From positions 62,001 through 126,000 of the forward strand of contig LDXX01000002.1 in assembly GCA_001442925.1 (NCBI GenBank): a stretch of DNA of 64,000 nucleotides, given 5' to 3'. The notes below the pieces were generated by a model. It had not been told where the DNA came from. It did no database searches and worked only from the letters and a program-made list of their open reading frames with translations. Below, piece by piece: positions 1-64,000 of the stretch. Position 1 is the first letter of the stretch. Each line of letters opens with the position of its first letter. The position numbers were made by a program, and so were the translations under genes. The stretch comes from Candidatus Kryptonium thompsonii (GTDB lineage Bacteria; Bacteroidota; Ignavibacteria; Kryptoniales; Kryptoniaceae).

Positions 1-458
1 AGAGAGTTGAGCAATTAACGGAAGAAGTTAGGGCGATCGTTGGCGAGATTAGAGATCTTAAAAAGAGATTTGGCGATTTATCCGATGCAGTTGGTTTCGG
101 TCTTGAAGATAGAGCATTTAAGTCCTTGCCAAAGCTTTTAAAAAGAGATTATGGTATTGAGGTGGAAGGGAGACTGTTAAGAAGATTTGTTAAAGATGCT
201 AAAGGAAGAGATATTGAGGTTAACATATTTGGTAAGGGTACAAAAGATGGTGTTCAAATTACAATAATTGGTGAGTGCAAGAGCCAGCTGTCTAAGAATA
301 ATGTCATAAGTTTTATAGAAGATAGATTGGCAAGATTTGAAGGCGTCTATGAGAATATATTCCCCGTAATAGTAACCTATATGATAAGTGAGCCTGATGT
401 CGAAGATTTCGTCAGGGAAAAGGGAATTGCGCTTTATTACTCTTACGATTTCGATTAA
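1..458 (+). CDS. PD-(D/E)XK nuclease-like protein, 5' end cut off by window
   Basis: The reading frame is open from the first complete codon (position 3) to the TAA at 456-458, so this is the C-terminal 151 residues of a longer protein; the TTG at 126 is only an internal codon. The visible part begins with a charged, heptad-like segment (VEQLTEEVRAIVGEIRDLKKRF), suggesting a coiled coil. It continues into an alpha/beta domain with IEVNIFGKG, then ITIIGECKSQ, which fits the D-Xn-ExK core of PD-(D/E)XK nucleases. Coiled coil plus such a fold is typical of the DUF3782-type proteins of thermophiles. Family and fold are inferred; substrate and role are unknown. It converges on the Crp/Fnr gene, with a 4-bp overlap of the 3' ends. 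Confidence 0.6.
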   Translation, partial: RVEQLTEEVRAIVGEIRDLKKRFGDLSDAVGFGLEDRAFKSLPKLLKRDYGIEVEGRLLRRFVKDAKGRDIEVNIFGKGTKDGVQITIIGECKSQLSKNNVISFIEDRLARFEGVYENIFPVIVTYMISEPDVEDFVREKGIALYYSYDFD

Positions 459-1138
459 CCACAAATTTGTTTAAGTTTTTCAGGTTTTTTGATAATTATC
501 TTTTTGCCTTGAATTTCGATCAAATCCTCGTCCTGAAGCTTCCTCAAAGCTCGTGAAATTGTCTCCGATATTGTCCCAAGGTATGTTGCAAGCATAGATC
601 TTGAGAGATTTAAATTTATCTCATTTTTACCAGAGTTTTTATATTTATTGTAAAGATATTCAGCCAACCGTGTGACCACATCTTTAAGAGTTAAATTTTC
701 AATTTGCTGATTTAAGCTCATCAATCTTTCTGCAAACCCATGTAACATCTTAAGGCATATTTTGGAGTTCTCGTTTATTATTCTCAAAAATTCTTCCTTA
801 GGGATAAAAATAAGAACGGAATTTTCTATCGCCTGAGCATTCGCAGGGTAGATATTTCCTTCTTCTCTATCACTTATAAACATCGGTATCTCAGCAAATG
901 AGTTAAACGGCTCAATTATATGTAAAGTTATCTCTCTACCATCAGGGTTTGATTTATAAACTCTCACAGCACCTTTCACGACTATGTAAAATCCATAGTA
1001 GACATCACCCTCAAGAAAAATAATATCCCCTTTTTTAAAATTCATCAGCTTGGATATTTTCATGAATTTCCTTAATTCATCTGTGCTAAGTTCTGAAAAG
1101 AAGGGTATATCTCTTATCATTTCAGGGTTTTCAATCAT
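455..1138 (-). CDS. Crp/Fnr family transcriptional regulator (DNR-like)
   Basis: The 227-residue protein has an N-terminal cyclic-nucleotide-binding-type beta-roll (about residues 10-125), a dimerisation helix (about 125-150) and a C-terminal winged helix-turn-helix (about 160-220). The recognition helix contains ETISRAL, the E-x-x-S-R arrangement that in FNR and DNR reads TTGA half-sites. The N-terminus lacks the cysteine cluster of oxygen-sensing FNR, so a [4Fe-4S] sensor is unlikely and a DNR/NNR-like sensor of NO (via haem) is more plausible. It lies 111 bp downstream of a nitrosative-stress operon on the same strand. A perfect TTGAC-TTAA-GTCAA palindrome heads that operon at 4590-4613, a likely target. 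It also has its own promoter-like sequence. Family certain; NO sensing is an inference. Confidence 0.9.
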   Translation of the reverse strand: MIENPEMIRDIPFFSELSTDELRKFMKISKLMNFKKGDIIFLEGDVYYGFYIVVKGAVRVYKSNPDGREITLHIIEPFNSFAEIPMFISDREEGNIYPANAQAIENSVLIFIPKEEFLRIINENSKICLKMLHGFAERLMSLNQQIENLTLKDVVTRLAEYLYNKYKNSGKNEINLNLSRSMLATYLGTISETISRALRKLQDEDLIEIQGKKIIIKKPEKLKQICG

Positions 1139-1171
1139 CGCATGAGAAAATTTTGATTTTCATACTCACTT

Positions 1172-1204
1172 TAAATATATGTATGCGCTTTTTAATTTTT
1201 CAAA
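1172..1204 (-). promoter_or_regulatory. Bacteroidota-type promoter of the Crp/Fnr gene
   Basis: On the minus strand TTTG (1201-1204) is followed after 21 nt by TATATTTA (1172-1179), close to the TTTG-N19-21-TAnnTTTG consensus of the Bacteroidota primary sigma factor. It lies 33 bp before the start codon at 1138, so the regulator can be expressed independently of the operon upstream. Confidence 0.45.
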
Positions 1205-1249
1205 TTGGAATGCTTATATATTGATTGTGTGAATGCTATGGGTGGGGGA

Positions 1250-2632
1250 TTATCTCATTTTGAAGGTCTTTCGCAGATTTATGAAGAGAAGAACTAATGA
1301 AAGAATCGCAATAAATCCAGAAGTTCCAAAAAGATAAAGCATAAATTGAGCGAGGGTTTGCATTGGACCAGATAAATATAGTGGAATAAGCATTGGTATA
1401 ACCCTAAATGAAACGGCGATATTTCCGAAGATGAATGTAAGAAAAACAATTTTTGTACTTGCAATTTTGCTTTTGTGCATAAAACCTGGTAGCATCCGTT
1501 GAGCCATGCCAAGTATCAACAACGAAATAAAGCCAGCAAGAAACGAATGTCTCACAGGATCAACTCCGTAATGAACCGATAGACCAAGTAATAAAATTAA
1601 CCTTGCAAGCATATCAAGAAATAAACTGATCACGAGCCATAAATAAGCGGAATAAATTAAAAGTTCAAACTTGCCAAATTCACCATAATCTGAATAACCC
1701 TTTCTTGGCTTTTTACCTACACTTGGTTCTTCAACCCTATCCCTTCTCCAAAATGGTGATTTAGCGAGAGCTTTGTCCGGTAAAAAAATTCGTTGAATTA
1801 TCCCCGATGAAAACAACAGCGATATGATTGTAAGATCGATGAGCAATGCAGTTAAATTTAAATCGATGTTTATCAATTGAATTGGGGCTGAGATAAATTC
1901 ATGGAGTATGGCGATCGCAAGATAGAAATAACCAATGTATTTGATAGATTTTGTCGGTGGTTTCAAGTGAATGTAAAGTGGGAAGTTTAAAATTGAAAGG
2001 GCAAATGAGATCGGAAATAGAACAAAATTCATGAAGATGTTGATACTCCATTTATTCCATACAAGCCATTCGTATCTGTTAAGAAAGATCGATGATACCT
2101 GAACAATTGAATAAACTATCCAGCCAAGGATGAACAGCATAAAAAATGGTTTTACTATTTCAAAGCCTTTTCTTTTAAAATCTGGTGCTTTCAAAAATGT
2201 TTTTATTAAAAGCATAACATACAGGATTATCCCAGCGAATTCTACGATGTTGCCAAAGTCCGCAAGGTTTTTAAAGATATCGCTTATCTTTTCATCTTCA
2301 ACATAAGGTCGCCAAAATTCAAAATTTGTTCTTATTAAAAGTCCAACAACAGTAAGATAAAGAATAAATCTTAGTGTGCTTTTCTTCTCAATTGGAACAC
2401 TTGCCATTCTTGGTAAAAAATGTAAACTCACACCCATTATAAAGAGCCCAACCCATCCGATAAGTTGGAGGTGTCCGTGTACTTGAATCCATACATCTAA
2501 TGCTTTTGGTAGGCTCATATTAAATCCGATTTGCATCGCTATATGCGCACCAAGCATAAAGCCACCAAGAATAGCTATCCCAAGCGACCACCAAATAAAT
2601 CCAGTTTCAAATTCTTGATGTATTTGTTTCAC
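1250..2632 (-). CDS. NnrS-like haem/copper membrane protein
   Basis: This 460-residue protein has about twelve hydrophobic helices and little soluble sequence. The region WIQVHGHLQLIGWVGLFIMG near residues 46-66, followed by HFLPRMA, resembles the histidine-bearing helices of the NnrS family, membrane proteins linked to nitric-oxide and nitrosative-stress tolerance. Other helix histidines (SVHYGVDPVRHSFLAG, about residues 355-370) could be metal ligands. The start is GTG at 2632, 12 bp after the upstream gene. It is the last gene of the hemerythrin/NnrS operon, which carries an FNR/DNR-type site at its head. The NnrS name rests on motif and context; the biochemical role of NnrS proteins is itself not well settled. 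Confidence 0.65.
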   Translation of the reverse strand: MKQIHQEFETGFIWWSLGIAILGGFMLGAHIAMQIGFNMSLPKALDVWIQVHGHLQLIGWVGLFIMGVSLHFLPRMASVPIEKKSTLRFILYLTVVGLLIRTNFEFWRPYVEDEKISDIFKNLADFGNIVEFAGIILYVMLLIKTFLKAPDFKRKGFEIVKPFFMLFILGWIVYSIVQVSSIFLNRYEWLVWNKWSINIFMNFVLFPISFALSILNFPLYIHLKPPTKSIKYIGYFYLAIAILHEFISAPIQLINIDLNLTALLIDLTIISLLFSSGIIQRIFLPDKALAKSPFWRRDRVEEPSVGKKPRKGYSDYGEFGKFELLIYSAYLWLVISLFLDMLARLILLLGLSVHYGVDPVRHSFLAGFISLLILGMAQRMLPGFMHKSKIASTKIVFLTFIFGNIAVSFRVIPMLIPLYLSGPMQTLAQFMLYLFGTSGFIAILSLVLLFINLRKTFKMR

Positions 2633-2644
2633 ATTACCAAAATC

Positions 2645-3751
2645 TTATTTAAAACTTTTCAAGACATTTAAAATGTAAAGGACAAAGGTAACGAAATGTA
2701 AAGTTCCAGTTATCCAACCGGACCAAATCCATATCTCAACAAGGTTAGCAACAAGTAAATCGGCGGAAACTCGCACAACTGTCATTAATTGAAAAAGATA
2801 AAATAGAAGTCTGGAGGGAGGTCTTTTGGGCATTTTTGCAAATGTTGATCCAATTACAATTGGTGCATGAGATAAAATCATTGTAAATATGAATCCCAAT
2901 CCAATCGAATGGAAGACGACATCTTTCGCAACTGCTTGAATCTGGCTCCATAAAATCATACCTATGCTTGAAAACATAAGCCAGAGATATGCAATTGTCA
3001 AGGTTTCTTTGGTAAATTTGTGCAGTGGTAGTTGTGCTGTTTTGAATTTGGCTGAAGCGATTATGGCGGAATCATTATAAATCAATCCGATGCAAACAAG
3101 AAGTAAAATAATCCCAATGACTTGAGGGGGTAAAAGATAAAAAAGTGAATTGATGATTGAAACAACAAGATAAATTATTAAACTCGCATATACAATTTTT
3201 GCTGATACCTTCTTAAAGCCAAGTGTTAGTTCTATCCTTTCAACTCCTATCACAGCAATTGCAAATGAAAAACCAGCAAGGGCAGATTCAACGCTCCCTG
3301 CAAGTCCACCTTCTCTAAATAACGCAACGGAAAGAGCAACATAGGCAAGAAATTCAACAAGTGGATTCCATATATGTTTAAATGTTCGGTAAGCGATGAA
3401 TCTATGTATTCCCCACCCAAGCAAAGAAACAATGTTAAGGATTTTAAATAGCGGCGAGCCAAGGTGAATTAAGATGGCTGATATTCCCCAAGCGTAAGGA
3501 ACCCAAACGAGCCATTTAACAGGCAGGGCAAACATCCTTTCAAAAATTATCAATGTTCCAAGAAATGCACCAACCATTAAATTTCCATGTGGAGGCAGAA
3601 ATTCGGGAATTGATGGCAAGGTGAAGCCCCGAGTCAGGGCAATTCGCCACACACCTATCACCACAGCAGAAACAAATGAAATGATCCCAAGTAACATCGA
3701 GCCTCTTAATATCCGTTGCTCAAATGTGGATTTGCTTTTGGTGTAGTTCAC
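2645..3751 (-). CDS. NnrS-related polytopic membrane protein
   Basis: The 368-residue protein is almost entirely hydrophobic, with roughly ten to eleven helices. LPPHGNLMVGAFLGTLIIFERM near residues 52-73 carries a helix-embedded histidine placed like the HGHLQ motif of its neighbour, and SHAPIVIGSTFAKMP (about residues 290-304) has a second conserved-looking histidine. It starts with GTG at 3751, only 4 bp after the hemerythrin gene stop, and ends 12 bp before the NnrS-like gene, so the three form one transcription unit. It probably belongs to the broader NnrS-like group found next to hemerythrin-DUF2249 proteins; no enzymatic activity can be read from the sequence. Confidence 0.55.
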   Translation of the reverse strand: MNYTKSKSTFEQRILRGSMLLGIISFVSAVVIGVWRIALTRGFTLPSIPEFLPPHGNLMVGAFLGTLIIFERMFALPVKWLVWVPYAWGISAILIHLGSPLFKILNIVSLLGWGIHRFIAYRTFKHIWNPLVEFLAYVALSVALFREGGLAGSVESALAGFSFAIAVIGVERIELTLGFKKVSAKIVYASLIIYLVVSIINSLFYLLPPQVIGIILLLVCIGLIYNDSAIIASAKFKTAQLPLHKFTKETLTIAYLWLMFSSIGMILWSQIQAVAKDVVFHSIGLGFIFTMILSHAPIVIGSTFAKMPKRPPSRLLFYLFQLMTVVRVSADLLVANLVEIWIWSGWITGTLHFVTFVLYILNVLKSFK

Positions 3752-3755
3752 AAAG

Positions 3756-4538
3756 TTAATTTTTCTTTGTTATCTTAACACTCCATATAGTTGGACCCGC
3801 GCTTATATATTCCCAACCAAATTTTTCTCCTTTTTCAGCTTGAAATTGATAATATAAAGGTTTTGGATCGTGGTCATTTACAAGTATAAAGCTATCCGAT
3901 GGGTTTAATTCATCAAATTTCTCGAGTATGAATCTATGCCTATAGACTGGTGGAATATCCCGTACATCTAATATTTTCGCTTCGCCTAAAAGTTCATATT
4001 TCATTTCATTTAGCATTTTGTGGAATTCTTCATGTTTTTGTGCTCCAATTTCGTTTAACTCAAACTCCTCAAATTTTTCAAACAATTCTTTTTGGGTTTT
4101 ATCTGAAAGATGCATATCTGCCATCACAAATAAAATATTGTTTTCCTTATTGATGTGCTGTTCGAGTAAATCAACATAGCCTTTTATTGCCTCAACCATT
4201 TTCTCAAGCGCAGAGACATCAGGCTTTGCTTTGTAACTTTTGATTGATTCGTTGATTATTCGAATATAACCCCTACCAAATTCATGTTCGGTAAGCATTA
4301 CTCCGATTGGGCCACCCTCTCTTGGGATGCCAGCTTTTTCAAGTTCAGGAAAGAGCATATTTTCTTCTTTTCCGTGATGGCATTTATCGGCAAAAACCGA
4401 GAAAAATTCAGCCAACCTTTCAAGTTTCTCGATGTCCACCACCCTTTCATTCTCAATTTTATTTCTGAGCATATCGAGCAAGACTAACGCTGTGCGAATC
4501 GCCTCGTGTTCTTTCTTGAGTTGTTTTATTGCCGTCAT
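3756..4538 (-). CDS. Hemerythrin HHE domain protein with C-terminal DUF2249
   Basis: Residues 1-150 form a four-helix HHE bundle: ligands are visible in KEHEAI, CHHGKEENMLFPELE, TEHEFGRG and EQHINKENNILF, the H...HxxxE...H...HxxxE pattern of a di-iron site. Residues about 190-258 are a DUF2249 domain (LDVRDIPPVYRHRF, then VNDHDPKPLYYQF). Such proteins bind oxygen or NO, or help repair iron centres under nitrosative stress. It is the first gene of the operon with the two NnrS-like proteins. A perfect FNR/DNR-type palindrome is centred 63 bp upstream of the ATG. Family assignment is firm; whether it senses, stores or detoxifies NO is open. Confidence 0.85.
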   Translation of the reverse strand: MTAIKQLKKEHEAIRTALVLLDMLRNKIENERVVDIEKLERLAEFFSVFADKCHHGKEENMLFPELEKAGIPREGGPIGVMLTEHEFGRGYIRIINESIKSYKAKPDVSALEKMVEAIKGYVDLLEQHINKENNILFVMADMHLSDKTQKELFEKFEEFELNEIGAQKHEEFHKMLNEMKYELLGEAKILDVRDIPPVYRHRFILEKFDELNPSDSFILVNDHDPKPLYYQFQAEKGEKFGWEYISAGPTIWSVKITKKN

Positions 4539-4589
4539 TTTTAATCTCTTTTTCTTTTTTTCAAAAATTTAAAAAATCATCGCAAGGGG

Positions 4590-4613
4590 AAACATTGACT
4601 TAAGTCAATGTTT
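4590..4613 (-). promoter_or_regulatory. FNR/DNR-type operator, perfect 24-bp palindrome
   Basis: The core TTGAC-TTAA-GTCAA (4595-4608) sits in a perfect 24-bp inverted repeat flanked by AAACA and TGTTT. It matches the TTGAN-N4-NTCAA operators of FNR, DNR and NNR. It lies upstream of the hemerythrin operon, whose candidate -7 element (minus strand AATTTTTG, 4562-4569) has only a weak -33 partner. The site centre falls about 40-45 bp before the likely start point, the spacing of an activator-dependent promoter. The Crp/Fnr protein encoded at 455-1138 carries the matching ExxSR recognition helix. Confidence 0.8.
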
Positions 4614-4672
4614 TTAGTTGGGGGTAGGAAGAAAGAGAAATTTTATGCAGTAGAAAAGCTCAAGGGTAGAAC

Positions 4673-4703
4673 TTGAAATTTAAATCGTTTTATATTAATT
4701 TAG
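4673..4703 (+). promoter_or_regulatory. Bacteroidota-type promoter of the S46 peptidase gene
   Basis: TTG (4673-4675), 20 nt, then TAATTTAG (4696-4703). The same -7 octamer is used before the tonB genes in this window. A GAGGA ribosome binding site follows just before the ATG at 4740. Confidence 0.4.
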
Positions 4704-4739
4704 TTTTGCTTGCGTAAAAAATAAAATCATGAGGAAAAA

Positions 4740-6911
4740 ATGTTCAGAAATTCTAAGAACCTTTTACTTTTTTTATTCTTTGTGGTTTTCCTTCTAACTG
4801 GTTGTTCAACTTACCAAGTAACTAAACCTGATTATCTAGCTTATCTTGATACCGTAAAGGCGGGGCAATTTGATACAGGTAAAATGTGGACTTTTGATTA
4901 TCCCCCGATTGATTATTTCAAAAAAACATATAATTTTACTCCAACTTCTGATTGGTTTGAAAAAGCACGACTTTCTGCCCTGCGGCTTCCGGGATGTTCT
5001 GCGTCATTTGTTTCAGAAGATGGACTTGTTATGACGAACCACCATTGTGCAAGAGGAGCACTTGACGCAGTTAATCGTGAAGGGGAAAATTTACCCGAAA
5101 CGGGTTTTTATGCTGCTACACTTGAGGAAGAAAGAAAAATACCAAATCATTATGTTGATCAACTAATTTATATTGGGGATGTCACTGATGAAATTCAAAA
5201 AGCGTTTGAAGAGGGGAAAACTGACGCTGAAAGAGTAGCGAACCGAGATAAGAAGATAAGAGAAATTCAGCAAAGGTATTACGAGGAGTTTAAGAAGTCA
5301 AATCCTGAGGATTCAATTGTTGCCAGCGTTGTCACATTTTATAACGGTGGGAAATATTCAATTTATGTTTACAAGAGATATACTGATGTGCGTCTTGTCT
5401 ATGCACCGGAGACAATCGTTGCTTATTTTGGTGGCGACCCAGATAATTTCACATATCCAAGGTATGACCTTGATGTTGCGTTTTTCAGAGTTTACAAAGA
5501 TGGGAAGCCGTTAAAAACAAAATATTACTTCCCATTTAGCAAGACGGGCGTTAAAGAGGGTGACCCTGTTTTTGTAATTGGAAATCCGGGTAGAACAAAT
5601 CGTTTGCTCACGGTTTCACAACTTGAATTTTTCAGGGATGTAAGTTATCCCTATACCTTATCAGTGCTCGATAATCTTGTCAGGATTTACAGTGATTTTA
5701 TCGCTAAGCATCCGGATAAAAAGTTGAAATATCAAACTCGTCTATTTAGCTTTTCAAACTCTCAAAAAGCATATGCGGGACGACTTGCAGGGCTTAGGGA
5801 TGCATATCTTATGGCAAGAAAGCGTGATTTCGAGAAGAACTTTAAAAATTCTGTTTTAAACAATCCAAATCTTAAAGCTAAATACGGCAACCTTTGGGAT
5901 GAAATTGCCAAATATCAAGTTGAGAAAACGAAGCTATTCCATGAACTTCAAGCATATAGCTTCACCGGGCCTTCAAGGAGTGTTTATTTTAGAATTGCAA
6001 ATGATCTTGTTGAGTACGCTGAGCAAATGAAACTACCTGAAGAGAGAAGAGCTGATGCTTACAAAGGTGAACGACTTAAAGCAACGAAGGTAAGAATTTT
6101 CCCACAGGAGATCGAAACTGAGCTTGAAAAGGCGATCCTTATTTATCAACTTAATTATATGAAATCGGTTTTCGGTGAAAAGAATCAAGCTTTTAATGAG
6201 CTTTTGAAAGGTAAATCGCCAGAAGAGGTAGTTGATAATTTGCTTAATGTGACAATTTTATCAGACAAGGAAAAGGTCACGGCATTGCTTGAGGGTAATC
6301 CTGATGATATTTTGAAGTCAAATGATCCTTTCATCTCGTTTGTTGTTAAAACGAGGCAACGAGCACTTGAGGTAAGGGAGAAATATAACTCGGTTAGTGC
6401 AAAAGAATCAGCGAAACTTCAATTGCTTGGAAGGGCAATCTTTGATGTTTATGGGACATCGATTCCACCGGATGCTACATTTACTTTGAGGATAGCTGAT
6501 GGTGTTGTGAAAAGTTATGAATATAATGGAACGATTGCACCACCTATAACGACATTTTATGGGTTATATGATAGACACTATTCATTTAAAACTACCAATA
6601 GAACCGATTGGGAATTACCGGAAAGGTGGAAGAACTTGCCTTCAACATTTGATTTAAGCACGCCTCTTAACTTTGTGGCGACAAATGATATAATTGGTGG
6701 GAATTCAGGTAGTCCTGTTGTCAATATGAATCTTGAGGTAGTTGGATTAATCTTCGATGGGAATATTGAAAGTTTGCCGGGCGATTTCATTTATGTTGAC
6801 GAGAAGAATAGAGCTGTTGCGGTTGATGTGCGCGGGATAGTTGAAGCGTTGAGGCATATTTATAACGCTGATAGGTTGGTTGATGAACTTGAACAAGGAA
6901 AGATTAAATAA
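4740..6911 (+). CDS. S46 family dipeptidyl-peptidase (DPP7/DPP11 type), lipoprotein
   Basis: The 723-residue protein is typical in length for S46 exopeptidases, which remove dipeptides from peptide N-termini in the periplasm of asaccharolytic Bacteroidota. It has a lipobox signal (FLLTGCS; Cys22), a chymotrypsin-like first half with the catalytic histidine in MTNHHC (about residues 98-103), a helical insert, and the nucleophile in GGNSGSP (Ser656). Eighteen residues after the serine the motif is FDGN. In this family Gly at that position goes with hydrophobic P1 (DPP7), whereas Arg gives acidic P1 (DPP11), so a DPP7-like specificity is inferred. It precedes a dicarboxylate/amino-acid symporter, consistent with peptide scavenging, but a terminator separates the two. 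Confidence 0.92.
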   Translation: MFRNSKNLLLFLFFVVFLLTGCSTYQVTKPDYLAYLDTVKAGQFDTGKMWTFDYPPIDYFKKTYNFTPTSDWFEKARLSALRLPGCSASFVSEDGLVMTNHHCARGALDAVNREGENLPETGFYAATLEEERKIPNHYVDQLIYIGDVTDEIQKAFEEGKTDAERVANRDKKIREIQQRYYEEFKKSNPEDSIVASVVTFYNGGKYSIYVYKRYTDVRLVYAPETIVAYFGGDPDNFTYPRYDLDVAFFRVYKDGKPLKTKYYFPFSKTGVKEGDPVFVIGNPGRTNRLLTVSQLEFFRDVSYPYTLSVLDNLVRIYSDFIAKHPDKKLKYQTRLFSFSNSQKAYAGRLAGLRDAYLMARKRDFEKNFKNSVLNNPNLKAKYGNLWDEIAKYQVEKTKLFHELQAYSFTGPSRSVYFRIANDLVEYAEQMKLPEERRADAYKGERLKATKVRIFPQEIETELEKAILIYQLNYMKSVFGEKNQAFNELLKGKSPEEVVDNLLNVTILSDKEKVTALLEGNPDDILKSNDPFISFVVKTRQRALEVREKYNSVSAKESAKLQLLGRAIFDVYGTSIPPDATFTLRIADGVVKSYEYNGTIAPPITTFYGLYDRHYSFKTTNRTDWELPERWKNLPSTFDLSTPLNFVATNDIIGGNSGSPVVNMNLEVVGLIFDGNIESLPGDFIYVDEKNRAVAVDVRGIVEALRHIYNADRLVDELEQGKIK

Positions 6912-6927
6912 GGTTTGATTGCTCAAA

Positions 6928-6953
6928 GCCCCTCTCCGCTTTATGAGAGGGGC
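6928..6953 (+). terminator. Hairpin terminator after the S46 peptidase gene
   Basis: A 9-bp perfect stem GCCCCTCTC/GAGAGGGGC closes an 8-nt loop 17 bp after the stop codon. The following tract is only moderately T-rich. Confidence 0.6.
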
Positions 6954-6982
6954 AAATCCTTTAAAATTAAAGATTTGGAAGA

Positions 6983-8512
6983 ATGCCTTTTAAAAGATCA
7001 ATCCCAATTCATACTAGGATAATCATTGCTTTGATTCTTGGTGCTATTTTTGGAGTTATTTTCAGCATTGATACACATAAGCTGAAGATAGTCACTAAAA
7101 CGGATAAAGGTGAGGTTAAAAGCATCGTTGAGAGATGGGATAAAGCTGAATTTATCTTGCCGAATTCTAGAAAAGAGTTCACAAGTGACGATCAATTAAG
7201 GATAATCAGATTTTTTAAGGATTTGCCAAAATCTGAAAGGGATCGCGCAGTTTTAATTTTTTATAAAAAGTCATCAAATGAGAACTTCAGCCAAACACAA
7301 ATTATAAAATTTGAAAACATCATTGATATTCAGAAAGTTAAAACCATCGCGACCGAAATAAAACCGATCGGGACGATATTTGTTCGTTTGTTAAGTTTCC
7401 TTGCGATTCCGCTTGTGATAGCTTCGCTTGCAGCTGGTGCAGCAAGTTTAGGTGATATCAAAAAAGTTGGAAGGATTGGTGGAAAAACACTTGGACTTTA
7501 CATCATCACAACGGTGTTAGCAATTACCATTGGGCTTGTTTTAGCTAATTTGATGAAACCTGGGGAAAAAATTTCGCCAAATATAAGGGATAGAATTGCT
7601 TCGGAATATCAAGCGGATATCTCTGAAAAGATTCAACAAGAACTCGGTGTTGATATCGTTGATTTTTTTGTAAATATTGTGCCGACGAATCCGATAAATG
7701 CGATGGCAAATGGGAATATGCTTCAGATCGTCTTCTTTGCGGTGATATTTGGAATTACCTTGACGATGATTGATAAGAATAAATCTGATCATGTTCTCAG
7801 GTTTTTAGATGGTGTAAGCGATACTATGATAAAAATGGTTGACCTTGTGATGAAAATAGCGCCATATGGTGTTTTTGCTTTAATTTCCGCAACGGTTGCT
7901 GAATTTGGTTTTGGAATCCTTAAAACACTTTTATGGTATGTAGCTACGGTTATAATCGGGCTTTTAGTCCATTTATTGGGCGTTTATTCCTTCGTTGTTG
8001 GATCCCTTGGTAAGATGAATCCTTTAAGGTTTTTCAAAGGAATGAGAGATGCCCAAGTGATTGCCTTCAGCACAAGTTCAAGTGCTGCGACGCTTCCTGT
8101 CAATTTTGAATGCACTGAGAGAAACCTTAAAGTTCCAAAAGAGATTACAAGTTTTGTTCTTCCACTTGGTGCAACTATTAATATGGATGGAACAGCTCTG
8201 TATCAAGGAGTTGCTGCTGTTTTCATAGCACAGGTTTATGGTTTTAATCTTGATATAACTCAACAGCTCACAATTATTCTCACCGCGACACTTGCTTCAA
8301 TTGGAACCGCCCCTGTTCCTGGAGTAGGTATAATCATGCTTGTTATGATTTTAAAAGCAATTCATATACCAGCTGAGGGAATTGCCCTTATCCTTGGAGT
8401 TGATAGAATCCTTGATATGTGCAGAACCGTCGTTAATATCACTGGAGATGCAACGGTTGCTGTTGTGGTTGCAAGGAGCGAGGGATTGATGGGTAAAGAT
8501 GAGAAAAAATGA
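6983..8512 (+). CDS. Dicarboxylate/amino acid:cation symporter (DAACS/GltP family)
   Basis: This 509-residue transporter takes up glutamate, aspartate or C4-dicarboxylates with H+ or Na+ across the inner membrane. Signatures of the GltPh fold are clear: the serine-rich hairpin HP1 (AFSTSSSAATLPVN, about residues 356-369), the unwound helix 7 motif NMDGTALYQG (about 399-408), hairpin HP2 (ASIGTAPVPGVG) and the helix 8 ligand region (DRILDMCRTVVNITGD). Unusually, about 85 mostly hydrophilic residues (about 30-115) separate the first helix from the second, longer than in GltPh. The substrate is not decidable from sequence; placement after a peptidase gene suggests amino-acid uptake. Confidence 0.9.
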   Translation: MPFKRSIPIHTRIIIALILGAIFGVIFSIDTHKLKIVTKTDKGEVKSIVERWDKAEFILPNSRKEFTSDDQLRIIRFFKDLPKSERDRAVLIFYKKSSNENFSQTQIIKFENIIDIQKVKTIATEIKPIGTIFVRLLSFLAIPLVIASLAAGAASLGDIKKVGRIGGKTLGLYIITTVLAITIGLVLANLMKPGEKISPNIRDRIASEYQADISEKIQQELGVDIVDFFVNIVPTNPINAMANGNMLQIVFFAVIFGITLTMIDKNKSDHVLRFLDGVSDTMIKMVDLVMKIAPYGVFALISATVAEFGFGILKTLLWYVATVIIGLLVHLLGVYSFVVGSLGKMNPLRFFKGMRDAQVIAFSTSSSAATLPVNFECTERNLKVPKEITSFVLPLGATINMDGTALYQGVAAVFIAQVYGFNLDITQQLTIILTATLASIGTAPVPGVGIIMLVMILKAIHIPAEGIALILGVDRILDMCRTVVNITGDATVAVVVARSEGLMGKDEKK

Positions 8513-8518
8513 GTTTTA

Positions 8519-9616
8519 ATGAAAGTGTTAAAATCAAAATTTTTATTTTTTCTTCTTTCAGTTGTTTTTTTAGGAAGTGTTCCAGAGTCACATGTCTATC
8601 GCTATGATGTGCACCATAGTGGAGTTTATCGCGGTGATAAAATTCCAGGGCTTGATAGGTTGAAATGGAAATTTAAAACAAATGGAACGATTTATTCTTC
8701 TCCTGCGGTTGTTAATCAAACGATTTACTTTGGCTCAAACGATGGAAATTTTTATGCGGTTGATTTCAAAACAGGAAAGTTGAAATGGAAATTTAAAACA
8801 GGAAACACTATTGAAACATCACCAGTGTATTTTGATGGAAAAATTTATTTCGGTTCAAATGATAAACATTTTTATTGTCTCGATGCGAGGACTGGTAAGA
8901 TGGTGTGGAAATTTAAAGTTGAGGGTTGGCTTATGAGTTCCCCGATAGTTGTGGACAGCACAGTTTATTTTGGTTCGGGTGAAGGTGTCCTTTATGCGGT
9001 TTCAGCTTCAGATGGAACTCTTATTTGGAAATTCCATGCTCAAAAGGCAATTCATTCATCGCCCGCTTATCACGATGGTAAAATTTATTTTGGTTCGCTT
9101 GATAAAAATTTCTATGCGCTTGATTCTAAGAGCGGGAAACTTGTTTGGGTTGTCGCGACTGGCGGGGTGATAAACAGTTCACCTGTAATTTCTTCGGGTA
9201 TCGTTTTCTTTGGTTCACATGATGGTAATCTTTACGCGGTTGATTCGAAATCTGGCTGGGTGAGGTGGAAATTTCAAACGCGTGGACAAATTACTCAAAC
9301 TCCAGCTGTTGATGATAAAGCAGTTTACTTTAGTTCAGCCGATGGTGTTTTTTACATCTTATCGCTTGATGGAAAACTTATTTGGAAAATAGCCCTTGAT
9401 GAAGTTTCAATATGGAGTCCACCTATCGTAGCTGGTGATTATATCTATACTTGTGTTAATACCGCAACATATTCAGGTGTTTATAGATTGAATAGGAAAA
9501 CTGGGAATATGGATTCGGCGTTTGATTTGTCTAATAGAGTCTTTGCTTCGCCCATTATTGTTGATGGAGTTTTGTTTGTTGGCTCAAAAGATGGATATTT
9601 GTATGCAATTGAGTAA
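8519..9616 (+). CDS. PQQ-like beta-propeller repeat protein, exported
   Basis: The 365-residue protein has an N-terminal hydrophobic signal (KFLFFLLSVVFLGSV) and then about seven or eight near-identical blades of roughly 40 residues. Each has the pattern LxWKFKT...SSPxV...xxYFGSxDGxxYAxDxxTG. This is the PQQ_2/BamB-type propeller. There are no obvious quinoprotein catalytic or haem motifs, so a structural, binding or chaperone-like periplasmic or outer-membrane role is likelier than dehydrogenase activity. It starts 6 bp after the symporter stop codon and may be co-transcribed. BamB is one possibility, but the high blade regularity and lack of a lipobox argue for a generic PQQ-propeller protein. 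Confidence 0.85.
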   Translation: MKVLKSKFLFFLLSVVFLGSVPESHVYRYDVHHSGVYRGDKIPGLDRLKWKFKTNGTIYSSPAVVNQTIYFGSNDGNFYAVDFKTGKLKWKFKTGNTIETSPVYFDGKIYFGSNDKHFYCLDARTGKMVWKFKVEGWLMSSPIVVDSTVYFGSGEGVLYAVSASDGTLIWKFHAQKAIHSSPAYHDGKIYFGSLDKNFYALDSKSGKLVWVVATGGVINSSPVISSGIVFFGSHDGNLYAVDSKSGWVRWKFQTRGQITQTPAVDDKAVYFSSADGVFYILSLDGKLIWKIALDEVSIWSPPIVAGDYIYTCVNTATYSGVYRLNRKTGNMDSAFDLSNRVFASPIIVDGVLFVGSKDGYLYAIE

Positions 9617-9673
9617 TTTGTATTTGTGAGATGCACAAGATGGTTATTTTGTAAAACAAAAAATTGAAAGAAA

Positions 9674-10333
9674 TTGATAGCACTTTTAGCTGGAATAATA
9701 TTTGGTTTAGTTATATCTATACCTGTTGGACCAATAAATCTTACGATACTAACGAAAGGAATGAGAGACGGATTTAAGCCCGCATTTTGGACAGGTGTCG
9801 GGTCTGCAACAATGGAGTTTTTGTATTGTCTTCTTGCGATGTTTGGAATGGGTGCAATTGTTGAACACTCGCTTGGTAATATAATTGTTCAAATTTTTGC
9901 CTTTTTAATTTTGCTTGTTTTTGGGTTTCGTAATCTAATCGTCCATCCGAGAAAAATTTACAATGGTGAATTAGCATTTAATAACGGGAATGGTAATGGC
10001 AAAGTTAGTTTTCTTAAGAAGCATCATATCCATAACACATTTTTAGTTGGCGCGGTTCTTTACGCTTTAAATCCAACATTTATAATCTTTTGGATAACAG
10101 TTGCAGGCTTCGTTCAATCAACAAGTTTAATTGGTAATTCGCTCGATAACTTTTTCTTTGCGCTTGGCGTTGGACTTGGGGTTGTTTTGTGGTTTTATCT
10201 TTTGTTGAAGTTTGTTCATAATTTTGTCGAGTTTAGAACGAGAACGATTGTGCGCTTTCATCGGATTTCGGGGATTATAATCTTAAGTTTCGCTTTTTAT
10301 CTTGCATTCGAGATTTTGAGAAAATTAATATAA
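9674..10333 (+). CDS. LysE family translocator
   Basis: The 219-residue protein has six predicted helices and the LysE/RhtB N-terminal signature IIFGLVISIPVGPINLTILTKGMRDGFKPAFWTGVGSA (the G-P-x-N/G-P element near residues 18-22). These exporters carry amino acids or small metabolites out of the cell. The start is a TTG preceded by GAAAG; no better in-frame start is visible upstream. The substrate is unknown. It is followed 10 bp later by ogt. Confidence 0.85.
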   Translation: MIALLAGIIFGLVISIPVGPINLTILTKGMRDGFKPAFWTGVGSATMEFLYCLLAMFGMGAIVEHSLGNIIVQIFAFLILLVFGFRNLIVHPRKIYNGELAFNNGNGNGKVSFLKKHHIHNTFLVGAVLYALNPTFIIFWITVAGFVQSTSLIGNSLDNFFFALGVGLGVVLWFYLLLKFVHNFVEFRTRTIVRFHRISGIIILSFAFYLAFEILRKLI

Positions 10334-10343
10334 GAGGGGGGAC

Positions 10344-10847
10344 ATGCTTTATTGCACATCTTTTGAAACAATTATTGGTGTGATTTATGTGGCTTCTTCT
10401 GAAAATGGAGTTTGTAAGATCTCTCTTACGCTTGAATCCGCAGATGAATTTAGATCTTGGATAAAAAAACACTTTGATGAGCATGAAGTCGTTGAAAATA
10501 GACTGAAAAATAAGGATGTCATTGAACAGATTAAACTTTATCTGGCAAGGAAATTGAAAAAGTTTGAACTTCCAATTGATCTAATTGGCACAGATTTTCA
10601 AAAGAAGGTATGGCGCGAAACGATGAAAATCCCTTATGGCAATACAATTACGTATTCAGCGTTGGCAAGGAGAATCCATAAACCAAATTCCTACAGAGCG
10701 GTTGCCAATGCCCTTGGAGCCAATCCTTTGCCAATCATAGTGCCATGCCATAGAGTTATCGCTTCGGATGGCTCTCTTGGAGGATACACAGGTGGAGTTA
10801 AAATAAAAGAATTTTTATTGGGACTTGAAGGCGCGAGGGGTGTATAA
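10344..10847 (+). CDS. ogt: Methylated-DNA--[protein]-cysteine S-methyltransferase
   Basis: This 167-residue suicide repair protein transfers alkyl groups from O6-alkylguanine in DNA to its own cysteine. It has the N-terminal ribonuclease-like domain and the C-terminal DNA-binding domain (TDFQKKVWRETMKIPYGNTITYSALA, about residues 80-105). The acceptor motif is PCHRV at about residues 133-137, followed by the substrate loop GSLGGYTGG. Length and motifs are normal for Ogt/MGMT. A strong GAGGGGGG purine stretch precedes the ATG. Its 3' end overlaps the start of the next gene. Confidence 0.95.
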   Translation: MLYCTSFETIIGVIYVASSENGVCKISLTLESADEFRSWIKKHFDEHEVVENRLKNKDVIEQIKLYLARKLKKFELPIDLIGTDFQKKVWRETMKIPYGNTITYSALARRIHKPNSYRAVANALGANPLPIIVPCHRVIASDGSLGGYTGGVKIKEFLLGLEGARGV

Positions 10848-11607
10848 GATTTTATTGACAGCTTTGATTTTTGTTTCTGTTTTAAACGCACAAATTAGAA
10901 TTGTCAATTCAGATGGTTTGAACTTTAAATGTTTAACCGCAAGCTTTTATGAACCTAAAATGGGGTTGATGAAATATTTTGATAGAAATGGGTTAAAGGT
11001 TGACATCGGTAATTCAGTTGATTTGATTGAGATGAAAAATAAAAATTATACCATCACTTTAGGAGCTGATTTTTTTGCTTATGTTCTTGTTAACAATTAT
11101 GGATTCTTAATTTTGAGAGTTGAAGCAATTGATGGTTTCTTCGGAGGCAATGTAAGCGTAAATGGTGAAAGGTTTTCAGGTCGATTTAGAATTCTTCATC
11201 GCAGCGCTCATCTTGTTGACGAATATGGAGAGTTAAATAGAAAACCATTCCCGTTTACAGGAGAATTTGCTGATTTAATTTTGGCTTTTACGCGTGAATT
11301 CTACAGATTATATGGTGGACTATCTTATACATTTAGAATAAAACCAGCGGATGTGAAGAGATTTTATCTTCAATCGGGTTTTGAGCTTTTCAAGGATGTC
11401 AATCCAGTTACAGCAATTTTTGCCTGCGATGTTAAATTTTTGAGTGAAATTTTTGGTCTGAGTTTGATCGGTGGGATAAAACTTGGGCGATGGAACTCAA
11501 GGGGAATTTTTATTTACATTGTTTTTTACGATGGTTTTGATATTTACGGGCAATACTTTAATTTAAAGAAAAAATTTGGCGGTTTGGGTTGTTCATTTGA
11601 ATTTTGA
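10840..11607 (+). CDS. Predicted outer-membrane protein, DUF1207-like
   Basis: The protein has a clear signal peptide (ILLTALIFVSVLNAQ) followed by about 235 residues of alternating short strands rich in aromatic and glycine residues, as in outer-membrane barrels. RFRILHRSAHLVDEYGE with nearby FADLILAF and YRLYGGLSYTFR resembles the DUF1207 family (unknown function). The GTG at 10840 places the signal peptide at the N-terminus and has GAAGGCG upstream; a TTG at 10825 would add five residues. The start overlaps the end of ogt, suggesting coupled translation, and the end overlaps the first possible dnaG start. No function can be assigned. Confidence 0.6.
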   Translation: MYKILLTALIFVSVLNAQIRIVNSDGLNFKCLTASFYEPKMGLMKYFDRNGLKVDIGNSVDLIEMKNKNYTITLGADFFAYVLVNNYGFLILRVEAIDGFFGGNVSVNGERFSGRFRILHRSAHLVDEYGELNRKPFPFTGEFADLILAFTREFYRLYGGLSYTFRIKPADVKRFYLQSGFELFKDVNPVTAIFACDVKFLSEIFGLSLIGGIKLGRWNSRGIFIYIVFYDGFDIYGQYFNLKKKFGGLGCSFEF

Positions 11608-11627
11608 ATGAAGGATCAAAAAGCGAA

Positions 11628-13553
11628 ATGCGAATCCCGGAGGATAAAATAGAGGAGATAAGAAGTTCGGTTGATATTGTTGATTACATAAATCAATTTG
11701 TGTCCTTAAAAAGGGTCGGCAAGAATTATGTAGGACTGTGTCCTTTTCATGCTGAGAAAACCCCGTCATTTACAGTAAGTCCAGATAAGCAACTTTATCA
11801 CTGCTTTGGGTGTGGTGCGGGTGGCAATGTTTTCAATTTTATTATGCAATATGAGAAGGTTTCTTTTTTTGAGGCTGTTAAGAGGATTGCGGAATTTGCT
11901 GGAATAGAACTTCCAAAGCCAGAGAGAAAAGATAGATGGATTGAAACGGAATTTGAAGAACTTTACGAGGCGAATCGTTTTGCTGAGGAGTTTTTTGTCA
12001 AAAGTTTGCTGAAGACATCTGAGGGGAAAAGGGCGATGGAGTATCTTTATAAGCGTGGGGTTAACGATGCGACGATAGCAAAATTTGGGATCGGTTATTC
12101 TCCAGACCAATGGGATGCCCTTGTTCAGCATGCGATAAAGCAAGGTTTTTCGCTTGAGTTGCTTGAAAAGGTTGGCGTTATAATAAAGAAAGAGGATGGC
12201 TCTTATTACGACAGGTTTAGAGGTAGAATTATTTTCCCTATTTTTTCGATCACAGGTAGAATCATCGCTTTCGGTGGGAGAAGGTTAAAAGACGACGAAA
12301 ACATACCGAAGTACATTAATTCTCCCGAAACGAAAGTTTACACGAAAAGCAAGGTTTTGTATGGGCTCTATCAAGGAAGGGATTCGATAAGAAAGAAGGG
12401 GTATGCAATACTTGTTGAAGGTTATATGGATTGTATTTCGCTATTTCAAGCTGGTATTGAAAATGTTGTAGCTTCAGGGGGCACAGCTCTCACCGAGGAA
12501 CAGGTGCGTTTAATTTCAAATTACACGAATACAATTTATTTTATCTACGATGCTGACTCCGCTGGAGCAAGAGCGATGATGCGTGGAGTTGATTTAATAC
12601 TTGCGCAGGGGATTGATGTTTACATTGTTAATTTGCCTGAGGGAGAGGATCCAGATTCGTTCATAAAAAAATATCCTGTGTCTGAATTTGACAAATTAAT
12701 TGAAAATGCTGTTAATTTTGTTGAGTTTAAAGCATCGACCTACCAAAGGCTTGGTAAGCTTGATGATCCAAATGTGAAAGTAAAAGCGATTCGTTCGATT
12801 GTGGAGTCAATTTCGAAAATTCCAGATGCGCTCAAGCGTAGCGTTTTTATTCGTGAAATTTCTTCAAAGTATAAAATCCCAGAGCAAGTTCTTAACGCAG
12901 AGCTTGAGATGGCGATTTTAAGAAGTGGGAAAGAAACGGTGAAGAAGGAGATAAATTCACAGGCTCAAACAGGAAGTTCTGTTATTTTAAAATTTAAATC
13001 AATTCCAGCAGAGGAAAAAGATTTAGCGAAAATCTTGCTTGAAGCGGATGATGTTGTGTTGAGGTTTGTTTTTGAATACATCAAGTTGAGTGATCTTACA
13101 AGTGACTATGTCAAAGCGATTTACCAAAAAGTTCGTGAAGCATTTGAGAAATCTCGGGAGATGAAAGAACGGCAGAAGGTTGATATTATTAATGACTTGT
13201 TAAATGAAGCTGAGAGTGATGACTTTCGGAGCTTTTTGACAAATGTTGTTTTAAGTAAGTATGAAATTAGTTATTTTTGGAGTTTAAAAGATCTTTCGGA
13301 TGAGGAGGATGAGCTTGAAGAGTTATGGAAAGCGGTTGATGATGTTTTGACAAAATTCTACCTACGAAAGATACAGAAGATAGAGCAGAATTTAACCGAG
13401 GAGATAAAGAAGGCAGAAATTTCTGGCGATGAAGAAAAGCTTTCGATGCTTCTATCGAAGAAAAGCGATGTTGGAAGGAAGAAGAATATACTTAGCAATA
13501 GGGGTTTCAAGGATATAATTCGAAAATATCTTAACTCACTAAATCAGGTGTGA
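11628..13553 (+). CDS. dnaG: DNA primase
   Basis: DnaG synthesises RNA primers for replication. The N-terminal CHC2-type zinc finger is intact (CPFHAEKTPSFTVSP...HCFGCGAGGN, about residues 32-60). The catalytic core and TOPRIM domain follow (LVEGYMDCISLFQAG, then IYFIYDADSAGARA, about residues 260-315), and a helical C-terminal region corresponds to the helicase-interaction domain. The open frame extends upstream to a TTG at 11604, but ATG 11628 gives the usual MRIPEDKIEEIR start and has AAGGA upstream. The total, about 641 residues, is a normal length. It overlaps or abuts a ferredoxin gene downstream, an unusual neighbour, so the grouping is probably incidental. Confidence 0.95.
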   Translation: MRIPEDKIEEIRSSVDIVDYINQFVSLKRVGKNYVGLCPFHAEKTPSFTVSPDKQLYHCFGCGAGGNVFNFIMQYEKVSFFEAVKRIAEFAGIELPKPERKDRWIETEFEELYEANRFAEEFFVKSLLKTSEGKRAMEYLYKRGVNDATIAKFGIGYSPDQWDALVQHAIKQGFSLELLEKVGVIIKKEDGSYYDRFRGRIIFPIFSITGRIIAFGGRRLKDDENIPKYINSPETKVYTKSKVLYGLYQGRDSIRKKGYAILVEGYMDCISLFQAGIENVVASGGTALTEEQVRLISNYTNTIYFIYDADSAGARAMMRGVDLILAQGIDVYIVNLPEGEDPDSFIKKYPVSEFDKLIENAVNFVEFKASTYQRLGKLDDPNVKVKAIRSIVESISKIPDALKRSVFIREISSKYKIPEQVLNAELEMAILRSGKETVKKEINSQAQTGSSVILKFKSIPAEEKDLAKILLEADDVVLRFVFEYIKLSDLTSDYVKAIYQKVREAFEKSREMKERQKVDIINDLLNEAESDDFRSFLTNVVLSKYEISYFWSLKDLSDEEDELEELWKAVDDVLTKFYLRKIQKIEQNLTEEIKKAEISGDEEKLSMLLSKKSDVGRKKNILSNRGFKDIIRKYLNSLNQV

Positions 13554-13555
13554 AA

Positions 13556-13756
13556 ATGGTGATAATTAAAGATGGTAAATGCGATTTTTGTGGTTGTTGC
13601 GTTGGAGTTTGTCCTGAAAATTGCATTGAGTTATATGAGGCGGAGATTAAGATAATAGATGAAATTTGCACTGATTGTGGAAAGTGTGTATGGGCTTGTC
13701 CATTCGAAGTCCTTGAACTTCGCATAACCAAAAATAAAAAGGATGAGCTTATATAG
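13556..13756 (+). CDS. 2x[4Fe-4S] ferredoxin
   Basis: This 66-residue protein has two classical cluster motifs: C-x2-C-x2-C-x3-C (CDFCGCCVGVCPENC) and CTDCGKCVWACPF. It is a bacterial-type two-cluster electron carrier. ATG 13556 is taken as start; a GTG at 13550 overlaps the dnaG stop. Its stop codon directly abuts the ATG of the geranylgeranyl-reductase-like gene, so the two are almost surely a functional pair with the ferredoxin as electron donor. A precedent is the ferredoxin encoded beside the Methanosarcina acetivorans geranylgeranyl reductase and needed for it. Confidence 0.92.
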   Translation: MVIIKDGKCDFCGCCVGVCPENCIELYEAEIKIIDEICTDCGKCVWACPFEVLELRITKNKKDELI

Positions 13757-14947
13757 ATGGCTTTTGGTAAGAATTTTCCCAAGTTTGATTATTATGATAT
13801 TGTCGTCGTTGGAGCTGGTCCCGCTGGAACGACCGCTGCAAGATTTGCGGCGATGAGCGGAGCGAGGGTTTTAGTGCTTGAGAAGGATAGGGATGTTGGG
13901 TATCCTGTTAGATGTGGTGAGGCGGTAAGTCACGAGGGACTTGTTCAGTTCATCGAGCCGAACCCAAAATGGATTGCAAGCACAGTTAGATATTTTAAGC
14001 TTGTTGCTCCCGATGGAACAGTTATAAAGCCAAATATAGAGGGTTTTGGATATATACTTGAAAGGCGAATTTTTGATTATGAACTGGCTAAGTTGGCAAC
14101 ATATTGTGGTGCCGAAATTGTGACCAAGGCATATGTCAATGGTTTGATAATGAACGATGGGAAAGTTGAAGGAGTGAAAGTTTTGTTGAATAACTCCGAG
14201 CAGATTGAGATAAGAGCAAAAATAGTGATAGGGGCAGATGGGGTTGAATCCAGGGTTGGGAGGTGGGCTGGGCTTAATACCACATGTAAACTTCAGGATA
14301 TGGAATCGGCAGTGCAGATGACTTTGACAAATATAAATGTTGAGCCAGATACATGTTATTTTTACTTTGGTGAAAAGGTTGCACCAGGAGGATATTTGTG
14401 GGTTTTTCCCAAGGGAGAAAATACAGCAAATGTTGGGCTTGGGATAGCTGGGATTTATGGTAGGCAAAAGCATGCTTTAAGTTATCTTGAAGAGTTTATT
14501 GAAAAAAATTTCCCCAACGCTTCTATTTTGACGGTTATAGCAGGTGGAGTTCCATGTGCAAAGACAGCTGACAAGATTGTGACGCATGGTCTTATGCTTG
14601 TTGGAGATGCAGCGCATCAGGTGAATCCAGTTTCAGGTGGTGGAATAATAAGTGGAATGATAGGTGGGAAAATCGCGGGGCAAATTGCTGGCGAGGCGAT
14701 AAAGAAGAATGATCTTAATTTAATTTTCAACTATGAAAATGAATGGCGAAAAACCCTTGGACAAAGGCATGAGAGATACTACAAGATAAAACAATTTATC
14801 TACAAGTTTTCGGATGAAAAGTTAAATGAAATTGCCAGGGAGCTTTCAAAAATTCCATATGAGAATTTGACGCTTAAAAATCTCTTTTTGACAGCAGTTA
14901 AAGCTCAGCCATCGCTTATAGTTGAAGTGTTGAAACTATTCATTTAA
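13757..14947 (+). CDS. Geranylgeranyl reductase family FAD-dependent oxidoreductase
   Basis: The 396-residue flavoprotein has an N-terminal Rossmann FAD motif (VVGAGPAGTTAARFAAMSGARVLVLEKD, about residues 16-43), the CGEAVS element, the substrate-cavity motif YLWVFPKGENTANVGLG (about residues 213-229) and a second FAD contact LMLVGDAAHQVNPVSGGGI. These are hallmarks of the GGR family, which reduces isoprenoid double bonds in archaeal lipids, chlorophyll side chains or menaquinone tails (MenJ). In a bacterium with the futalosine pathway (mqnD at 46322), menaquinone side-chain saturation is the simplest role; carotenoids or other polyprenyl lipids are alternatives. It is coupled to the ferredoxin just upstream. 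Confidence 0.85.
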   Translation: MAFGKNFPKFDYYDIVVVGAGPAGTTAARFAAMSGARVLVLEKDRDVGYPVRCGEAVSHEGLVQFIEPNPKWIASTVRYFKLVAPDGTVIKPNIEGFGYILERRIFDYELAKLATYCGAEIVTKAYVNGLIMNDGKVEGVKVLLNNSEQIEIRAKIVIGADGVESRVGRWAGLNTTCKLQDMESAVQMTLTNINVEPDTCYFYFGEKVAPGGYLWVFPKGENTANVGLGIAGIYGRQKHALSYLEEFIEKNFPNASILTVIAGGVPCAKTADKIVTHGLMLVGDAAHQVNPVSGGGIISGMIGGKIAGQIAGEAIKKNDLNLIFNYENEWRKTLGQRHERYYKIKQFIYKFSDEKLNEIARELSKIPYENLTLKNLFLTAVKAQPSLIVEVLKLFI

Positions 14948-15024
14948 GAAAACCATTCGAGTTGTGATTTTAAATTTGGTTTAGTAAATTTTTGGAAAAT
15001 GGCACTTTAAAGGAGGCATGGTCT

Positions 15025-16404
15025 TTGCTAAATCAAACAAAAGAACATATTAAAGGTATGGAACCCCAAGAATTTTACAAAGGTCCACGTGGCATTGCAG
15101 TTAAGATCTTAAATCGAGTCGAGAGAACGGATTCATATCTTGATAAACTTCTTGACATTGAACTTAAATCCGACGAGCTTAACGAACTTGACAAGAGATT
15201 TTTGACCGAGCTGACGCATGGCGTGCTGAGATGGAAGACGCGACTTGATTTTATCATTGAATATTTTTGTAAAAACAAGTTTGCAATGCAAGATCCAAAT
15301 ATTCGAAATGCGATGAGGGTAGCTCTTTATCAGATTTTGTTTTTGACCAAAATTCCACATGCTGCTGCTGTAAATGAGGCAGTTGAATTCATCAAGAAGA
15401 TCCGAGGTCAAAAAGCTGCAAATCTTGTCAACGCTGTGCTGAGAAATATAATCCGTAATCTTAATAAACTTCCGACGCCAGATAATGAAACCGATCCAAT
15501 TCAATATCTGTCAATCATGTATGCACATCCAACATGGATTGTGAAGAGATGGGTTGATAGATATGGATTTTATGAAACAGAACAATTGCTTGCTGCGAAT
15601 AATGAACGTCCAACCATCGTCGTAAGAGCTAACTCTTTAAAGACAAATGCTGATGAGCTTGCAAAACTTTTTGATGAGCGTGGCATAAAATATGTTCGCT
15701 CAAAATATCTTGAAAACTTTTTAAAGGTTGGGCATCTTTCCGGGATTTACAATATAGATCTTTTTAGTCAGGGTTATTTCTCAATTCAAGATGAAAGCGC
15801 TGGGCTTGTGGTTAAATTGCTTGATCCAAAGCCTGGGGAGACAGTGATAGATCTTTGTTCAGCCCCCGGTGGGAAAACAACATATATTGGGGAGTTGATG
15901 AAAAACGAAGGGAAGATAATCGCCGTTGATAAGTATGAGCATAGATTAAATCTTGTAAAGCAAAGCTGTGAACGACTTGGACTTACGAATGTTGATTTTA
16001 TCGCTGAGGACGCCACTGCAGCTAACTTTGGGGTGGCGGATAAAGTTTTGGTTGATGCACCATGTTCAGGTTTTGGAGTGATCCAGAAAAAGCCTGACAT
16101 AAAATGGCAAAGAGAACTTTCAGATATAAAAAATCTTGCTAAAACACAACTTGAGTTGCTTGAAACTGCAAGTAAACTTGTCCGAAATGGTGGTGTGATT
16201 GTTTATAGCACATGCACCATTGAACCGGAAGAAAATATTGAGGTCGTTAAATCGTTCCTTGATAAACATCCCGAGTTTGAAATCGAGGATGCAAGAAATT
16301 ATCTCCCATCTGAAGTTGTAACCAATGGTGGTTATATGGAGACATTTCCTCATAAGCATGATATGGATGGTGGGTTTGCGGTAAGGTTAATCAAAACAAA
16401 ATAA
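15025..16404 (+). CDS. rsmB: 16S rRNA (cytosine(967)-C(5))-methyltransferase
   Basis: RsmB methylates C967 of 16S rRNA. It has an N-terminal NusB-like RNA-binding domain (about residues 20-150) and a C-terminal SAM-dependent NOL1/NOP2/Sun domain with DLCSAPGGKTTYIGELM, the cysteine of DAPCSGFGVIQKKPDIKW and the catalytic cysteine of YSTCTIEPEEN. The frame is open from TTG 14992, but TTG 15025 is chosen because a perfect AGGAGG lies at 15010-15015 with a 9-nt spacer; ATG 15058 has no comparable site. The methyltransferase region is complete and of usual length. The ammonia-lyase gene begins 4 bp after its stop. Confidence 0.93.
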   Translation: MLNQTKEHIKGMEPQEFYKGPRGIAVKILNRVERTDSYLDKLLDIELKSDELNELDKRFLTELTHGVLRWKTRLDFIIEYFCKNKFAMQDPNIRNAMRVALYQILFLTKIPHAAAVNEAVEFIKKIRGQKAANLVNAVLRNIIRNLNKLPTPDNETDPIQYLSIMYAHPTWIVKRWVDRYGFYETEQLLAANNERPTIVVRANSLKTNADELAKLFDERGIKYVRSKYLENFLKVGHLSGIYNIDLFSQGYFSIQDESAGLVVKLLDPKPGETVIDLCSAPGGKTTYIGELMKNEGKIIAVDKYEHRLNLVKQSCERLGLTNVDFIAEDATAANFGVADKVLVDAPCSGFGVIQKKPDIKWQRELSDIKNLAKTQLELLETASKLVRNGGVIVYSTCTIEPEENIEVVKSFLDKHPEFEIEDARNYLPSEVVTNGGYMETFPHKHDMDGGFAVRLIKTK

Positions 16405-16407
16405 GCC

Positions 16408-18003
16408 ATGGAAAGAGAGAAAGGCTCGCATCTTGTCATAGTTGATGGTGAAACATTAACCCCTGAAAAAGTTTTTGATGTTGCAGTTAACTTTGCTCCC
16501 GTTAAACTTTCGCAAAAGGCAATCTCCAGGATGAAAAAATCAAGGGAACTTGTTGAAAAGTGGGTTCAAACAGATGAGACAATTTATGGTGTTACCACTG
16601 GGTTTGGAGATTTTGCAACGGTAAGGATAGAGAAAGATAAAATTGAGAAACTTCAGCAAAATCTTATCTATAGTCATTCTGCTGGCGCTGGAGAAGCATT
16701 GCCACCGGAAGTTGTAAGAGCGATGATGCTTTTGAGAGCAAATGCTTTAGCGAAAGGTTACTCCGGGGTCAGGGTTGAAACAGTTGAAATGTTGATCAAT
16801 TTTTTGAATCATTATATAACTCCAATCATTCCATCTCAGGGTTCAGTTGGTTCAAGTGGTGACCTTGTTCAGCTTGCTCACCTTGCTCTTGCAATGATGG
16901 GTGAAGGAGATGTTTGGGTTGGAAAGGATGTTGACCCGTCAAATTTGAAAAGGATGAAATCCACAACCGCTCTTAAAAAATTCGGGTTAAAACCACTTAA
17001 ACTTTCAGCAAAGGAAGGGCTTGCTCTCATCAATGGCACACAAATGATGACAGCTTATGCATGTCTTATCGTTAAGCAAGCTAAAGAATTATGCAAAATT
17101 GCTGATATAGCTGCCTCGCTTAGTATTGAAGCTCTGAAAGGAACGGATAGAGCGTTTGATGAAAGGATTCATAAATTAAGACCTTATCCAGGACAGCAAA
17201 AAGTTGCACGAAATATTTTGAGGATGATGAAGAACAGCGAAATACGGCTTTCGCATCTTTACGATGACCCAAGGGTTCAAGATGCTTACTCTTTGAGATG
17301 TGTTCCCCAGATTCACGGTGCATCGAGGGATGCAATAGATTATGTTTACAATGTTGTTTCAATTGAAATAAATTCTGCAACTGACAATCCCCTGATTTTT
17401 CCAGAAGATAAAATTCATCTTGAGGGTGGAAACTTTCATGGCCAGCCAATTGCTCTTGCAATGGATTTTATAGCTATTGCTTTATCTGAAATTGCTAATG
17501 TGTCTGAGAGAAGAATTGAAAGGCTTGTAAATGCACAGTTAAGTGGATTGCCAAAGTTTTTGACAACTCAAGGCGGATTAAATTCTGGTTTGATGATCGC
17601 TCAATACACCGCTGCATCGCTTGTCTCAGAGAATAAAGTTTTATCTCACCCAGCGAGTGTCGATTCTATTCCGACATCGGCAAATCAGGAAGATCATAAT
17701 AGCATGGGATCAATCGCAGCACAAAAAGCTTATAGGGTTTTGAAAAATGTTCAAACAGTTCTTGCGATTGAAATAATGTGCGCTGCTCAAGGGATTGATT
17801 TTGCGAGGGTTGATTCGAAGACTGGAAAATTGATGAAGTGCGGGGTTGGAACACAAGCGGCTTATGAGTTTGTGAGGGAGAAGATTAAACATCTTGATGA
17901 GGATAGAATTTTATACAACGATATTTTGAAAGCACTTGAAATTGTTAAAAGCGGAGAAATTATAAAAGTTGTTGAGAAAGCAATCGGAGAGGAGCTTGAA
18001 TAA
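16408..18003 (+). CDS. hutH: MIO-type aromatic amino acid ammonia-lyase (HAL family)
   Basis: The 531-residue protein belongs to the histidine/phenylalanine/tyrosine ammonia-lyase family. Visible landmarks are the catalytic Tyr60 in YGVTTGFG, the substrate region SHSAGAGE, LINGTQMMTA, the NQEDH stretch and IHGASRDAI. The cofactor tripeptide that cyclises to MIO is normally Ala-Ser-Gly; here it reads Ser149-Ser150-Gly151 in GSVGSSGDLVQLAH. The sequence is closest in pattern to HutH, yet there is no hutU, hutI or hutG nearby; the neighbours are rsmB and recG, 4 bp away on each side. Histidine deamination is the default call; another amino acid or an aminomutase activity is possible. Confidence 0.85.
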   Translation: MEREKGSHLVIVDGETLTPEKVFDVAVNFAPVKLSQKAISRMKKSRELVEKWVQTDETIYGVTTGFGDFATVRIEKDKIEKLQQNLIYSHSAGAGEALPPEVVRAMMLLRANALAKGYSGVRVETVEMLINFLNHYITPIIPSQGSVGSSGDLVQLAHLALAMMGEGDVWVGKDVDPSNLKRMKSTTALKKFGLKPLKLSAKEGLALINGTQMMTAYACLIVKQAKELCKIADIAASLSIEALKGTDRAFDERIHKLRPYPGQQKVARNILRMMKNSEIRLSHLYDDPRVQDAYSLRCVPQIHGASRDAIDYVYNVVSIEINSATDNPLIFPEDKIHLEGGNFHGQPIALAMDFIAIALSEIANVSERRIERLVNAQLSGLPKFLTTQGGLNSGLMIAQYTAASLVSENKVLSHPASVDSIPTSANQEDHNSMGSIAAQKAYRVLKNVQTVLAIEIMCAAQGIDFARVDSKTGKLMKCGVGTQAAYEFVREKIKHLDEDRILYNDILKALEIVKSGEIIKVVEKAIGEELE

Positions 18004-18006
18004 CTT

Positions 18007-20199
18007 ATGATTGATGGTTCGGTGAAAAAGGCATCTATCACACTTGAAAGTGACATAAGATATCTCAAAGGAATTGGGGGGAAAAGATCCGCAGCGCTTC
18101 GTGATGTCGGCGTTGAGAAGCTCATCGATTTGCTTTATTACGCTCCTGCTAAATATATCGATAGAAGTATGGTTGTAAGTGTTGCGAAGTTGAGAAAAAA
18201 CTGGTGGGAGTTCCAACGCATTAATGCTGTTACATTTATAGGTAGAGTTGTTGATAAAAAAATCTTAGTTAGTTCAGGAGGGCGACAAATTCTTGAAATT
18301 GTGATTGATGATGGGACGGGGAGATTAAGTTGTACTTGGTTCAACAAAATTGAGTATTTCAAAAGACAGTTCGAGATTGGGGATCTCGTCGCAGTATTTG
18401 GAAAGCCAAGTGTTTTCAGGGGTAGAATAAATATCGTTCATCCCGAATTTGATTTCTTAACTGAGGCGGACAGTGTAAATATACATACTGGTAGAATTGT
18501 TCCAGTTTATCCTTTAACTTCAAAATTAAAATCGCTTGGGCTTAACACACTTAAACTTCGTGAGCTTATAAACTTTGTCATAGATAACTATATTGACTAT
18601 GTGGAGGAAACTTTACCCGAAAAAATTCTCGCTAAATATGGGCTTGTTCCGTTAAAATTTGCCATAAGATCAATTCATTTCCCCGAGACGCATGAGGGAT
18701 TACAACTTGCGTTAAAGAGGTTGAAGTTTGAAGAGATGTTTTTGCTTCAACTTCTCCTTGCGAGGAAGCATTACGAGTTGAAACATTTTGAGAAAGGCAT
18801 TTCTTTCAAAAAGATAGGTGAGCTTGTTCACGGTTTCAGCAGGATCTTACCATTTAAACTAACGGAAGCCCAGCGGAGGGTCGTCCGCGAGATATGGAAC
18901 GATATGAAATCTGACAAACCGATGAATCGTTTACTTCAGGGAGATGTTGGAAGTGGTAAAACGATCGTTGCTTTAATTTCAATGTTGATAGCGGTTGATA
19001 ACGGCTATCAGGCTGCGTTCATGGCTCCGACTGAAATTCTTGCGGAACAGCATTACGCCACTTTTTTGAATTTCCTTGATTCCCTCCCTGTAAAAGTTCG
19101 GCTCCTTATAGGGAGCCTAAAGTCAAAGGAAAAGAAGGAGATATTGAGCGAAATTGAAAATGGGGAAGCGCAGATAATTATTGGAACGCACGCTTTAATT
19201 CAAGAAAGGGTAAATTTCAAGAATCTCGGTTTGGTTGTGATTGACGAACAACATCGTTTCGGTGTGATGCAAAGGGCAATGCTTATAGGAAAGGGTTATA
19301 ATCCAGATGTTTTGATAATGACCGCAACTCCAATTCCAAGAACTTTGGCTCTTACAGTTTATGGTGATCTTGATGTATCTATAATAGATGAAATGCCAAG
19401 AAAAAGAAAAGTTAAAACAGAGATCGTCCCTGATACTGAAAGGGAAAGGGTTTACGAATTTCTTCGTTCAAAGGTTAGGGAAGGCCATCAGGCATATATT
19501 GTTTATCCTTTGATTGAAGAATCTGAAAAGCTTGATCTTGAATCAGCGATTGAAAACTATGTTCGCCTAAAAAATGAAGTTTTCCCGGAGTTTAACCTTG
19601 GTTTGGTTCACGGTAGGATGCCCGGGACGGAAAGGCAGGAGGTAATGCTTGCCTTCAAAGAAGGGAAAATTCAAATACTTATTGCAACGACGGTAATCGA
19701 AGTTGGAATTGATATACCCAATGCTACTATAATGGTCATAGAGAGCGCCGAAAGATTTGGGTTATCTCAACTTCATCAGTTGCGCGGTAGAATTGGTCGA
19801 GGGGAGAAGCAGTCATACTGCTTTTTAATAGCGAAGTCAAGTTTATTTAGAAAATCCTCTGATGATGCTTTATTTGAATTTGAAGATGAGGCTACCGAAG
19901 AAAGCAAGGCGATGGAAAGGTTGAAAATCATTGCATCAACAATGGATGGTTTTAAAATTGCTGAGAAAGATCTTGAGCTTCGAGGTCCTGGGGAATTTTT
20001 CGGCACAAAGCAAAGTGGTTTTATAAAGTTTAAATTCGCTGACATCGCAGCTGATAAAGAAATCCTTGAAATAGCGCGTCAGGAAGCATTTGAACTTATA
20101 AAGCAAGATCCGAATCTCTCAAAGCCTGAGCATGCGGGTCTTAAAAAGGAATTTTTAAAACGGTATTCAGATGAAGTTAACCTTGCAAAAATAAGTTAA
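18007..20199 (+). CDS. recG: ATP-dependent DNA helicase RecG
   Basis: RecG remodels stalled replication forks and Holliday junctions. At 730 residues it has the N-terminal wedge/OB domain (about 60-190), Walker A in LLQGDVGSGKT (about residues 311-321), APTEILAEQH, the DEQH Walker B box (VVIDEQHRFG), TATPIPRT, and the helicase C-domain with QLRGRIGRGEKQSYCFL, followed by the TRG-like end (ELRGPGEFFGTKQSGF). It is complete with no unusual features. It starts 4 bp after the ammonia-lyase stop and is probably in the same transcript. Confidence 0.96.
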   Translation: MIDGSVKKASITLESDIRYLKGIGGKRSAALRDVGVEKLIDLLYYAPAKYIDRSMVVSVAKLRKNWWEFQRINAVTFIGRVVDKKILVSSGGRQILEIVIDDGTGRLSCTWFNKIEYFKRQFEIGDLVAVFGKPSVFRGRINIVHPEFDFLTEADSVNIHTGRIVPVYPLTSKLKSLGLNTLKLRELINFVIDNYIDYVEETLPEKILAKYGLVPLKFAIRSIHFPETHEGLQLALKRLKFEEMFLLQLLLARKHYELKHFEKGISFKKIGELVHGFSRILPFKLTEAQRRVVREIWNDMKSDKPMNRLLQGDVGSGKTIVALISMLIAVDNGYQAAFMAPTEILAEQHYATFLNFLDSLPVKVRLLIGSLKSKEKKEILSEIENGEAQIIIGTHALIQERVNFKNLGLVVIDEQHRFGVMQRAMLIGKGYNPDVLIMTATPIPRTLALTVYGDLDVSIIDEMPRKRKVKTEIVPDTERERVYEFLRSKVREGHQAYIVYPLIEESEKLDLESAIENYVRLKNEVFPEFNLGLVHGRMPGTERQEVMLAFKEGKIQILIATTVIEVGIDIPNATIMVIESAERFGLSQLHQLRGRIGRGEKQSYCFLIAKSSLFRKSSDDALFEFEDEATEESKAMERLKIIASTMDGFKIAEKDLELRGPGEFFGTKQSGFIKFKFADIAADKEILEIARQEAFELIKQDPNLSKPEHAGLKKEFLKRYSDEVNLAKIS

Positions 20200-20218
20200 A
20201 AGTAAAATGGAGCCACAA

Positions 20219-20623
20219 ATGAATGATGAAATAAAGGAAATTCTGACAAAATATAACACAATTGCTATCGTTGGTATCTCAAATAAACCCGACCGCGATA
20301 GTTATATTGTCGCTGAATATCTTTTGAACCATGGCTATAAAATTATTCCAGTCAATCCAAATATCGATTCGATTTTCGGGCTGAAGGCATATCCTGACCT
20401 TTTAAGCATACCGGACGAAATTGATATAGTTGACATATTCAGAAGACCTGAGTTTGTTGATGAAGTTGTTGAGCAAGCAATTCAAAAGAAGGCAAAGGTC
20501 GTATGGATGCAACTCGGTGTAGTAAATGAAAGAGCAGCAAAGAGAGCTCAGGATGCGGGATTAAAGGTTGTGATGAATAAGTGTATAAAAGTTGAGCATA
20601 TGTATAGATTTGGAAATTTTTAA
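20219..20623 (+). CDS. CoA-binding domain protein (YccU type)
   Basis: A single Rossmann CoA-binding domain of about 134 residues: IAIVGISNKPDRDSYIVAEYLLNHGYKIIPVNP is the nucleotide-binding start, and VVWMQLGVVNERAAKRAQDAGLKVVMNKCIKVEH the C-terminal signature. These stand-alone proteins resemble the N-terminal domain of acyl-CoA synthetase alpha subunits; their cellular role is not established. ATG 20219 is preceded by GGAG with a 6-nt spacer, whereas ATG 20207 lacks a ribosome binding site. Its 3' end overlaps the convergent transglycosylase gene by 4 bp. Confidence 0.85.
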   Translation: MNDEIKEILTKYNTIAIVGISNKPDRDSYIVAEYLLNHGYKIIPVNPNIDSIFGLKAYPDLLSIPDEIDIVDIFRRPEFVDEVVEQAIQKKAKVVWMQLGVVNERAAKRAQDAGLKVVMNKCIKVEHMYRFGNF

Positions 20624-21750
20624 TAAACCGGAATTTTGATTATCTGTCCCGGCTTTAACTTTTTACCTTCAAGTTTGTTCAGTTCTACAATATCTTCAAC
20701 GGTTATATTATACTTTTTAGCTATCGATTCGATTGTTTCATTGGGTTTAACCCGGTGGTTTATTGTTTTTTCCGGTATTACTATTATCTCGCCATTTTGA
20801 AATATAATCTTTGAGCCTCGATATTTATATTCTGCTAAGTTTAGTTCTTGTGGTTGAGCCTCAGCTGGTAAGGCGATTTGAAATTCTCCATCTGGAAGTG
20901 ATGATTTTAAAATCCATGGGTTAAGATATTTTAAGGTTTTATAATTTGTTCCCTGTAATTTTGCCCACAAAGCAAGGTTTTGTATGGGACCTTTGACAGT
21001 GACATATTTAACTTTGGGTGGTTTAAAAAGTTTTGTTGTGTCAAGAACGAAACCATATCTATGGGCATTTGAGATTAGTTCTTTTATTGCTGCAACCCTA
21101 AAAACAAATCTCGATGTTTCTCTGTTAAGATGTAAATCAAAATAATTATCAACCCATTGAAAATCCAACGCATCTTTTATGCGAGCATCGCCAGCGTTGT
21201 ATGCAGCAAGGGCAAGGGTCCAACTGTTAAATTTTTTATATAAATCTTGTAAATACGAAAGAGCAGCCTCAGTTGCTTTTTGTATATGAAGGCGTTCATC
21301 GATATACTCGTCGACTCTTAACCCATATTTTTTAGCTGTTTCAGGCATAAGTTGCCATAATCCTGCAGCTCCCTTACTTGAATATGCGTTTTCCAACAAA
21401 CGGCTCTCAGCAATGGCTAAGTATTTTAAATCTGGATGTAAGCCTTTTTCTTTTATCTTGCTTTCAATGTATGGCATATACTTGCCACATCTCTTTAAAT
21501 CAAGGACAAGTTGATTTTCATTAAACTCAATGTAGAATTCTCTCTCGAACCTTTCTCTTACATCTGGAATTTCGAGCGGTATTCTCTCCCCACATAGGAA
21601 GACTATATCCGGTGGATGAGTAATTGAAAGGTAATTTATAAAAGCCTCATTAGTTGACTTGGATTTATCTATTTCCTTTGAATCTTTCATTGAGATTAAA
21701 AGGACAAAAATGAAGGCGCCGACAGAAAAAATATGTAAAATTTTATTCAT
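20620..21750 (-). CDS. Lytic transglycosylase with SLT and LysM domains (MltD-like)
   Basis: The 376-residue protein begins with a hydrophobic export signal or anchor (ILHIFSVGAFIFVLLIS). A family 23 transglycosylase domain follows at about residues 105-235, with the catalytic glutamate in IAESRLLENAYSSKGAAGLWQLMPETA. The C-terminus is a LysM peptidoglycan-binding repeat (HRVKPNETIESIAKKYNITVEDIVELN). It cleaves peptidoglycan glycan strands with formation of 1,6-anhydroMurNAc, a product that the AnmK encoded at 47176 could recycle. Its start overlaps the end of the CorC-like gene by 8 bp, so the two are translationally coupled. Confidence 0.9.
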   Translation of the reverse strand: MNKILHIFSVGAFIFVLLISMKDSKEIDKSKSTNEAFINYLSITHPPDIVFLCGERIPLEIPDVRERFEREFYIEFNENQLVLDLKRCGKYMPYIESKIKEKGLHPDLKYLAIAESRLLENAYSSKGAAGLWQLMPETAKKYGLRVDEYIDERLHIQKATEAALSYLQDLYKKFNSWTLALAAYNAGDARIKDALDFQWVDNYFDLHLNRETSRFVFRVAAIKELISNAHRYGFVLDTTKLFKPPKVKYVTVKGPIQNLALWAKLQGTNYKTLKYLNPWILKSSLPDGEFQIALPAEAQPQELNLAEYKYRGSKIIFQNGEIIVIPEKTINHRVKPNETIESIAKKYNITVEDIVELNKLEGKKLKPGQIIKIPVY

Positions 21751-22963
21751 GATGTTTCAAAAGAGTTAGTTTTAGGGAGTTTATCCTCGTTCGCGTTGCA
21801 TTTAAAATCGTTATCTTAAAGTCGTTAATTATAAACTCTTCACCTTTAGATGGAATTCTACCAATGTTATTTATTACGAAACCAGAAATTGTTTCGTAAT
21901 CTCCTTTTGGAATGTTGAGATTATATTCCTCATTTAATCGATCGATCTCAACTAATCCATTCAGAATAAACGTATTTGAATCAACTTTTTGAATAAGATT
22001 TTTCCCTGTGTCAAATTCATCTTCTATCTCTCCTACAAGTTCTTCAATCACATCTTCAAGTGTTATCAAGCCCGATACCCCGCCAAATTCATCAACGACG
22101 ATTGCCATACTTATGTTTTTCTCTTTGAAGTCCCTTAAAAGCTCAATACAGCGTTTTTTCTCAGGAACAAAGTATGGTTCCTTTAGGATTTCGTTGATAT
22201 TTTTAGGATTTTTAAATAGGTCTTTAACATCTATGATCCCAATTATATTATCAATCGTTCCATCGTAGACCGGCAAACGCGAATGGCCGGAGCTTGAAAA
22301 TGTTTCAACTATTTCCCTCATACTCATATTTTTTTCAACACCGATTATTTCCATTCTTGGCTTCATCGCAAGTTCAACTGGCATAGTTTCAAGTTTAAAA
22401 ACTTTTGAGAATGGTATTTCAATTTTTATGTTCTCATTCATCTCACTTTCTTTAAGCAAAATTTCAAAATCTTTCTTGCTGAAAAATTGCTCGATCGTTT
22501 CAGTTTTCAGTTTAAGAATCTTCAAAATCCTTTCAGATGTGCTTTTTAGAATCTTCACCACTGGTAAAAATATAAAATAAATTAGTTTAAGAGGAAGTGA
22601 TGCAAATAACACAAATCCATCGGCAGACTCTCGCCCAATAGTTTTGGGGATTGTTTCACCAAATATGAGAATTAAAAGTGTGATCAAGATTAAGATTGTA
22701 AAATCGTTTGAATTAGCGCTTGTTTTTAAAACGAAAGTTAGAATTGAGCTTAGAGCGATGTTAACGAAATTGTTTCCAATTAAAATAGTTATAAGGAATG
22801 TTTCGGGCTTCTTTGCAAACTCGTTTGCGATTTTAGCGGTTAAAGATTTTTGCGATTTTATTTCAAGTTTTATCTTGTTTGCGCTGATAAATGCAATTTC
22901 ACTCGCTGAAAAAAAAGCAGACAGTGAAAGTAATATAAATGCTAAAACTATCTCAACTTGCAT
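21743..22963 (-). CDS. CNNM/DUF21-CBS-CorC_HlyC membrane protein
   Basis: The 406-residue protein has an N-terminal DUF21 (CNNM) membrane domain with about four hydrophobic segments and the motif ASEIAFISANKIKLE, a CBS pair at about residues 190-315 (HSRLPVYDG...IIGIIDVKDLF and VDEFGGVSGLITLEDVIEELVGEI), and a C-terminal CorC_HlyC domain (about 325-400). Such proteins are linked to Mg2+/Co2+ transport or efflux; the old name hemolysin C is misleading. It forms an overlapping pair with the lytic transglycosylase. The exact ion is not predictable. Confidence 0.9.
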   Translation of the reverse strand: MQVEIVLAFILLSLSAFFSASEIAFISANKIKLEIKSQKSLTAKIANEFAKKPETFLITILIGNNFVNIALSSILTFVLKTSANSNDFTILILITLLILIFGETIPKTIGRESADGFVLFASLPLKLIYFIFLPVVKILKSTSERILKILKLKTETIEQFFSKKDFEILLKESEMNENIKIEIPFSKVFKLETMPVELAMKPRMEIIGVEKNMSMREIVETFSSSGHSRLPVYDGTIDNIIGIIDVKDLFKNPKNINEILKEPYFVPEKKRCIELLRDFKEKNISMAIVVDEFGGVSGLITLEDVIEELVGEIEDEFDTGKNLIQKVDSNTFILNGLVEIDRLNEEYNLNIPKGDYETISGFVINNIGRIPSKGEEFIINDFKITILNATRTRINSLKLTLLKHHE

Positions 22964-22990
22964 ATGAGGTGGGTTTTATTTTGAAAAATA

Positions 22991-23021
22991 AAAAGGCACA
23001 GAGTAAAACTCCGTGCCTTTT
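22991..23021 (-). terminator. Intrinsic terminator of tonB copy A
   Basis: The arms AAAAGGCAC and GTGCCTTTT, extended by GAG/CTC after one mismatch, enclose a TAAAA loop; on the minus strand the hairpin is followed by a T-rich tract. It lies 32 bp after the stop codon. An equivalent hairpin follows copy B. Confidence 0.85.
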
Positions 23022-23052
23022 GAAAAGAGTTAAAGAAACCTTAAGGCAAGGA

Positions 23053-23727
23053 TTATTTTTTCAATTTAAATCTTATCGGTATCATCACGCGCACTTTCAC
23101 AGGCTTTCCACGCTGTTTTCCGGGTTTAAACTTTGCTTTCATCACGGCAGCTTGAGCTGCTTCGTCGCAGCCTGCGCCAATCCCTTTGACTACATCAGCC
23201 CTTACGACATTGCCGTTTTCATCAACGAAAGCCATAACGTAAACAGTTCCTTCAACTCCAGCTCTTATTGCTATCTCTGGATATACTACATTTCTCTGGA
23301 TTGATTCAAGACCACCAATTATCTCAGGCATTTCCTCCACCACCATGAAGAATTGCTCCTCAAACGGTATCTCTTCTTCTTTCTTGCTCAATTCCTCCTT
23401 TGGTGGAGGTGGCGCAACCTCTTTTGTGATATCAAGCTCTGAACTTATATCGATGTCGATATCACTTAAAGCCTCATCACTTGGGGCTTCAATTGGGATT
23501 GGTGGTCTTGGTGGTGGCGGTGGTCTATTTTCCTGTCTGGTTTGTGGAATTTCCTCCGGTTTGATTATTTCCTGCTCAACCGTTAAAATCTTCTTGCCAC
23601 GCCCAATATCTTTCGGGAAAAACCTAAACGCAACAATTACCAACAAAAGCGCAATCACCAACCCAAGCTCAATCCACTTCCGCCACCTCAACCTTAAATC
23701 CGCTTCGGGCTTTTTGATAACTGGCAT
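23053..23727 (-). CDS. Energy transducer TonB, copy A
   Basis: The 224-residue protein has a short cytoplasmic start, one membrane helix (IELGLVIALLLVIVAFRFF, about 18-36), a periplasmic proline-rich stretch (PPPPRPPIPIEAP, about 69-81) and a C-terminal TonB domain (about 140-224, with PEIAIRAGVEGTVYVMAFVDENGNV). It transmits proton-motive force to TonB-dependent outer-membrane receptors; no ExbB/ExbD genes are near. It is the downstream copy of a tandem duplication. Copy A has an intact GGAGG ribosome binding site, whereas copy B has GGCGG. Differences from copy B concentrate in the receptor-contacting C-terminal domain. Confidence 0.92.
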   Translation of the reverse strand: MPVIKKPEADLRLRWRKWIELGLVIALLLVIVAFRFFPKDIGRGKKILTVEQEIIKPEEIPQTRQENRPPPPPRPPIPIEAPSDEALSDIDIDISSELDITKEVAPPPPKEELSKKEEEIPFEEQFFMVVEEMPEIIGGLESIQRNVVYPEIAIRAGVEGTVYVMAFVDENGNVVRADVVKGIGAGCDEAAQAAVMKAKFKPGKQRGKPVKVRVMIPIRFKLKK

Positions 23728-23770
23728 TTTTAACTAACCTCCTAAAAATGATTTTTTGTTTATGCTGCTT

Positions 23771-23802
23771 CTAAATTAAAAAAAATTAAACAATTTGTCA
23801 AA
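23771..23802 (-). promoter_or_regulatory. Promoter of tonB copy A
   Basis: Minus strand: TTTG (23799-23802), 20-nt spacer counted from TTG, then TAATTTAG (23771-23778). The equivalent element before copy B has a 21-nt spacer. Confidence 0.45.
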
Positions 23803-23862
23803 TTTAATCCAAAACTTTCACTCATACAATAATAAATGCTAATTATTTCATTTTGAGAAATA

Positions 23863-23893
23863 AAAAGGCACAGAGTAAAACTCCGTGCCTTTT
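23863..23893 (-). terminator. Intrinsic terminator of tonB copy B
   Basis: Same hairpin as after copy A (AAAAGGCAC...GTGCCTTTT), 32 bp after the copy B stop codon. It should isolate transcription of the two copies. Confidence 0.85.
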
Positions 23894-23925
23894 GAAAAGA
23901 AATAAAGAAACCTTAAGAGCGAGGA

Positions 23926-24600
23926 TTATTTTTTCAATTTAAATCTTACCGGTATCGACACACGCACTTTCACAGGCTTCCCACGCTGTTTGCCGGGTTT
24001 GAATTTTGCTTTCATTACGGCAGCCACAGCAGCTTCGTCACAACCTGCACCAATCCCTTTAATTACCTCGGCTTTTACAACATTACCATTCTCGTCAACG
24101 AAAGCCATGACAATGACTGTTCCCTCAACTCCAGCTCTTATCGCTATCTCTGGATATACTACATTTCTTTGAATTGATTCAAGGCCACCAATTATCTCGG
24201 GAAGTTCCTCTACCACCATAAAGAACTGTTCCTCGAACGGTATCTCATCTTCCTTCTTGCTCAATTCTTCCTTCGGTGGAGGCGGTGCAACCTCTTTCGT
24301 GATATCAAGCTCTGAACTTATATCGATGTCAATATCACTTAAAGCCTCATCACTTGGGGCTTCAATTGGGATTGGCGGTCTTGGTGGTGGCGGTGGTCTA
24401 TTTTCCTGTCTGGTTTGTGGAATTTCCTCCGGTTTGATTATTTCCTGCTCAACCGTTAAAATCTTCTTGCCACGCCCAATATCTTTCGGGAAAAACCTAA
24501 ACGCAACAATTACCAATAAAAGCGCAATCACCAATCCAAGCTCAATCCACTTCCGCCACCTCAACCTTAAATCCGCTTCGGGCTTTTTGATAACTGGCAT
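23926..24600 (-). CDS. Energy transducer TonB, copy B
   Basis: This 224-residue paralogue of the adjacent copy A has the same membrane helix, the same proline-rich linker and a TonB C-terminal domain. Residues 1-115 or so are identical to copy A; afterwards substitutions accumulate (EEE/EDE, EEMP/EELP, TVYV/TVIV, RADVV/KAEVI, AAQAA/AAVAA, VMIPI/VSIPV). The ribosome binding site reads AGGCGG, weaker than AGGAGG of copy A. Each copy has its own promoter and terminator. Likely role is the same energy coupling, perhaps to a different receptor set; it is divergently oriented to the CydA-like genes. Confidence 0.92.
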   Translation of the reverse strand: MPVIKKPEADLRLRWRKWIELGLVIALLLVIVAFRFFPKDIGRGKKILTVEQEIIKPEEIPQTRQENRPPPPPRPPIPIEAPSDEALSDIDIDISSELDITKEVAPPPPKEELSKKEDEIPFEEQFFMVVEELPEIIGGLESIQRNVVYPEIAIRAGVEGTVIVMAFVDENGNVVKAEVIKGIGAGCDEAAVAAVMKAKFKPGKQRGKPVKVRVSIPVRFKLKK

Positions 24601-24643
24601 TTTTAACTAACCGCCTAAAAATGATTTTTTGTTTATGCTACTT

Positions 24644-24675
24644 CTAAATTAAAAAAATCAAAACAATTTTGTCAA
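24644..24675 (-). promoter_or_regulatory. Promoter of tonB copy B
   Basis: Minus strand: TTG (24673-24675), 21 nt, TAATTTAG (24644-24651), matching the promoter of copy A. The remaining divergent spacer up to 24829 shows no clear hairpin or operator. Confidence 0.45.
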
Positions 24676-24829
24676 GATTAATCCGAAACCTTCACCCATA
24701 CAATATAACATGGATAATACAAAAACTGTTTCATCAAAACACATCTGTAACTTAAAAAATTCTAACTTGATTTTATTTTTGTACAGTTCTAAATTAAAAC
24801 TGATTTAAAAACAAACCCGGAACATACCT

Positions 24830-26137
24830 ATGAATTACCCATTTTGGGATGTTCCCTTAATTGGAGGGGGAATTCTAATTGGAATTGTTGCAATTTTACA
24901 TGTCTTTGTAGCTCATTTTGCCATCGGAGGAGGGCTTTACCTTGCTCTAACAGAAAGAAAAGCGATCAAAGAAAATGATCAGAAATTGATTAATTACCTG
25001 AAAAAACATTCAAAATTTTTCCTACTTGTTACAGTTGTATTTGGCGCTTTATCAGGTGTTGGAATTTGGTTCACAATTGGACTTGTTCATCCATCTGCAA
25101 CATCAACTTTAATTCACAGCTTTGTCTTCGGGTGGGCAATTGAATGGGTATTTTTTATCGTTGAAATATCCGCAATTTTAATTTACTATGCGACATGGGA
25201 TAAGCTTGATCCAAAGACGCACAACACGATTGGTTGGATTTATTTCGCAGGGGCTTATCTTAGCCTTGTAATCATCAATGGTATTCTAAGTTTTATGCTC
25301 ACATCTGGGAAATGGGTTGATATTCCATTTACTGAACCTTCGAAAAAATTCTGGGTTGGTTTTTTCAATCCATCGTATTTCCCATCTCTTTTCATAAGAA
25401 CTGGAGTTGCCCTTGCACTTGCAGGTTTATATTCTTTAATAACAGCGACTCGGGTGGAAGACGAAGAGTTGAGAACTAAACTTGTTCAGTACTCAGGAAA
25501 ATGGTTGGTTCCAGCCTTTATTCTCATCCCTGTGGCAGGGATATGGTATATTTCGATTATTCCACCGCTCGCCCGTGAAATTTCAATGGGTGGTGCACCA
25601 GCTGTGACTGTTTTTGCGGTGTTAAGCATTGTTTTTTCGCTTATCATTGCTTTATTTGCGTGGCTTGGACCCATTAAGACACCAAAGCAAACATCATTTG
25701 CATTTGCTTTGGGACTACTTGTTATTGGGTTTATGGTTACCGCTGTAACTGAATGGGTAAGGGAAGCAGTTAGAAAACCATATATAATTTACAACTATAT
25801 GTATTCAAACGCTATCTTGAAAACGCAAGGTGATAAAATAAATGAAATTGGAGCATTAAACTTCGCCAAATGGGTTTCGGTTAAAGAAATAAATGAAGAA
25901 AATGTGCTTAAAGCTGGTGAGGAAATTTTTAGAGTTCAATGTCAAAGCTGTCATACCATTGATGGGTATAATGGAATAAAGAAACTTATAAGTGGTTGGA
26001 GCGAAAACTATATTGATTTTCAACTTCAGCATCTTGATATGTTGAAAGGATTCATGCCTCCGTTCTATGGGACGGAACAAGAAAGAAAAGCACTCGCTAA
26101 GTGGCTTTACAGTTTAAATGAGGAAAAAACAAAATAA
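24830..26137 (+). CDS. CydA-like bd-type oxidase subunit fused to cytochrome c
   Basis: The 435-residue protein has about nine membrane helices (1-325) that align with the core of cytochrome bd subunit I: His24 with the N-terminal haem ligand His19 of E. coli CydA, IEW Glu105 with Glu99, FIVE Glu112 with Glu107, WDKL, and ExxRKPY Glu312 with Glu445 of ExxRQPW. The histidine that binds haem b558 in CydA (His186) is replaced by Arg190 in FIRTGVALALAG, and no quinol-binding Q-loop is visible. Instead a C-terminal cytochrome c domain carries CQSCH (371-375) and a likely Met ligand in GFMPPF. This suggests an oxygen reductase fed by haem c rather than quinol. The next gene encodes a second CydA-type subunit. 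The alignment is by eye. Confidence 0.7.
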   Translation: MNYPFWDVPLIGGGILIGIVAILHVFVAHFAIGGGLYLALTERKAIKENDQKLINYLKKHSKFFLLVTVVFGALSGVGIWFTIGLVHPSATSTLIHSFVFGWAIEWVFFIVEISAILIYYATWDKLDPKTHNTIGWIYFAGAYLSLVIINGILSFMLTSGKWVDIPFTEPSKKFWVGFFNPSYFPSLFIRTGVALALAGLYSLITATRVEDEELRTKLVQYSGKWLVPAFILIPVAGIWYISIIPPLAREISMGGAPAVTVFAVLSIVFSLIIALFAWLGPIKTPKQTSFAFALGLLVIGFMVTAVTEWVREAVRKPYIIYNYMYSNAILKTQGDKINEIGALNFAKWVSVKEINEENVLKAGEEIFRVQCQSCHTIDGYNGIKKLISGWSENYIDFQLQHLDMLKGFMPPFYGTEQERKALAKWLYSLNEEKTK

Positions 26138-27265
26138 ATGGGTTTAAAAATGACACAACAAATTATCATCCCAGAACCTGATCCAATTCCGTTGCCAGCG
26201 CCGTACTGGCTCTTGAAGTTCTTGCTTGTTCTCACATTTATACTGCATATCATTGCTATGAATTTTGCACTTGGTGGCGGTATAATCACTGGCATAACTG
26301 ATTTAATCGGGCGGAAAAAGAACAGTCAATTTCATCTCAATCTTGCTCGTTCTTTTTCAAAAATGCTTCCCATTGCCACAGCGTTTACTATAACGCTTGG
26401 GGTTGCACCACTATTATTCATTCAAGTTCTTTATGGACAGTACTTCTATACTGCATCTATTATTCTCGCATGGCCATGGTTGAGCGTGATTTTGCTTTTG
26501 CTTATCGGATATTATGGGTATTACATTTATCAATTTAATTTCGAAAAACTTCAAGGAGTGAGGGCATGGATTGTGCTTGGAAGCGCTGTTTTATTTGCGT
26601 TGATCGGACTTATCTACACAAATACTCTTGTTTTAATGTTAACTCCAGAGAAATGGGCACAAAAGTATTTCGCTAATCCACATGGGACTAATTTTAATTT
26701 TGACGATCCAACGGTAATCCCAAGATATTTACATTTTCTTGTGGCTTCGGTTTCAGTGGCAGGTTTGCTTGTGTTAATTTATGGTCTTGTCAAATTAAAA
26801 AGCGATGAAAGTTTCGGAAGATGGGCTGTTAGGTATGGTGGGCTCTGGTTTGTAATTGGTACTGTTGTTCAATATGCAACTGGAATATGGTTTTTGCTTG
26901 CTCTTAAAAAAGATCTAATGATGATTTTTATGGGTGGAAATGGAGTGGCGACCGCTGTTTTTGGTATCTCTGTATTGCTTTCGCTTGTTAGTTTAATTCT
27001 TATTTTGCTTTCTTTCAACGCTCAAAATCCGAGACCGCTTTCGATATTTGGCATTGTTTTGCTTTTCTTGACAATTGTTGGGATGGCTGTAATGAGAGAT
27101 ATTTTAAGGGATGCTTATTTGAGTGATTATTTCAAGCCAGAGCAATTCGAGGTTCAACCCCAGATTTCAGTGCTTATTGTTTTTGGAATTGTCTTCATTG
27201 CGGGTTTGATTACTGTTGGTTATATGCTGAACAAGGTTATAAAAGCTAAGCCAGTGACAACTTAA
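26138..27265 (+). CDS. Second CydA-like membrane subunit (CydA'-type)
   Basis: The 375-residue protein starts directly after the stop of the cytochrome-c-fused subunit. Its N-terminal helix ILHIIAMNFALGGGI (His37) parallels ILHVFVAHFAIGGGL of that subunit, and RYLHFLVASVSVAGL (His199) aligns with the region around His186 of E. coli CydA, where the partner has Arg. The acidic residues of the oxygen-reducing site are missing in the corresponding helix (TFTITLGVAPLLFIQ and following), and RDILRDAY replaces ExxRKPY. It is therefore better described as a CydA paralogue than as a CydB. With the upstream gene it probably forms a heterodimeric bd-family oxidase. An alternative start is ATG 26150. Confidence 0.6.
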   Translation: MGLKMTQQIIIPEPDPIPLPAPYWLLKFLLVLTFILHIIAMNFALGGGIITGITDLIGRKKNSQFHLNLARSFSKMLPIATAFTITLGVAPLLFIQVLYGQYFYTASIILAWPWLSVILLLLIGYYGYYIYQFNFEKLQGVRAWIVLGSAVLFALIGLIYTNTLVLMLTPEKWAQKYFANPHGTNFNFDDPTVIPRYLHFLVASVSVAGLLVLIYGLVKLKSDESFGRWAVRYGGLWFVIGTVVQYATGIWFLLALKKDLMMIFMGGNGVATAVFGISVLLSLVSLILILLSFNAQNPRPLSIFGIVLLFLTIVGMAVMRDILRDAYLSDYFKPEQFEVQPQISVLIVFGIVFIAGLITVGYMLNKVIKAKPVTT

Positions 27266-27271
27266 TTAAAC

Positions 27272-27299
27272 TGCCCGCCCTTATTTTTAAGGGCGGGCA
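27272..27299. terminator. Bidirectional terminator between convergent genes
   Basis: The perfect arms TGCCCGCCCTT and AAGGGCGGGCA enclose a short AT loop and are followed by T-rich DNA on both strands. It separates the CydA-like operon from the convergent M1 peptidase gene. Confidence 0.85.
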
Positions 27300-27311
27300 C
27301 TTAATCATTTT

Positions 27312-30300
27312 TTAAAATCCTATATCAAATCCGATAACCCATCTAAACTTTGCTCTTTTCTCTCCATTCAAAGGATGACTCACATAAATCGGGAAATCCA
27401 CTCTTATTGTGTTTAAGCCAATCTCTGAAAAGATATTCGTTATAGATGACATTTGTTTAATCAAATCCGTTTTTATGCCGAAACCTAAGTCATACTTGAT
27501 ATTTTTGAAACTTGTTCTTTCATTTTGACTCCAAATTTTACCTGCATCGAAAAAGATTGTCGTTTTAAAAATATTTCCGATGATTGGCAAAGTTCTCATA
27601 AAAGGTAAGAGCGAGGAGAAGTTTATTTCAAGGTTTGCTGAATAAACTCTATCATCAGAGATGTTTTGATCCAGATACCCACGCAATCCAGCACCTCCAA
27701 ATGGCTCGACATGCTTTCTAAAATCCGCTGGGAAAATTTTACTTCTATAAATTGGCACATATAACTGTTCTATCGGCGATGAAGTTGCAATGAAGAATTT
27801 CGTTTGATTTGGTATGCTTCCATTGCCATATCCACCAAATAATCTAAGTGAAATCGTGTATCCAGAACCAAGCTGAAGTTTTTGAACAATTTCTGAATAA
27901 ACTTTTGAATAGTTAAAGTTGCTTAACATCGTCGATGATTCAAATGAAAGTGAAAATTTTGTTTGCAAGATTTCACTGTAATTAAAGTATGTATATCCCA
28001 AAATTAATCTCGTCAACCTACCATCATCCCATTTATAAATTGGATCTACATAGTTATTGTTGATTGATTTGAAGAGTTGAACTTTAAGTGTCAAGTTATG
28101 AAAGGGTGGAATTGTTAAGGTTTTTGAAAACCGCTTTCTGAGTCCAAAGCCACCACCATATCTTCCTTCAATTTTGAAAAGTTCGAACTCTGTAAATGTA
28201 TTTTTACTTATTTCAAATGGAATTCTTCGATTATTGTTTAAATAAAAGTCAAGGTTATTCGTCCTCACACTGTAGAGAATCCAAAGTTTGTTAGAGATGA
28301 CATCATCGAGATAAGATCCGTTAAGTTTTAAACCAATTTTAAAACCATCGGGAATATTATACCAAATAGAGGGTCTTAATCTCAACCAATATGCGTCAAG
28401 TGGAGCGATGATTTGAGATAAAGGGATAGTATTGTCGATTGAGATTTTAACCTTTGGAAATGGATATGTATTGTTCAAGCGATTTACATCAGCTATTCTC
28501 AAATCAGGATTAATTTCGGCTGAAACGGGCTTTGAAGGTAATTCGATTTTGATTTCATTTTCCCATTCATCATTTAGCCAAATATCAACGGGAAGATTTA
28601 CAGTCGTAATTTCTCCATTTTTCATTTTTATTGCGATATCAATTGGCATAACTGCTCTGCCTTTTCTAATGACTTTTATCGTGGTCTCGTAAACTTCTTT
28701 TCCATCTTTTTGGATTTGTTTGGATTTCATTGACTTTATTCCGTAATCGCAAGTGTATGTCCTATGAAACCATTGGTCGAAGAACCATCTTAAATCTTTG
28801 TTTCCACTTACTTCCATTGCGAGATTGTAAAAATCTTCAGGATAAGGATGTTTAAATTTCCATCGGTTGTAATATTCTTTCATCAATTTTGAAAAGGTTG
28901 AATCGCCAAGCACATATTGAAGCATAAACATAACGGTTGCTGTCTTCGGGTAGAATGCGGTAGTAGCTGGATAGTTTTCAAGCCAGTGATCTGCATGTGT
29001 AGCTATGGGTTCTTCATAACCTGTTACAGCAAGTAGAAGGTATTGGCGTTGATTGTTCTCTCTTTCGTCAGTTGAAACTCCAGCGGAGCGAATGAACCAT
29101 TTCGTTGTGTCGAGTAAATTATTTTTTCTCCCGTAATATGCTTCAAATGCAAGCGTAGTTATGAATGTATTAAATCCTTCGTCCATAAATGCAAATTCAG
29201 TTTCGTTGTTGCTTATCATCATTGGATACCATTGATGCCCAAGCTCATGAACTATGACCCCAAATAACCCTCTATAAGGTGAATTTGTTATGTTATAGCC
29301 AATGAAAACGATCCCAGGATATTCCATCCCACCACCAACGGCATAGCTTGACATGATGAATGCGTTTGGGTAAACATAGAGACCGAAGTTTTCGCTGAAG
29401 AATTTAATTGCGTGCAAACCAAATTTAACGGCTTCATCTTTCCAATGCGCTTGGTTACCTTTAAAGTATAAGGCGTGGATCATAACACCACCGTAGGGAT
29501 GTTCCTCATTTTTCCAAAACACAGCATCCCAAATATATTTTTCGTATGCGCTAAAAGCAAAATCACGAACATTTTTGGCGATGAATTTCCAAGTTATATA
29601 AGTAGTTTTGTCCTCATCAGTTATTTTTCTCTCAGAGAAATCAGCAATGCGATAGATTTTTTCTGGATTATTTTTTGCCTCTTCAAGTTTTTGAATGACT
29701 GAATCTGGTAAGACCTCAGCAGGGTTTAAAAGTTCGCCACTGTATGCAACTATAAAACTTCTGGGGATTTCGAGTTCAACTTCAAAATCTCCAAAGTCAT
29801 TGTGGAATTCTCCAGTGCCTATATATTGGTCTTTGTGCCAGCCATATTTATCATAAACCGAGATTTGTGGGTACCACTGTGCGATGTCAAAGCATCGGTT
29901 GCTGACGCCCGTTCTCATCCCTGGTCCTGGGGGCACTTCTGCTTCCCATTCAATTTTAAAGGTTATGCTTTCCCCTGATTTTAAAACCTGGGGTAGCTTT
30001 GCTTCAAGGATTGTATCGTCGATTTTGTAGTCAAGGGGTATCTCGTTTCCTTGTGAAATAATTGAAAACTTTTTCAATTGGACACCTTTATAGTCTTTTT
30101 TGAGTCTAGTGTACATCTTTCTTTTTTCTGCATATTTCCAGCCGTGACTATTTTGTTTAAAAAGGTTCCAGTATAGCCTAAAATAAACCTTATCGAGCTC
30201 GTCTGGTGAGTTATTTGTATAGATTAGGGTTTCTGAGCCTGTAATTATGTTATTATCTGGGTCGAGTTTGGCTTTAATCTTATAATGGACATGCTGTTGC

Positions 30301-30383
30301 CAATAGTTATCTTGCTGAGAAGGGAAAACCCAAGACGTGATAAATATTGATGTAAGAAGCGTTAAAATTGCTAACTTTTTCAT
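27312..30383 (-). CDS. M1 family aminopeptidase fused to an outer-membrane beta-barrel
   Basis: The 1023-residue protein starts at ATG 30383, where a signal peptide begins (MKKLAILTLLTSIFITSW) and a GAGGT site precedes; the frame is open 87 bp further upstream but without such signals. Residues about 25-590 are an M1 aminopeptidase: GGGMEYPG (350-357), zinc site HELGH (379-383) and Glu402 of DEG, the HExxH-x18-E pattern. From about residue 680 the sequence becomes strand-rich and ends like an Omp85-family barrel, with GGAGLRGYLDQ, FFDAGKIW and a terminal aromatic (WVIGFDIGF). The enzyme is thus probably anchored to the cell surface or outer membrane and trims peptides there. Confidence 0.85.
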   Translation of the reverse strand: MKKLAILTLLTSIFITSWVFPSQQDNYWQQHVHYKIKAKLDPDNNIITGSETLIYTNNSPDELDKVYFRLYWNLFKQNSHGWKYAEKRKMYTRLKKDYKGVQLKKFSIISQGNEIPLDYKIDDTILEAKLPQVLKSGESITFKIEWEAEVPPGPGMRTGVSNRCFDIAQWYPQISVYDKYGWHKDQYIGTGEFHNDFGDFEVELEIPRSFIVAYSGELLNPAEVLPDSVIQKLEEAKNNPEKIYRIADFSERKITDEDKTTYITWKFIAKNVRDFAFSAYEKYIWDAVFWKNEEHPYGGVMIHALYFKGNQAHWKDEAVKFGLHAIKFFSENFGLYVYPNAFIMSSYAVGGGMEYPGIVFIGYNITNSPYRGLFGVIVHELGHQWYPMMISNNETEFAFMDEGFNTFITTLAFEAYYGRKNNLLDTTKWFIRSAGVSTDERENNQRQYLLLAVTGYEEPIATHADHWLENYPATTAFYPKTATVMFMLQYVLGDSTFSKLMKEYYNRWKFKHPYPEDFYNLAMEVSGNKDLRWFFDQWFHRTYTCDYGIKSMKSKQIQKDGKEVYETTIKVIRKGRAVMPIDIAIKMKNGEITTVNLPVDIWLNDEWENEIKIELPSKPVSAEINPDLRIADVNRLNNTYPFPKVKISIDNTIPLSQIIAPLDAYWLRLRPSIWYNIPDGFKIGLKLNGSYLDDVISNKLWILYSVRTNNLDFYLNNNRRIPFEISKNTFTEFELFKIEGRYGGGFGLRKRFSKTLTIPPFHNLTLKVQLFKSINNNYVDPIYKWDDGRLTRLILGYTYFNYSEILQTKFSLSFESSTMLSNFNYSKVYSEIVQKLQLGSGYTISLRLFGGYGNGSIPNQTKFFIATSSPIEQLYVPIYRSKIFPADFRKHVEPFGGAGLRGYLDQNISDDRVYSANLEINFSSLLPFMRTLPIIGNIFKTTIFFDAGKIWSQNERTSFKNIKYDLGFGIKTDLIKQMSSITNIFSEIGLNTIRVDFPIYVSHPLNGEKRAKFRWVIGFDIGF

Positions 30384-30439
30384 TCTTACCTCAAATTTTA
30401 TTTTTGTTTTTACAGACGAGATTTGAAATTTATATGTTT

Positions 30440-30470
30440 CAATTTTAAGTTTTCGGTTTAAATAAAGCAA
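30440..30470 (-). promoter_or_regulatory. Promoter of the M1 aminopeptidase gene
   Basis: Minus strand: TTG (30468-30470), 20 nt, TAAAATTG (30440-30447), close to TAnnTTTG. It lies 57 bp upstream of the chosen start codon at 30383 and would leave the longer upstream frame untranscribed, supporting that start. Confidence 0.45.
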
Positions 30471-30508
30471 TTTTAAGTTCGGGTAATTTAGCGCAAATTA
30501 GGTATTAA

Positions 30509-30540
30509 TTTGGAAATTGTGGCGGTTTTTTTTATATTTT
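30509..30540 (+). promoter_or_regulatory. Promoter of the rimP-nusA-infB operon
   Basis: TTTG (30509-30512), 20 nt, TATATTTT (30533-30540): a near-perfect Bacteroidota-type promoter. Transcription would start near 30545, giving a leader of only about 48 nt that contains the hairpin at 30558-30587. Confidence 0.5.
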
Positions 30541-30557
30541 AAAAAAACTTAACCTCC

Positions 30558-30587
30558 ATAGTGGGCTTAAGACCCACTATTTTTTTT
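30558..30587 (+). terminator. Terminator-shaped hairpin in the rimP leader (possible attenuator)
   Basis: ATAGTGGG pairs with CCCACTAT around a 7-nt loop and runs into eight T residues, ending 5 nt before the rimP ATG. There is no gene before it on this strand, so it lies inside the predicted leader of the operon. It could attenuate transcription; a mere structural leader element is the alternative. Confidence 0.7.
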
Positions 30588-30592
30588 GATTT

Positions 30593-31060
30593 ATGATGGA
30601 TATTGAAGAAGTTAAAAGCAGGCTTAGAGAAATAATATTGCCAATTGTGGAAAATTCAGGTGCCTACTTGGTCGATATTAACTTAAAGGGAGTAGGGAAG
30701 AGGTTGATTGTTGAGGTTTTAGTTGACACGGATGATGGAATAACGGTGAAAAAGTGTGAGGAGATAAGCAAGCAAATTTCCGATGCTCTTGATTTTTATG
30801 ACCCTATACCTGGGAGTTATAGACTCGAGGTTTCATCTCCCGGGGTTGGAAATCCATTTAAAGTTAAAAGGCAATATTTCACAAATGTTGGAAGATTTCT
30901 TCGTGTAAAGTATGTTGATGCTCCATCGAATCAAGTGCGAGAGGTTTTTGGCAAGCTTATTTCAGCCGGGGAGGAAGCAATTGAGTTAAAAGTTGATGAT
31001 GATTTTCTTATTTTAAAATATGAACAAATTCTTGAAGCCAAAACTGAAATTGTCTGGTAA
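30593..31060 (+). CDS. rimP: Ribosome maturation factor RimP
   Basis: RimP is needed for assembly of the 30S subunit. The 155-residue protein has the N-terminal alpha/beta domain (VDINLKGVGKRLIVEVLVDTDDGITVKKCEEISKQISDAL, with YRLEVSSPGVGNPF around residues 80-93) and the C-terminal SH3-like domain. It is first in the conserved rimP-nusA-infB-rbfA-truB-ribF-rpsO-pnp operon. No Shine-Dalgarno sequence precedes the ATG; the upstream 8-T tract belongs to a hairpin. A second ATG at 30596 is possible. Confidence 0.95.
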   Translation: MMDIEEVKSRLREIILPIVENSGAYLVDINLKGVGKRLIVEVLVDTDDGITVKKCEEISKQISDALDFYDPIPGSYRLEVSSPGVGNPFKVKRQYFTNVGRFLRVKYVDAPSNQVREVFGKLISAGEEAIELKVDDDFLILKYEQILEAKTEIVW

Positions 31061-31083
31061 AATTAAATTAGAAGATTAAAATT

Positions 31084-32367
31084 ATGAATCGTGAAATAGT
31101 TGAAGCATTTACACAGCTTGCAAAGGAGAAGAAAATTGAGAAGGACAAAATTGCATTTATCCTTGAGGATGTGTTCAAGACTCTTGTCAGAAAGAAATAC
31201 GGTGAGGATTCCGAGTTTGATATAATTGTGAATTTGGAGCGAGGTGATATTGAGATTTACCTTTTGAAGGATATAGTTGAAGTGGTGAAGGACCCAACAA
31301 GGGAAATTGCGCTTGAGAAAGCACGTGAGGTTGACCCTACACTTGAACTTGGGGAAAAGTATGTTGAGAAGGTTGAATTGAAAGATTTTGGATTGCGCTT
31401 GGTATCGCAAGCGAAGCAGTTGTTTATACAAAGGTTGAGCGAATATGAAAGGGATTCGATTATGAAGGAGTATGAATCATATATAGGAGAAATTTTGATA
31501 GGTGAAGTTTATCAAGTTTACATGGGCAAGGATAATAAGCCGGAGTTGGTTCTCTTGATGCATAATAAAAATGAAATGATTTTACCACGTAGCGAAATGA
31601 TACCAAATGAAAGATATAGAAAAAATGAAAGTTTGAGAGTTTTGGTAAAGGAAGTTAAACCACCGAGCCCGAAAGATGAGCGAAGGGGTGGAGGCCCGAG
31701 AATCATAGTTTCAAGAGCTGATCCGCAATTTCTTGTCAAGTTATTTGAACTTGAAATACCCGAAGTTTATGACGGTGTGGTTGTCATAAAGGGGGTTGCG
31801 CGAGAGGCAGGTAAAAAGTCAAAGATTGCGGTAGCATCGACCGATGAAAGGGTTGATCCAGTTGGTGCATGCGTTGGGATGAAAGGGGTGAGAATTCATT
31901 CAATAGTAAAGGAACTTAACAATGAGAATATAGATGTAATTGCTTACACTGATGACCCAGCACTTTTCGTTGCAAGGGCTTTACAGCCGGCAAAGCCAAA
32001 GTGGATTGAAATTGACAGTAAGGAAAGAAAAGCGATAGCTTATGTTCCCCCAGAGGAAGTTGCATCTGCTATAGGTGATGATGGTATAAATGTTCGGCTT
32101 GCTTCTGAACTAACAAAGTACGATATTGAAATACTTTCAACTGAAGGAGAGAAGAAGGATGTTCAGAAAATTATTCGTTTATTTGATTTGAAAGATCAAA
32201 TTGGAGAGGAAATTTATCAGCGACTTAAGGACGCTGGAATCGAAACAAATAGAGATTACCTTGCGCTTTCGGATGAGAACATAAAATCAATTCTTTCCGG
32301 GGTGCCGGGTGTTGATGATAAAAAGATCAAAAGGTTAAGAAACATAATAAGAAAAGCTTCAAGATAA
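31084..32367 (+). CDS. nusA: Transcription termination/antitermination factor NusA
   Basis: The 427-residue protein has the RNA-polymerase-binding N-terminal domain (1-120), an S1 domain (about 130-195, GEILIGEVYQVY), two KH domains (about 220-340, with DPVGACVGMKGVRI and VPPEEVASAIGDDGINVRLA) and a short C-terminal helix-hairpin-helix region (about 370-427) in place of the two acidic repeats of E. coli NusA. It modulates pausing, termination and antitermination. Second gene of the operon, 23 bp after rimP. Confidence 0.96.
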   Translation: MNREIVEAFTQLAKEKKIEKDKIAFILEDVFKTLVRKKYGEDSEFDIIVNLERGDIEIYLLKDIVEVVKDPTREIALEKAREVDPTLELGEKYVEKVELKDFGLRLVSQAKQLFIQRLSEYERDSIMKEYESYIGEILIGEVYQVYMGKDNKPELVLLMHNKNEMILPRSEMIPNERYRKNESLRVLVKEVKPPSPKDERRGGGPRIIVSRADPQFLVKLFELEIPEVYDGVVVIKGVAREAGKKSKIAVASTDERVDPVGACVGMKGVRIHSIVKELNNENIDVIAYTDDPALFVARALQPAKPKWIEIDSKERKAIAYVPPEEVASAIGDDGINVRLASELTKYDIEILSTEGEKKDVQKIIRLFDLKDQIGEEIYQRLKDAGIETNRDYLALSDENIKSILSGVPGVDDKKIKRLRNIIRKASR

Positions 32368-32389
32368 CTTTTAAATAAACGTAAAAGAC

Positions 32390-35233
32390 ATGCCTAAGAG
32401 AATATATCAAATAGCGAAAGAGCTTAATATATCGTCTGATGAACTTGTTAGTTTCCTACAAAAGCAAGGTTTTGATGTGAAGGGCTATATGTCGCCCGTT
32501 GATGATAAAATGCTTGAGATAATAAATAAACACTACAAACACGAGCGAGAGCAAGCAGAGCGTCAAAAGAGAAAAAGAGAGAAAGAAGCAAGAGAAGTTA
32601 AACCTGCGAAAGTTGAACCGCGTACCGTTGTTGAGGAAATTGAGACAAAGTTACCCGCTGAACAGAAAGAGGTTGAACCAACACAAGTTGTTAAGATCGA
32701 AGCGGAGGAGCCAAAGCCCGAATTTGTCCAGCCTGCCGAGGAAGTGGCAGTACAAGGTTCGGAGCCTGTAACAGCGGAGGAAAAATCAGCGGAGATTGCT
32801 GTAAGTGAAATTAAAGAGGCAAAGGATGAAACGAAGGATAAGGTTGAGCAAGTTGAAGAACTTGCACAAAAGCAGGCTGAAACCGTTATAGAAGAACATG
32901 CTGAAGCCAAAGGTGAAACAGCTGAGTTAAAAGAAGCACCCGCTAAACCCGAAGAAAAACAGGCGGAACCAGTTGGTTCTGAAAAAGCCACAGGAATGGT
33001 TTATGTCAAGGTAGAGGAGAGGAAGGAATTTAGGAAGGATGATAGAAGGAAGAGGTTTGAAGCGGAAAGAGAAAGGGATAGAAGAAGGGAAAGAAGAAGG
33101 GGTAAAAGGCGCAAGGAATTCAGAGAGGAAAAGCCAGTCAAGGAAGAGACAACGGTTAGCGATGTTATCCATGCCCCTGAGGTAGAGGCGATAAAAGAAG
33201 AGACACGAAAGAGAAAACAAATAAAGGAAAAAGAAGAAAAGAAAAGGAAAATCGTTGAAATAGACGATTTTGAAATAAAGAAGCCGTTAAAGAGGAAAAA
33301 AAGTAGAATTGAAATTGATGAGGCTGAGATTTTACGTAATATTGATCAAACGCTTGCTGAGATGGAGGATTCTGGTCCAGATATAAGGGAGATAATTAAA
33401 AAGAGAAAGAAGAAGGAAAGACAGGAGAAGGAAGAGAAAAAGGTAGAGCAAATCGAAAGGGAAAAGAGGAAGATAAAAGTTGCCGAATTTATCACAGTTA
33501 ATGAACTTGCAAATATCATCGGGGTTTCAGCAAGTGAGATAATTAAGAAGTGTCTTAATCTAGGTCTTGTTGTTTCAATAAATCAGCGACTTGATTTTGA
33601 TACGATAACTCTAATTGCAAGTGATTACGGTTTTGAAGTTGAAAGGGCTGAGGAATATCTCGAAGATATAATTGAAGAGGAGCCAGATCACCCCGAAGAT
33701 CTTGAGCCGAGACCGCCAGTTGTGACTATCATGGGACATGTCGATCATGGTAAAACAACTCTTCTTGATTACATAAGGCAAAGCAATATAGTAGCTGGTG
33801 AAGCTGGTGGTATAACACAGCATATAGGTGCGTATCAGGTAACACTTCCAAATGGTAAACAAATTACATTTATCGATACTCCAGGACATGAAGCATTTAC
33901 TGCTATGCGGGCTCGAGGTGCGCAGGTTACAGATATCGTTGTTCTCGTTGTCGCAGCAGATGACGCTGTAATGCCCCAGACCGTTGAAGCGATAAACCAC
34001 GCCCTTGCTGCGAATGTTCCTATAATTGTTGCGATAAATAAGATTGATAAACCAGGAGCAAACCCAGATAAAATAAAACAGCAACTTGCCGAAAGAGGAA
34101 TTTTGGTTGAAGATTGGGGTGGTAAGTACCAGTGTGTTGAAATCTCCGCGAAATACGGGAAGAATGTAGATTTGCTTCTTGAGAAGATTTTGTTAGAGGC
34201 GGAATTAATGGAGCTTAAGGCGAATCCCAAAAAGAGAGCTCGTGGTGTGGTAATTGAATCAAAACTTGATAAAGGACGTGGTCCCGTTGGAACTGTTCTT
34301 GTTCAAACTGGAACTTTGAAAATCGGTGACCCCTTTGTTGCTGGAACTACATTTGGAAGGGTAAGAGCTATGTTTGACGAAAGAGGGAATAGAGTTGAGA
34401 TAGCTAAACCATCAACACCTGTCCAAGTTATAGGGTTTGATCAATTGCCTGAAGCAGGTGATTCATTTATAGTGGTTGAAGATGAGAAGAGAGCAAGAGA
34501 AATTGCAAATAGAAGAGCTCAGTTGAAGCGGGAACAGACATTTAGACAGTTGAGAGCTGTATCATTAAATAAGTTATCTGAACAGATTAAAGAAGGGAAA
34601 GTTAAGGAGTTGCCAATTATAATTAAAGCAGATGTTAATGGATCTGTAGAAGCTTTGTCTGACTCATTGATGAAACTTTCAACTGAAGAGGTTAAAGTTA
34701 GAATTATTCATAGGGCTGTTGGAGCTATAAGCGAATCCGATGTCTTGCTTGCTCAGGCGTCTGGAGCGATTATAATTGGTTTCAATGTCAGACCAACATC
34801 TGGAGCTAAAAAGCTCGCAGAGAGCGAAAATGTTGAAATACGGCTTTACAATATAATCTATAATGTGATTGAGGATGTTAAGAAAGCTCTTGAGGGAATG
34901 CTTGAGCCAGAAAGGCGAGAAGAATTTCTTGGCACAGCAGAGGTTAGAGAGGTGTTCAAGATTTCAAAAGTTGGGACGGTTGCAGGTTGTTTTGTAACCG
35001 AAGGTAAAATTTTAAGAAGCGCCCGTGCCCGACTTATAAGAAATGGAATTGTGATTTATGATGGTAAAATTGCTTCGCTTAAAAGATTTAAAGATGATGT
35101 AAAGGAAGTTGAAGCAGGGCTTGAGTGCGGTGTTGCGCTTGAAAATTATAACGATATAAAAGTTGGCGATGTAATAGAAGCTTATAATATACTTGAGATC
35201 AAAAGAAAACTTGAAGAGGTGAAAGGGTCGTAG
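32390..35233 (+). CDS. infB: Translation initiation factor IF-2
   Basis: This 947-residue GTPase places initiator tRNA on the 30S subunit. Residues 1-55 form an IF2_N domain ([23 protein letters not shown]). Residues about 55-360 are a long, extremely charged Lys/Glu/Arg linker. A second IF2_N-like domain ([23 protein letters not shown]) follows, then the G domain with [16 protein letters not shown] and NKIDKPGAN (about 447-570), and domains II-IV. Length and order are those of full-length bacterial IF-2. It lies 22 bp after nusA and before rbfA. Confidence 0.97.
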
Positions 35234-35261
35234 ATTTCTGAACTTAAAATGAGGTTTGAGA

Positions 35262-35654
35262 ATGAACAGCATAAGAGCAGAGAGGGTTGCTTCACTTATC
35301 AAGGAGGAGATATCTGATATAATTTCCAAGATTCTTGAACATGAAAGCGTTGGATTCTGGACGGTTACGAATGTGAGGATGAGTCCCGATTTAAGGTATG
35401 CAAAAATTTATATAAGCATTTACGGGGATAAGGTGATCCAACAAAACACGATAAGGAAGATTGAATCTTTTAAGAAAAACATAAGACAACGGCTTGGGTC
35501 GAGGTTAAGATTAAGATTTGTTCCTGAAATAGAATTTTATCTTGATGATACGCTTGAGCATGTGGATAGAATTAATGCTCTTTTAAAACAAATTGAAAAT
35601 AGGGAAAAGAATAATAGAAGTGACGAGGTTGGCTCAGAAGATAAGGGAGGGTGA
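35262..35654 (+). CDS. rbfA: Ribosome-binding factor A
   Basis: RbfA is a single KH-type domain protein for late 16S rRNA maturation and cold adaptation. It has about 130 residues: the N-terminal helix SIRAERVASLIKEEISDIISKIL, VRMSPDLRYAKIYISIYGD, and the C-terminal RLRFVPEIEFYLDDTLEHVDRINALL. ATG 35262 is chosen because GAGG lies 7 nt upstream; the TTG at 35256 is less likely. The 3' end overlaps the longest possible truB frame. Confidence 0.95.
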   Translation: MNSIRAERVASLIKEEISDIISKILEHESVGFWTVTNVRMSPDLRYAKIYISIYGDKVIQQNTIRKIESFKKNIRQRLGSRLRLRFVPEIEFYLDDTLEHVDRINALLKQIENREKNNRSDEVGSEDKGG

Positions 35655-36327
35655 AATAATTCTTGTGAATAAACCGTCTGGATGGACATCTTATAGAGTT
35701 GTTGATAAAATCAAAAGATGGTTTAAGGTAAAAAAGGCAGGCCACGGGGGAACTCTTGACCCTTTTGCAACTGGTTTATTGATAGTTGCAACTGGAAAGA
35801 AAACAAAAGAGCTGTCTAAGATAGCAGAACTTGATAAAGAATATGAAGGTGTTATGGAGCTTGGCGCTGTTACGATTAGTTATGATCCTGAGACTGAAAT
35901 AGTTGAAAGACGAAATCTTAATGGTATAACTGAGGAAGTGATTAGAGAAAATGTAAAGCGTTTCATCGGGGAGATTGAACAAGTTCCACCAATGTATTCT
36001 GCAGTGAAGTATAAAGGTAAACCGTTATATAGTCTTGCGAGAAAGGGAATCACTGTGGAGAGGAAGCCGAGGAAAGTTAAGATCTATGATTTTCAAATTT
36101 TGGAGGTTAATCTTCCCGAAGTTCGCTTTAGAGTGAGATGTTCAAAGGGAACTTATGTCAGAAGTCTTGTTTATGATTTTGGAGAAAGTTTAGGGTGTGG
36201 AGCTTATTTAAAATCTCTCGTCAGGACGAGGATCGGTGAGTATAAACTTGAAGATGCTTTAACGATCGAGGAACTTAAGAAAATTTCATCGCAAGGAACG
36301 GATGGAGGTGGTGAGAAACATAAATAA
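35593..36327 (+). CDS. truB: tRNA pseudouridine(55) synthase
   Basis: TruB makes pseudouridine 55 in the T-loop of tRNAs. The catalytic aspartate is in GHGGTLDPFATGLLIVATG (about residues 50-68), preceded by LVNKPSGWTSYRVVDKIK; the mid-domain has QVPPMYSAVKYKGKPLY and RVRCSKGTYVRSL. The start is uncertain: TTG 35593 and GTG 35620 both overlap rbfA. A GGGAGG at 35645-35650 sits 8 nt before an in-frame ATT (35659) and 14 nt before GTG 35665, which would give the compact N-terminus common in this family. The protein core is complete in every case. Confidence 0.93.
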   Translation: MKIGKRIIEVTRLAQKIREGEIILVNKPSGWTSYRVVDKIKRWFKVKKAGHGGTLDPFATGLLIVATGKKTKELSKIAELDKEYEGVMELGAVTISYDPETEIVERRNLNGITEEVIRENVKRFIGEIEQVPPMYSAVKYKGKPLYSLARKGITVERKPRKVKIYDFQILEVNLPEVRFRVRCSKGTYVRSLVYDFGESLGCGAYLKSLVRTRIGEYKLEDALTIEELKKISSQGTDGGGEKHK

Positions 36328-37249
36328 AATTGTCAAGGACCCCAATTCAATTGTTACAGTCGGTGTATTTGATGGGGTTCATATCGCCCATCAGGAAATT
36401 TTGAGAAGGATGAAAGAAGAAAAGCTTAAAACGGGAGCGAGGACGGTTCTTGTAACATTTGACCCGCATCCGCAAGAAGTTTTACATCCAAATGAAAAAT
36501 TTTATATCTTAACGACGATTGACGAAAGGATTGAGCTTTTGAGTGATTATGATCTTGACATTATTTTTGTTGTAAATTTTACGCCTGAATTCTCAAATAT
36601 AACTGCTGAAGAGTTCTGCAAAGAAATAATGCTTGGGAGGATAGGATTGAGGAAAGTCATTGTTGGATATAATCACGCTTTTGGTAAAAATAGGGAAGGT
36701 AATCCTGAAAAGCTTAAAGGGTTTGGGGAAAAGTATGGGTTTGAGGTTGAGTTAATTCCACAGCTTCTTGTTGAAAATAATCCAGTTAGCAGTTCGAAAA
36801 TAAGGTCAATTTTGAACGAAGGGAACGTTAGACTTGCATCTAAGTTGCTTGGGCGGTATTATTTTATAAATGGAGTTGTCGTCAAAGGAAGTGGTCGTGG
36901 CAAAGAACTCGGCATCCCTACAGCGAACATTGAGCCGATATCGTTAAGAAAGCTTATGCCGAAAAATGGAGTTTATGTTGTAAGAGTTACGATAGATAGA
37001 AAACATTATTTTGGGCTTATGAATATAGGTTACAGACCGACTTTTGAGTTAGATAGCGAAAGAGTTGCAGAGGTAAATATATTTGACTTTGATGAGGAGA
37101 TTTATTTCAAACATATAAAAGTTGAGTTTATAGACAGGCTGAGGGATGAAATGAAATTCCCGACTCCAAGGGAATTGGTTGAGCAAATTGAGAGAGACAA
37201 AAAGGACGCAGTTAAATTAATTGAAAAGGAGTTTTCAGTGATATTCTGA
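36302..37249 (+). CDS. ribF: Bifunctional riboflavin kinase/FAD synthetase
   Basis: RibF converts riboflavin to FMN and FAD. The N-terminal adenylyltransferase domain (about residues 15-170) has VGVFDGVHIAHQEIL, TFDPHPQEVL and VGYNHAFGKNREG with the NNPVSSSKIRS stretch. The C-terminal kinase domain (about 185-310) has GRGKELGIPTANIEP and MNIGYRPTF. It totals 315 residues, the usual size. The ATG overlaps the truB end by 26 bp and is followed by GGAGGTGGTG, so GTG 36308 or 36311 could also serve. Confidence 0.95.
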   Translation: MEVVRNINKIVKDPNSIVTVGVFDGVHIAHQEILRRMKEEKLKTGARTVLVTFDPHPQEVLHPNEKFYILTTIDERIELLSDYDLDIIFVVNFTPEFSNITAEEFCKEIMLGRIGLRKVIVGYNHAFGKNREGNPEKLKGFGEKYGFEVELIPQLLVENNPVSSSKIRSILNEGNVRLASKLLGRYYFINGVVVKGSGRGKELGIPTANIEPISLRKLMPKNGVYVVRVTIDRKHYFGLMNIGYRPTFELDSERVAEVNIFDFDEEIYFKHIKVEFIDRLRDEMKFPTPRELVEQIERDKKDAVKLIEKEFSVIF

Positions 37250-37282
37250 TTTAACTTTGAAAAACAAAAATAAAAAGGAGAT

Positions 37283-37552
37283 ATGCCATTGACAAGCGAA
37301 CAGAAAAGAGAACTTGTCAGGAAGTATGGTAAACATGAAAAGGACACTGGTTCCCCAGAAGTTCAAATTGCGATTCTTACAGCTAGGATCAATCAGCTTG
37401 CTGAACATTTTGAAAAGCATCCGAAGGATAAGCATTCGAGGATGGGCTTGATTAAAATGATAGGTAAGAGAAGACGCTTGTTAAGGTATCTTGAAAGAAC
37501 AAACTATGAAAGGTATAAGCAAATTCTTGAGGAACTTAATTTAAGAAAATAA
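37283..37552 (+). CDS. rpsO: 30S ribosomal protein S15
   Basis: The 89-residue S15 binds the central domain of 16S rRNA. Family features are present: [23 protein letters not shown], then [26 protein letters not shown] strong AAGGAG ribosome binding site lies 4 nt before the ATG. It sits between ribF and pnp, the common bacterial arrangement. Confidence 0.98.
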
Positions 37553-37579
37553 AAGAAATCAAAGGATGGTGGCGAGATT

Positions 37580-39775
37580 ATGAGTTATTTAAAGAAAGAA
37601 ATTGAAATTGGTGGACGCATTCTCTCATTTGAGATAGGAAAATATGCGAAGCAAGCTGATGGCGCCGTGATGGTAAGATACGCGGATACTATGGTTTTAG
37701 CTACTGCAGTTGCATCGGAGGAGCAAAAGAAAGATATTGATTTTATGCCCCTTTCGGTTGAGTATAGGGAAAAGACATCTGCAGCAGGAAAAATTCCCGG
37801 TGGATTTGAAAAGAGAGAGGGAAAACCGACGGAGAAAGAAATTTTATCGGCAAGATTGATTGACAGGGCTTTAAGACCCCTATTCCCAAAGGAATTCAGA
37901 AGTGAAACTCAAGTGACGGTGACGGTTTTTTCTTTTGACCTTGAAAATGATCCAGATATTATTGGAGGAATTGCAAGTTCAGCTGCTTTGATGATCTCTG
38001 ATATTCCATGGAATGGACCAATTGCTGAGGTTAGAGTTGGACGAATTGACGGGCAGTTTGTTATAAATCCAACAATCCCACAGCTTGAGAAAAGCGATAT
38101 TGATCTTGTTGTGGCTGGAACAATTGATTCAATTGTGATGGTTGAAGGTGAAGCGAAAGAGATATCAGAGAAAGATATGGTTGAGGCGATAAAATTTGCG
38201 CACGAATACATAAAGAAGATTTGCGAGGTTCAAATTGAGATTGCCAAGGAAGTTGGTAAGCCAAAGAGGGAAGTAGTAAAGGAGGAAATACCAGAGAGAA
38301 TCATAAACGATGTTAAAGAGATAGCTGAGGCGAAGATAAAAGAACTTAACAGAACACCTTTAAAGAAGCTTGAACGGGCGGAAAGGATGGAAACAATTGT
38401 AAAGGAGACGATAGAATCTTTAAAGCAGAGATATTCATCCGAGATGGTTCAGGATGAGTCTGGGAATACTATACCATTGATAGCGCTTTATCCAAGTTTC
38501 GAGTTCTGGGTAAAGCAAGTTATTGAGGAAATTGAGCGAGTTGATATGAGGTATATGGTTTTGCGTGAAGGTAGGCGAATCGACGGGCGAGGTTTAAATG
38601 ACATAAGGCCAATAACTGCAGAAGTTGGAGTTCTGCCGAGGACTCATGGTTCAGCATTATTCACAAGGGGTGAAACACAATCGCTTGCGACCGTTACGCT
38701 TGGGACAAAAATGGATGAACAGTTAATCGATACATTATTGCCTGAGTATACAAAAAGATTTATGCTTCATTATAACTTCCCACCGTTTTCAGTGGGTGAG
38801 GTAGCTCCGTTTCGCGGTCCAAGTAGAAGGGAAATTGGCCATGGGAATCTTGCTGAAAGGGCTTTAAAGAATTTGATACCGTCTGAGGAAGAATTCCCTT
38901 ACACCATAAGGGTTGTTTCTGATATACTTGAGTCGAACGGTTCATCTTCAATGGCGACCGTTTGTTCTGGAACACTTGCCTTGATGGATGGTGGGATCCC
39001 GCTTAAAAAGCATGTTGCTGGAATTGCAATGGGTTTAGTTAAGGAGGGCGATGAGGTTGCAATTTTAACGGATATACTCGGCAATGAGGATAAGCTTGGG
39101 GATATGGATTTCAAAGTTGCTGGAACTCGTGATGGGATAACAGCATTTCAAATGGATATAAAGATAAGTGGTATAAGCTATGAAATTTTCGAACGAGCGC
39201 TTGAGCAGGCACGAGAGGCAAGGATGAAAATTCTTGATATACTTGAGAAGACAATCCCAAAACCGCGCCCTGAGATTTCTCCCTATGCGCCCAGGCTTAT
39301 GACTACAAGGATTCCAGTTGAAATGATTGGTTGGGTTATCGGTCCAGCTGGGAAGAATGTTAAAATGATGAAACAAGAATTCGGCGCTGAAGTCTTTATT
39401 GAGAATGATGGTTTGGTTTGGATAAGTGGTCCGAGTAAAGAAGCATGTGAAAAAGCAAAGCAGATGGTTGAACAACTTGCTGAGGTTCCCGAAGTTGGAA
39501 AAATTTATAAGGGAATTGTGCGCAAAATTGTTGATTTCGGTGCTTTCGTTGAAATTTTGCCTGGTAAAATTGGACTGCTCCATATCTCAGAGATCGATCA
39601 CAAGAGGATTGAGAAGGTTTCTGATGTTTTAAAAGTTGGAGATGAAATTGAAGTTCAGATATTGACAATCGATGATATGGGGAGATTTACTTTAAGTAGA
39701 AAATCTTTGATTCCAAAACCAGATTCACACCAAAGACAAACTCAGCCCACCTCAACTTATAAATCAAGAAGATAA
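37580..39775 (+). CDS. pnp: Polyribonucleotide nucleotidyltransferase (PNPase)
   Basis: PNPase is a phosphorolytic 3'-5' exoribonuclease. At 731 residues it has two RNase PH domains (about 5-220 and 320-550) joined by a helical linker, the active-site region RREIGHGNLAERAL and GDMDFKVAGTRDGITAFQMDIKI, then a KH domain (RIPVEMIGWVIGPAGKNVKMM, about 573-595) and an S1 domain (GKIYKGIVRKIVDFGAFVEILPGKIGLLHISEI, about 638-705). Last gene of the operon, followed by a terminator. No anomaly. Confidence 0.97.
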   Translation: MSYLKKEIEIGGRILSFEIGKYAKQADGAVMVRYADTMVLATAVASEEQKKDIDFMPLSVEYREKTSAAGKIPGGFEKREGKPTEKEILSARLIDRALRPLFPKEFRSETQVTVTVFSFDLENDPDIIGGIASSAALMISDIPWNGPIAEVRVGRIDGQFVINPTIPQLEKSDIDLVVAGTIDSIVMVEGEAKEISEKDMVEAIKFAHEYIKKICEVQIEIAKEVGKPKREVVKEEIPERIINDVKEIAEAKIKELNRTPLKKLERAERMETIVKETIESLKQRYSSEMVQDESGNTIPLIALYPSFEFWVKQVIEEIERVDMRYMVLREGRRIDGRGLNDIRPITAEVGVLPRTHGSALFTRGETQSLATVTLGTKMDEQLIDTLLPEYTKRFMLHYNFPPFSVGEVAPFRGPSRREIGHGNLAERALKNLIPSEEEFPYTIRVVSDILESNGSSSMATVCSGTLALMDGGIPLKKHVAGIAMGLVKEGDEVAILTDILGNEDKLGDMDFKVAGTRDGITAFQMDIKISGISYEIFERALEQAREARMKILDILEKTIPKPRPEISPYAPRLMTTRIPVEMIGWVIGPAGKNVKMMKQEFGAEVFIENDGLVWISGPSKEACEKAKQMVEQLAEVPEVGKIYKGIVRKIVDFGAFVEILPGKIGLLHISEIDHKRIEKVSDVLKVGDEIEVQILTIDDMGRFTLSRKSLIPKPDSHQRQTQPTSTYKSRR

Positions 39776-39777
39776 AA

Positions 39778-39812
39778 AAATCTGTGGGTGTCCCAGCCCG
39801 CAGATTTTTTAT
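39778..39812 (+). terminator. Intrinsic terminator after pnp
   Basis: AAATCTGTGGG pairs with CCCGCAGATTT (one G-T pair) around an 8-nt loop and continues into a T-run. It closes the rimP-pnp operon. Confidence 0.85.
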
Positions 39813-39857
39813 TTTTTATTGTTGCATTTGGGGGTTAAAGTGTTAATAAAATTGCAA

Positions 39858-39888
39858 TTGTTTTTTATAACCAAAATTTTTATATTTT
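39858..39888 (+). promoter_or_regulatory. Promoter of the transketolase/pcrA operon
   Basis: TTG (39858-39860), 20 nt, TATATTTT (39881-39888), the same architecture and -7 octamer as the rimP promoter, 41 bp before the transketolase start. Confidence 0.45.
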
Positions 39889-39929
39889 TCGGTGCTGAAT
39901 TTTGAATTCAAAATAATAGGGAATGATGA

Positions 39930-40787
39930 ATGCAGAATTCACTCATTGATCTAAAGGTTATAGCGACGAAAATACGAATAGACATAATAAAAATGTTAAA
40001 CAAAGCTGGTTCAGGTCATCCTGGTGGTTCTCTTTCGTGCGTTGAAATCCTTGTTGCTTTATTTTGGGAGAAAATAAAGAGGACACCTGAAAATGCACTT
40101 TCACCAGACAGGGATCGATTCATATTATCCAAAGGTCATGGCGTTCCTGCTCTTTATGCGGTTTTAGCACATAGAGGGGTTATACCTTATGAAGAACTTT
40201 TTACTTTAAGAAAAATAAATTCGCGATTACAGGGGCATCCATCGCGACTTGATTTACCTTATGTTGAAGCGTCAACTGGTTCTTTGGGGCAGGGTTTATC
40301 AATTGCTCAAGGGATAGCTCTTGCAGGAAAAATTGATGGCAAAAAATATCGCGTTTATTGTTTGCTCGGCGATGGGGAGATGCAAGAAGGTCAAGTGTGG
40401 GAGGCGATAATGTCTGCACCGAAATTTAAGCTTGATAATCTTTGTGCGATTGTCGATTACAACAAAGGTCAAATTGATGGTTATGTTAAGGATGTTATGA
40501 ACATTGAACCACTTGCGGATAAATTGAGGGCTTTTAATTGGAATGTGATTGAAATCGACGGACATGATTTTGAACAAATTTTATCTGCCCTTGATGAAGC
40601 TGAACTCGTAAAGGGAAAACCAACTTTCATAATTGCGCACACAGTTAAAGGTAAGGGTGTTTCATTTATGGAAGATAATCATGAGTGGCATGGTAAAGCG
40701 CCAAATGACGAGGAGACAAAACTCGCTTTGAAGGAACTCGAGGAAGAGCTTAACGAACTTTTATCACAAAAGGCGGAGGTAAAATAA
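39930..40787 (+). CDS. Transketolase, N-terminal (ThDP-binding) subunit
   Basis: The 285-residue protein equals the first third of a full transketolase. It carries GHPGGSLSCVEILVALF, SKGHGVPALYAVLA and the thiamine diphosphate motif GDGEMQEGQVWE...VDYNK (GDG-x-N, about residues 150-180), then HTVKGKGVSFMEDN. It acts with the following gene product as a split transketolase in the non-oxidative pentose phosphate pathway. Its TAA overlaps the next ATG by one base (TAATG), so translation is coupled. Confidence 0.93.
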   Translation: MQNSLIDLKVIATKIRIDIIKMLNKAGSGHPGGSLSCVEILVALFWEKIKRTPENALSPDRDRFILSKGHGVPALYAVLAHRGVIPYEELFTLRKINSRLQGHPSRLDLPYVEASTGSLGQGLSIAQGIALAGKIDGKKYRVYCLLGDGEMQEGQVWEAIMSAPKFKLDNLCAIVDYNKGQIDGYVKDVMNIEPLADKLRAFNWNVIEIDGHDFEQILSALDEAELVKGKPTFIIAHTVKGKGVSFMEDNHEWHGKAPNDEETKLALKELEEELNELLSQKAEVK

Positions 40788-41710
40788 TGCCAGCTAAAGC
40801 AACGCGTGTTTCATTCGGAGAAGCACTTGAGGAACTTGGAGAAAAAATTCGTGATATAGTTGTCCTTGATGCTGACCTTTCAAAATCAACAATGTCAATA
40901 AAGTTTGCGAAGAAGTTTCCAGATAGATTCTTCGAAATGGGAATTGCGGAACAAAATATGATAGGGACGGCTGCTGGGCTTGCCTTAGCTGGTAAAATTC
41001 CATTCGCATGTAGTTTCGCATGTTTTTTGATAGGCAGATATGAAACGATAAGAATGTCGGTTGCTTATACGAATGCAAATGTCAAACTTGTTGGTACTCA
41101 CGCTGGGATTGGAATTGGGGAAGATGGTTACAGTCAAATGGGACTTGAGGATATCGCACTTATGAGAGCGTTACCGAATTTTTCGGTCATTCAGCCGTGT
41201 GATGATATTGAAACAAAGCAAGCTGTTGAATATATCGCTCTGCATCAAGGACCTGTGTTTTTACGATTAACAAGGCAACCACTTGAAGATGTCAATCCAC
41301 CTGATTACAAATTTCAATTTGGGAAGGGAGTAATTTTAAAAGATGGGAAAGATGTGACCATTTTTGCAACTGGTGGAGTTGTGTTTAACTCTTTGCTTGC
41401 TGGGGAAAAACTTGAAAAGGATGGGATAAGCGCACGCGTTGTGAATATACACACAATTAAACCAATAGATGAAGAGCTTATAATAAAGTGTGCAGTTGAA
41501 ACTGGGAAAATAGTCACCGTTGAAGATCACAATATTGTTGGTGGGCTTGGTTCAGCTGTGATGGAGGTTTTGGCGGAGAATTATCCAGTTAAAGTCAAAA
41601 GGATTGGAATAAAGAAATTTGGCGAATCGGGCAGTCCGAAAGAGCTTTATGAGAAATATGGGCTTGATCCTGAAGGTATTGCAAAAGAAGTGAGAGAATT
41701 TTTGAAGTAA
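40787..41710 (+). CDS. Transketolase, C-terminal (Pyr and C-domain) subunit
   Basis: The 307-residue protein supplies the pyrimidine-binding domain (FFEMGIAEQNMIGTAAGLALAGKIPFACSFACFL, with the conserved Glu of GIAEQNM) and the C-terminal domain (IFATGGVVFNSLLAGEKLEKDGISARVVNIHTIKPID). Together with the upstream subunit it gives a complete enzyme; two-gene transketolases are common in archaea and many bacteria. Dihydroxyacetone- or DXP-synthase-like roles are unlikely from the motifs. It overlaps both neighbours at TAATG junctions. Confidence 0.92.
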   Translation: MPAKATRVSFGEALEELGEKIRDIVVLDADLSKSTMSIKFAKKFPDRFFEMGIAEQNMIGTAAGLALAGKIPFACSFACFLIGRYETIRMSVAYTNANVKLVGTHAGIGIGEDGYSQMGLEDIALMRALPNFSVIQPCDDIETKQAVEYIALHQGPVFLRLTRQPLEDVNPPDYKFQFGKGVILKDGKDVTIFATGGVVFNSLLAGEKLEKDGISARVVNIHTIKPIDEELIIKCAVETGKIVTVEDHNIVGGLGSAVMEVLAENYPVKVKRIGIKKFGESGSPKELYEKYGLDPEGIAKEVREFLK

Positions 41711-43875
41711 TGAAAATTTTTAAAATGAGGGATTTTTTGAAAGATCTTAACAAGGCGCAAAGGGAAGCTGTAAAATGTATAGATGGACCTATCTTGATAC
41801 TTGCTGGACCTGGAAGCGGGAAAACGAGAGTTTTAACCTATAAAATTGCATATCTTTTATCGCTTGGCGTTAGACCATGGGAGATACTTGCTCTCACCTT
41901 TACGAATAAGGCAGCTAACGAAATGAAGGAACGCGCCGTTCAACTTGTTGGGGATATCGCTAAGAATGTTGTGATGGGAACTTTTCATTCTGTATTTGCG
42001 AAGATTTTAAGACAGGAAGCTGAAAGGCTTGGCTATACGAGGAGTTTTACGATTTATGATCAAGATGATAGTTTAAGTTTGATAAAAAGTATAATTAAAG
42101 AACTCAACTTTCCTGAGGATACGATAAATCCATCTCTTGCTCAGGCGAAAATAAGCAATATAAAAAATGCTTTTGTCAGCCCGGAGGTATTCTCCGCACT
42201 TGCTGAAAATTCGTTTGATGTTAAAATTGCACAGATTTATAAGGCTTATCAATCCGCCCTTTTCCAGAGGAACGCAATGGATTTTGATGACCTTCTTATC
42301 AAATCAGTTGAGCTTTTCGAGAGGTATCCAGATGTACTTGAGAAATATCAAACGAAGTTTAAGTATATACTCGTTGATGAATATCAAGATACGAATCGTG
42401 TTCAATATATTTTGTTGCGAATGCTTTCGGCAAAGCATAGAAACCTTTGTGTGATTGGGGATGATGCGCAAAGCATATATTCATGGCGTGGGGCTGAGAT
42501 AAGAAATATGCTTGATTTTAAAAATGATTTCCCCGATTGTAAGATTTTTAAACTTGAACAAAATTATCGCTCAACAAAAAAAATTCTTCGTGCCGCTGAT
42601 TCGGTTATAAAAAACAACACCGAACAGATATTTAAAAACCTATGGACTGAGAATAGCGAAGGCGAACCAATCGTTGTGCTTGAATGTAGAAATGACAGAG
42701 ATGAAGCAGAAAAAGTCGTTCATTTCATCAAAGAGGAAATTCGCAGGAACAAATATAACCTTCGCGATTTTGTAATTCTTTACAGAACAAATGCGCAATC
42801 AAGATTATTTGAAGACGAACTCCGTCGCCAAGGATTTCCTTATACAATCGTTGGTAGCGTTGCTTTCTACAAGCGAAAAGAGATTAAAGATTTGCTCGCC
42901 TATTTTAGGCTTATAGTTAATCCAAGAGATGATGAAAGCTTGCTTAGGATAGTTAATTTCCCAAATCGTGGCATAGGTGATGTTACGATAGAGCGTGTGA
43001 AAGCATTTGCAAATGTTAAGGGTTTGTCGCTGTTTGAAGCTATGTGCAGGTCACATACGATTCCAGGATTGACTGAAAAGGCGCGGAAAAACATTTTTAA
43101 TTTTTGTACTTTGATTCAAAAATATATTGATCTGAAGGATAAGATAAGCGCTGGGGAGCTTGCTCGTGCGCTCGTTGATGACCTTGGGCTCATAAGGTTT
43201 TATAAGCAGGAGGGCACGCCAGAAGCACAGCAAAGGATTGAAAATATAGAAGAACTTTTATCAGCTATAACTGAATTTTCCAATGAGAACCCCGAGGATG
43301 GCGGACTTGAAAAATTTCTTGAGCAAGTTTCTTTAATAGCTGAGATTGATACATGGGAGAATAAAAGAGATGCGATAACTTTAATGACATTGCACAGTGC
43401 AAAGGGGCTTGAATTTCCAGTCGTATTTATTACGGGGCTTGAAGAGGGACTTTTCCCAATTGCAAGTTCTATTTATAATTTAAAAGAGCTTGAAGAAGAG
43501 CGACGCCTTTTCTATGTTGGAATGACGCGTGCGATGAGGAAACTTTACCTTTCCTATGCCAAGGAGAGAATGAGGGCTGGAAATGTTTTTGTTCAAAAAA
43601 GGTCAAGGTTTCTTGATGAAATTCCACCTGAGCTTGTTTCTTATTATAGTTCAAGGGAGGATAAAAAGGAAAGAGTTCGCGAAGTTAAAATTTCAAGCCC
43701 TATGTTTCAACCAAAAAATATTGGTGTAGGTTCACTTGTCAAGCATGAAGTTTTTGGACTTGGGGTTGTGGTAGATATATCAGGGAGTGGTGATGGTATT
43801 CGTGTGATGGTTGATTTTAAAGAGTATGGTCGAAAATTACTCCTTCTGAAATATGCAAATCTGAAAGTTATATGA
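41710..43875 (+). CDS. pcrA: UvrD/PcrA family ATP-dependent DNA helicase
   Basis: This superfamily 1 3'-5' helicase has 721 residues with all core motifs: LNKAQREAVK (Q-motif), AGPGSGKTRVLTYK (Walker A), LTFTNKAANEMKER, VDEYQDTNRVQY (Walker B), GDDAQSIYSWRGAEI, QNYRSTKKILRAA, MTLHSAKGLEFPVVF and EERRLFYVGMTRAMRKLYL. The C-terminus has the PcrA-type Tudor-like segment (SLVKHEVFGLGVVVDISGSGD). PcrA works in nucleotide excision repair and in clearing replication-transcription conflicts. The ATG overlaps the transketolase stop. PcrA rather than UvrD is inferred from the C-terminal segment. Confidence 0.94.
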   Translation: MKIFKMRDFLKDLNKAQREAVKCIDGPILILAGPGSGKTRVLTYKIAYLLSLGVRPWEILALTFTNKAANEMKERAVQLVGDIAKNVVMGTFHSVFAKILRQEAERLGYTRSFTIYDQDDSLSLIKSIIKELNFPEDTINPSLAQAKISNIKNAFVSPEVFSALAENSFDVKIAQIYKAYQSALFQRNAMDFDDLLIKSVELFERYPDVLEKYQTKFKYILVDEYQDTNRVQYILLRMLSAKHRNLCVIGDDAQSIYSWRGAEIRNMLDFKNDFPDCKIFKLEQNYRSTKKILRAADSVIKNNTEQIFKNLWTENSEGEPIVVLECRNDRDEAEKVVHFIKEEIRRNKYNLRDFVILYRTNAQSRLFEDELRRQGFPYTIVGSVAFYKRKEIKDLLAYFRLIVNPRDDESLLRIVNFPNRGIGDVTIERVKAFANVKGLSLFEAMCRSHTIPGLTEKARKNIFNFCTLIQKYIDLKDKISAGELARALVDDLGLIRFYKQEGTPEAQQRIENIEELLSAITEFSNENPEDGGLEKFLEQVSLIAEIDTWENKRDAITLMTLHSAKGLEFPVVFITGLEEGLFPIASSIYNLKELEEERRLFYVGMTRAMRKLYLSYAKERMRAGNVFVQKRSRFLDEIPPELVSYYSSREDKKERVREVKISSPMFQPKNIGVGSLVKHEVFGLGVVVDISGSGDGIRVMVDFKEYGRKLLLLKYANLKVI

Positions 43876-43897
43876 AAACCTGAAGCTCACCTTCAAA

Positions 43898-44626
43898 ATG
43901 AAATCTGAAAAACAAATCAAGATACCGACGCTTGGGGGGACAAGCTCAACAAAATTCATTTGTTCAAAGCTTGAAATCAAAGAGGGAATGAATGTTCTGG
44001 TTGCAAGTGTAAATTTGCGAGACAGTCTCACTTACATTGCGAAAAATTTTAAATGCAGTGTTTACGGGGTGCATGAGCTTCCGCACATAGTTATTTCTGC
44101 GAAAAGCGAGGTTGCAATGGCGGGGCTTGAAGAAAAGGTAAAAGTTAAAGTTATGAGTCCAATTACTCTTGATTTTGAAGATAAAACATTTGATTTGATA
44201 ATATCAGAGGGGATTTTGTCGCAGTATAAGAAAACTCAGATATTGAAGGAATTTTACAGAGTTTTGAAAGATGGTTCGTTTATTGGTGTGGCTGACTTTT
44301 ATTGGAAGAAATCCCCTGTGCCAACTTATGTGCGTGAGGCATGGCATGTGGAAGGTGGAGCAATTGAGACACTTGAGGAAAAGTTAAAAATTTTCAAAAG
44401 TTGTGGATTAGAACCAACTTTCGTTCAGGATATAAGCAATGAGCTCGTGCGTTATTATTCAGAGTTTAAAAAGATCATCGAGAGTTCATTGAAAGAGAGA
44501 CGCTTCTCGAAGAATGAGTTTAAAGAGGTTAAGAGGTTCAAGCATGAGGTGAGTGTTTTTCTTGAACAAGGTGGGGATAAGTGGATGGGTTATGTTGCGA
44601 TCACCGCAGTGAAGAAAAGTCTTTGA
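43898..44626 (+). CDS. Class I methyltransferase-like protein with degenerate SAM loop
   Basis: The 242-residue protein looks like a class I SAM methyltransferase: strand-helix repeats, the acidic LDFEDKTFDLIISEG (motif II-like, about residues 88-103) and YRVLKDGSFIGVADFYW (motif III-like). The expected glycine-rich SAM loop (VLDxGxGxG) is instead VLVASVNLRDS at about residues 29-39, with no glycine. It may bind SAM differently or have lost methyl transfer. It is followed by three small Fe-S or beta-grasp proteins on the same strand, with short gaps, so a common role is plausible. The substrate is unknown. Confidence 0.6.
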   Translation: MKSEKQIKIPTLGGTSSTKFICSKLEIKEGMNVLVASVNLRDSLTYIAKNFKCSVYGVHELPHIVISAKSEVAMAGLEEKVKVKVMSPITLDFEDKTFDLIISEGILSQYKKTQILKEFYRVLKDGSFIGVADFYWKKSPVPTYVREAWHVEGGAIETLEEKLKIFKSCGLEPTFVQDISNELVRYYSEFKKIIESSLKERRFSKNEFKEVKRFKHEVSVFLEQGGDKWMGYVAITAVKKSL

Positions 44627-44672
44627 TTATTTTTTCTTTTTGAGTAAATTGGTTAAAAAATCAGCAAAGTTT

Positions 44673-44960
44673 ATGCCCTTAATAAATTTTTATGGGCTTG
44701 GAATTGAAGTAGAGTGTGAAGAAGGTAAAACAATTTTTGATGTGGCAAGAGAAAATTCAATCCCAATTGCCGAATCTTGTAATGGTGATAGAACTTGTGG
44801 ACATTGTCGTGTTTTAGTGCTCAATGGAATGGAGAATTTGTCAAGCCCAGATTTTGAGGAAATGAGACTAGCGGAGAGGAAAGGCTTATCCGAAAACGAA
44901 AGGCTTGCATGTGCAGTCAAAGTTTATGGAGATGTTAAAATCACAACATCTTATTGGTGA
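44673..44960 (+). CDS. [2Fe-2S] ferredoxin, adrenodoxin/plant-type fold
   Basis: The 95-residue beta-grasp ferredoxin has cluster ligands C-x5-C-x2-C in ESCNGDRTCGHCRVL and a fourth cysteine in RLACAVKVYGD. ATG 44673 starts the fold exactly (MPLINFYGLGIEVE); a TTG at 44640 would add eleven basic residues without an evident ribosome binding site. It follows the methyltransferase-like gene and is separated by a single base from the next small gene. It is probably a soluble electron carrier for an unknown partner. Confidence 0.85.
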   Translation: MPLINFYGLGIEVECEEGKTIFDVARENSIPIAESCNGDRTCGHCRVLVLNGMENLSSPDFEEMRLAERKGLSENERLACAVKVYGDVKITTSYW

Positions 44961-44961
44961 A

Positions 44962-45216
44962 ATGGCAAGGATAACTCTTGCAGTTGGAAAAGGCTTCTCA
45001 GGCGAAATTTACAGGTATGAGGTTGATGATGAAGTTATGATCAAAGAGATCGTCAAAAAGTTTGTTGATGAGATTTATCACGGTGAAAGGAATGTAGATG
45101 ACTTTGTGCTTTTTAATTTAACTCGTGGATTTGAATATAGTAACGATGAAACACTGGCAAGTAAAGGCACTGCATCGGGTGATGTGGTTTTGTTAATTGA
45201 TTTGAAGAAGGATTAA
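44962..45216 (+). CDS. Small beta-grasp (ubiquitin-like) protein
   Basis: The 84-residue protein starts at ATG 44962, one base after the ferredoxin stop; the longer open frame from 44905 lies inside the ferredoxin gene and is rejected. The strand-turn-strand-helix start (ITLAVGKGFSGEIYRYEVDDEVMIKEIVKKFVDEI) and the end FNLTRGFEYSNDETLASKGTASGDVVLLIDL resemble YukD/EsaB-type bacterial ubiquitin-like domains, in which the last segment reads TLaexGvxdGDxLxL. There is no C-terminal Gly-Gly, so conjugation is unlikely. The function is unknown; the context is iron-sulfur proteins. Confidence 0.6.
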   Translation: MARITLAVGKGFSGEIYRYEVDDEVMIKEIVKKFVDEIYHGERNVDDFVLFNLTRGFEYSNDETLASKGTASGDVVLLIDLKKD

Positions 45217-45235
45217 AAATAAAACTTAAATCAAA

Positions 45236-45607
45236 GTGAGATTTAAAAAACATATTTTCATCTGCACAAATACTCGACCACCTGAGCATCCAAAAGGTTC
45301 TTGCGGTCAGAAAGGCTCGGAAGAGTTGAGAGATAAATTTAAAAAGAGAATTGCCGAACTTGGATTAAATAAAATCGTTCGAGTTAATTCAGCAGGTTGC
45401 CTTGATGCGTGCGAATATGGTATAAGCATTGTGATCTATCCAGAGGCAATATGGTATGGTAATGTGAGCGAAAAAGATATAGAGAAAATTATAGATGAGC
45501 ATTTGGTTAAAGGCAAGGTTGTCGAATCGTTGCTGATTAATGATGAAAGGTTCAATCCTAAGTTGATGAAAAATGCAAAGATTGAGGCATTAAAGGATGA
45601 ACATTAA
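45236..45607 (+). CDS. (2Fe-2S) ferredoxin, thioredoxin-like fold
   Basis: The 123-residue protein has the ligand pattern of thioredoxin-like [2Fe-2S] ferredoxins: C-x12-C in FICTNTRPPEHPKGSC and C-x3-C in SAGCLDACEYG, followed by VVIYPEAIWYGNVSEKDIEKIIDEHL-type strands. The family includes NuoE-like domains and Shethna-type proteins, used as electron carriers or redox sensors. The start is GTG 45236. Second [2Fe-2S] protein within 1 kb; the two have unrelated folds, so they are not duplicates. The partner is unknown. Confidence 0.85.
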   Translation: MRFKKHIFICTNTRPPEHPKGSCGQKGSEELRDKFKKRIAELGLNKIVRVNSAGCLDACEYGISIVIYPEAIWYGNVSEKDIEKIIDEHLVKGKVVESLLINDERFNPKLMKNAKIEALKDEH

Positions 45608-45627
45608 AAACAATTAGAGGCTGAGAT

Positions 45628-46293
45628 ATGTCAAAAAAATCTCCATTCGCCAAAGAAACACTGCAGGAAAAGAAGAAAAGGGTTAGCAAAATTATAAATG
45701 TGTTAAAGAAGCTTTATCCTAATGCGAAAACCCATCTAAACTTCTCAAATCCGCTTGAGCTTCTTGTTGCGACAATACTTGCAGCGCAGTGCACCGATGA
45801 GAGGGTTAATAAGGTAACAGAGTATCTCTTTAAAAAATATCAAACTGCCCAAGATTATGCGAACGCTGATTTGAAAGTGCTTGAGCAGGAGATAAGACCA
45901 ACTGGATTTTACAAAAACAAAGCAAAAGCCATTAAAAACTGTTGTCAAGTTTTAGTTGAAAAATATAATGGGCAAGTTCCAGATACACTTGAGGAACTTG
46001 TCGAGCTCCCAGGCGTGGGCAGGAAAACAGCAAACGCAGTCCTTGCAAATGCGTTTGGGAAAGATGGAATTATCGTTGATACGCATCTTAAAAGGGTAAC
46101 TGCTAGGCTTGGGCTTGTTAAAAGTAGTAATCCAGATAAGATTGAGTTTGAGTTGATGGAGATCGTTCCAAAGGGTAAATGGACGCTTTTTTCACATCTA
46201 ATTGGGGAGCATGGTAGATATGTTTGCGAGGCAAGGAAGCCTAAATGTTCAATATGTAAAATTAACAAGCTCTGCCCATCTGCAAAAGTATGA
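45628..46293 (+). CDS. nth: Endonuclease III
   Basis: This DNA glycosylase/AP lyase acts on oxidised pyrimidines. The 221-residue protein has the helix-hairpin-helix with catalytic lysine LPGVGRKTANAVL (about residues 125-137), the catalytic aspartate in IIVDTHLKRV (about 146-155), and the C-terminal [4Fe-4S] loop C-x6-C-x2-C-x5-C (CEARKPKCSICKINKLC). Length and motifs are normal. It follows the small Fe-S gene by 20 bp, perhaps in the same transcript. Confidence 0.96.
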   Translation: MSKKSPFAKETLQEKKKRVSKIINVLKKLYPNAKTHLNFSNPLELLVATILAAQCTDERVNKVTEYLFKKYQTAQDYANADLKVLEQEIRPTGFYKNKAKAIKNCCQVLVEKYNGQVPDTLEELVELPGVGRKTANAVLANAFGKDGIIVDTHLKRVTARLGLVKSSNPDKIEFELMEIVPKGKWTLFSHLIGEHGRYVCEARKPKCSICKINKLCPSAKV

Positions 46294-46321
46294 GTTAATT
46301 TAAAAGTAAAGATTTTACCGA

Positions 46322-47155
46322 ATGAAGGAAATAACCGTTGCGCACAGCCCTGATTCAGACGATGCTTTTATGTTTTACGCTCTTGTAAATAATAAAATAG
46401 ACACAGGCGATCTAAAATTTGTCAACATTTTAAGCGATATAGAAACCTTAAATAGAAAAGCCTTTGAGGGTGTTTATGATGTCACTGCAATTTCTTTTCA
46501 TGCATATGCTTATGTGTCGGACAAATATATGCTGATGCCATGTGGTGCAAGTATGGGAATTGGATATGGTCCAATTCTGGTGGCTAAGAAAAAATTTTCT
46601 CCGTCCGACTTGAAAGATCTTACGATTGGGGTTCCAGGGACTTTGACGAGCGCTTTTTTGATTCTGAAAATTTTTGAGCCTAATGTAAAGTATAAAGTAA
46701 TTCAGTTTGATAAAATTATCGATGCAGTTTTAAATGATGAGATCGACGCTGGACTTTTAATTCATGAGGGACAATTGACTTATTCGAACTCTGGACTTGT
46801 TAAGCTAATTGACTTTGGGGAATGGTGGTATGATCAAACAGGATTGCCACTTCCTTTAGGCGGGAACGCAATAAAGAAAGAGCTTGGAATTCAATTGATG
46901 AAAAAAGTTTCGAGATATTTGTATGAGAGTGTAAAGTATGCACTTGAAAATAGATATGAAGCCCTTAAATATGCTTTACAATTTGCCAGAGGAATGGACG
47001 ATAATCTCGCTGATAAATTCGTCGGCATGTATGTAAATGAGTTGACCCTTGATTATGGTGAGGATGGCAGGAAGGCTGTGCAACTGTTTCTCGATTTGGG
47101 TTTTGAGAGAGGCTTGATACCTAATAAAGTTAAAGTTGAGTTCGTTGAATATTAA
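46322..47155 (+). CDS. mqnD: 1,4-dihydroxy-6-naphthoate synthase (futalosine pathway)
   Basis: MqnD produces 1,4-dihydroxy-6-naphthoate from cyclic de-hypoxanthine futalosine in the alternative menaquinone pathway. The 277-residue protein has the periplasmic-binding-protein-like fold with the N-terminal signature VAHSPDSDDAFMFYAL, SFHAYAYVSDKYMLMPCGASMGIGYGPI, LTIGVPGTLTSAFL, the catalytic-histidine region DAGLLIHEGQLTY (about 140-152), and LPLGGNAIKKEL. The other mqn genes are not in this window. It indicates menaquinone-based respiration. Confidence 0.92.
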   Translation: MKEITVAHSPDSDDAFMFYALVNNKIDTGDLKFVNILSDIETLNRKAFEGVYDVTAISFHAYAYVSDKYMLMPCGASMGIGYGPILVAKKKFSPSDLKDLTIGVPGTLTSAFLILKIFEPNVKYKVIQFDKIIDAVLNDEIDAGLLIHEGQLTYSNSGLVKLIDFGEWWYDQTGLPLPLGGNAIKKELGIQLMKKVSRYLYESVKYALENRYEALKYALQFARGMDDNLADKFVGMYVNELTLDYGEDGRKAVQLFLDLGFERGLIPNKVKVEFVEY

Positions 47156-47175
47156 ACAAATTTAATCATATAAGT

Positions 47176-48360
47176 GTGATCGAAAAGTTGATAAAGTTAA
47201 GAGAAAAAAATCCTAAAATAGTTGTCGGTTTAATGTCGGGGACATCTGCAGATGGGGTTGATGTTGCAGTTGTTGAAGTTTTAAACGCTGGTAGACAGAC
47301 AAAAGTTAAAACTATTGGGTGGAAAACATTTCCATTTGATGAGGGACTAAAAAAATTAATTTTAAAGAATTCACAACCTGAAACGAGCAAGGTTGATGAA
47401 ATTTGTAGATTAAACTTTCTGCTTGCCCAAATTTATGCCGACTCAATTTTTAAAACGCTTGATGAGCTTGGCATTAGTGTTTCGGATGTTGATTTAATCG
47501 GTTCGCATGGTCAAACAATTCAGCATTTGCCTGGTGAGGTTGAAATATCTGGCTATAAAGTTAAAGGGACGCTTCAAATCGGTGATCCTGGGGTTATCGC
47601 AAAATTGACGGGTATTCCAACGGTTGGCAATTTCAGGGTTGGTGATATGGCTTTGTGTGGGGAAGGAGCCCCGCTTGTTCCTTACTTTGATTATATTATT
47701 TTCACATCGGATAGTTTAAATAGGTTGGTGCTTAACATTGGTGGAATTGCAAACTTTACAGTTTTGAAAAAAGGTTGTGATGTTGAGGATGTGATTGCTT
47801 TTGATACAGGACCGGGAAATATGGTTATCGATGCGCTTGTTAAGATATTTTTTAATCAAGATTATGACGAGGATGGAAAGATCGCGCAAAGCGGGAAAGT
47901 TTCGGAAGATTTGCTTGGAAAGATGATGGAGCATCCTTTTATTACGAAAAAACCGCCGAAATCAACGGGTAGAGAAGAATTTGGCTCCGCATTTGTAAAT
48001 CAAATCCTAAAATGGGGTAAAGAATTATCACTCCCCGCAGAGGACATAGTAGCAACAGCGACTGAATTTACAGTTTATGCGATATTTGAAAATTATAAAA
48101 CATTCATCAAACCATATACGCAAATAGATGAAATAATTGTGAGCGGTGGTGGGGCAAAGAACAAATTTATGATTAAATCACTTGAGAAATATTTCCAAGT
48201 TCCAGTCAGATTGACCGACGAGTTTGGGATTTCTTCTGAGGCGAAGGAGGCGATTTGCTTTGCCGTTTTTGCAAATGAGGCAGTGGCTGGGAATCCAGTG
48301 AACATAACTTCGGTAACAGGTGCAAATAAGAGAACGATTCTTGGGGGAATCTATTTTTAA
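47176..48360 (+). CDS. anmK: Anhydro-N-acetylmuramic acid kinase
   Basis: AnmK hydrolyses and phosphorylates 1,6-anhydroMurNAc, the product of lytic transglycosylases, for cell-wall recycling. At 394 residues it has the ASKHA-fold kinase motifs GLMSGTSADGVDVAVVE (about residues 15-31), IGSHGQTIQHLPG, LNIGGIANFTVL, FDTGPGNMVIDAL and VSGGGAKNKFMI. The start is GTG 47176. A transglycosylase able to supply the substrate is encoded at 20620-21750. Its stop codon overlaps that of the convergent glycosyltransferase. Confidence 0.93.
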   Translation: MIEKLIKLREKNPKIVVGLMSGTSADGVDVAVVEVLNAGRQTKVKTIGWKTFPFDEGLKKLILKNSQPETSKVDEICRLNFLLAQIYADSIFKTLDELGISVSDVDLIGSHGQTIQHLPGEVEISGYKVKGTLQIGDPGVIAKLTGIPTVGNFRVGDMALCGEGAPLVPYFDYIIFTSDSLNRLVLNIGGIANFTVLKKGCDVEDVIAFDTGPGNMVIDALVKIFFNQDYDEDGKIAQSGKVSEDLLGKMMEHPFITKKPPKSTGREEFGSAFVNQILKWGKELSLPAEDIVATATEFTVYAIFENYKTFIKPYTQIDEIIVSGGGAKNKFMIKSLEKYFQVPVRLTDEFGISSEAKEAICFAVFANEAVAGNPVNITSVTGANKRTILGGIYF

Positions 48361-49391
48361 AATTTCAATTCAGAGAATTTCTTTTTGCCAAGAATGAAAT
48401 ATTCAATTACTATGCTTTTTTTAAAAATCAGATTGTTGTTTATTTTTTTCTTCTTAATCTTTTTTCGGTTTCTAATTCTCTTTATTATCCACTTCGGTTG
48501 AGCGATCAAGAAAATAAAATGAGCTTTAAGCACTGCGAAAAAATCCCCAACGCTTCCTTTGAGAAGATAAACAATTGCTGAGATGATGTCAAGGAACAAT
48601 CTTATCGGAATTATTAAAAGCGCATCTGGAAATGTTAAGTTTTTTTCAAGCATTATCAGGCTGTTTCTGTGGTTTAAAAATGTTTTTCTTGGATTTGCTT
48701 TTGGGAGAGTTCCACCGCCGACATGATAAACCTTGCTTTGCGGGATACAAAATATTTTATATCCATGAAGGTTTGCTCTCCAGCATAGGTCTATTTCTTC
48801 CATATGTGCGAAAAAATCTTCATCGAGGAAGCCAATTTCATGGAGTAAATTTCTTCGAATTACCATACATGCTCCCGTTGCCCAAAAGACTTGTTTTATT
48901 TCATCATATTGCCCCATATCTTCCTCTGTGTAGAAAAAAATTCTGCCACGGCAAAATGGGTATCCAAATTTATCAATGAAGCCACCGCATGCACCGGCAT
49001 ATTCAAATTTGTTCCTCTCAAAATAAGATAAAATCTTTGGCTGACAAGCAAAGACATCTTTGTTTTCTTCCATAAAATTTATAATTGGATTAAGCCATTC
49101 AGGGGTAACTTCAACATCTGAATTAAGTAAAACGATATAATCACCGCTGGCGAATTCGATCGCTCTATTGTAACCTCCGCAGAAGCCATAGTTTTTATCG
49201 AAGGTGATAAGTTTTACAGATTTAAAATTTTCTCTTACGAAATCAGCACTTCCATCGGTTGAGCCGTTGTCCGCAACGATGATCTCTAAATTTTGATAAT
49301 TTGTTTGAACGACGGAAGGTAGGAATTTTTCAAGGAAGTGTTTTGTGTTCCAGTTGAGTATGATTACGCTAACCCTTGGCTGCTTCATCAA
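48357..49391 (-). CDS. Family 2 glycosyltransferase
   Basis: The 344-residue protein has a GT-A fold: VSVIILNWNTKHFLEKFLPSVVQTNYQNLEIIVADNGSTDGSADFV at the N-terminus, the DxD-like LLNSDVEVTPEWL, and the acceptor region EEIDLCWRANLHGYKIFCIPQSKVYHVGGGT. C-terminal hydrophobic stretches (about residues 258-310) suggest membrane association. The pattern fits rhamnosyl- or similar transferases of surface polysaccharide synthesis. No polysaccharide cluster surrounds it, so donor and acceptor are unknown. Confidence 0.9.
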   Translation of the reverse strand: MMKQPRVSVIILNWNTKHFLEKFLPSVVQTNYQNLEIIVADNGSTDGSADFVRENFKSVKLITFDKNYGFCGGYNRAIEFASGDYIVLLNSDVEVTPEWLNPIINFMEENKDVFACQPKILSYFERNKFEYAGACGGFIDKFGYPFCRGRIFFYTEEDMGQYDEIKQVFWATGACMVIRRNLLHEIGFLDEDFFAHMEEIDLCWRANLHGYKIFCIPQSKVYHVGGGTLPKANPRKTFLNHRNSLIMLEKNLTFPDALLIIPIRLFLDIISAIVYLLKGSVGDFFAVLKAHFIFLIAQPKWIIKRIRNRKKIKKKKINNNLIFKKSIVIEYFILGKKKFSELKF

Positions 49392-49437
49392 GCGAAGTTT
49401 TTGTAAAATTTAACTTAAGTAGGTCCCAAAAACAAAA

Positions 49438-49468
49438 TTGTTATTTATTCGCTGTTTGATTAAATTTA
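49438..49468 (+). promoter_or_regulatory. Promoter of the HIT-icd-lolD group
   Basis: TTG (49438-49440), 20 nt, TAAATTTA (49461-49468). The predicted start point near 49473 coincides with the upstream GTG of the longest HIT frame, which argues for the internal ATG 49512 as the real start. Confidence 0.4.
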
Positions 49469-49511
49469 AATCGTGATAAAAAATTTTATCATATTACTTT
49501 CGCAAAGACTC

Positions 49512-49967
49512 ATGGGAACGAAGCTTCAAGAAAATTGTGTATTTTGTAAAATTATTGAAGGTTCGGAGAAAGCAGAGATTCTTTATGAGAACGAGCATAT
49601 CATTTCAATTCTTGATATTAATCCTGTCAACTTTGGGCATGCGCTTGTGATCCCGAAGAAACATTACGATGACTTTTTGTCTTTGCCGGAGGAACTTTAT
49701 TCATATCTTTTGAGCGCGGTAAAAATTGTTGCTGGGGCAATTATGAGTTCGATCGAGCCGAAGCCGGGAGGTTTTAACATTCTTTCAAACAATGGATTTG
49801 TCGCGGGTCAAAGGATTTTTCATGTGCATTTTCATGTGATCCCTCGATATTCAAACGATGGGTTGAAGTTTAAACCTGTCGTTAAGAAATACACGGATGA
49901 GGAACTTAAAAAATATGCAAATTTAATAAGGCAAAAAATAAACGAACCTAAAACACAAATAATTTAG
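49512..49967 (+). CDS. HIT family hydrolase
   Basis: This histidine-triad nucleotide hydrolase/transferase has about 151 residues. The start NCVFCKIIEGSEKAEILYENEHIISILDINPVNFGHALVIPKKHYDDF is typical, and the triad is HVHFHVIPR (HxHxHxx) at about residues 107-115. ATG 49512 puts the CVFCKI motif at the usual position; the GTG at 49473 would add 13 residues and would lie at the predicted transcription start. The substrate is uncertain (AMP-lysine, Ap4A or other nucleotide conjugates). Confidence 0.92.
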   Translation: MGTKLQENCVFCKIIEGSEKAEILYENEHIISILDINPVNFGHALVIPKKHYDDFLSLPEELYSYLLSAVKIVAGAIMSSIEPKPGGFNILSNNGFVAGQRIFHVHFHVIPRYSNDGLKFKPVVKKYTDEELKKYANLIRQKINEPKTQII

Positions 49968-49983
49968 CGGGAGGTAATGAAAT

Positions 49984-51267
49984 ATGGCGTATGAAAAATT
50001 AGTTCCACCTTCAGAAGGTGAAAAAATAACGGTCAAAGACGGCAAACTAAATGTTCCTGACAATCCAATAATTCCATTCATTGAGGGTGATGGAACGGGA
50101 CCTGACATATGGAGGGCAGCAAGAATGGTATTCGATGCCGCTGTTGAAAAGGCGTATGATGGAAAGAGAAAAGTTGTATGGTTTGAAATTTACGCCGGTG
50201 AAAAAGCCAACAAGGTTTATGGTCGTGAAGTATGGCTTCCAGACGATACGCTTGAAGCAATTAAAGAACATATAATTGCCATAAAAGGACCACTTACAAC
50301 CCCGGTTGGCGGTGGGATAAGGAGCTTAAATGTCACATTGAGACAAGTTCTCGATCTTTACGCATGCGTTAGGCCCGTTAAGTATTACGAAGGTGTTCCA
50401 AGCCCGATGAAAAGACCGCAAGATGTTGATGTTGTTATTTTCAGAGAAAATACTGAAGATGTTTATGCGGGAATTGAATGGAAGATGGGTTCACCGGAGG
50501 CGTTGAAGATGATCGATATACTTGAGAAAGAATATGGGATTAAGGTTAGAAGAGATTCTGGAATTGGTGTTAAGCCGATGTCGGAATTTGGCTCGAAGCG
50601 ACTTGTTCGCAAGGCGATTAAATATGCAATTGAAAATGGTCGCAAAAGCGTCACGCTTGTTCATAAGGGGAATATAATGAAGTTTACAGAAGGAGCTTTT
50701 CGCGAATGGGGATATCAGGTTGCGCTTGAAGAGTTTAGAGAATATGTCATAACCGAGGAGGAGCTCAACAAAGATTATGGTGGTAAGCAACCGGATAGCA
50801 AAATTGTCATCAAAGATAGAATAGCCGATAATATGTTCCAGCAGTTAATCACAAGACCCGCTGAATATGATGTTATAGCGACGCCAAATCTTAATGGCGA
50901 TTATCTATCCGATGCTGCAGCTGCACTTGTTGGAGGGCTTGGGATTGCACCGGGTGGAAATATCAGTGATTTCTATGCTGTTTTTGAAGCAACCCATGGT
51001 ACTGCTCCGAAATATGCTGGGCTTGATAAGGTTAACCCAGGTTCGGTTATTCTTTCGGGTGTTATGATGTTTGAATATATCGGTTGGAAGGAGGCAGCTA
51101 AATTGATTGAGTATGGGATGCAAGAGACGATAAAGCAAAAGTATGTGACATATGACTTTGCGCGACAGATGGAAGGAGCCACTGAAGTAAAAACAAGTGA
51201 ATTTGCTCAAAGGATTGTTGAAAACATAATGAAGTGCGATTTAAGCGAAATTTTTGCTGCGAAATAA
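49984..51267 (+). CDS. icd: Isocitrate dehydrogenase (NADP+)
   Basis: The TCA-cycle enzyme has 427 residues, close to E. coli Icd. Substrate and phosphate-site region [32 protein letters not shown] and [16 protein letters not shown] are conserved. The metal-binding stretch is [23 protein letters not shown] preference is supported by [17 protein letters not shown] (Lys-Tyr pair) and TYDFAR (Tyr and Arg as in E. coli). A strong GGGAGGT ribosome binding site precedes the ATG. Confidence 0.95.
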
Positions 51268-51286
51268 TAATTTAGAAGGACGGGAT

Positions 51287-51991
51287 TTGAGCGAGATAAT
51301 TTTAAGGGCAGAGAATATACACAAAATTTTTTGGCTTGGGAAAAGTGTTAAACTACATGTTTTAAAAGGAATAAGCTTTGAAGTTAGAAGAGGTGAGATG
51401 ATAGCGATAGTTGGGGCGTCCGGCGCTGGTAAGAGTACACTTCTTCACATTATCGGCGCCCTTGATAGACCGAGCGAGGGAAAAGTTTATATTGATGGGA
51501 TTGATGTGTTTAAAATGTCGGATGTCGAACTTGCCAAGTTCAGAAATAAAAAAATTGGCTTTGTGTTTCAATTTCATCATCTTTTACCTGAATTCACGGC
51601 TATTGAAAATGTTGCGATGCCCGCGATGATAGCGGGAAAAAGCTTTGATGAAGTTAAGGATAAGGCGTACGAACTTCTTAAGGAGGTTGGACTTGCGGAT
51701 AGGGCACATCACAAACCGTCGGAGCTTTCGGGTGGAGAACAACAAAGAGTGGCGGTTGCGAGAGCTTTGATGAATTCACCTGAATTAATTCTTGCTGATG
51801 AGCCGTCGGGAAATCTTGATAGTGAAAATGCGGAAATACTCCATAATTTAATGTTTGAGTTAAATAGAAAATACAAGCAAACTTTTATAATTGCGACGCA
51901 TAATGAAAAACTTGCCGAGATGGCAAATAGGATTATAAAAATAGTTGATGGGAAAATTTGCGAAATTATAACAACTGAAAGAAATTTTTAA
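51287..51991 (+). CDS. lolD: ABC transporter ATP-binding protein, LolD type
   Basis: The 234-residue ATPase has Walker [11 protein letters not shown]-loop [20 protein letters not shown], signature [15 protein letters not shown], Walker [18 protein letters not shown] and the His-switch ATHNE. [16 protein letters not shown] and DEPSGNLD are characteristic of LolD, which extracts lipoproteins from the inner membrane with LolC/E. The longest frame begins at TTG 51254 inside icd; TTG 51287 is preferred because AAGGACGGGA lies just upstream. No LolC/E gene is adjacent, so MacB-like roles remain possible. Confidence 0.88.
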
Positions 51992-52012
51992 AACAAAATT
52001 ACGGAGAGTGAA

Positions 52013-52189
52013 ATGAAAAAGGAAGTTAAAATCGTTCTTGCTGGATTAACCGCACTTGGAATTGGCCTCGCGGTTGGATATATGATAGCAAATTGGTTGA
52101 TAAATGATCTGATGAAAGATGTGGTTGTCGACCTTGACGAGGAAGAGGTAGCAAGTGAACTACATCAAACTGCTGAAGAGGAAGTGTAA
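52013..52189 (+). CDS. Small single-pass membrane protein, unknown
   Basis: A 58-residue open frame fills the gap between lolD and tgt. It starts at ATG 52013 after GGAGAG and ends at TAA 52187-52189. It has a basic N-terminus (MKKEVK), one hydrophobic segment (IVLAGLTALGIGLAVGYMIANWLI, about residues 7-30) and a strongly acidic tail (DLDEEEVASELHQTAEEEV). That composition and the good ribosome binding site speak for a real gene. I do not recognise a family. It may be co-transcribed with lolD and might be an accessory membrane peptide. Confidence 0.6.
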   Translation: MKKEVKIVLAGLTALGIGLAVGYMIANWLINDLMKDVVVDLDEEEVASELHQTAEEEV

Positions 52190-53356
<1,167 letters not shown>

Positions 53357-53451
53357 ATTTGTCGAATAAAGCGACGCCCAACTTTTTACAAGCTGTAGCA
53401 TTTTAGCACATATGATCATAAAAATTAAAAAAATTTTAAGTTTTTGGGAAT

Positions 53452-53467
53452 TGGCATGGAAATTGCT
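53452..53467 (+). promoter_or_regulatory. Sigma-54 (RpoN) type -24/-12 promoter
   Basis: TTGGCATGGAAATTGCT: GG (53453-53454) and GC (53465-53466) are separated by exactly 10 nt, matching TGGCAY-N5-TTGCW. It lies 31 bp upstream of the multiheme cytochrome ATG, giving a start point near 53478. A 10-bp palindrome TATGATCATA (53411-53420) upstream could be an activator site. No sigma-70-type element competes here. Confidence 0.65.
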
Positions 53468-53497
53468 TTTTTATTTTTTGTGTACAAAAAATAAAAT

Positions 53498-55588
53498 ATG
53501 GATGGCAAAATGAAGTTAAGAGTGACAACTTTAATGATTTTTTTGCTTATCTTAGCTCTACCCCTTTCAGCTCAAAAGGCTTACATCAAAATTAAAGGGA
53601 TGTCCCCACATGAATTAGAGGGAATGGGGATTGCGAACCTTGATAGTATATCTTCCAGTTTATCAGTTGTTGGAACTGGTACAGTTGTGTGGCTTGTGGG
53701 TTATGATGTTTCGGGTGATACTACTTTTAAGCCTGCCACAAGCTATGAATGGTCAATTGTGAGTAAACCAACGAACTCAAATGCGGCTTTGAGCAGCACA
53801 AGTGCTCAGTTGGTTTCATTTACTCCCGATGTCGCTGGAACATACCAAGTTAAATTGGTTGTAAATGGCGCTGACGACACCACGATTACAATTATTGCTG
53901 CAAATTACACCGGCGTTGATTGGAAGGACATAGGTAGTCAAACTCTTAACTGTGCAACTTGTCATAAGAACGCAACCCCGGATGTTTATTCAAAGTGGAG
54001 TTCTTCTCGACATGCAACGATGTTTGAGCGTGGTATGAATGGGCAAGTTGCCTCGTATTGGGGACCGAATTGTTGGAGATGCCACACAACAGGTTATAAC
54101 ACTATGGCGAACAATGGTGGGTTTGACGATGTCGCAGCGCAACTTGGGTTTGACTGGAACCAATGGAAGCCGCCAAGAGCTGGGCTTTTTGACTCGCTTT
54201 TGACGACTGACAAGAAAGGATTAAGTTTGCTTGCAACTATTGGTTGTGAGAACTGCCATGGTCCGAAGAACCCATCTCACTTCGGAGCCGGAACACAACC
54301 GAAGACGATGAATCCTGAAGTTTGTGCTCAATGCCATAATGAGCCATGGAGACATAACCGCTATGTACAGTGGGAATACTCAGGTCATGCTGAGTCGGTT
54401 TGGTCAAATAGTTTCAGAAACACCGCTGCTGGAGCGCAGCCAATTCAGAATTATGATCTTAACACTTGCGTTCGTTGTCATGATGGAGCTGGTTTTGTGA
54501 GTTTTGTTAAAAATGAACCATTTGATAATAGGGCTTCCTCGGGTTACAGCCGTATCACTCACACGAAGATAGTCTGTCAAACCTGCCATGATCCGCACTC
54601 AATGGAGTTAAGAGAAGCGCCTACATCAGCCGATACGCTTGCAAACGGATTTGATTATTCGCAAATTAACCTTGGCAAAGGTAAACTCTGTGTTAATTGC
54701 CATAAGTTTCGCAGGAACGCTTTAACATATGTCACGACAAATCTTAGCTCAATTTGGGGTCCACATTATGCTGGAGCGGGTGATGTTTATCTTGGTCAAA
54801 ATGGTTACAGCTGGGGTGAAACTTTGCCAAGCAGTGTTGGACATCGACTTGTTGAAAATGCATGTGTAGGTTGCCATATGTCTGCTACTCCAGACACAGG
54901 CCATGTTGCAAGAGATAAGCTCGGAATGCATACTTGGAAAATGAAATATATCGCCCCCGATGGTCAGGAGTATGACAATATCACTGGTTGCGTGAAATGT
55001 CATACTGGTATAACCAAGTTCGATGATATAATTGCTTCTTACGACTACGATATGGATGGCACCGTTGAGCCGTTTATGAAGGAAGTTGATGGTTTGATTG
55101 AAAAACTTGCAATGGCTTTGCCACCGAAGGGACAACCCACGGTTGATTGGCAACAGATTAGAATCGACCCCGACTCTGTGAGATTAAAGCAAGCTTATTG
55201 GAACTACCGCTATGTTGTTGGAGATGGAAGTCGTGGTGTACACAATCCAAAATATGTCGTGCGATTGTTGCAGCTTTCAATTGGCAAGATTACTGGCGTT
55301 GAATTCCCAACATATGATGTGCCGATTAAGTTTGAACTGTATCAGAACTATCCGAACCCATTCAATCCTACCACAAAGATAGCCTTTGCTTTGCCTAAAG
55401 ATGCGAAAGTTAAACTTGAGGTATTTAATGCTTTAGGTGAGAGGGTAAGTGTCTTGGTAGATGGATATTTGCGTGCAGGTGTGCATACGGTTGATTTCAA
55501 TGCTTCTGGGTTTGCAAGCGGTGTTTACTTCTATAGATTAACTGCTGATGACTTTGTTGCGACGAAGAAGATGGTGTTGCTCAAATAA
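53498..55588 (+). CDS. Nine-haem cytochrome c with T9SS sorting domain
   Basis: The 696-residue protein starts with a signal peptide (LRVTTLMIFLLILALPLSAQ; ATG 53498 or 53510) and an Ig/PKD-like domain (about residues 45-135). Nine CxxCH haem motifs follow between about residues 152 and 500 (CATCH, CWRCH, CENCH, CAQCH, CVRCH, CQTCH, CVNCH, CVGCH, CVKCH), resembling the cytochrome c554/multihaem family. Residues about 610-696 are a type A T9SS sorting tail (YQNYPNPFNPTTKI...GVYFYRL...KKMVLLK), so it should be exported through type IX secretion to the cell surface. Expression probably depends on sigma-54. An electron-transfer or extracellular reductase role is inferred; the substrate is unknown. 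Confidence 0.9.
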   Translation: MDGKMKLRVTTLMIFLLILALPLSAQKAYIKIKGMSPHELEGMGIANLDSISSSLSVVGTGTVVWLVGYDVSGDTTFKPATSYEWSIVSKPTNSNAALSSTSAQLVSFTPDVAGTYQVKLVVNGADDTTITIIAANYTGVDWKDIGSQTLNCATCHKNATPDVYSKWSSSRHATMFERGMNGQVASYWGPNCWRCHTTGYNTMANNGGFDDVAAQLGFDWNQWKPPRAGLFDSLLTTDKKGLSLLATIGCENCHGPKNPSHFGAGTQPKTMNPEVCAQCHNEPWRHNRYVQWEYSGHAESVWSNSFRNTAAGAQPIQNYDLNTCVRCHDGAGFVSFVKNEPFDNRASSGYSRITHTKIVCQTCHDPHSMELREAPTSADTLANGFDYSQINLGKGKLCVNCHKFRRNALTYVTTNLSSIWGPHYAGAGDVYLGQNGYSWGETLPSSVGHRLVENACVGCHMSATPDTGHVARDKLGMHTWKMKYIAPDGQEYDNITGCVKCHTGITKFDDIIASYDYDMDGTVEPFMKEVDGLIEKLAMALPPKGQPTVDWQQIRIDPDSVRLKQAYWNYRYVVGDGSRGVHNPKYVVRLLQLSIGKITGVEFPTYDVPIKFELYQNYPNPFNPTTKIAFALPKDAKVKLEVFNALGERVSVLVDGYLRAGVHTVDFNASGFASGVYFYRLTADDFVATKKMVLLK

Positions 55589-55633
55589 TGTATTTGAGAA
55601 ATTAAAGAAAGGGGCAGGCTTTAAGCCTGCCCC
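55537..55633 (+). repeat. Direct repeat, left copy (T9SS tail end plus terminator)
   Basis: This 97-bp stretch, from the last 17 codons of the cytochrome gene through its terminator hairpin, recurs at 59860-59957 (offset 4323 bp) with only about seven differences. The two copies bracket a region of decayed genes. Confidence 0.85.
55611..55633 (+). terminator. Hairpin terminator after the multihaem cytochrome gene
   Basis: GGGGCAGGCTT and AAGCCTGCCCC form an 11-bp perfect stem. The tract that follows is AT-rich rather than pure T. Confidence 0.75.
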
Positions 55634-56047
55634 AATTAAAAATATTCACCCATGTCTATAAAGCATTACCTGTTAACACTTTAAACCATCCTTGAAGATA
55701 CAATTTTGATACTCCCCTGAACCCCATCTTGACTTTTTATTTTTCATTGATTATTATTGTGAATAGTTAAGGAAGTAAAGGAAGAAAAAGGTAAAAACAT
55801 TTGGTAGGGATGGAAAGAGTCTCTATTTCTTTAATTGATAGTGGTAGCGGTAGAAGTATAACATCTTCAAGGATAGATGGCTGTTGGGAAATAATTGGTG
55901 TGGTAAAAGTACTTAATGATGCAGAAGTTCGATGGTTATGATGATGACACAAGGTGGAGAGAAGATGATAGGGGTTTACTACATTGGTATCTTGTTAGCT
56001 CATAGAGATAAGGACTTTTTAAAAAATACATATCAAAGAAAAAGTCT
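55634..56047 (+). pseudogene. Gene-poor stretch with short frame fragments, possibly a decayed gene
   Basis: These 414 bp hold no convincing gene. Two short frames follow each other in different phases: 55810-55941 (starting MERVSISLIDSGSG) and 55916-56003 (ending DTRWREDDRGLLHWYLVSS). Their protein-like composition and frame change hint at one gene broken by an indel, in line with the frameshifts seen further downstream. I do not recognise the product. No tRNA, CRISPR or transposase remnant is visible. Confidence 0.2.
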
Positions 56048-56896
56048 ATGAAAAAAATTATTTTATTTATCGTTCTATTACGTATCGCAACTCTTAATGC
56101 CCAAGATAAGAATCTCTTGTCAATTATAAATGTCCAATTTTTTATCAAAGTTCAACCAAATTATGAAATTGTAAATGCATATTTTCCATTTTTAAGCAAT
56201 GTAAAAGTTTATAAATTTGAATTGGAAAGGCAAGTTTTAAATGTAATTCCTAACATTAGATCTTCTGGACCTATATTCTATGATTTCGATTTGGGTTTGG
56301 TTTGGAAAAACATAACATTGTCACTTAGGCTTTCAACTACATATTTAGCGCCGATAAAGCCAACTGGGAATTATATTACAAAAAATAATGTATTTTTAAA
56401 TAAACTCGATCGCTCTATCCCGGGGTTTACAAATTTGAATTTGCAATATAAATTTTTAAAGTATTTAGAGTTATTTATCCAATATGAAAATAAAACGATA
56501 GGGTATAGTACTTCAAAGGATCCTTTGAATACCGTGGTGTATTTTACGGGAAGATATAAGCTTTCAAATGTTATTATACTTGGTGGTTGTATTGATTTCG
56601 AGATTGCAAAGTTAAAAATGTTACAAAGTGTTGGGATGTCGCTATTTGGTAAATATAGCCATGATTTTTTGGTTTTTAATACCCATCAAGACTCGGGTAA
56701 ATTTTTAATCTATTTACAGCCATTTAGAGAGCAAGGAACCTTAAACATATTTTCTTACACTGCTAATTTTGGTTACAAAATTAGAGACGATATGCAATTC
56801 GATTTATTCTTTGAGTATCGCTATTCAAGAAGTAAAGAAATTTTCAAAGAAAGTCTGTATAGATTTGGAGTTAGATTTATATTGATTTTTTTGTGA
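56048..56896 (+). CDS. Hypothetical exported protein, probable outer-membrane barrel
   Basis: The 282-residue protein begins with a signal peptide (KKIILFIVLLRIATLNAQ) and continues with alternating aromatic and polar strands (YDFDLGLVWKNITLSLRLSTTYL, YKFLKYLELFIQYENK, FDLFFEYRYS). It ends in an aromatic strand, RFGVRFILIFL, as in outer-membrane barrel proteins. I do not recognise a family. It is rich in Ile, Phe, Tyr and Lys, more AT-rich in codon use than the housekeeping genes, and lies in the segment bounded by the direct repeats. It precedes the frameshifted TonB-dependent receptor. Confidence 0.55.
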   Translation: MKKIILFIVLLRIATLNAQDKNLLSIINVQFFIKVQPNYEIVNAYFPFLSNVKVYKFELERQVLNVIPNIRSSGPIFYDFDLGLVWKNITLSLRLSTTYLAPIKPTGNYITKNNVFLNKLDRSIPGFTNLNLQYKFLKYLELFIQYENKTIGYSTSKDPLNTVVYFTGRYKLSNVIILGGCIDFEIAKLKMLQSVGMSLFGKYSHDFLVFNTHQDSGKFLIYLQPFREQGTLNIFSYTANFGYKIRDDMQFDLFFEYRYSRSKEIFKESLYRFGVRFILIFL

Positions 56897-57035
56897 GGAA
56901 GTTAATAACTATAAAATTAGCATTTTAGGAAATAAAGGTAAACAATCTTATATTCGAGGCAGGTGAACTTGTAACTAATGGAATCAAGTTCAAATTAAAT
57001 CCGATACCCCCTAGAAAATGCAAATATAAGTATCG

Positions 57036-58358
57036 TTGCCGGTGACAAAGGAGCTGTTGCAAATTTGGATACTTGCTTTATTTACAATACTTATTACTCA
57101 GCTTCTTTCTGCTCAAGTTGGAACTGTAAGTGGTTTTATTTATGATCAAACCAGTGGCATTCCCCTTTCATTTGTGAATGTGTGGGTTAAATCGACAAGT
57201 AGAGGAACGGCGAGCAATCAAGATGGATATTATATATTATTCCTTTCGCCGGGGAAATACCTGATAGTATACTCAATTGTAGGTTATCAAAGATTAGAAA
57301 AAGAAGTTGTTATCAGGGAGAATGAAAATATTAATTTAAATGTTTATCTTGTTCCAGATAGTGTTGAGATTGATACAGTAGAAGTTGAATCTTTGCCAAA
57401 CACAAACATGGAGCCGAGGACAATTATAGTTAGAAGAAATGAGATAGAAAAAATACCGCCATTTTTGGGGGAATTTGATTTGTTAAAAACATTACCTTCC
57501 TTTCCCGGAGTAGTTGAAAGGGATTTTAGTTCAAGGCTTTATATTCAAGGTGGATATCCAGAAAATAATCTAATTCTAGTGGATGGGGTTGAGGTTTATA
57601 ATATAGAACATTCATGGGGTATTATTAGTGTTTTTAATTCCAAAATGGTGAAAAGTGTTGAATTGATAAAAGGAGGTTTCGATGCAACTTATGGTGATAG
57701 AACCTCTTCCGTGATAAATATTACTACGAGGGAAGGGAATAAGAACAAAATATGTGCAAGTGGCAATGTGAGCCTTGTAAGTTTCAGTGGCGTAGCGGAA
57801 GGTCCAACAATTAATAATGGTTCTTGGATTATCGGCATTCGTAGAACATACTTTGATCTTCTTTTCCCTCGCCGTGTATTACCAGATTACCATTATTTTG
57901 ATTTTAATTTTAAAATTGCTCAACCCGTATCTAAAAATTCTACAATAAATATTTCAAGCTTTATTGCCCGTGATAGATTAGTTGAGGAAGGAGACTTAAG
58001 GTGGGGCACTAAAGTTATCGGCCTCAATTATGTTTATCTGCTTAATCCAAACTGGATTTTCAATATAGCATCAGATTTAAGCTCTTTTGGACTTACTAGA
58101 GATTTTACTGGCGAAAACAATCCAGATTACCTTGATATATTTGGTTCCTCAATTAAAATTAGAGCGCAAAATTTTTATAAAACATCAGTAAATGAAATAG
58201 GATTAGAATTAAAAAAATTAGATTTAGATCAATGGTTGAGTTTTAGTAAGACGATCTTTGAAGGGATTGAAAAAGGGAAGAGAACGTATTATTATCTTAC
58301 ATTTTACTTTCAAAATGAATTACGAGTGAATAAATTTTTTGTTTTTGCCTGGTTTTAG
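57036..58358 (+). CDS. TonB-dependent receptor, N-terminal part (frameshifted gene)
   Basis: This 440-residue frame has a signal sequence (IWILALFTILITQLLSAQ), a carboxypeptidase-regulatory-like domain (VSGFIYDQTSGIPLSFVNVWVKSTSRGTASNQDGYYIL, about residues 30-110), a plug domain (RLYIQGGYPENNLILVDGVEVYN..., about 130-240) and the first barrel strands. It stops at 58358 inside the barrel. The frame continues one base off in the next feature. In GTTTTTGCCTGG, removing one T gives VLPGFRLYF and joins the halves into a roughly 720-residue receptor. A TTG at 57057 would place the signal peptide right at the N-terminus. Confidence 0.75.
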   Translation: MPVTKELLQIWILALFTILITQLLSAQVGTVSGFIYDQTSGIPLSFVNVWVKSTSRGTASNQDGYYILFLSPGKYLIVYSIVGYQRLEKEVVIRENENINLNVYLVPDSVEIDTVEVESLPNTNMEPRTIIVRRNEIEKIPPFLGEFDLLKTLPSFPGVVERDFSSRLYIQGGYPENNLILVDGVEVYNIEHSWGIISVFNSKMVKSVELIKGGFDATYGDRTSSVINITTREGNKNKICASGNVSLVSFSGVAEGPTINNGSWIIGIRRTYFDLLFPRRVLPDYHYFDFNFKIAQPVSKNSTINISSFIARDRLVEEGDLRWGTKVIGLNYVYLLNPNWIFNIASDLSSFGLTRDFTGENNPDYLDIFGSSIKIRAQNFYKTSVNEIGLELKKLDLDQWLSFSKTIFEGIEKGKRTYYYLTFYFQNELRVNKFFVFAWF

Positions 58359-59205
58359 ATTATATTTTTCACTATTTAACAAATATACCAAACTTGATCC
58401 ACGAGTTAGTATTAAGTATTTGCTAAATTCTTATACATCGCTTCAGTTTTCATTTGGTACTTATTCTCAATATTTAAATAGGCTAGAAACAGAAATAGAG
58501 GCACCAGGCTCGGATGATTATTTTATATTTCCAGAAACATTTACTCTGTGGAGAGTGGCTGATAATAAAAAACTTCAGCCATCTAAAGCTACACACTATG
58601 TTTTTACATTAAAAACAAAACTTACAGATGAGATAGATTTTACGAGCGGAGTTTATTATAAAGATTTTCAGCGGGTATACATTATATACTACTCTTCTTC
58701 GGAAGGATATTCAGGCTCTTTGAAAGAAGGAAAGAAGAAATCATATGGAGTTGAATTTTTACTTGAGAAAAGAATTGGTAAAATTACCGGCTGGTTAAGT
58801 TATACATTATCTAAAGTTATTAATTGGTTTCCCGGGGTTAATCAAGGGAAACCATATCCGCCCAAATATGATAGAAGACATAATTTTCACATAGTTGCGC
58901 AATATAATTTATCACCAAAATGGAAGTTTAATCTTGAATGGAGATATTATAGTGGCGTCCCATATACCCCATATGGCGGAGGAGATAAGAATAGTAAACG
59001 AACTCCTGCTTACCATCGTTTAGATGTTGGTATTATATATACTTTCAAAGTCAAAGAAAGGTGGAGATTCAATTTATATCTACAAATTTACAACTTGTAC
59101 AATAACAAGAATATTATAGAGGTGTATTATAGCAAATCATCTGTAAATTATATATACTCACTTCCCTTTTTACCAACGGCTGGAATTGAGATTGAGTTTA
59201 AATAA
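58339..59205 (+). CDS. TonB-dependent receptor, C-terminal barrel part (frameshifted gene)
   Basis: The 288-codon frame contains the rest of the barrel: VSIKYLLNSYTSLQFSFGTYSQYL, DFTSGVYYKDFQRVYI, GWLSYTLSKVINWF, the YDRRHNFHIVAQYNLSPKWKFNLEWRYYSGVPYTPYGG stretch typical of these receptors, and a terminal strand ending in EIEFK. It has no own signal peptide or ribosome binding site, so it is the 3' half of the preceding gene. A single extra T in a T5 run near 58339-58343 explains the break. Whether this is real decay, an assembly error, or a slippage site cannot be told from one sequence. Confidence 0.75.
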   Translation: MFLPGFRLYFSLFNKYTKLDPRVSIKYLLNSYTSLQFSFGTYSQYLNRLETEIEAPGSDDYFIFPETFTLWRVADNKKLQPSKATHYVFTLKTKLTDEIDFTSGVYYKDFQRVYIIYYSSSEGYSGSLKEGKKKSYGVEFLLEKRIGKITGWLSYTLSKVINWFPGVNQGKPYPPKYDRRHNFHIVAQYNLSPKWKFNLEWRYYSGVPYTPYGGGDKNSKRTPAYHRLDVGIIYTFKVKERWRFNLYLQIYNLYNNKNIIEVYYSKSSVNYIYSLPFLPTAGIEIEFK

Positions 59206-59267
59206 ATAATTTTGCTTTACATAAGGCGCCAAGAAACAATATTTAAAAATAAAACTTTATATGTGCC

Positions 59268-59833
59268 ATGGTTCATAAAATTAAATTTTCTTTAGTCTTA
59301 TTGATCTTGGTTAACTCGACTTTATTTAGTTTTAATTTTAAGGGTGATAAAGCAAAGCAAGCGGTATATTTCGAGTTTCTTGGGAATGGCTTGCTTTATA
59401 CATTAAACTATGAGAGGGAAGTATTATCAAAGTCAACTGCAATAAGAATAGGGACATGTTATATAAATACGAGAACTGGTGAGAATAAGCTAAATGTGTT
59501 GATGTTTCCTTTGATGTTTAATTATCTTGTAGGGAGTTCGGTGAGTAAATAGAGTTAGGATTTGGTCCCGTATTTGTCGTTGGATCAATTAAATTAAAAG
59601 GTGAGCCTAGCGAAAAGATTAATTTTGAATTCTTATTTGCAAGGATAACAGCAGAAATAAAAGAACCAGTTGATAAATCAGGTATTGATTTATTATTTTT
59701 CACAGGTACAATAGGGTATAGGTATCAACCCAAGGGTCGAGGGATTATTTTTAGAATTGGTTATACGCCTGTAATATCCAAAGGTGGAATTTCTTCTTGG
59801 ATTGGTTTAAGTGTGGGATATAAGTTTAATTAA
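59268..59833 (+). pseudogene. Frameshifted small outer-membrane-like protein
   Basis: The first frame (59268-59552) begins with a signal peptide (KIKFSLVLLILVNSTLFSF) and reads KQAVYFEFLGNGLLYTLNYERE, then stops at TAG 59550. One extra A in the AAA run at 59547-59549 would continue the frame as KIELGFGPVFVVGSIKL through GIIFRIGYTPV and IGLSVGYKFN to the TAA at 59831-59833. The intact product would have about 188 residues and a small barrel-like pattern of glycine-rich strands. The family is unrecognised. It is the second single-base indel in this segment. Confidence 0.6.
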
Positions 59834-59859
59834 CATAATCAATTCAATTTATTCAGTGG

Positions 59860-59957
59860 ATTAACTGCTGATGGTTTTGTTGCGACGAAGAAGATGGTGT
59901 TGCTCAAGTAATGTATTTGAGAAGTTAAAGAAAGGGGCAGGTTTAAAGCCTGCCCTT
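59860..59957 (+). repeat. Direct repeat, right copy: orphan T9SS tail end and terminator
   Basis: The in-frame remnant LTADGFVATKKMVLLK and stop (TAA at 59909-59911) match the last residues of the multihaem cytochrome, LTADDFVATKKMVLLK, without any upstream coding sequence. The following leader and hairpin also match 55537-55633. It is the leftover 3' end of a second T9SS-cargo gene, or a copy moved by recombination. Confidence 0.85.
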
Positions 59958-59961
59958 TTTT
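59934..59961. terminator. Hairpin terminator in the right repeat copy
   Basis: GGGCAGG pairs with CCTGCCC around TTTAAAG, followed by a T6 run on the plus strand. It directly abuts the stop of the convergent pyrimidine-nucleoside phosphorylase gene and may serve both strands. Confidence 0.7.
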
Positions 59962-61288
59962 ATTCCCAGTTTCTCACACCGTTGTCATCAATTATTGTCT
60001 TTACAAGTTTTAAAGGTTCGGGTTTTTGATGGCTTATTTTAAATGCTTTTGCCAGGCGTTCCTTTGCAGTTTTTATAACATCATCTCTATCTGTGTAAAA
60101 AACAGCAAGCTGTTCTCCTGATTCAACTTTATCGCCAACTTTTTTTCTTAAAACAATTCCTGCCTTTGGATCGATCACATCATCAACTTTTGTTCTCCCA
60201 GCTCCGAGTATGAGGGATACCATTCCAACTTCTAAGGCATCAATTTCGTAAACATAACCATCGAACATGCTTTTAACCTCGATTGAATGTTTTGAAAGTG
60301 GATATTTTTCAAGGTTCTCAATATAGCTTACATCTCCCCCCTGTTTTTCTACGAGTTGAAGGAATTTCTCATAAGCTTCACCTGAGAGAACAACTTTCTG
60401 TGCAATTTTCATTCCTTTCTCTATTGAATTTGCCTTTCCACCAAGCATGATCATCGCTCCAGCGAGAACATAGGTAATATACATAAGGTCGGGAACATCA
60501 AGCCCTCTTAAACATTGAACTGACTCAACAACTTCAAGCCAGTTGCCAACTGCATAGCCAAGTGGTTGATTCATATCAGTTATAAATGCTATAACTTTTT
60601 TCCCAAAGTTTTTCCCTATTGTGAAAAGTACTTGCGCAAGTTGAAGTGATTTTTCATATTCCTTCATAAATGCGCCCTGTCCCGTTTTTACATCGAGGAC
60701 GAGGGCATCAATTCCCTCCGCAAGTTTTTTGCTCATTATACTTGCTGAGATCAAAGGGATTGATTCAACGGTTGCTGTTACATCTCGAAGTGCATAGATT
60801 TTTTTATCAGCGGGAGCAATTTCCTCGGTTTGTCCAATCATTACAAGCCCTATCTCGGAGATAACTTTTTTGTATTCTTCTACCGAAAGGTTTGTTCTAA
60901 ATCCCGGAATTGATTCAAGTTTGTCAAGCGTTCCGCCTGTGTGCCCAAGCCCTCGACCAGATATCATTGGTACAGGGACACCCGCTGCAGCAACTATTGG
61001 TGCAAGGATTAGTGAGACCTTATCCCCGACACCACCTGTTGAATGTTTATCAACCTTTATACCAGGGATATCTGAAAGATCAATGATATGACCGGAGTTC
61101 AACATTATCTCAGTAAGGTATGTTGTCTCTTCGAAATCCATATTTTGAAAATATACAGCCATCAGGAAGGCGGACATTTGATAATCAGGGATTTTGCCGT
61201 TTAAGTAACCATTGATAAAGAATGAAATTTCATCTTTTGTTAATTTTTTGCCATCCCTCTTTTTTCGTATGATTTCTACAGGGTTCAT
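59960..61288 (-). CDS. Pyrimidine-nucleoside (thymidine) phosphorylase
   Basis: The 442-residue enzyme cleaves thymidine, uridine or deoxyuridine with phosphate for nucleoside salvage. It has the family start MNPVEIIRKKRDGKKLTKDEISFFINGYLNGKIPDYQMSAFLMAVYF, the phosphate-binding KHSTGGVGDKVSLILAP (about residues 80-96), SGRGLGHTGGTLDKLESIPG, and SIMSKKLAEGIDALVLDVKTGQGAFM. The C-terminal domain (GMVSLILGAGRTKVDDVIDPKAGIVL) is complete. DeoA and Pdp cannot be separated with confidence by eye. It lies 18 bp after the MTHFR fusion gene on the same strand. Confidence 0.93.
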   Translation of the reverse strand: MNPVEIIRKKRDGKKLTKDEISFFINGYLNGKIPDYQMSAFLMAVYFQNMDFEETTYLTEIMLNSGHIIDLSDIPGIKVDKHSTGGVGDKVSLILAPIVAAAGVPVPMISGRGLGHTGGTLDKLESIPGFRTNLSVEEYKKVISEIGLVMIGQTEEIAPADKKIYALRDVTATVESIPLISASIMSKKLAEGIDALVLDVKTGQGAFMKEYEKSLQLAQVLFTIGKNFGKKVIAFITDMNQPLGYAVGNWLEVVESVQCLRGLDVPDLMYITYVLAGAMIMLGGKANSIEKGMKIAQKVVLSGEAYEKFLQLVEKQGGDVSYIENLEKYPLSKHSIEVKSMFDGYVYEIDALEVGMVSLILGAGRTKVDDVIDPKAGIVLRKKVGDKVESGEQLAVFYTDRDDVIKTAKERLAKAFKISHQKPEPLKLVKTIIDDNGVRNWE

Positions 61289-61306
61289 TTTTCTTTGGGT
61301 TTGTTT

Positions 61307-63154
61307 TTAAATTTTTTGAAGTATCTCGACGGCGATGTGATATTTTTTAAAAGGTGGGAGTAAATATGCGCCTTGAACTAGATGTTTTGCCTCTTTTAAG
61401 AATTGCGCTGATATTTCAACTCCAACTTTACCAGCGTCATCGTGTGCAAGATAAAGTTTTTCACGAACCCAATCGGGGATGTTTATCCCGGGGACTTCAT
61501 TGTGAAGAAATTCAGCGTGTTTGTAACTTCTAAGCGGTAGGATGCCGAGCATAATTGGGATTTTAAGATGTTCAATTTTTTTGATGAAAAGTTCAAGTGT
61601 TCTCATTTCATACAGCGGTTGGGTGAAGACAATTTGTGCACCTGCTTCAACTTTCTTTTCAAGTCGAGAAATTTCATAATCAAGGTTTTGTGCTGTTGGA
61701 TTTGCTGCGCAAGCAATTAAAAAATTAGTTGGTTCACCAATTGTGTTACCAACTGCATCAAGACCGTGATTCATGTTTTTTAAAATTTTTATAAGCCCTA
61801 TTGAATCAACATCTGCCACGGTTGTTGCGTGGGGGAAGTCGCCAATTTTTGTTGGATCTCCAGTTATTGCAAGTATATTTTTAATCCCAAGTGCCCATGC
61901 GCCAAGAAGAAGCCCCTGTAAGCCAATTAAATTTCTATCCCTGCAGGCAATATGTGTGATGGTCTCAATTCCCACTTTAGTTTCAACAAGATGAGATATG
62001 GCAACCGGATCCATTCTAAATCTTGCTCTCGCCCCATCTGTTATATTTACTGCGTCGATTCCATTCTCTTTCAAATACTTTGCACCCTCGATCACTGAGC
62101 TCATATCAAGCCCGCGTGGGATGTCAAGCTCAACGGTTGTTAAAAACTTTTTCCCTATATTTTTTGCGAAATTTGATTTTTTATCTTCCGCAGTGATTAT
62201 TTCAACTTTTGATTCTTTTGGGGGCTCTATTTTTTCATGTTTTTGTTCTTTTATCCTGATGTTAACTTCGGGTCGTTTTAATCTTAAATCTTTTACTGCG
62301 TTTGCTATCGCTTTTATGTGTGATGGTGTTGAACCACAACATGCGCCGATTATTTTAACACCCGCTTCGACAAGTTGCTTTGCATATGTTGCGAGATATT
62401 CGGGACTTGCGTGGTAAACTGATCGACCATCGACAAGGGTTGGGATTCCAGCAGCGGGTTGAGCAGATAAAATGACATCATCCTGATACATTGATTTTAT
62501 AATTGAGAACATTCTCTGGGGTCCGACAGTGCAATTTGAACCAACAACTGTTACACCTTTTTCCTTGATGTGTTTTACAACCTCTATTGGGAAGTCCGTG
62601 GCAAGAATTGCTCCATCCTCTGGAAATGTTTTTTGGGCTATAAGTGGAATTTTATCCGAGACCTCTTTAACTGCTTCAATTGCAGCATCAAGTTCATTCA
62701 AACTAACAAATGTTTCAAGAATTATCAAATCGACGCCAGCTGAAATTAATATTTCTGCCTGTTCTTTTATTACATCCTTAATTTGTTGAGTTTTTATTTT
62801 TCCAAGTGGCTCAAGCAATTTGCCCGTTGGTCCAATCGAGCCGGCGACATAGACATCATCACCCGCAACGGATTTTGCTATCTCAACACCTGCTTTGTTA
62901 ATTTCTTTAATTTTATCTTGAAGATGATAAAACTCAAGCCTGAATCTATTCGCATCGAAGGTATTTGTTTCAATTATCTCAGCCCCCGCCTCAATATACT
63001 CACGGTGAATCCTGGCAACTATGTCTGGGTTTAGCAAATTGTGTATACATCGTGGCTGTTCATGATATTCGTAAAGGTCGAGCATTGTGCCCATCGCCCC
63101 GTCGCAAATGATGGGTCTATCGTCGAGCAACCTTTCAAGAAAAGGTTTTTTCAT
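61307..63154 (-). CDS. Bifunctional homocysteine S-methyltransferase/methylenetetrahydrofolate reductase
   Basis: The 615-residue fusion has an N-terminal zinc-dependent homocysteine methyltransferase domain (about 1-290; GAMGTMLD, EIIETNTFDANRFRL, ligands in VGSNCTVGPQ and GACCGSTPSHI) and a C-terminal MTHFR domain (about 325-612; TTVELDIPRG, ARARFRMDPVAISH, NILAITGDPTKIGDFPHAT, VFTQPLYEM). It reduces methylene-THF and uses methyl groups for methionine synthesis. The S-methyl donor of the first domain may be methyl-THF or S-methylmethionine. This fusion is known in many bacteria. It sits between the HisA-like and phosphorylase genes, all on the minus strand. Confidence 0.93.
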   Translation of the reverse strand: MKKPFLERLLDDRPIICDGAMGTMLDLYEYHEQPRCIHNLLNPDIVARIHREYIEAGAEIIETNTFDANRFRLEFYHLQDKIKEINKAGVEIAKSVAGDDVYVAGSIGPTGKLLEPLGKIKTQQIKDVIKEQAEILISAGVDLIILETFVSLNELDAAIEAVKEVSDKIPLIAQKTFPEDGAILATDFPIEVVKHIKEKGVTVVGSNCTVGPQRMFSIIKSMYQDDVILSAQPAAGIPTLVDGRSVYHASPEYLATYAKQLVEAGVKIIGACCGSTPSHIKAIANAVKDLRLKRPEVNIRIKEQKHEKIEPPKESKVEIITAEDKKSNFAKNIGKKFLTTVELDIPRGLDMSSVIEGAKYLKENGIDAVNITDGARARFRMDPVAISHLVETKVGIETITHIACRDRNLIGLQGLLLGAWALGIKNILAITGDPTKIGDFPHATTVADVDSIGLIKILKNMNHGLDAVGNTIGEPTNFLIACAANPTAQNLDYEISRLEKKVEAGAQIVFTQPLYEMRTLELFIKKIEHLKIPIMLGILPLRSYKHAEFLHNEVPGINIPDWVREKLYLAHDDAGKVGVEISAQFLKEAKHLVQGAYLLPPFKKYHIAVEILQKI

Positions 63155-63172
63155 CTTTGTTTAAATTTTTGT

Positions 63173-63889
63173 TTATAAATTTAGTTCCGCTTCAACAATT
63201 CTCCAAAGATGCTGGCATGGGAATTTATTGTAATAAAGAGCTCGGTTAATTATAACTGAATCAACGCCATATTTTTCAAATTCGAAAAGCTTGTTTAAAT
63301 CTTGATAGCCATTTAATTCACCTTCGACCATGATTTTAATCTCTGACTTTTCAGCTACATTCTTAAGTGCTCTAAAGTTAACAGTTCCATCTTCAAGTAT
63401 ATCATTGTAAATAATCCTTTCAATACCAGCTTCTTTTACTTTTTGAATGGTTTCAAAAACAGTTATATCTTCACCAATGAGATTTCCATCTCTCGCTTCA
63501 ATATGTATAGTGATTCTTTTGGACATAAATTCATTTATAAGTTTTTTCAAAAGTTCTAAATCTTTATAGGCAACAGTATCAAGAGCTATTCTTAAAATCC
63601 CATCTTTAATTGCCCGTTTAACACTTTCATAATCTCTAAAACCTCCGCTTGCGATGACAGGTATATCGACTGCGTTAACAATTTTTTTGAACACATCGAG
63701 ATTTTGCGGTTTACCAGCGATTCTGCCATCGACATCGATCAGGTATAATGCTTTGGCGTTCTCCTTTCTCCATATCTTTGCAACCTCGATCGGATCGTCA
63801 GGATAAACTTTTGGGTTTTCGGGTAAACTTTGTATCACACAGGTGCATTTCCCATCTTTTATTTCGATAGCTGGTATTACAAGGATCAT
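63173..63889 (-). CDS. HisA-like TIM-barrel protein with altered catalytic and phosphate sites
   Basis: The 238-residue protein resembles HisA (ProFAR isomerase): VIPAIEIKDGK, LYLIDVDGRIAGKPQNL, IPVIASGGFRDYESV, IHIEARDGN and IIYNDILEDGT occur in HisA order. However, the two catalytic aspartates (PAID and IDARDG in HisA) are both Glu here (Glu9, Glu131), and the second phosphate-binding SGG motif is replaced by MVEGELNG (about 188-194). No his genes are near. It may be a paralogue with another sugar-phosphate substrate, or a divergent isomerase. It precedes the MTHFR fusion gene by 18 bp. Confidence 0.75.
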   Translation of the reverse strand: MILVIPAIEIKDGKCTCVIQSLPENPKVYPDDPIEVAKIWRKENAKALYLIDVDGRIAGKPQNLDVFKKIVNAVDIPVIASGGFRDYESVKRAIKDGILRIALDTVAYKDLELLKKLINEFMSKRITIHIEARDGNLIGEDITVFETIQKVKEAGIERIIYNDILEDGTVNFRALKNVAEKSEIKIMVEGELNGYQDLNKLFEFEKYGVDSVIINRALYYNKFPCQHLWRIVEAELNL

Positions 63890-63937
63890 TTCATTGTTGC
63901 TCCGTTTTTGTATTTAATTAAATCTATTTAAAATTGC

Positions 63938-64000
63938 TTACTTTTTCAAGAAAAGCTCGAAGCCTCGCAAAATTTGACTTTTATTTTTTAATGTATTAAA
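63938..64000 (-). CDS. Possible 3' end of a gene continuing past the window
   Basis: On the minus strand the frame is open from the window edge to a TAA at 63938-63940, encoding the last 20 residues ending GFELFLKK. It lies 48 bp upstream of the HisA-like gene and would fit as a preceding operon gene. Too short to identify, and may be chance. Confidence 0.25.
   Translation of the reverse strand, partial: FNTLKNKSQILRGFELFLKK

Follow-up and report, generated by a model that had tools for sequence, protein, structure and literature searches.

Two adjacent membrane-protein genes of Candidatus Kryptonium thompsonii, both resembling CydA, raise the question whether they encode a cytochrome bd-type enzyme built from two CydA-like subunits and, if so, where its electrons enter. 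The genes lie in the 64,000-nucleotide stretch of contig LDXX01000002.1 that we analysed (the window). A first-pass annotation of this DNA had proposed a heterodimer that takes electrons from cytochrome c, with the haem sites divided between the two subunits. Our best explanation, to which we assign a probability of about 0.8, is that the two proteins, A and B, form an oxygen reductase of the bd superfamily that is fed by cytochrome c. It would be of the OR-C type, an assignment made by the described features of that family.

A conserved gene pair

Both open reading frames, and the motif in the first transmembrane helix (TM1) of CydA that they had been noted to share, were confirmed. The features of the locus are:

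24830–26137, plus strand: gene A, predicted catalytic CydA-type subunit with a C-terminal cytochrome c domain (435 residues; Pfam, AlphaFold, 80-member alignment)
25940–25954, plus strand: CQSCH haem c attachment motif, residues 371–375 of A (80/80 sequences)
26150–27265, plus strand: gene B, predicted CydA' partner subunit (profile match to A, AlphaFold; start from relative L111)

Gene B adjoins gene A and runs in the same direction. Its frame is open over 26138–27265 (375 residues), and the TAA stop codon of A abuts the ATG of this frame with no gap. The start of B is probably Met5 (26150) and not 26138, because in the close relative L111 the frame does not open before the residue that corresponds to Lys4. 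One flank of the pair holds recG and genes for CoA-binding, transglycosylase, CorC-like and TonB proteins; the other holds a peptidase gene and rimP-nusA-infB. The TonB-type genes and the peptidase gene that bracket the pair are both on the opposite strand, and no respiratory genes were found adjoining A and B in this genome. The two TonB_C genes (23053–23727 and 23926–24600, both minus strand) adjoin each other, encode 224 residues each and resemble a tandem duplication. Elsewhere in the window, the plus-strand gene at 53498–55588 encodes a multihaem cytochrome c that resembles MtrC/MtrF and C7 and carries a C-terminal sorting domain of the Por secretion (T9SS) type.

The pair was found in four of six genus mates, the two without it having the least complete genomes (78% and 71%). 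Within the genus, where dS is not saturated, dN/dS is about 0.04–0.05 for A and B, as expected of genes under strong purifying selection. This selection, together with the presence in four of six genus mates, rules out a pseudogene or an artefact. Chance resemblance is excluded because of the profile E-values, the Z-scores of about 30 between the AlphaFold models and solved CydA structures, and the purifying selection. Judged from sequence and model comparison, the gene pair is real.

Subunit A keeps the CydA fold and the oxygen-site residues

AlphaFold2 models, based on 80 aligned sequences for A and 71 for B, have a mean pLDDT of 92.5 (A) and 94.8 (B). The structure comparison (VIA-align) gives the CydA fold for both proteins: against solved CydA chains, the A model reaches Z 30–32 over model residues ~5–329 and the B model Z 27–30 over residues ~20–373. 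The next-nearest family for both, the membrane subunit of alternative complex III, reaches Z 17–19. Residues 17–198 of A also match the Pfam family Cyt_bd_oxida_I with 52.6 bits (cut-off 26.2). By eye, A had been said to keep equivalents of E. coli CydA His19, Glu99, Glu107 and Glu445, and the profile alignment bears this out. These residues and Arg448 correspond to H24, E105, E112, E312 and R315 of A, respectively, each present in 80/80 sequences; the oxygen-site residues are also kept in another five relatives, of which four are at 37–38% identity. By its Pfam match, predicted fold and strictly conserved active-site haem residues, A belongs to the cytochrome bd superfamily. Arg190, Glu308 and Arg311 are likewise invariant in A.

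Predicted secondary structure gives A eight TM helices, with a cytochrome c domain after the last of them. This domain (residues 360–426) matches Pfam Cytochrome_CBB3 with 36 bits (cut-off 27), and the CQSCH motif reported for it is present throughout the alignment. Met409 is invariant (80/80) and is likely the sixth ligand of the haem c. The domain is predicted to lie on the periplasmic side, where CydA continues into TM9, because the number of helices is even and the loops placed on the cytoplasmic side are enriched in Lys and Arg. In a genus mate (L114) and in Ca. Kryptonia L002, a close relative at 93% identity, A is 534 residues long and has a tandem pair of cytochrome c domains at its end, the second domain being 67% identical to the single one in the window. 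Two CxxCH motifs are also found in A of Acidobacteriaceae members and of some other groups.

Subunit A lacks the haem b558 relay and the quinol site

In E. coli bd-II, His186 and Met393 bind haem b558, Glu445 binds haem b595 and His19 binds haem d; Trp441 is proposed to act as a relay of importance to electron transfer (PMC8585947). The first-pass annotation had placed Arg190 of A at the position of His186. The register is one residue off: N177+9 leads to H186 in E. coli, and N180+9 leads to Ile189 in A, a variable column (F, V, I, M, L, S, A, T), with Arg190 (N180+10) following it. That A is without the b558 histidine nevertheless stands. At the position of Trp441, all 80 A sequences have a glutamate (Glu308) and 11/11 quinol-type CydA sequences have Trp. 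The Q-loop is replaced by a turn of ~13 residues between TM6 and TM7 in both A and B, and the Lys252/Glu257 region is absent from both loops. Thus the b558 ligands and the Q-loop, present in 11/11 quinol-type CydA, are absent from A.

We also looked for equivalents of His186 and the Q-loop elsewhere in A. Across the 80-member alignment, TM5 and TM7 contain no conserved His or Met that could substitute as a b558 ligand. Other conserved histidines, His60, His96 and His131 (aligned with E. coli His126), lie at helix ends; for this reason His60 and His131 were rejected as rescue ligands, and His96 may still be a candidate. His29 is conserved in A, was lost in more distant relatives and was rejected on that account. 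Because His186, Met393, Trp441 and the Q-loop are all absent, A misses the entire b558 relay and not just one of its ligands.

Subunit B is best read as a CydA paralogue

Nine TM helices are predicted for B from its secondary structure. No Pfam family matched it, and phmmer gave a weak match to the CydA of G. thermodenitrificans (E 0.0019). The B family profile is more informative: it matches the A profile with E = 1.9e-16, quinol-type CydA with 6.6e-6 (9e-7 with more references) and CydB with 1.5e-4. Because these values favour A and CydA over CydB, B is best read as a CydA paralogue, and its identification as CydB is less likely. A and B are closer to each other than to CydB or quinol-type CydA, in agreement with the idea of two CydA-type subunits. 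The predicted CydA fold and the profile match of 9e-7 place B in the cytochrome bd superfamily as well.

The equivalent of His19 in B is His37 (71/71), and that of Arg448 is Arg324. TM3 of B contains no acidic residue, and therefore B has no equivalents of Glu99 and Glu107. The earlier statement that B lacks the acids of the oxygen site holds for these two and fails at the position of Glu445, which is occupied by Asp321 (D in 46/71, H in 21/71). Further conserved polar residues of B are Met41, Gln96, Tyr99, Arg196 and Met316.

As had been proposed, B has a histidine at the place of His186: His199 is in exact register (D190+9 = H199) and is present in 65/71 sequences of the main set. The six without it are exactly the B genes seen in operons with Rieske and cytochrome b genes, and they may reflect a single loss because they belong to one clade. 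His199 is also absent, replaced by Met or Phe, in four of five further pairs from other genomes. Overall, it is missing in 10/76 B proteins, while the catalytic residues of A never vary, and TM7 of B offers no Met393-type partner for it. Complementary haem ligands in the two subunits are thus no general rule. A haem in B is possible and is not required by the pattern of His199 conservation.

A and B stay together, and some clades add redox partners

In 73 of the 80 relatives, B adjoins A or is parted from it only by Rieske and cytochrome b genes; in the other seven the contig ends too soon, so that B is present in all relatives whose contig extends far enough. The gene order varies (A-B, A-A-B, B-A, B-Rieske-cytochrome b-A), and the partners stay together throughout. 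The identity matrices of A and B correlate with r = 0.91 over 67 pairs (best of 2000 permutations, 0.15), a value to which shared ancestry alone also contributes. Three loci from Ignavibacteria/Bacteroidota (L003, L008, L010) carry two different tandem A genes followed by one B, and their two A copies fall in separate regions of the tree.

The only neighbour genes common to relatives are Rieske and cytochrome b genes, in one clade. A second group of relatives carries an enlarged A:

L065, L072, L073, L074, L075, L078, L079, L081: Rieske/cytochrome b loci, for example B-Rieske-cytochrome b-A at L074:5369-9386
L054:8001-10670, with L055, L057, L061, L063, L064, L066-L068, L070, L071 and L077 similar: multihaem A loci, B upstream

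The first group comprises eight loci from Acidobacteriota, Armatimonadota and Planctomycetota, all with a bc-type cytochrome b gene directly upstream of A. Upstream of cytochrome b, seven of them have a Rieske gene, the exception being L075, whose contig begins within cytochrome b; the six whose contig extends further have B ahead of the Rieske gene. Gene ends touch or overlap in the L074 operon. The eight loci form one clade (100/100 support), and the same search found no Rieske and cytochrome b genes in the loci of other relatives. In the B-Rieske-cytochrome b-A operons, no separate cytochrome c gene lies between these genes.

In the second group, 13 sulfate reducers and Bacteroidota, A (~880 residues) has an additional C-terminal multihaem domain, MtrC/C7-like, with seven more CxxCH motifs, giving eight haems c in all; one of the 13 copies, L059, is cut short in this reading. 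In all these variants, those with two CxxCH included, haem c or Rieske partners are added to or linked with A at its predicted periplasmic face.

The genome of the window (2.59 Mb, 98.5% complete) has no match to PF02322 and thus no cydB, in keeping with the two-CydA reading. CydC has no match above cut-off. Three cytochrome c assembly proteins, four bc-type cytochromes b and two haem-copper oxidases are present, and because of the latter the A/B pair need not be the main oxidase. Two Rieske-cytochrome b pairs of the same genome, at G000:C3 ~325536-328747 (L121) and G000:C14 ~7300-18600 (L122), cluster with octahaem and larger multihaem cytochromes of up to 18 CxxCH.

A proposed path from haem c to oxygen

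The pair of CydA-type subunits, the missing quinol site, the haem c domain, the absence of cydB, the strict pairing and the Rieske operon together point to electron entry via haem c, as the first-pass annotation had suggested. The cytochrome c assembly genes and the additional c-type haems fused to A in other clades also count for this reading. The Rieske/cytochrome b operon provides genomic evidence for the electron path, and it comes from another clade and not from the genome of the window.

We infer the haem content, the donor, oxygen as the substrate and the direction of electron flow as follows. A would be the catalytic subunit, its TM helices holding two active-site haems, with Glu312 at a b595-like haem and His24 and Glu105 at the oxygen-binding haem. 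Its periplasmic C-terminal domain would carry one covalent haem c (CQSCH, Met409). This haem c would be reduced by a periplasmic donor, which may be a soluble cytochrome of the c type or a bc complex itself, and would pass its electrons, with no b558 haem in between, to the di-haem site, where oxygen would be reduced. The cytoplasm would supply the protons by way of Glu112 (E. coli Glu107), so that turnover should be electrogenic. B, a CydA' in the place of CydB, would act chiefly as partner or scaffold and might bind a haem itself.

The observations can be joined into a broader picture, which is speculative and which we think unlikely as a whole. Removal of the b558/Trp441/Q-loop relay would have made the bd fold haem-c-fed. 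In the Rieske clade, AB would dock on the bc complex with the haem c domain of A in the role of cytochrome c1, and the resulting quinol:oxygen supercomplex would need no mobile cytochrome c; a B haem on His199 would occur only in stand-alone lineages.

Alternative explanations

Could the haems be divided between the subunits? A low-spin haem b in B, held by His199 and/or His37, would then replace b558, and electrons would pass from haem c to the haem of B and on to the di-haem site of A. The exact register of His199, the invariance of His37 and the conserved polar residues of B are consistent with this arrangement. However, His199 is absent from six of six Rieske-linked B proteins and from four distant pairs with A unchanged, TM7 of B has no equivalent of Met393, and CydB, which B seems to replace, is without haem in the bd enzyme of C. 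glutamicum (PMC9846854). We consider such a relay possible, if on the unlikely side. In the form first proposed, the division is not supported: A has lost the whole b558 apparatus, and the histidine of B is neither universal nor paired with a Met393-type ligand.

It is improbable that the enzyme reduces something other than oxygen, for example nitric oxide or peroxide, or that its task is oxygen detoxification instead of respiration. Bd enzymes do have such side activities, the genome also encodes two haem-copper oxidases, and octahaem fusions of A occur in sulfate reducers. Against this, A keeps the full set of oxygen-site residues, including the equivalent of Glu107 on the proton route.

A conventional bd-type quinol oxidase carrying haem c as an accessory would account for the shared superfamily and the same active-site residues, but the short TM6-TM7 loop in both subunits, without the Lys252/Glu257 region, and the absence of His186, Met393 and Trp441 make it highly improbable. 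With no CydB in the genome either, a canonical quinol oxidase (qOR) was rejected. Reverse electron transfer from cytochrome c to quinone, a possible role given to Nitrospina bd-like proteins without a Q-loop (PMC3578206), is barely credible here: neither A nor B shows a quinone site, A never varies at its oxygen-site residues, and the scanned parts of the window have no lithotrophic gene context.

Comparison with known systems

All bd oxidases characterised by 2021 were quinol oxidases, according to a review of that year (PMC8509429), and phylogenomics predicts bd families fed by cytochrome c. One of these is OR-C (Murali, Gennis, Hemp 2021, ISME J 15:3534), taken here as described in citing papers (PMC8509429, PMC13189123, PMC11707229); its bd core holds two active-site haems and lacks a quinol site, and cytochrome c is the expected donor (PMC8509429). 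A/B share the bd core, the putative cytochrome c donor and the missing quinol site (a TM6-TM7 turn of ~13 residues, no His186 or Met393), and no difference is evident by the descriptions in those papers. The CydA of OR-C is said to carry a haem c at its C-terminus and to have a CydA' partner; A likewise has a C-terminal CxxCH and Met409 in 80/80 sequences, and B is a predicted CydA' in place of CydB. Our search of the literature found no report of a bench study of an OR-C-type enzyme. The best reading is that A/B is a member of this genome-described kind, biochemically unexplored as far as we found. The pair and its relatives, one of which is the cultured Desulfogranum japonicum, are concrete targets, and the invariant residues Arg190, Glu308, Arg311 and Met409 of A predict how haem c may replace haem b558.

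The OR-N CydAA' of Nitrospinota and Nitrospirales (PMC10839748, PMC12342949) are similar in having two CydA-type subunits, no CydB and cytochrome c as the putative donor. OR-N5 pairs adjoin alternative complex III, comparable to the Rieske/cytochrome b linkage among the relatives of A/B. The Nitrospina bd-like protein (PMC3578206) has 14 TM helices, three of which replace the Q-loop, whereas A has eight and its own haem c domain. Canonical CydAB (E. coli bd-I and bd-II, G. thermodenitrificans bd) resembles A/B in fold (Z ~30) and oxygen-site residues; A/B differ from it in lacking the Q-loop, the b558 ligands, Trp441, TM9 of CydA and CydB, and in having a haem c domain instead. An archaeal CydAA' (Caldivirga), two CydA paralogues without CydB, reportedly oxidises quinol. 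A and B are likewise two CydA paralogues, but the pair has no quinol site and carries a haem c domain.
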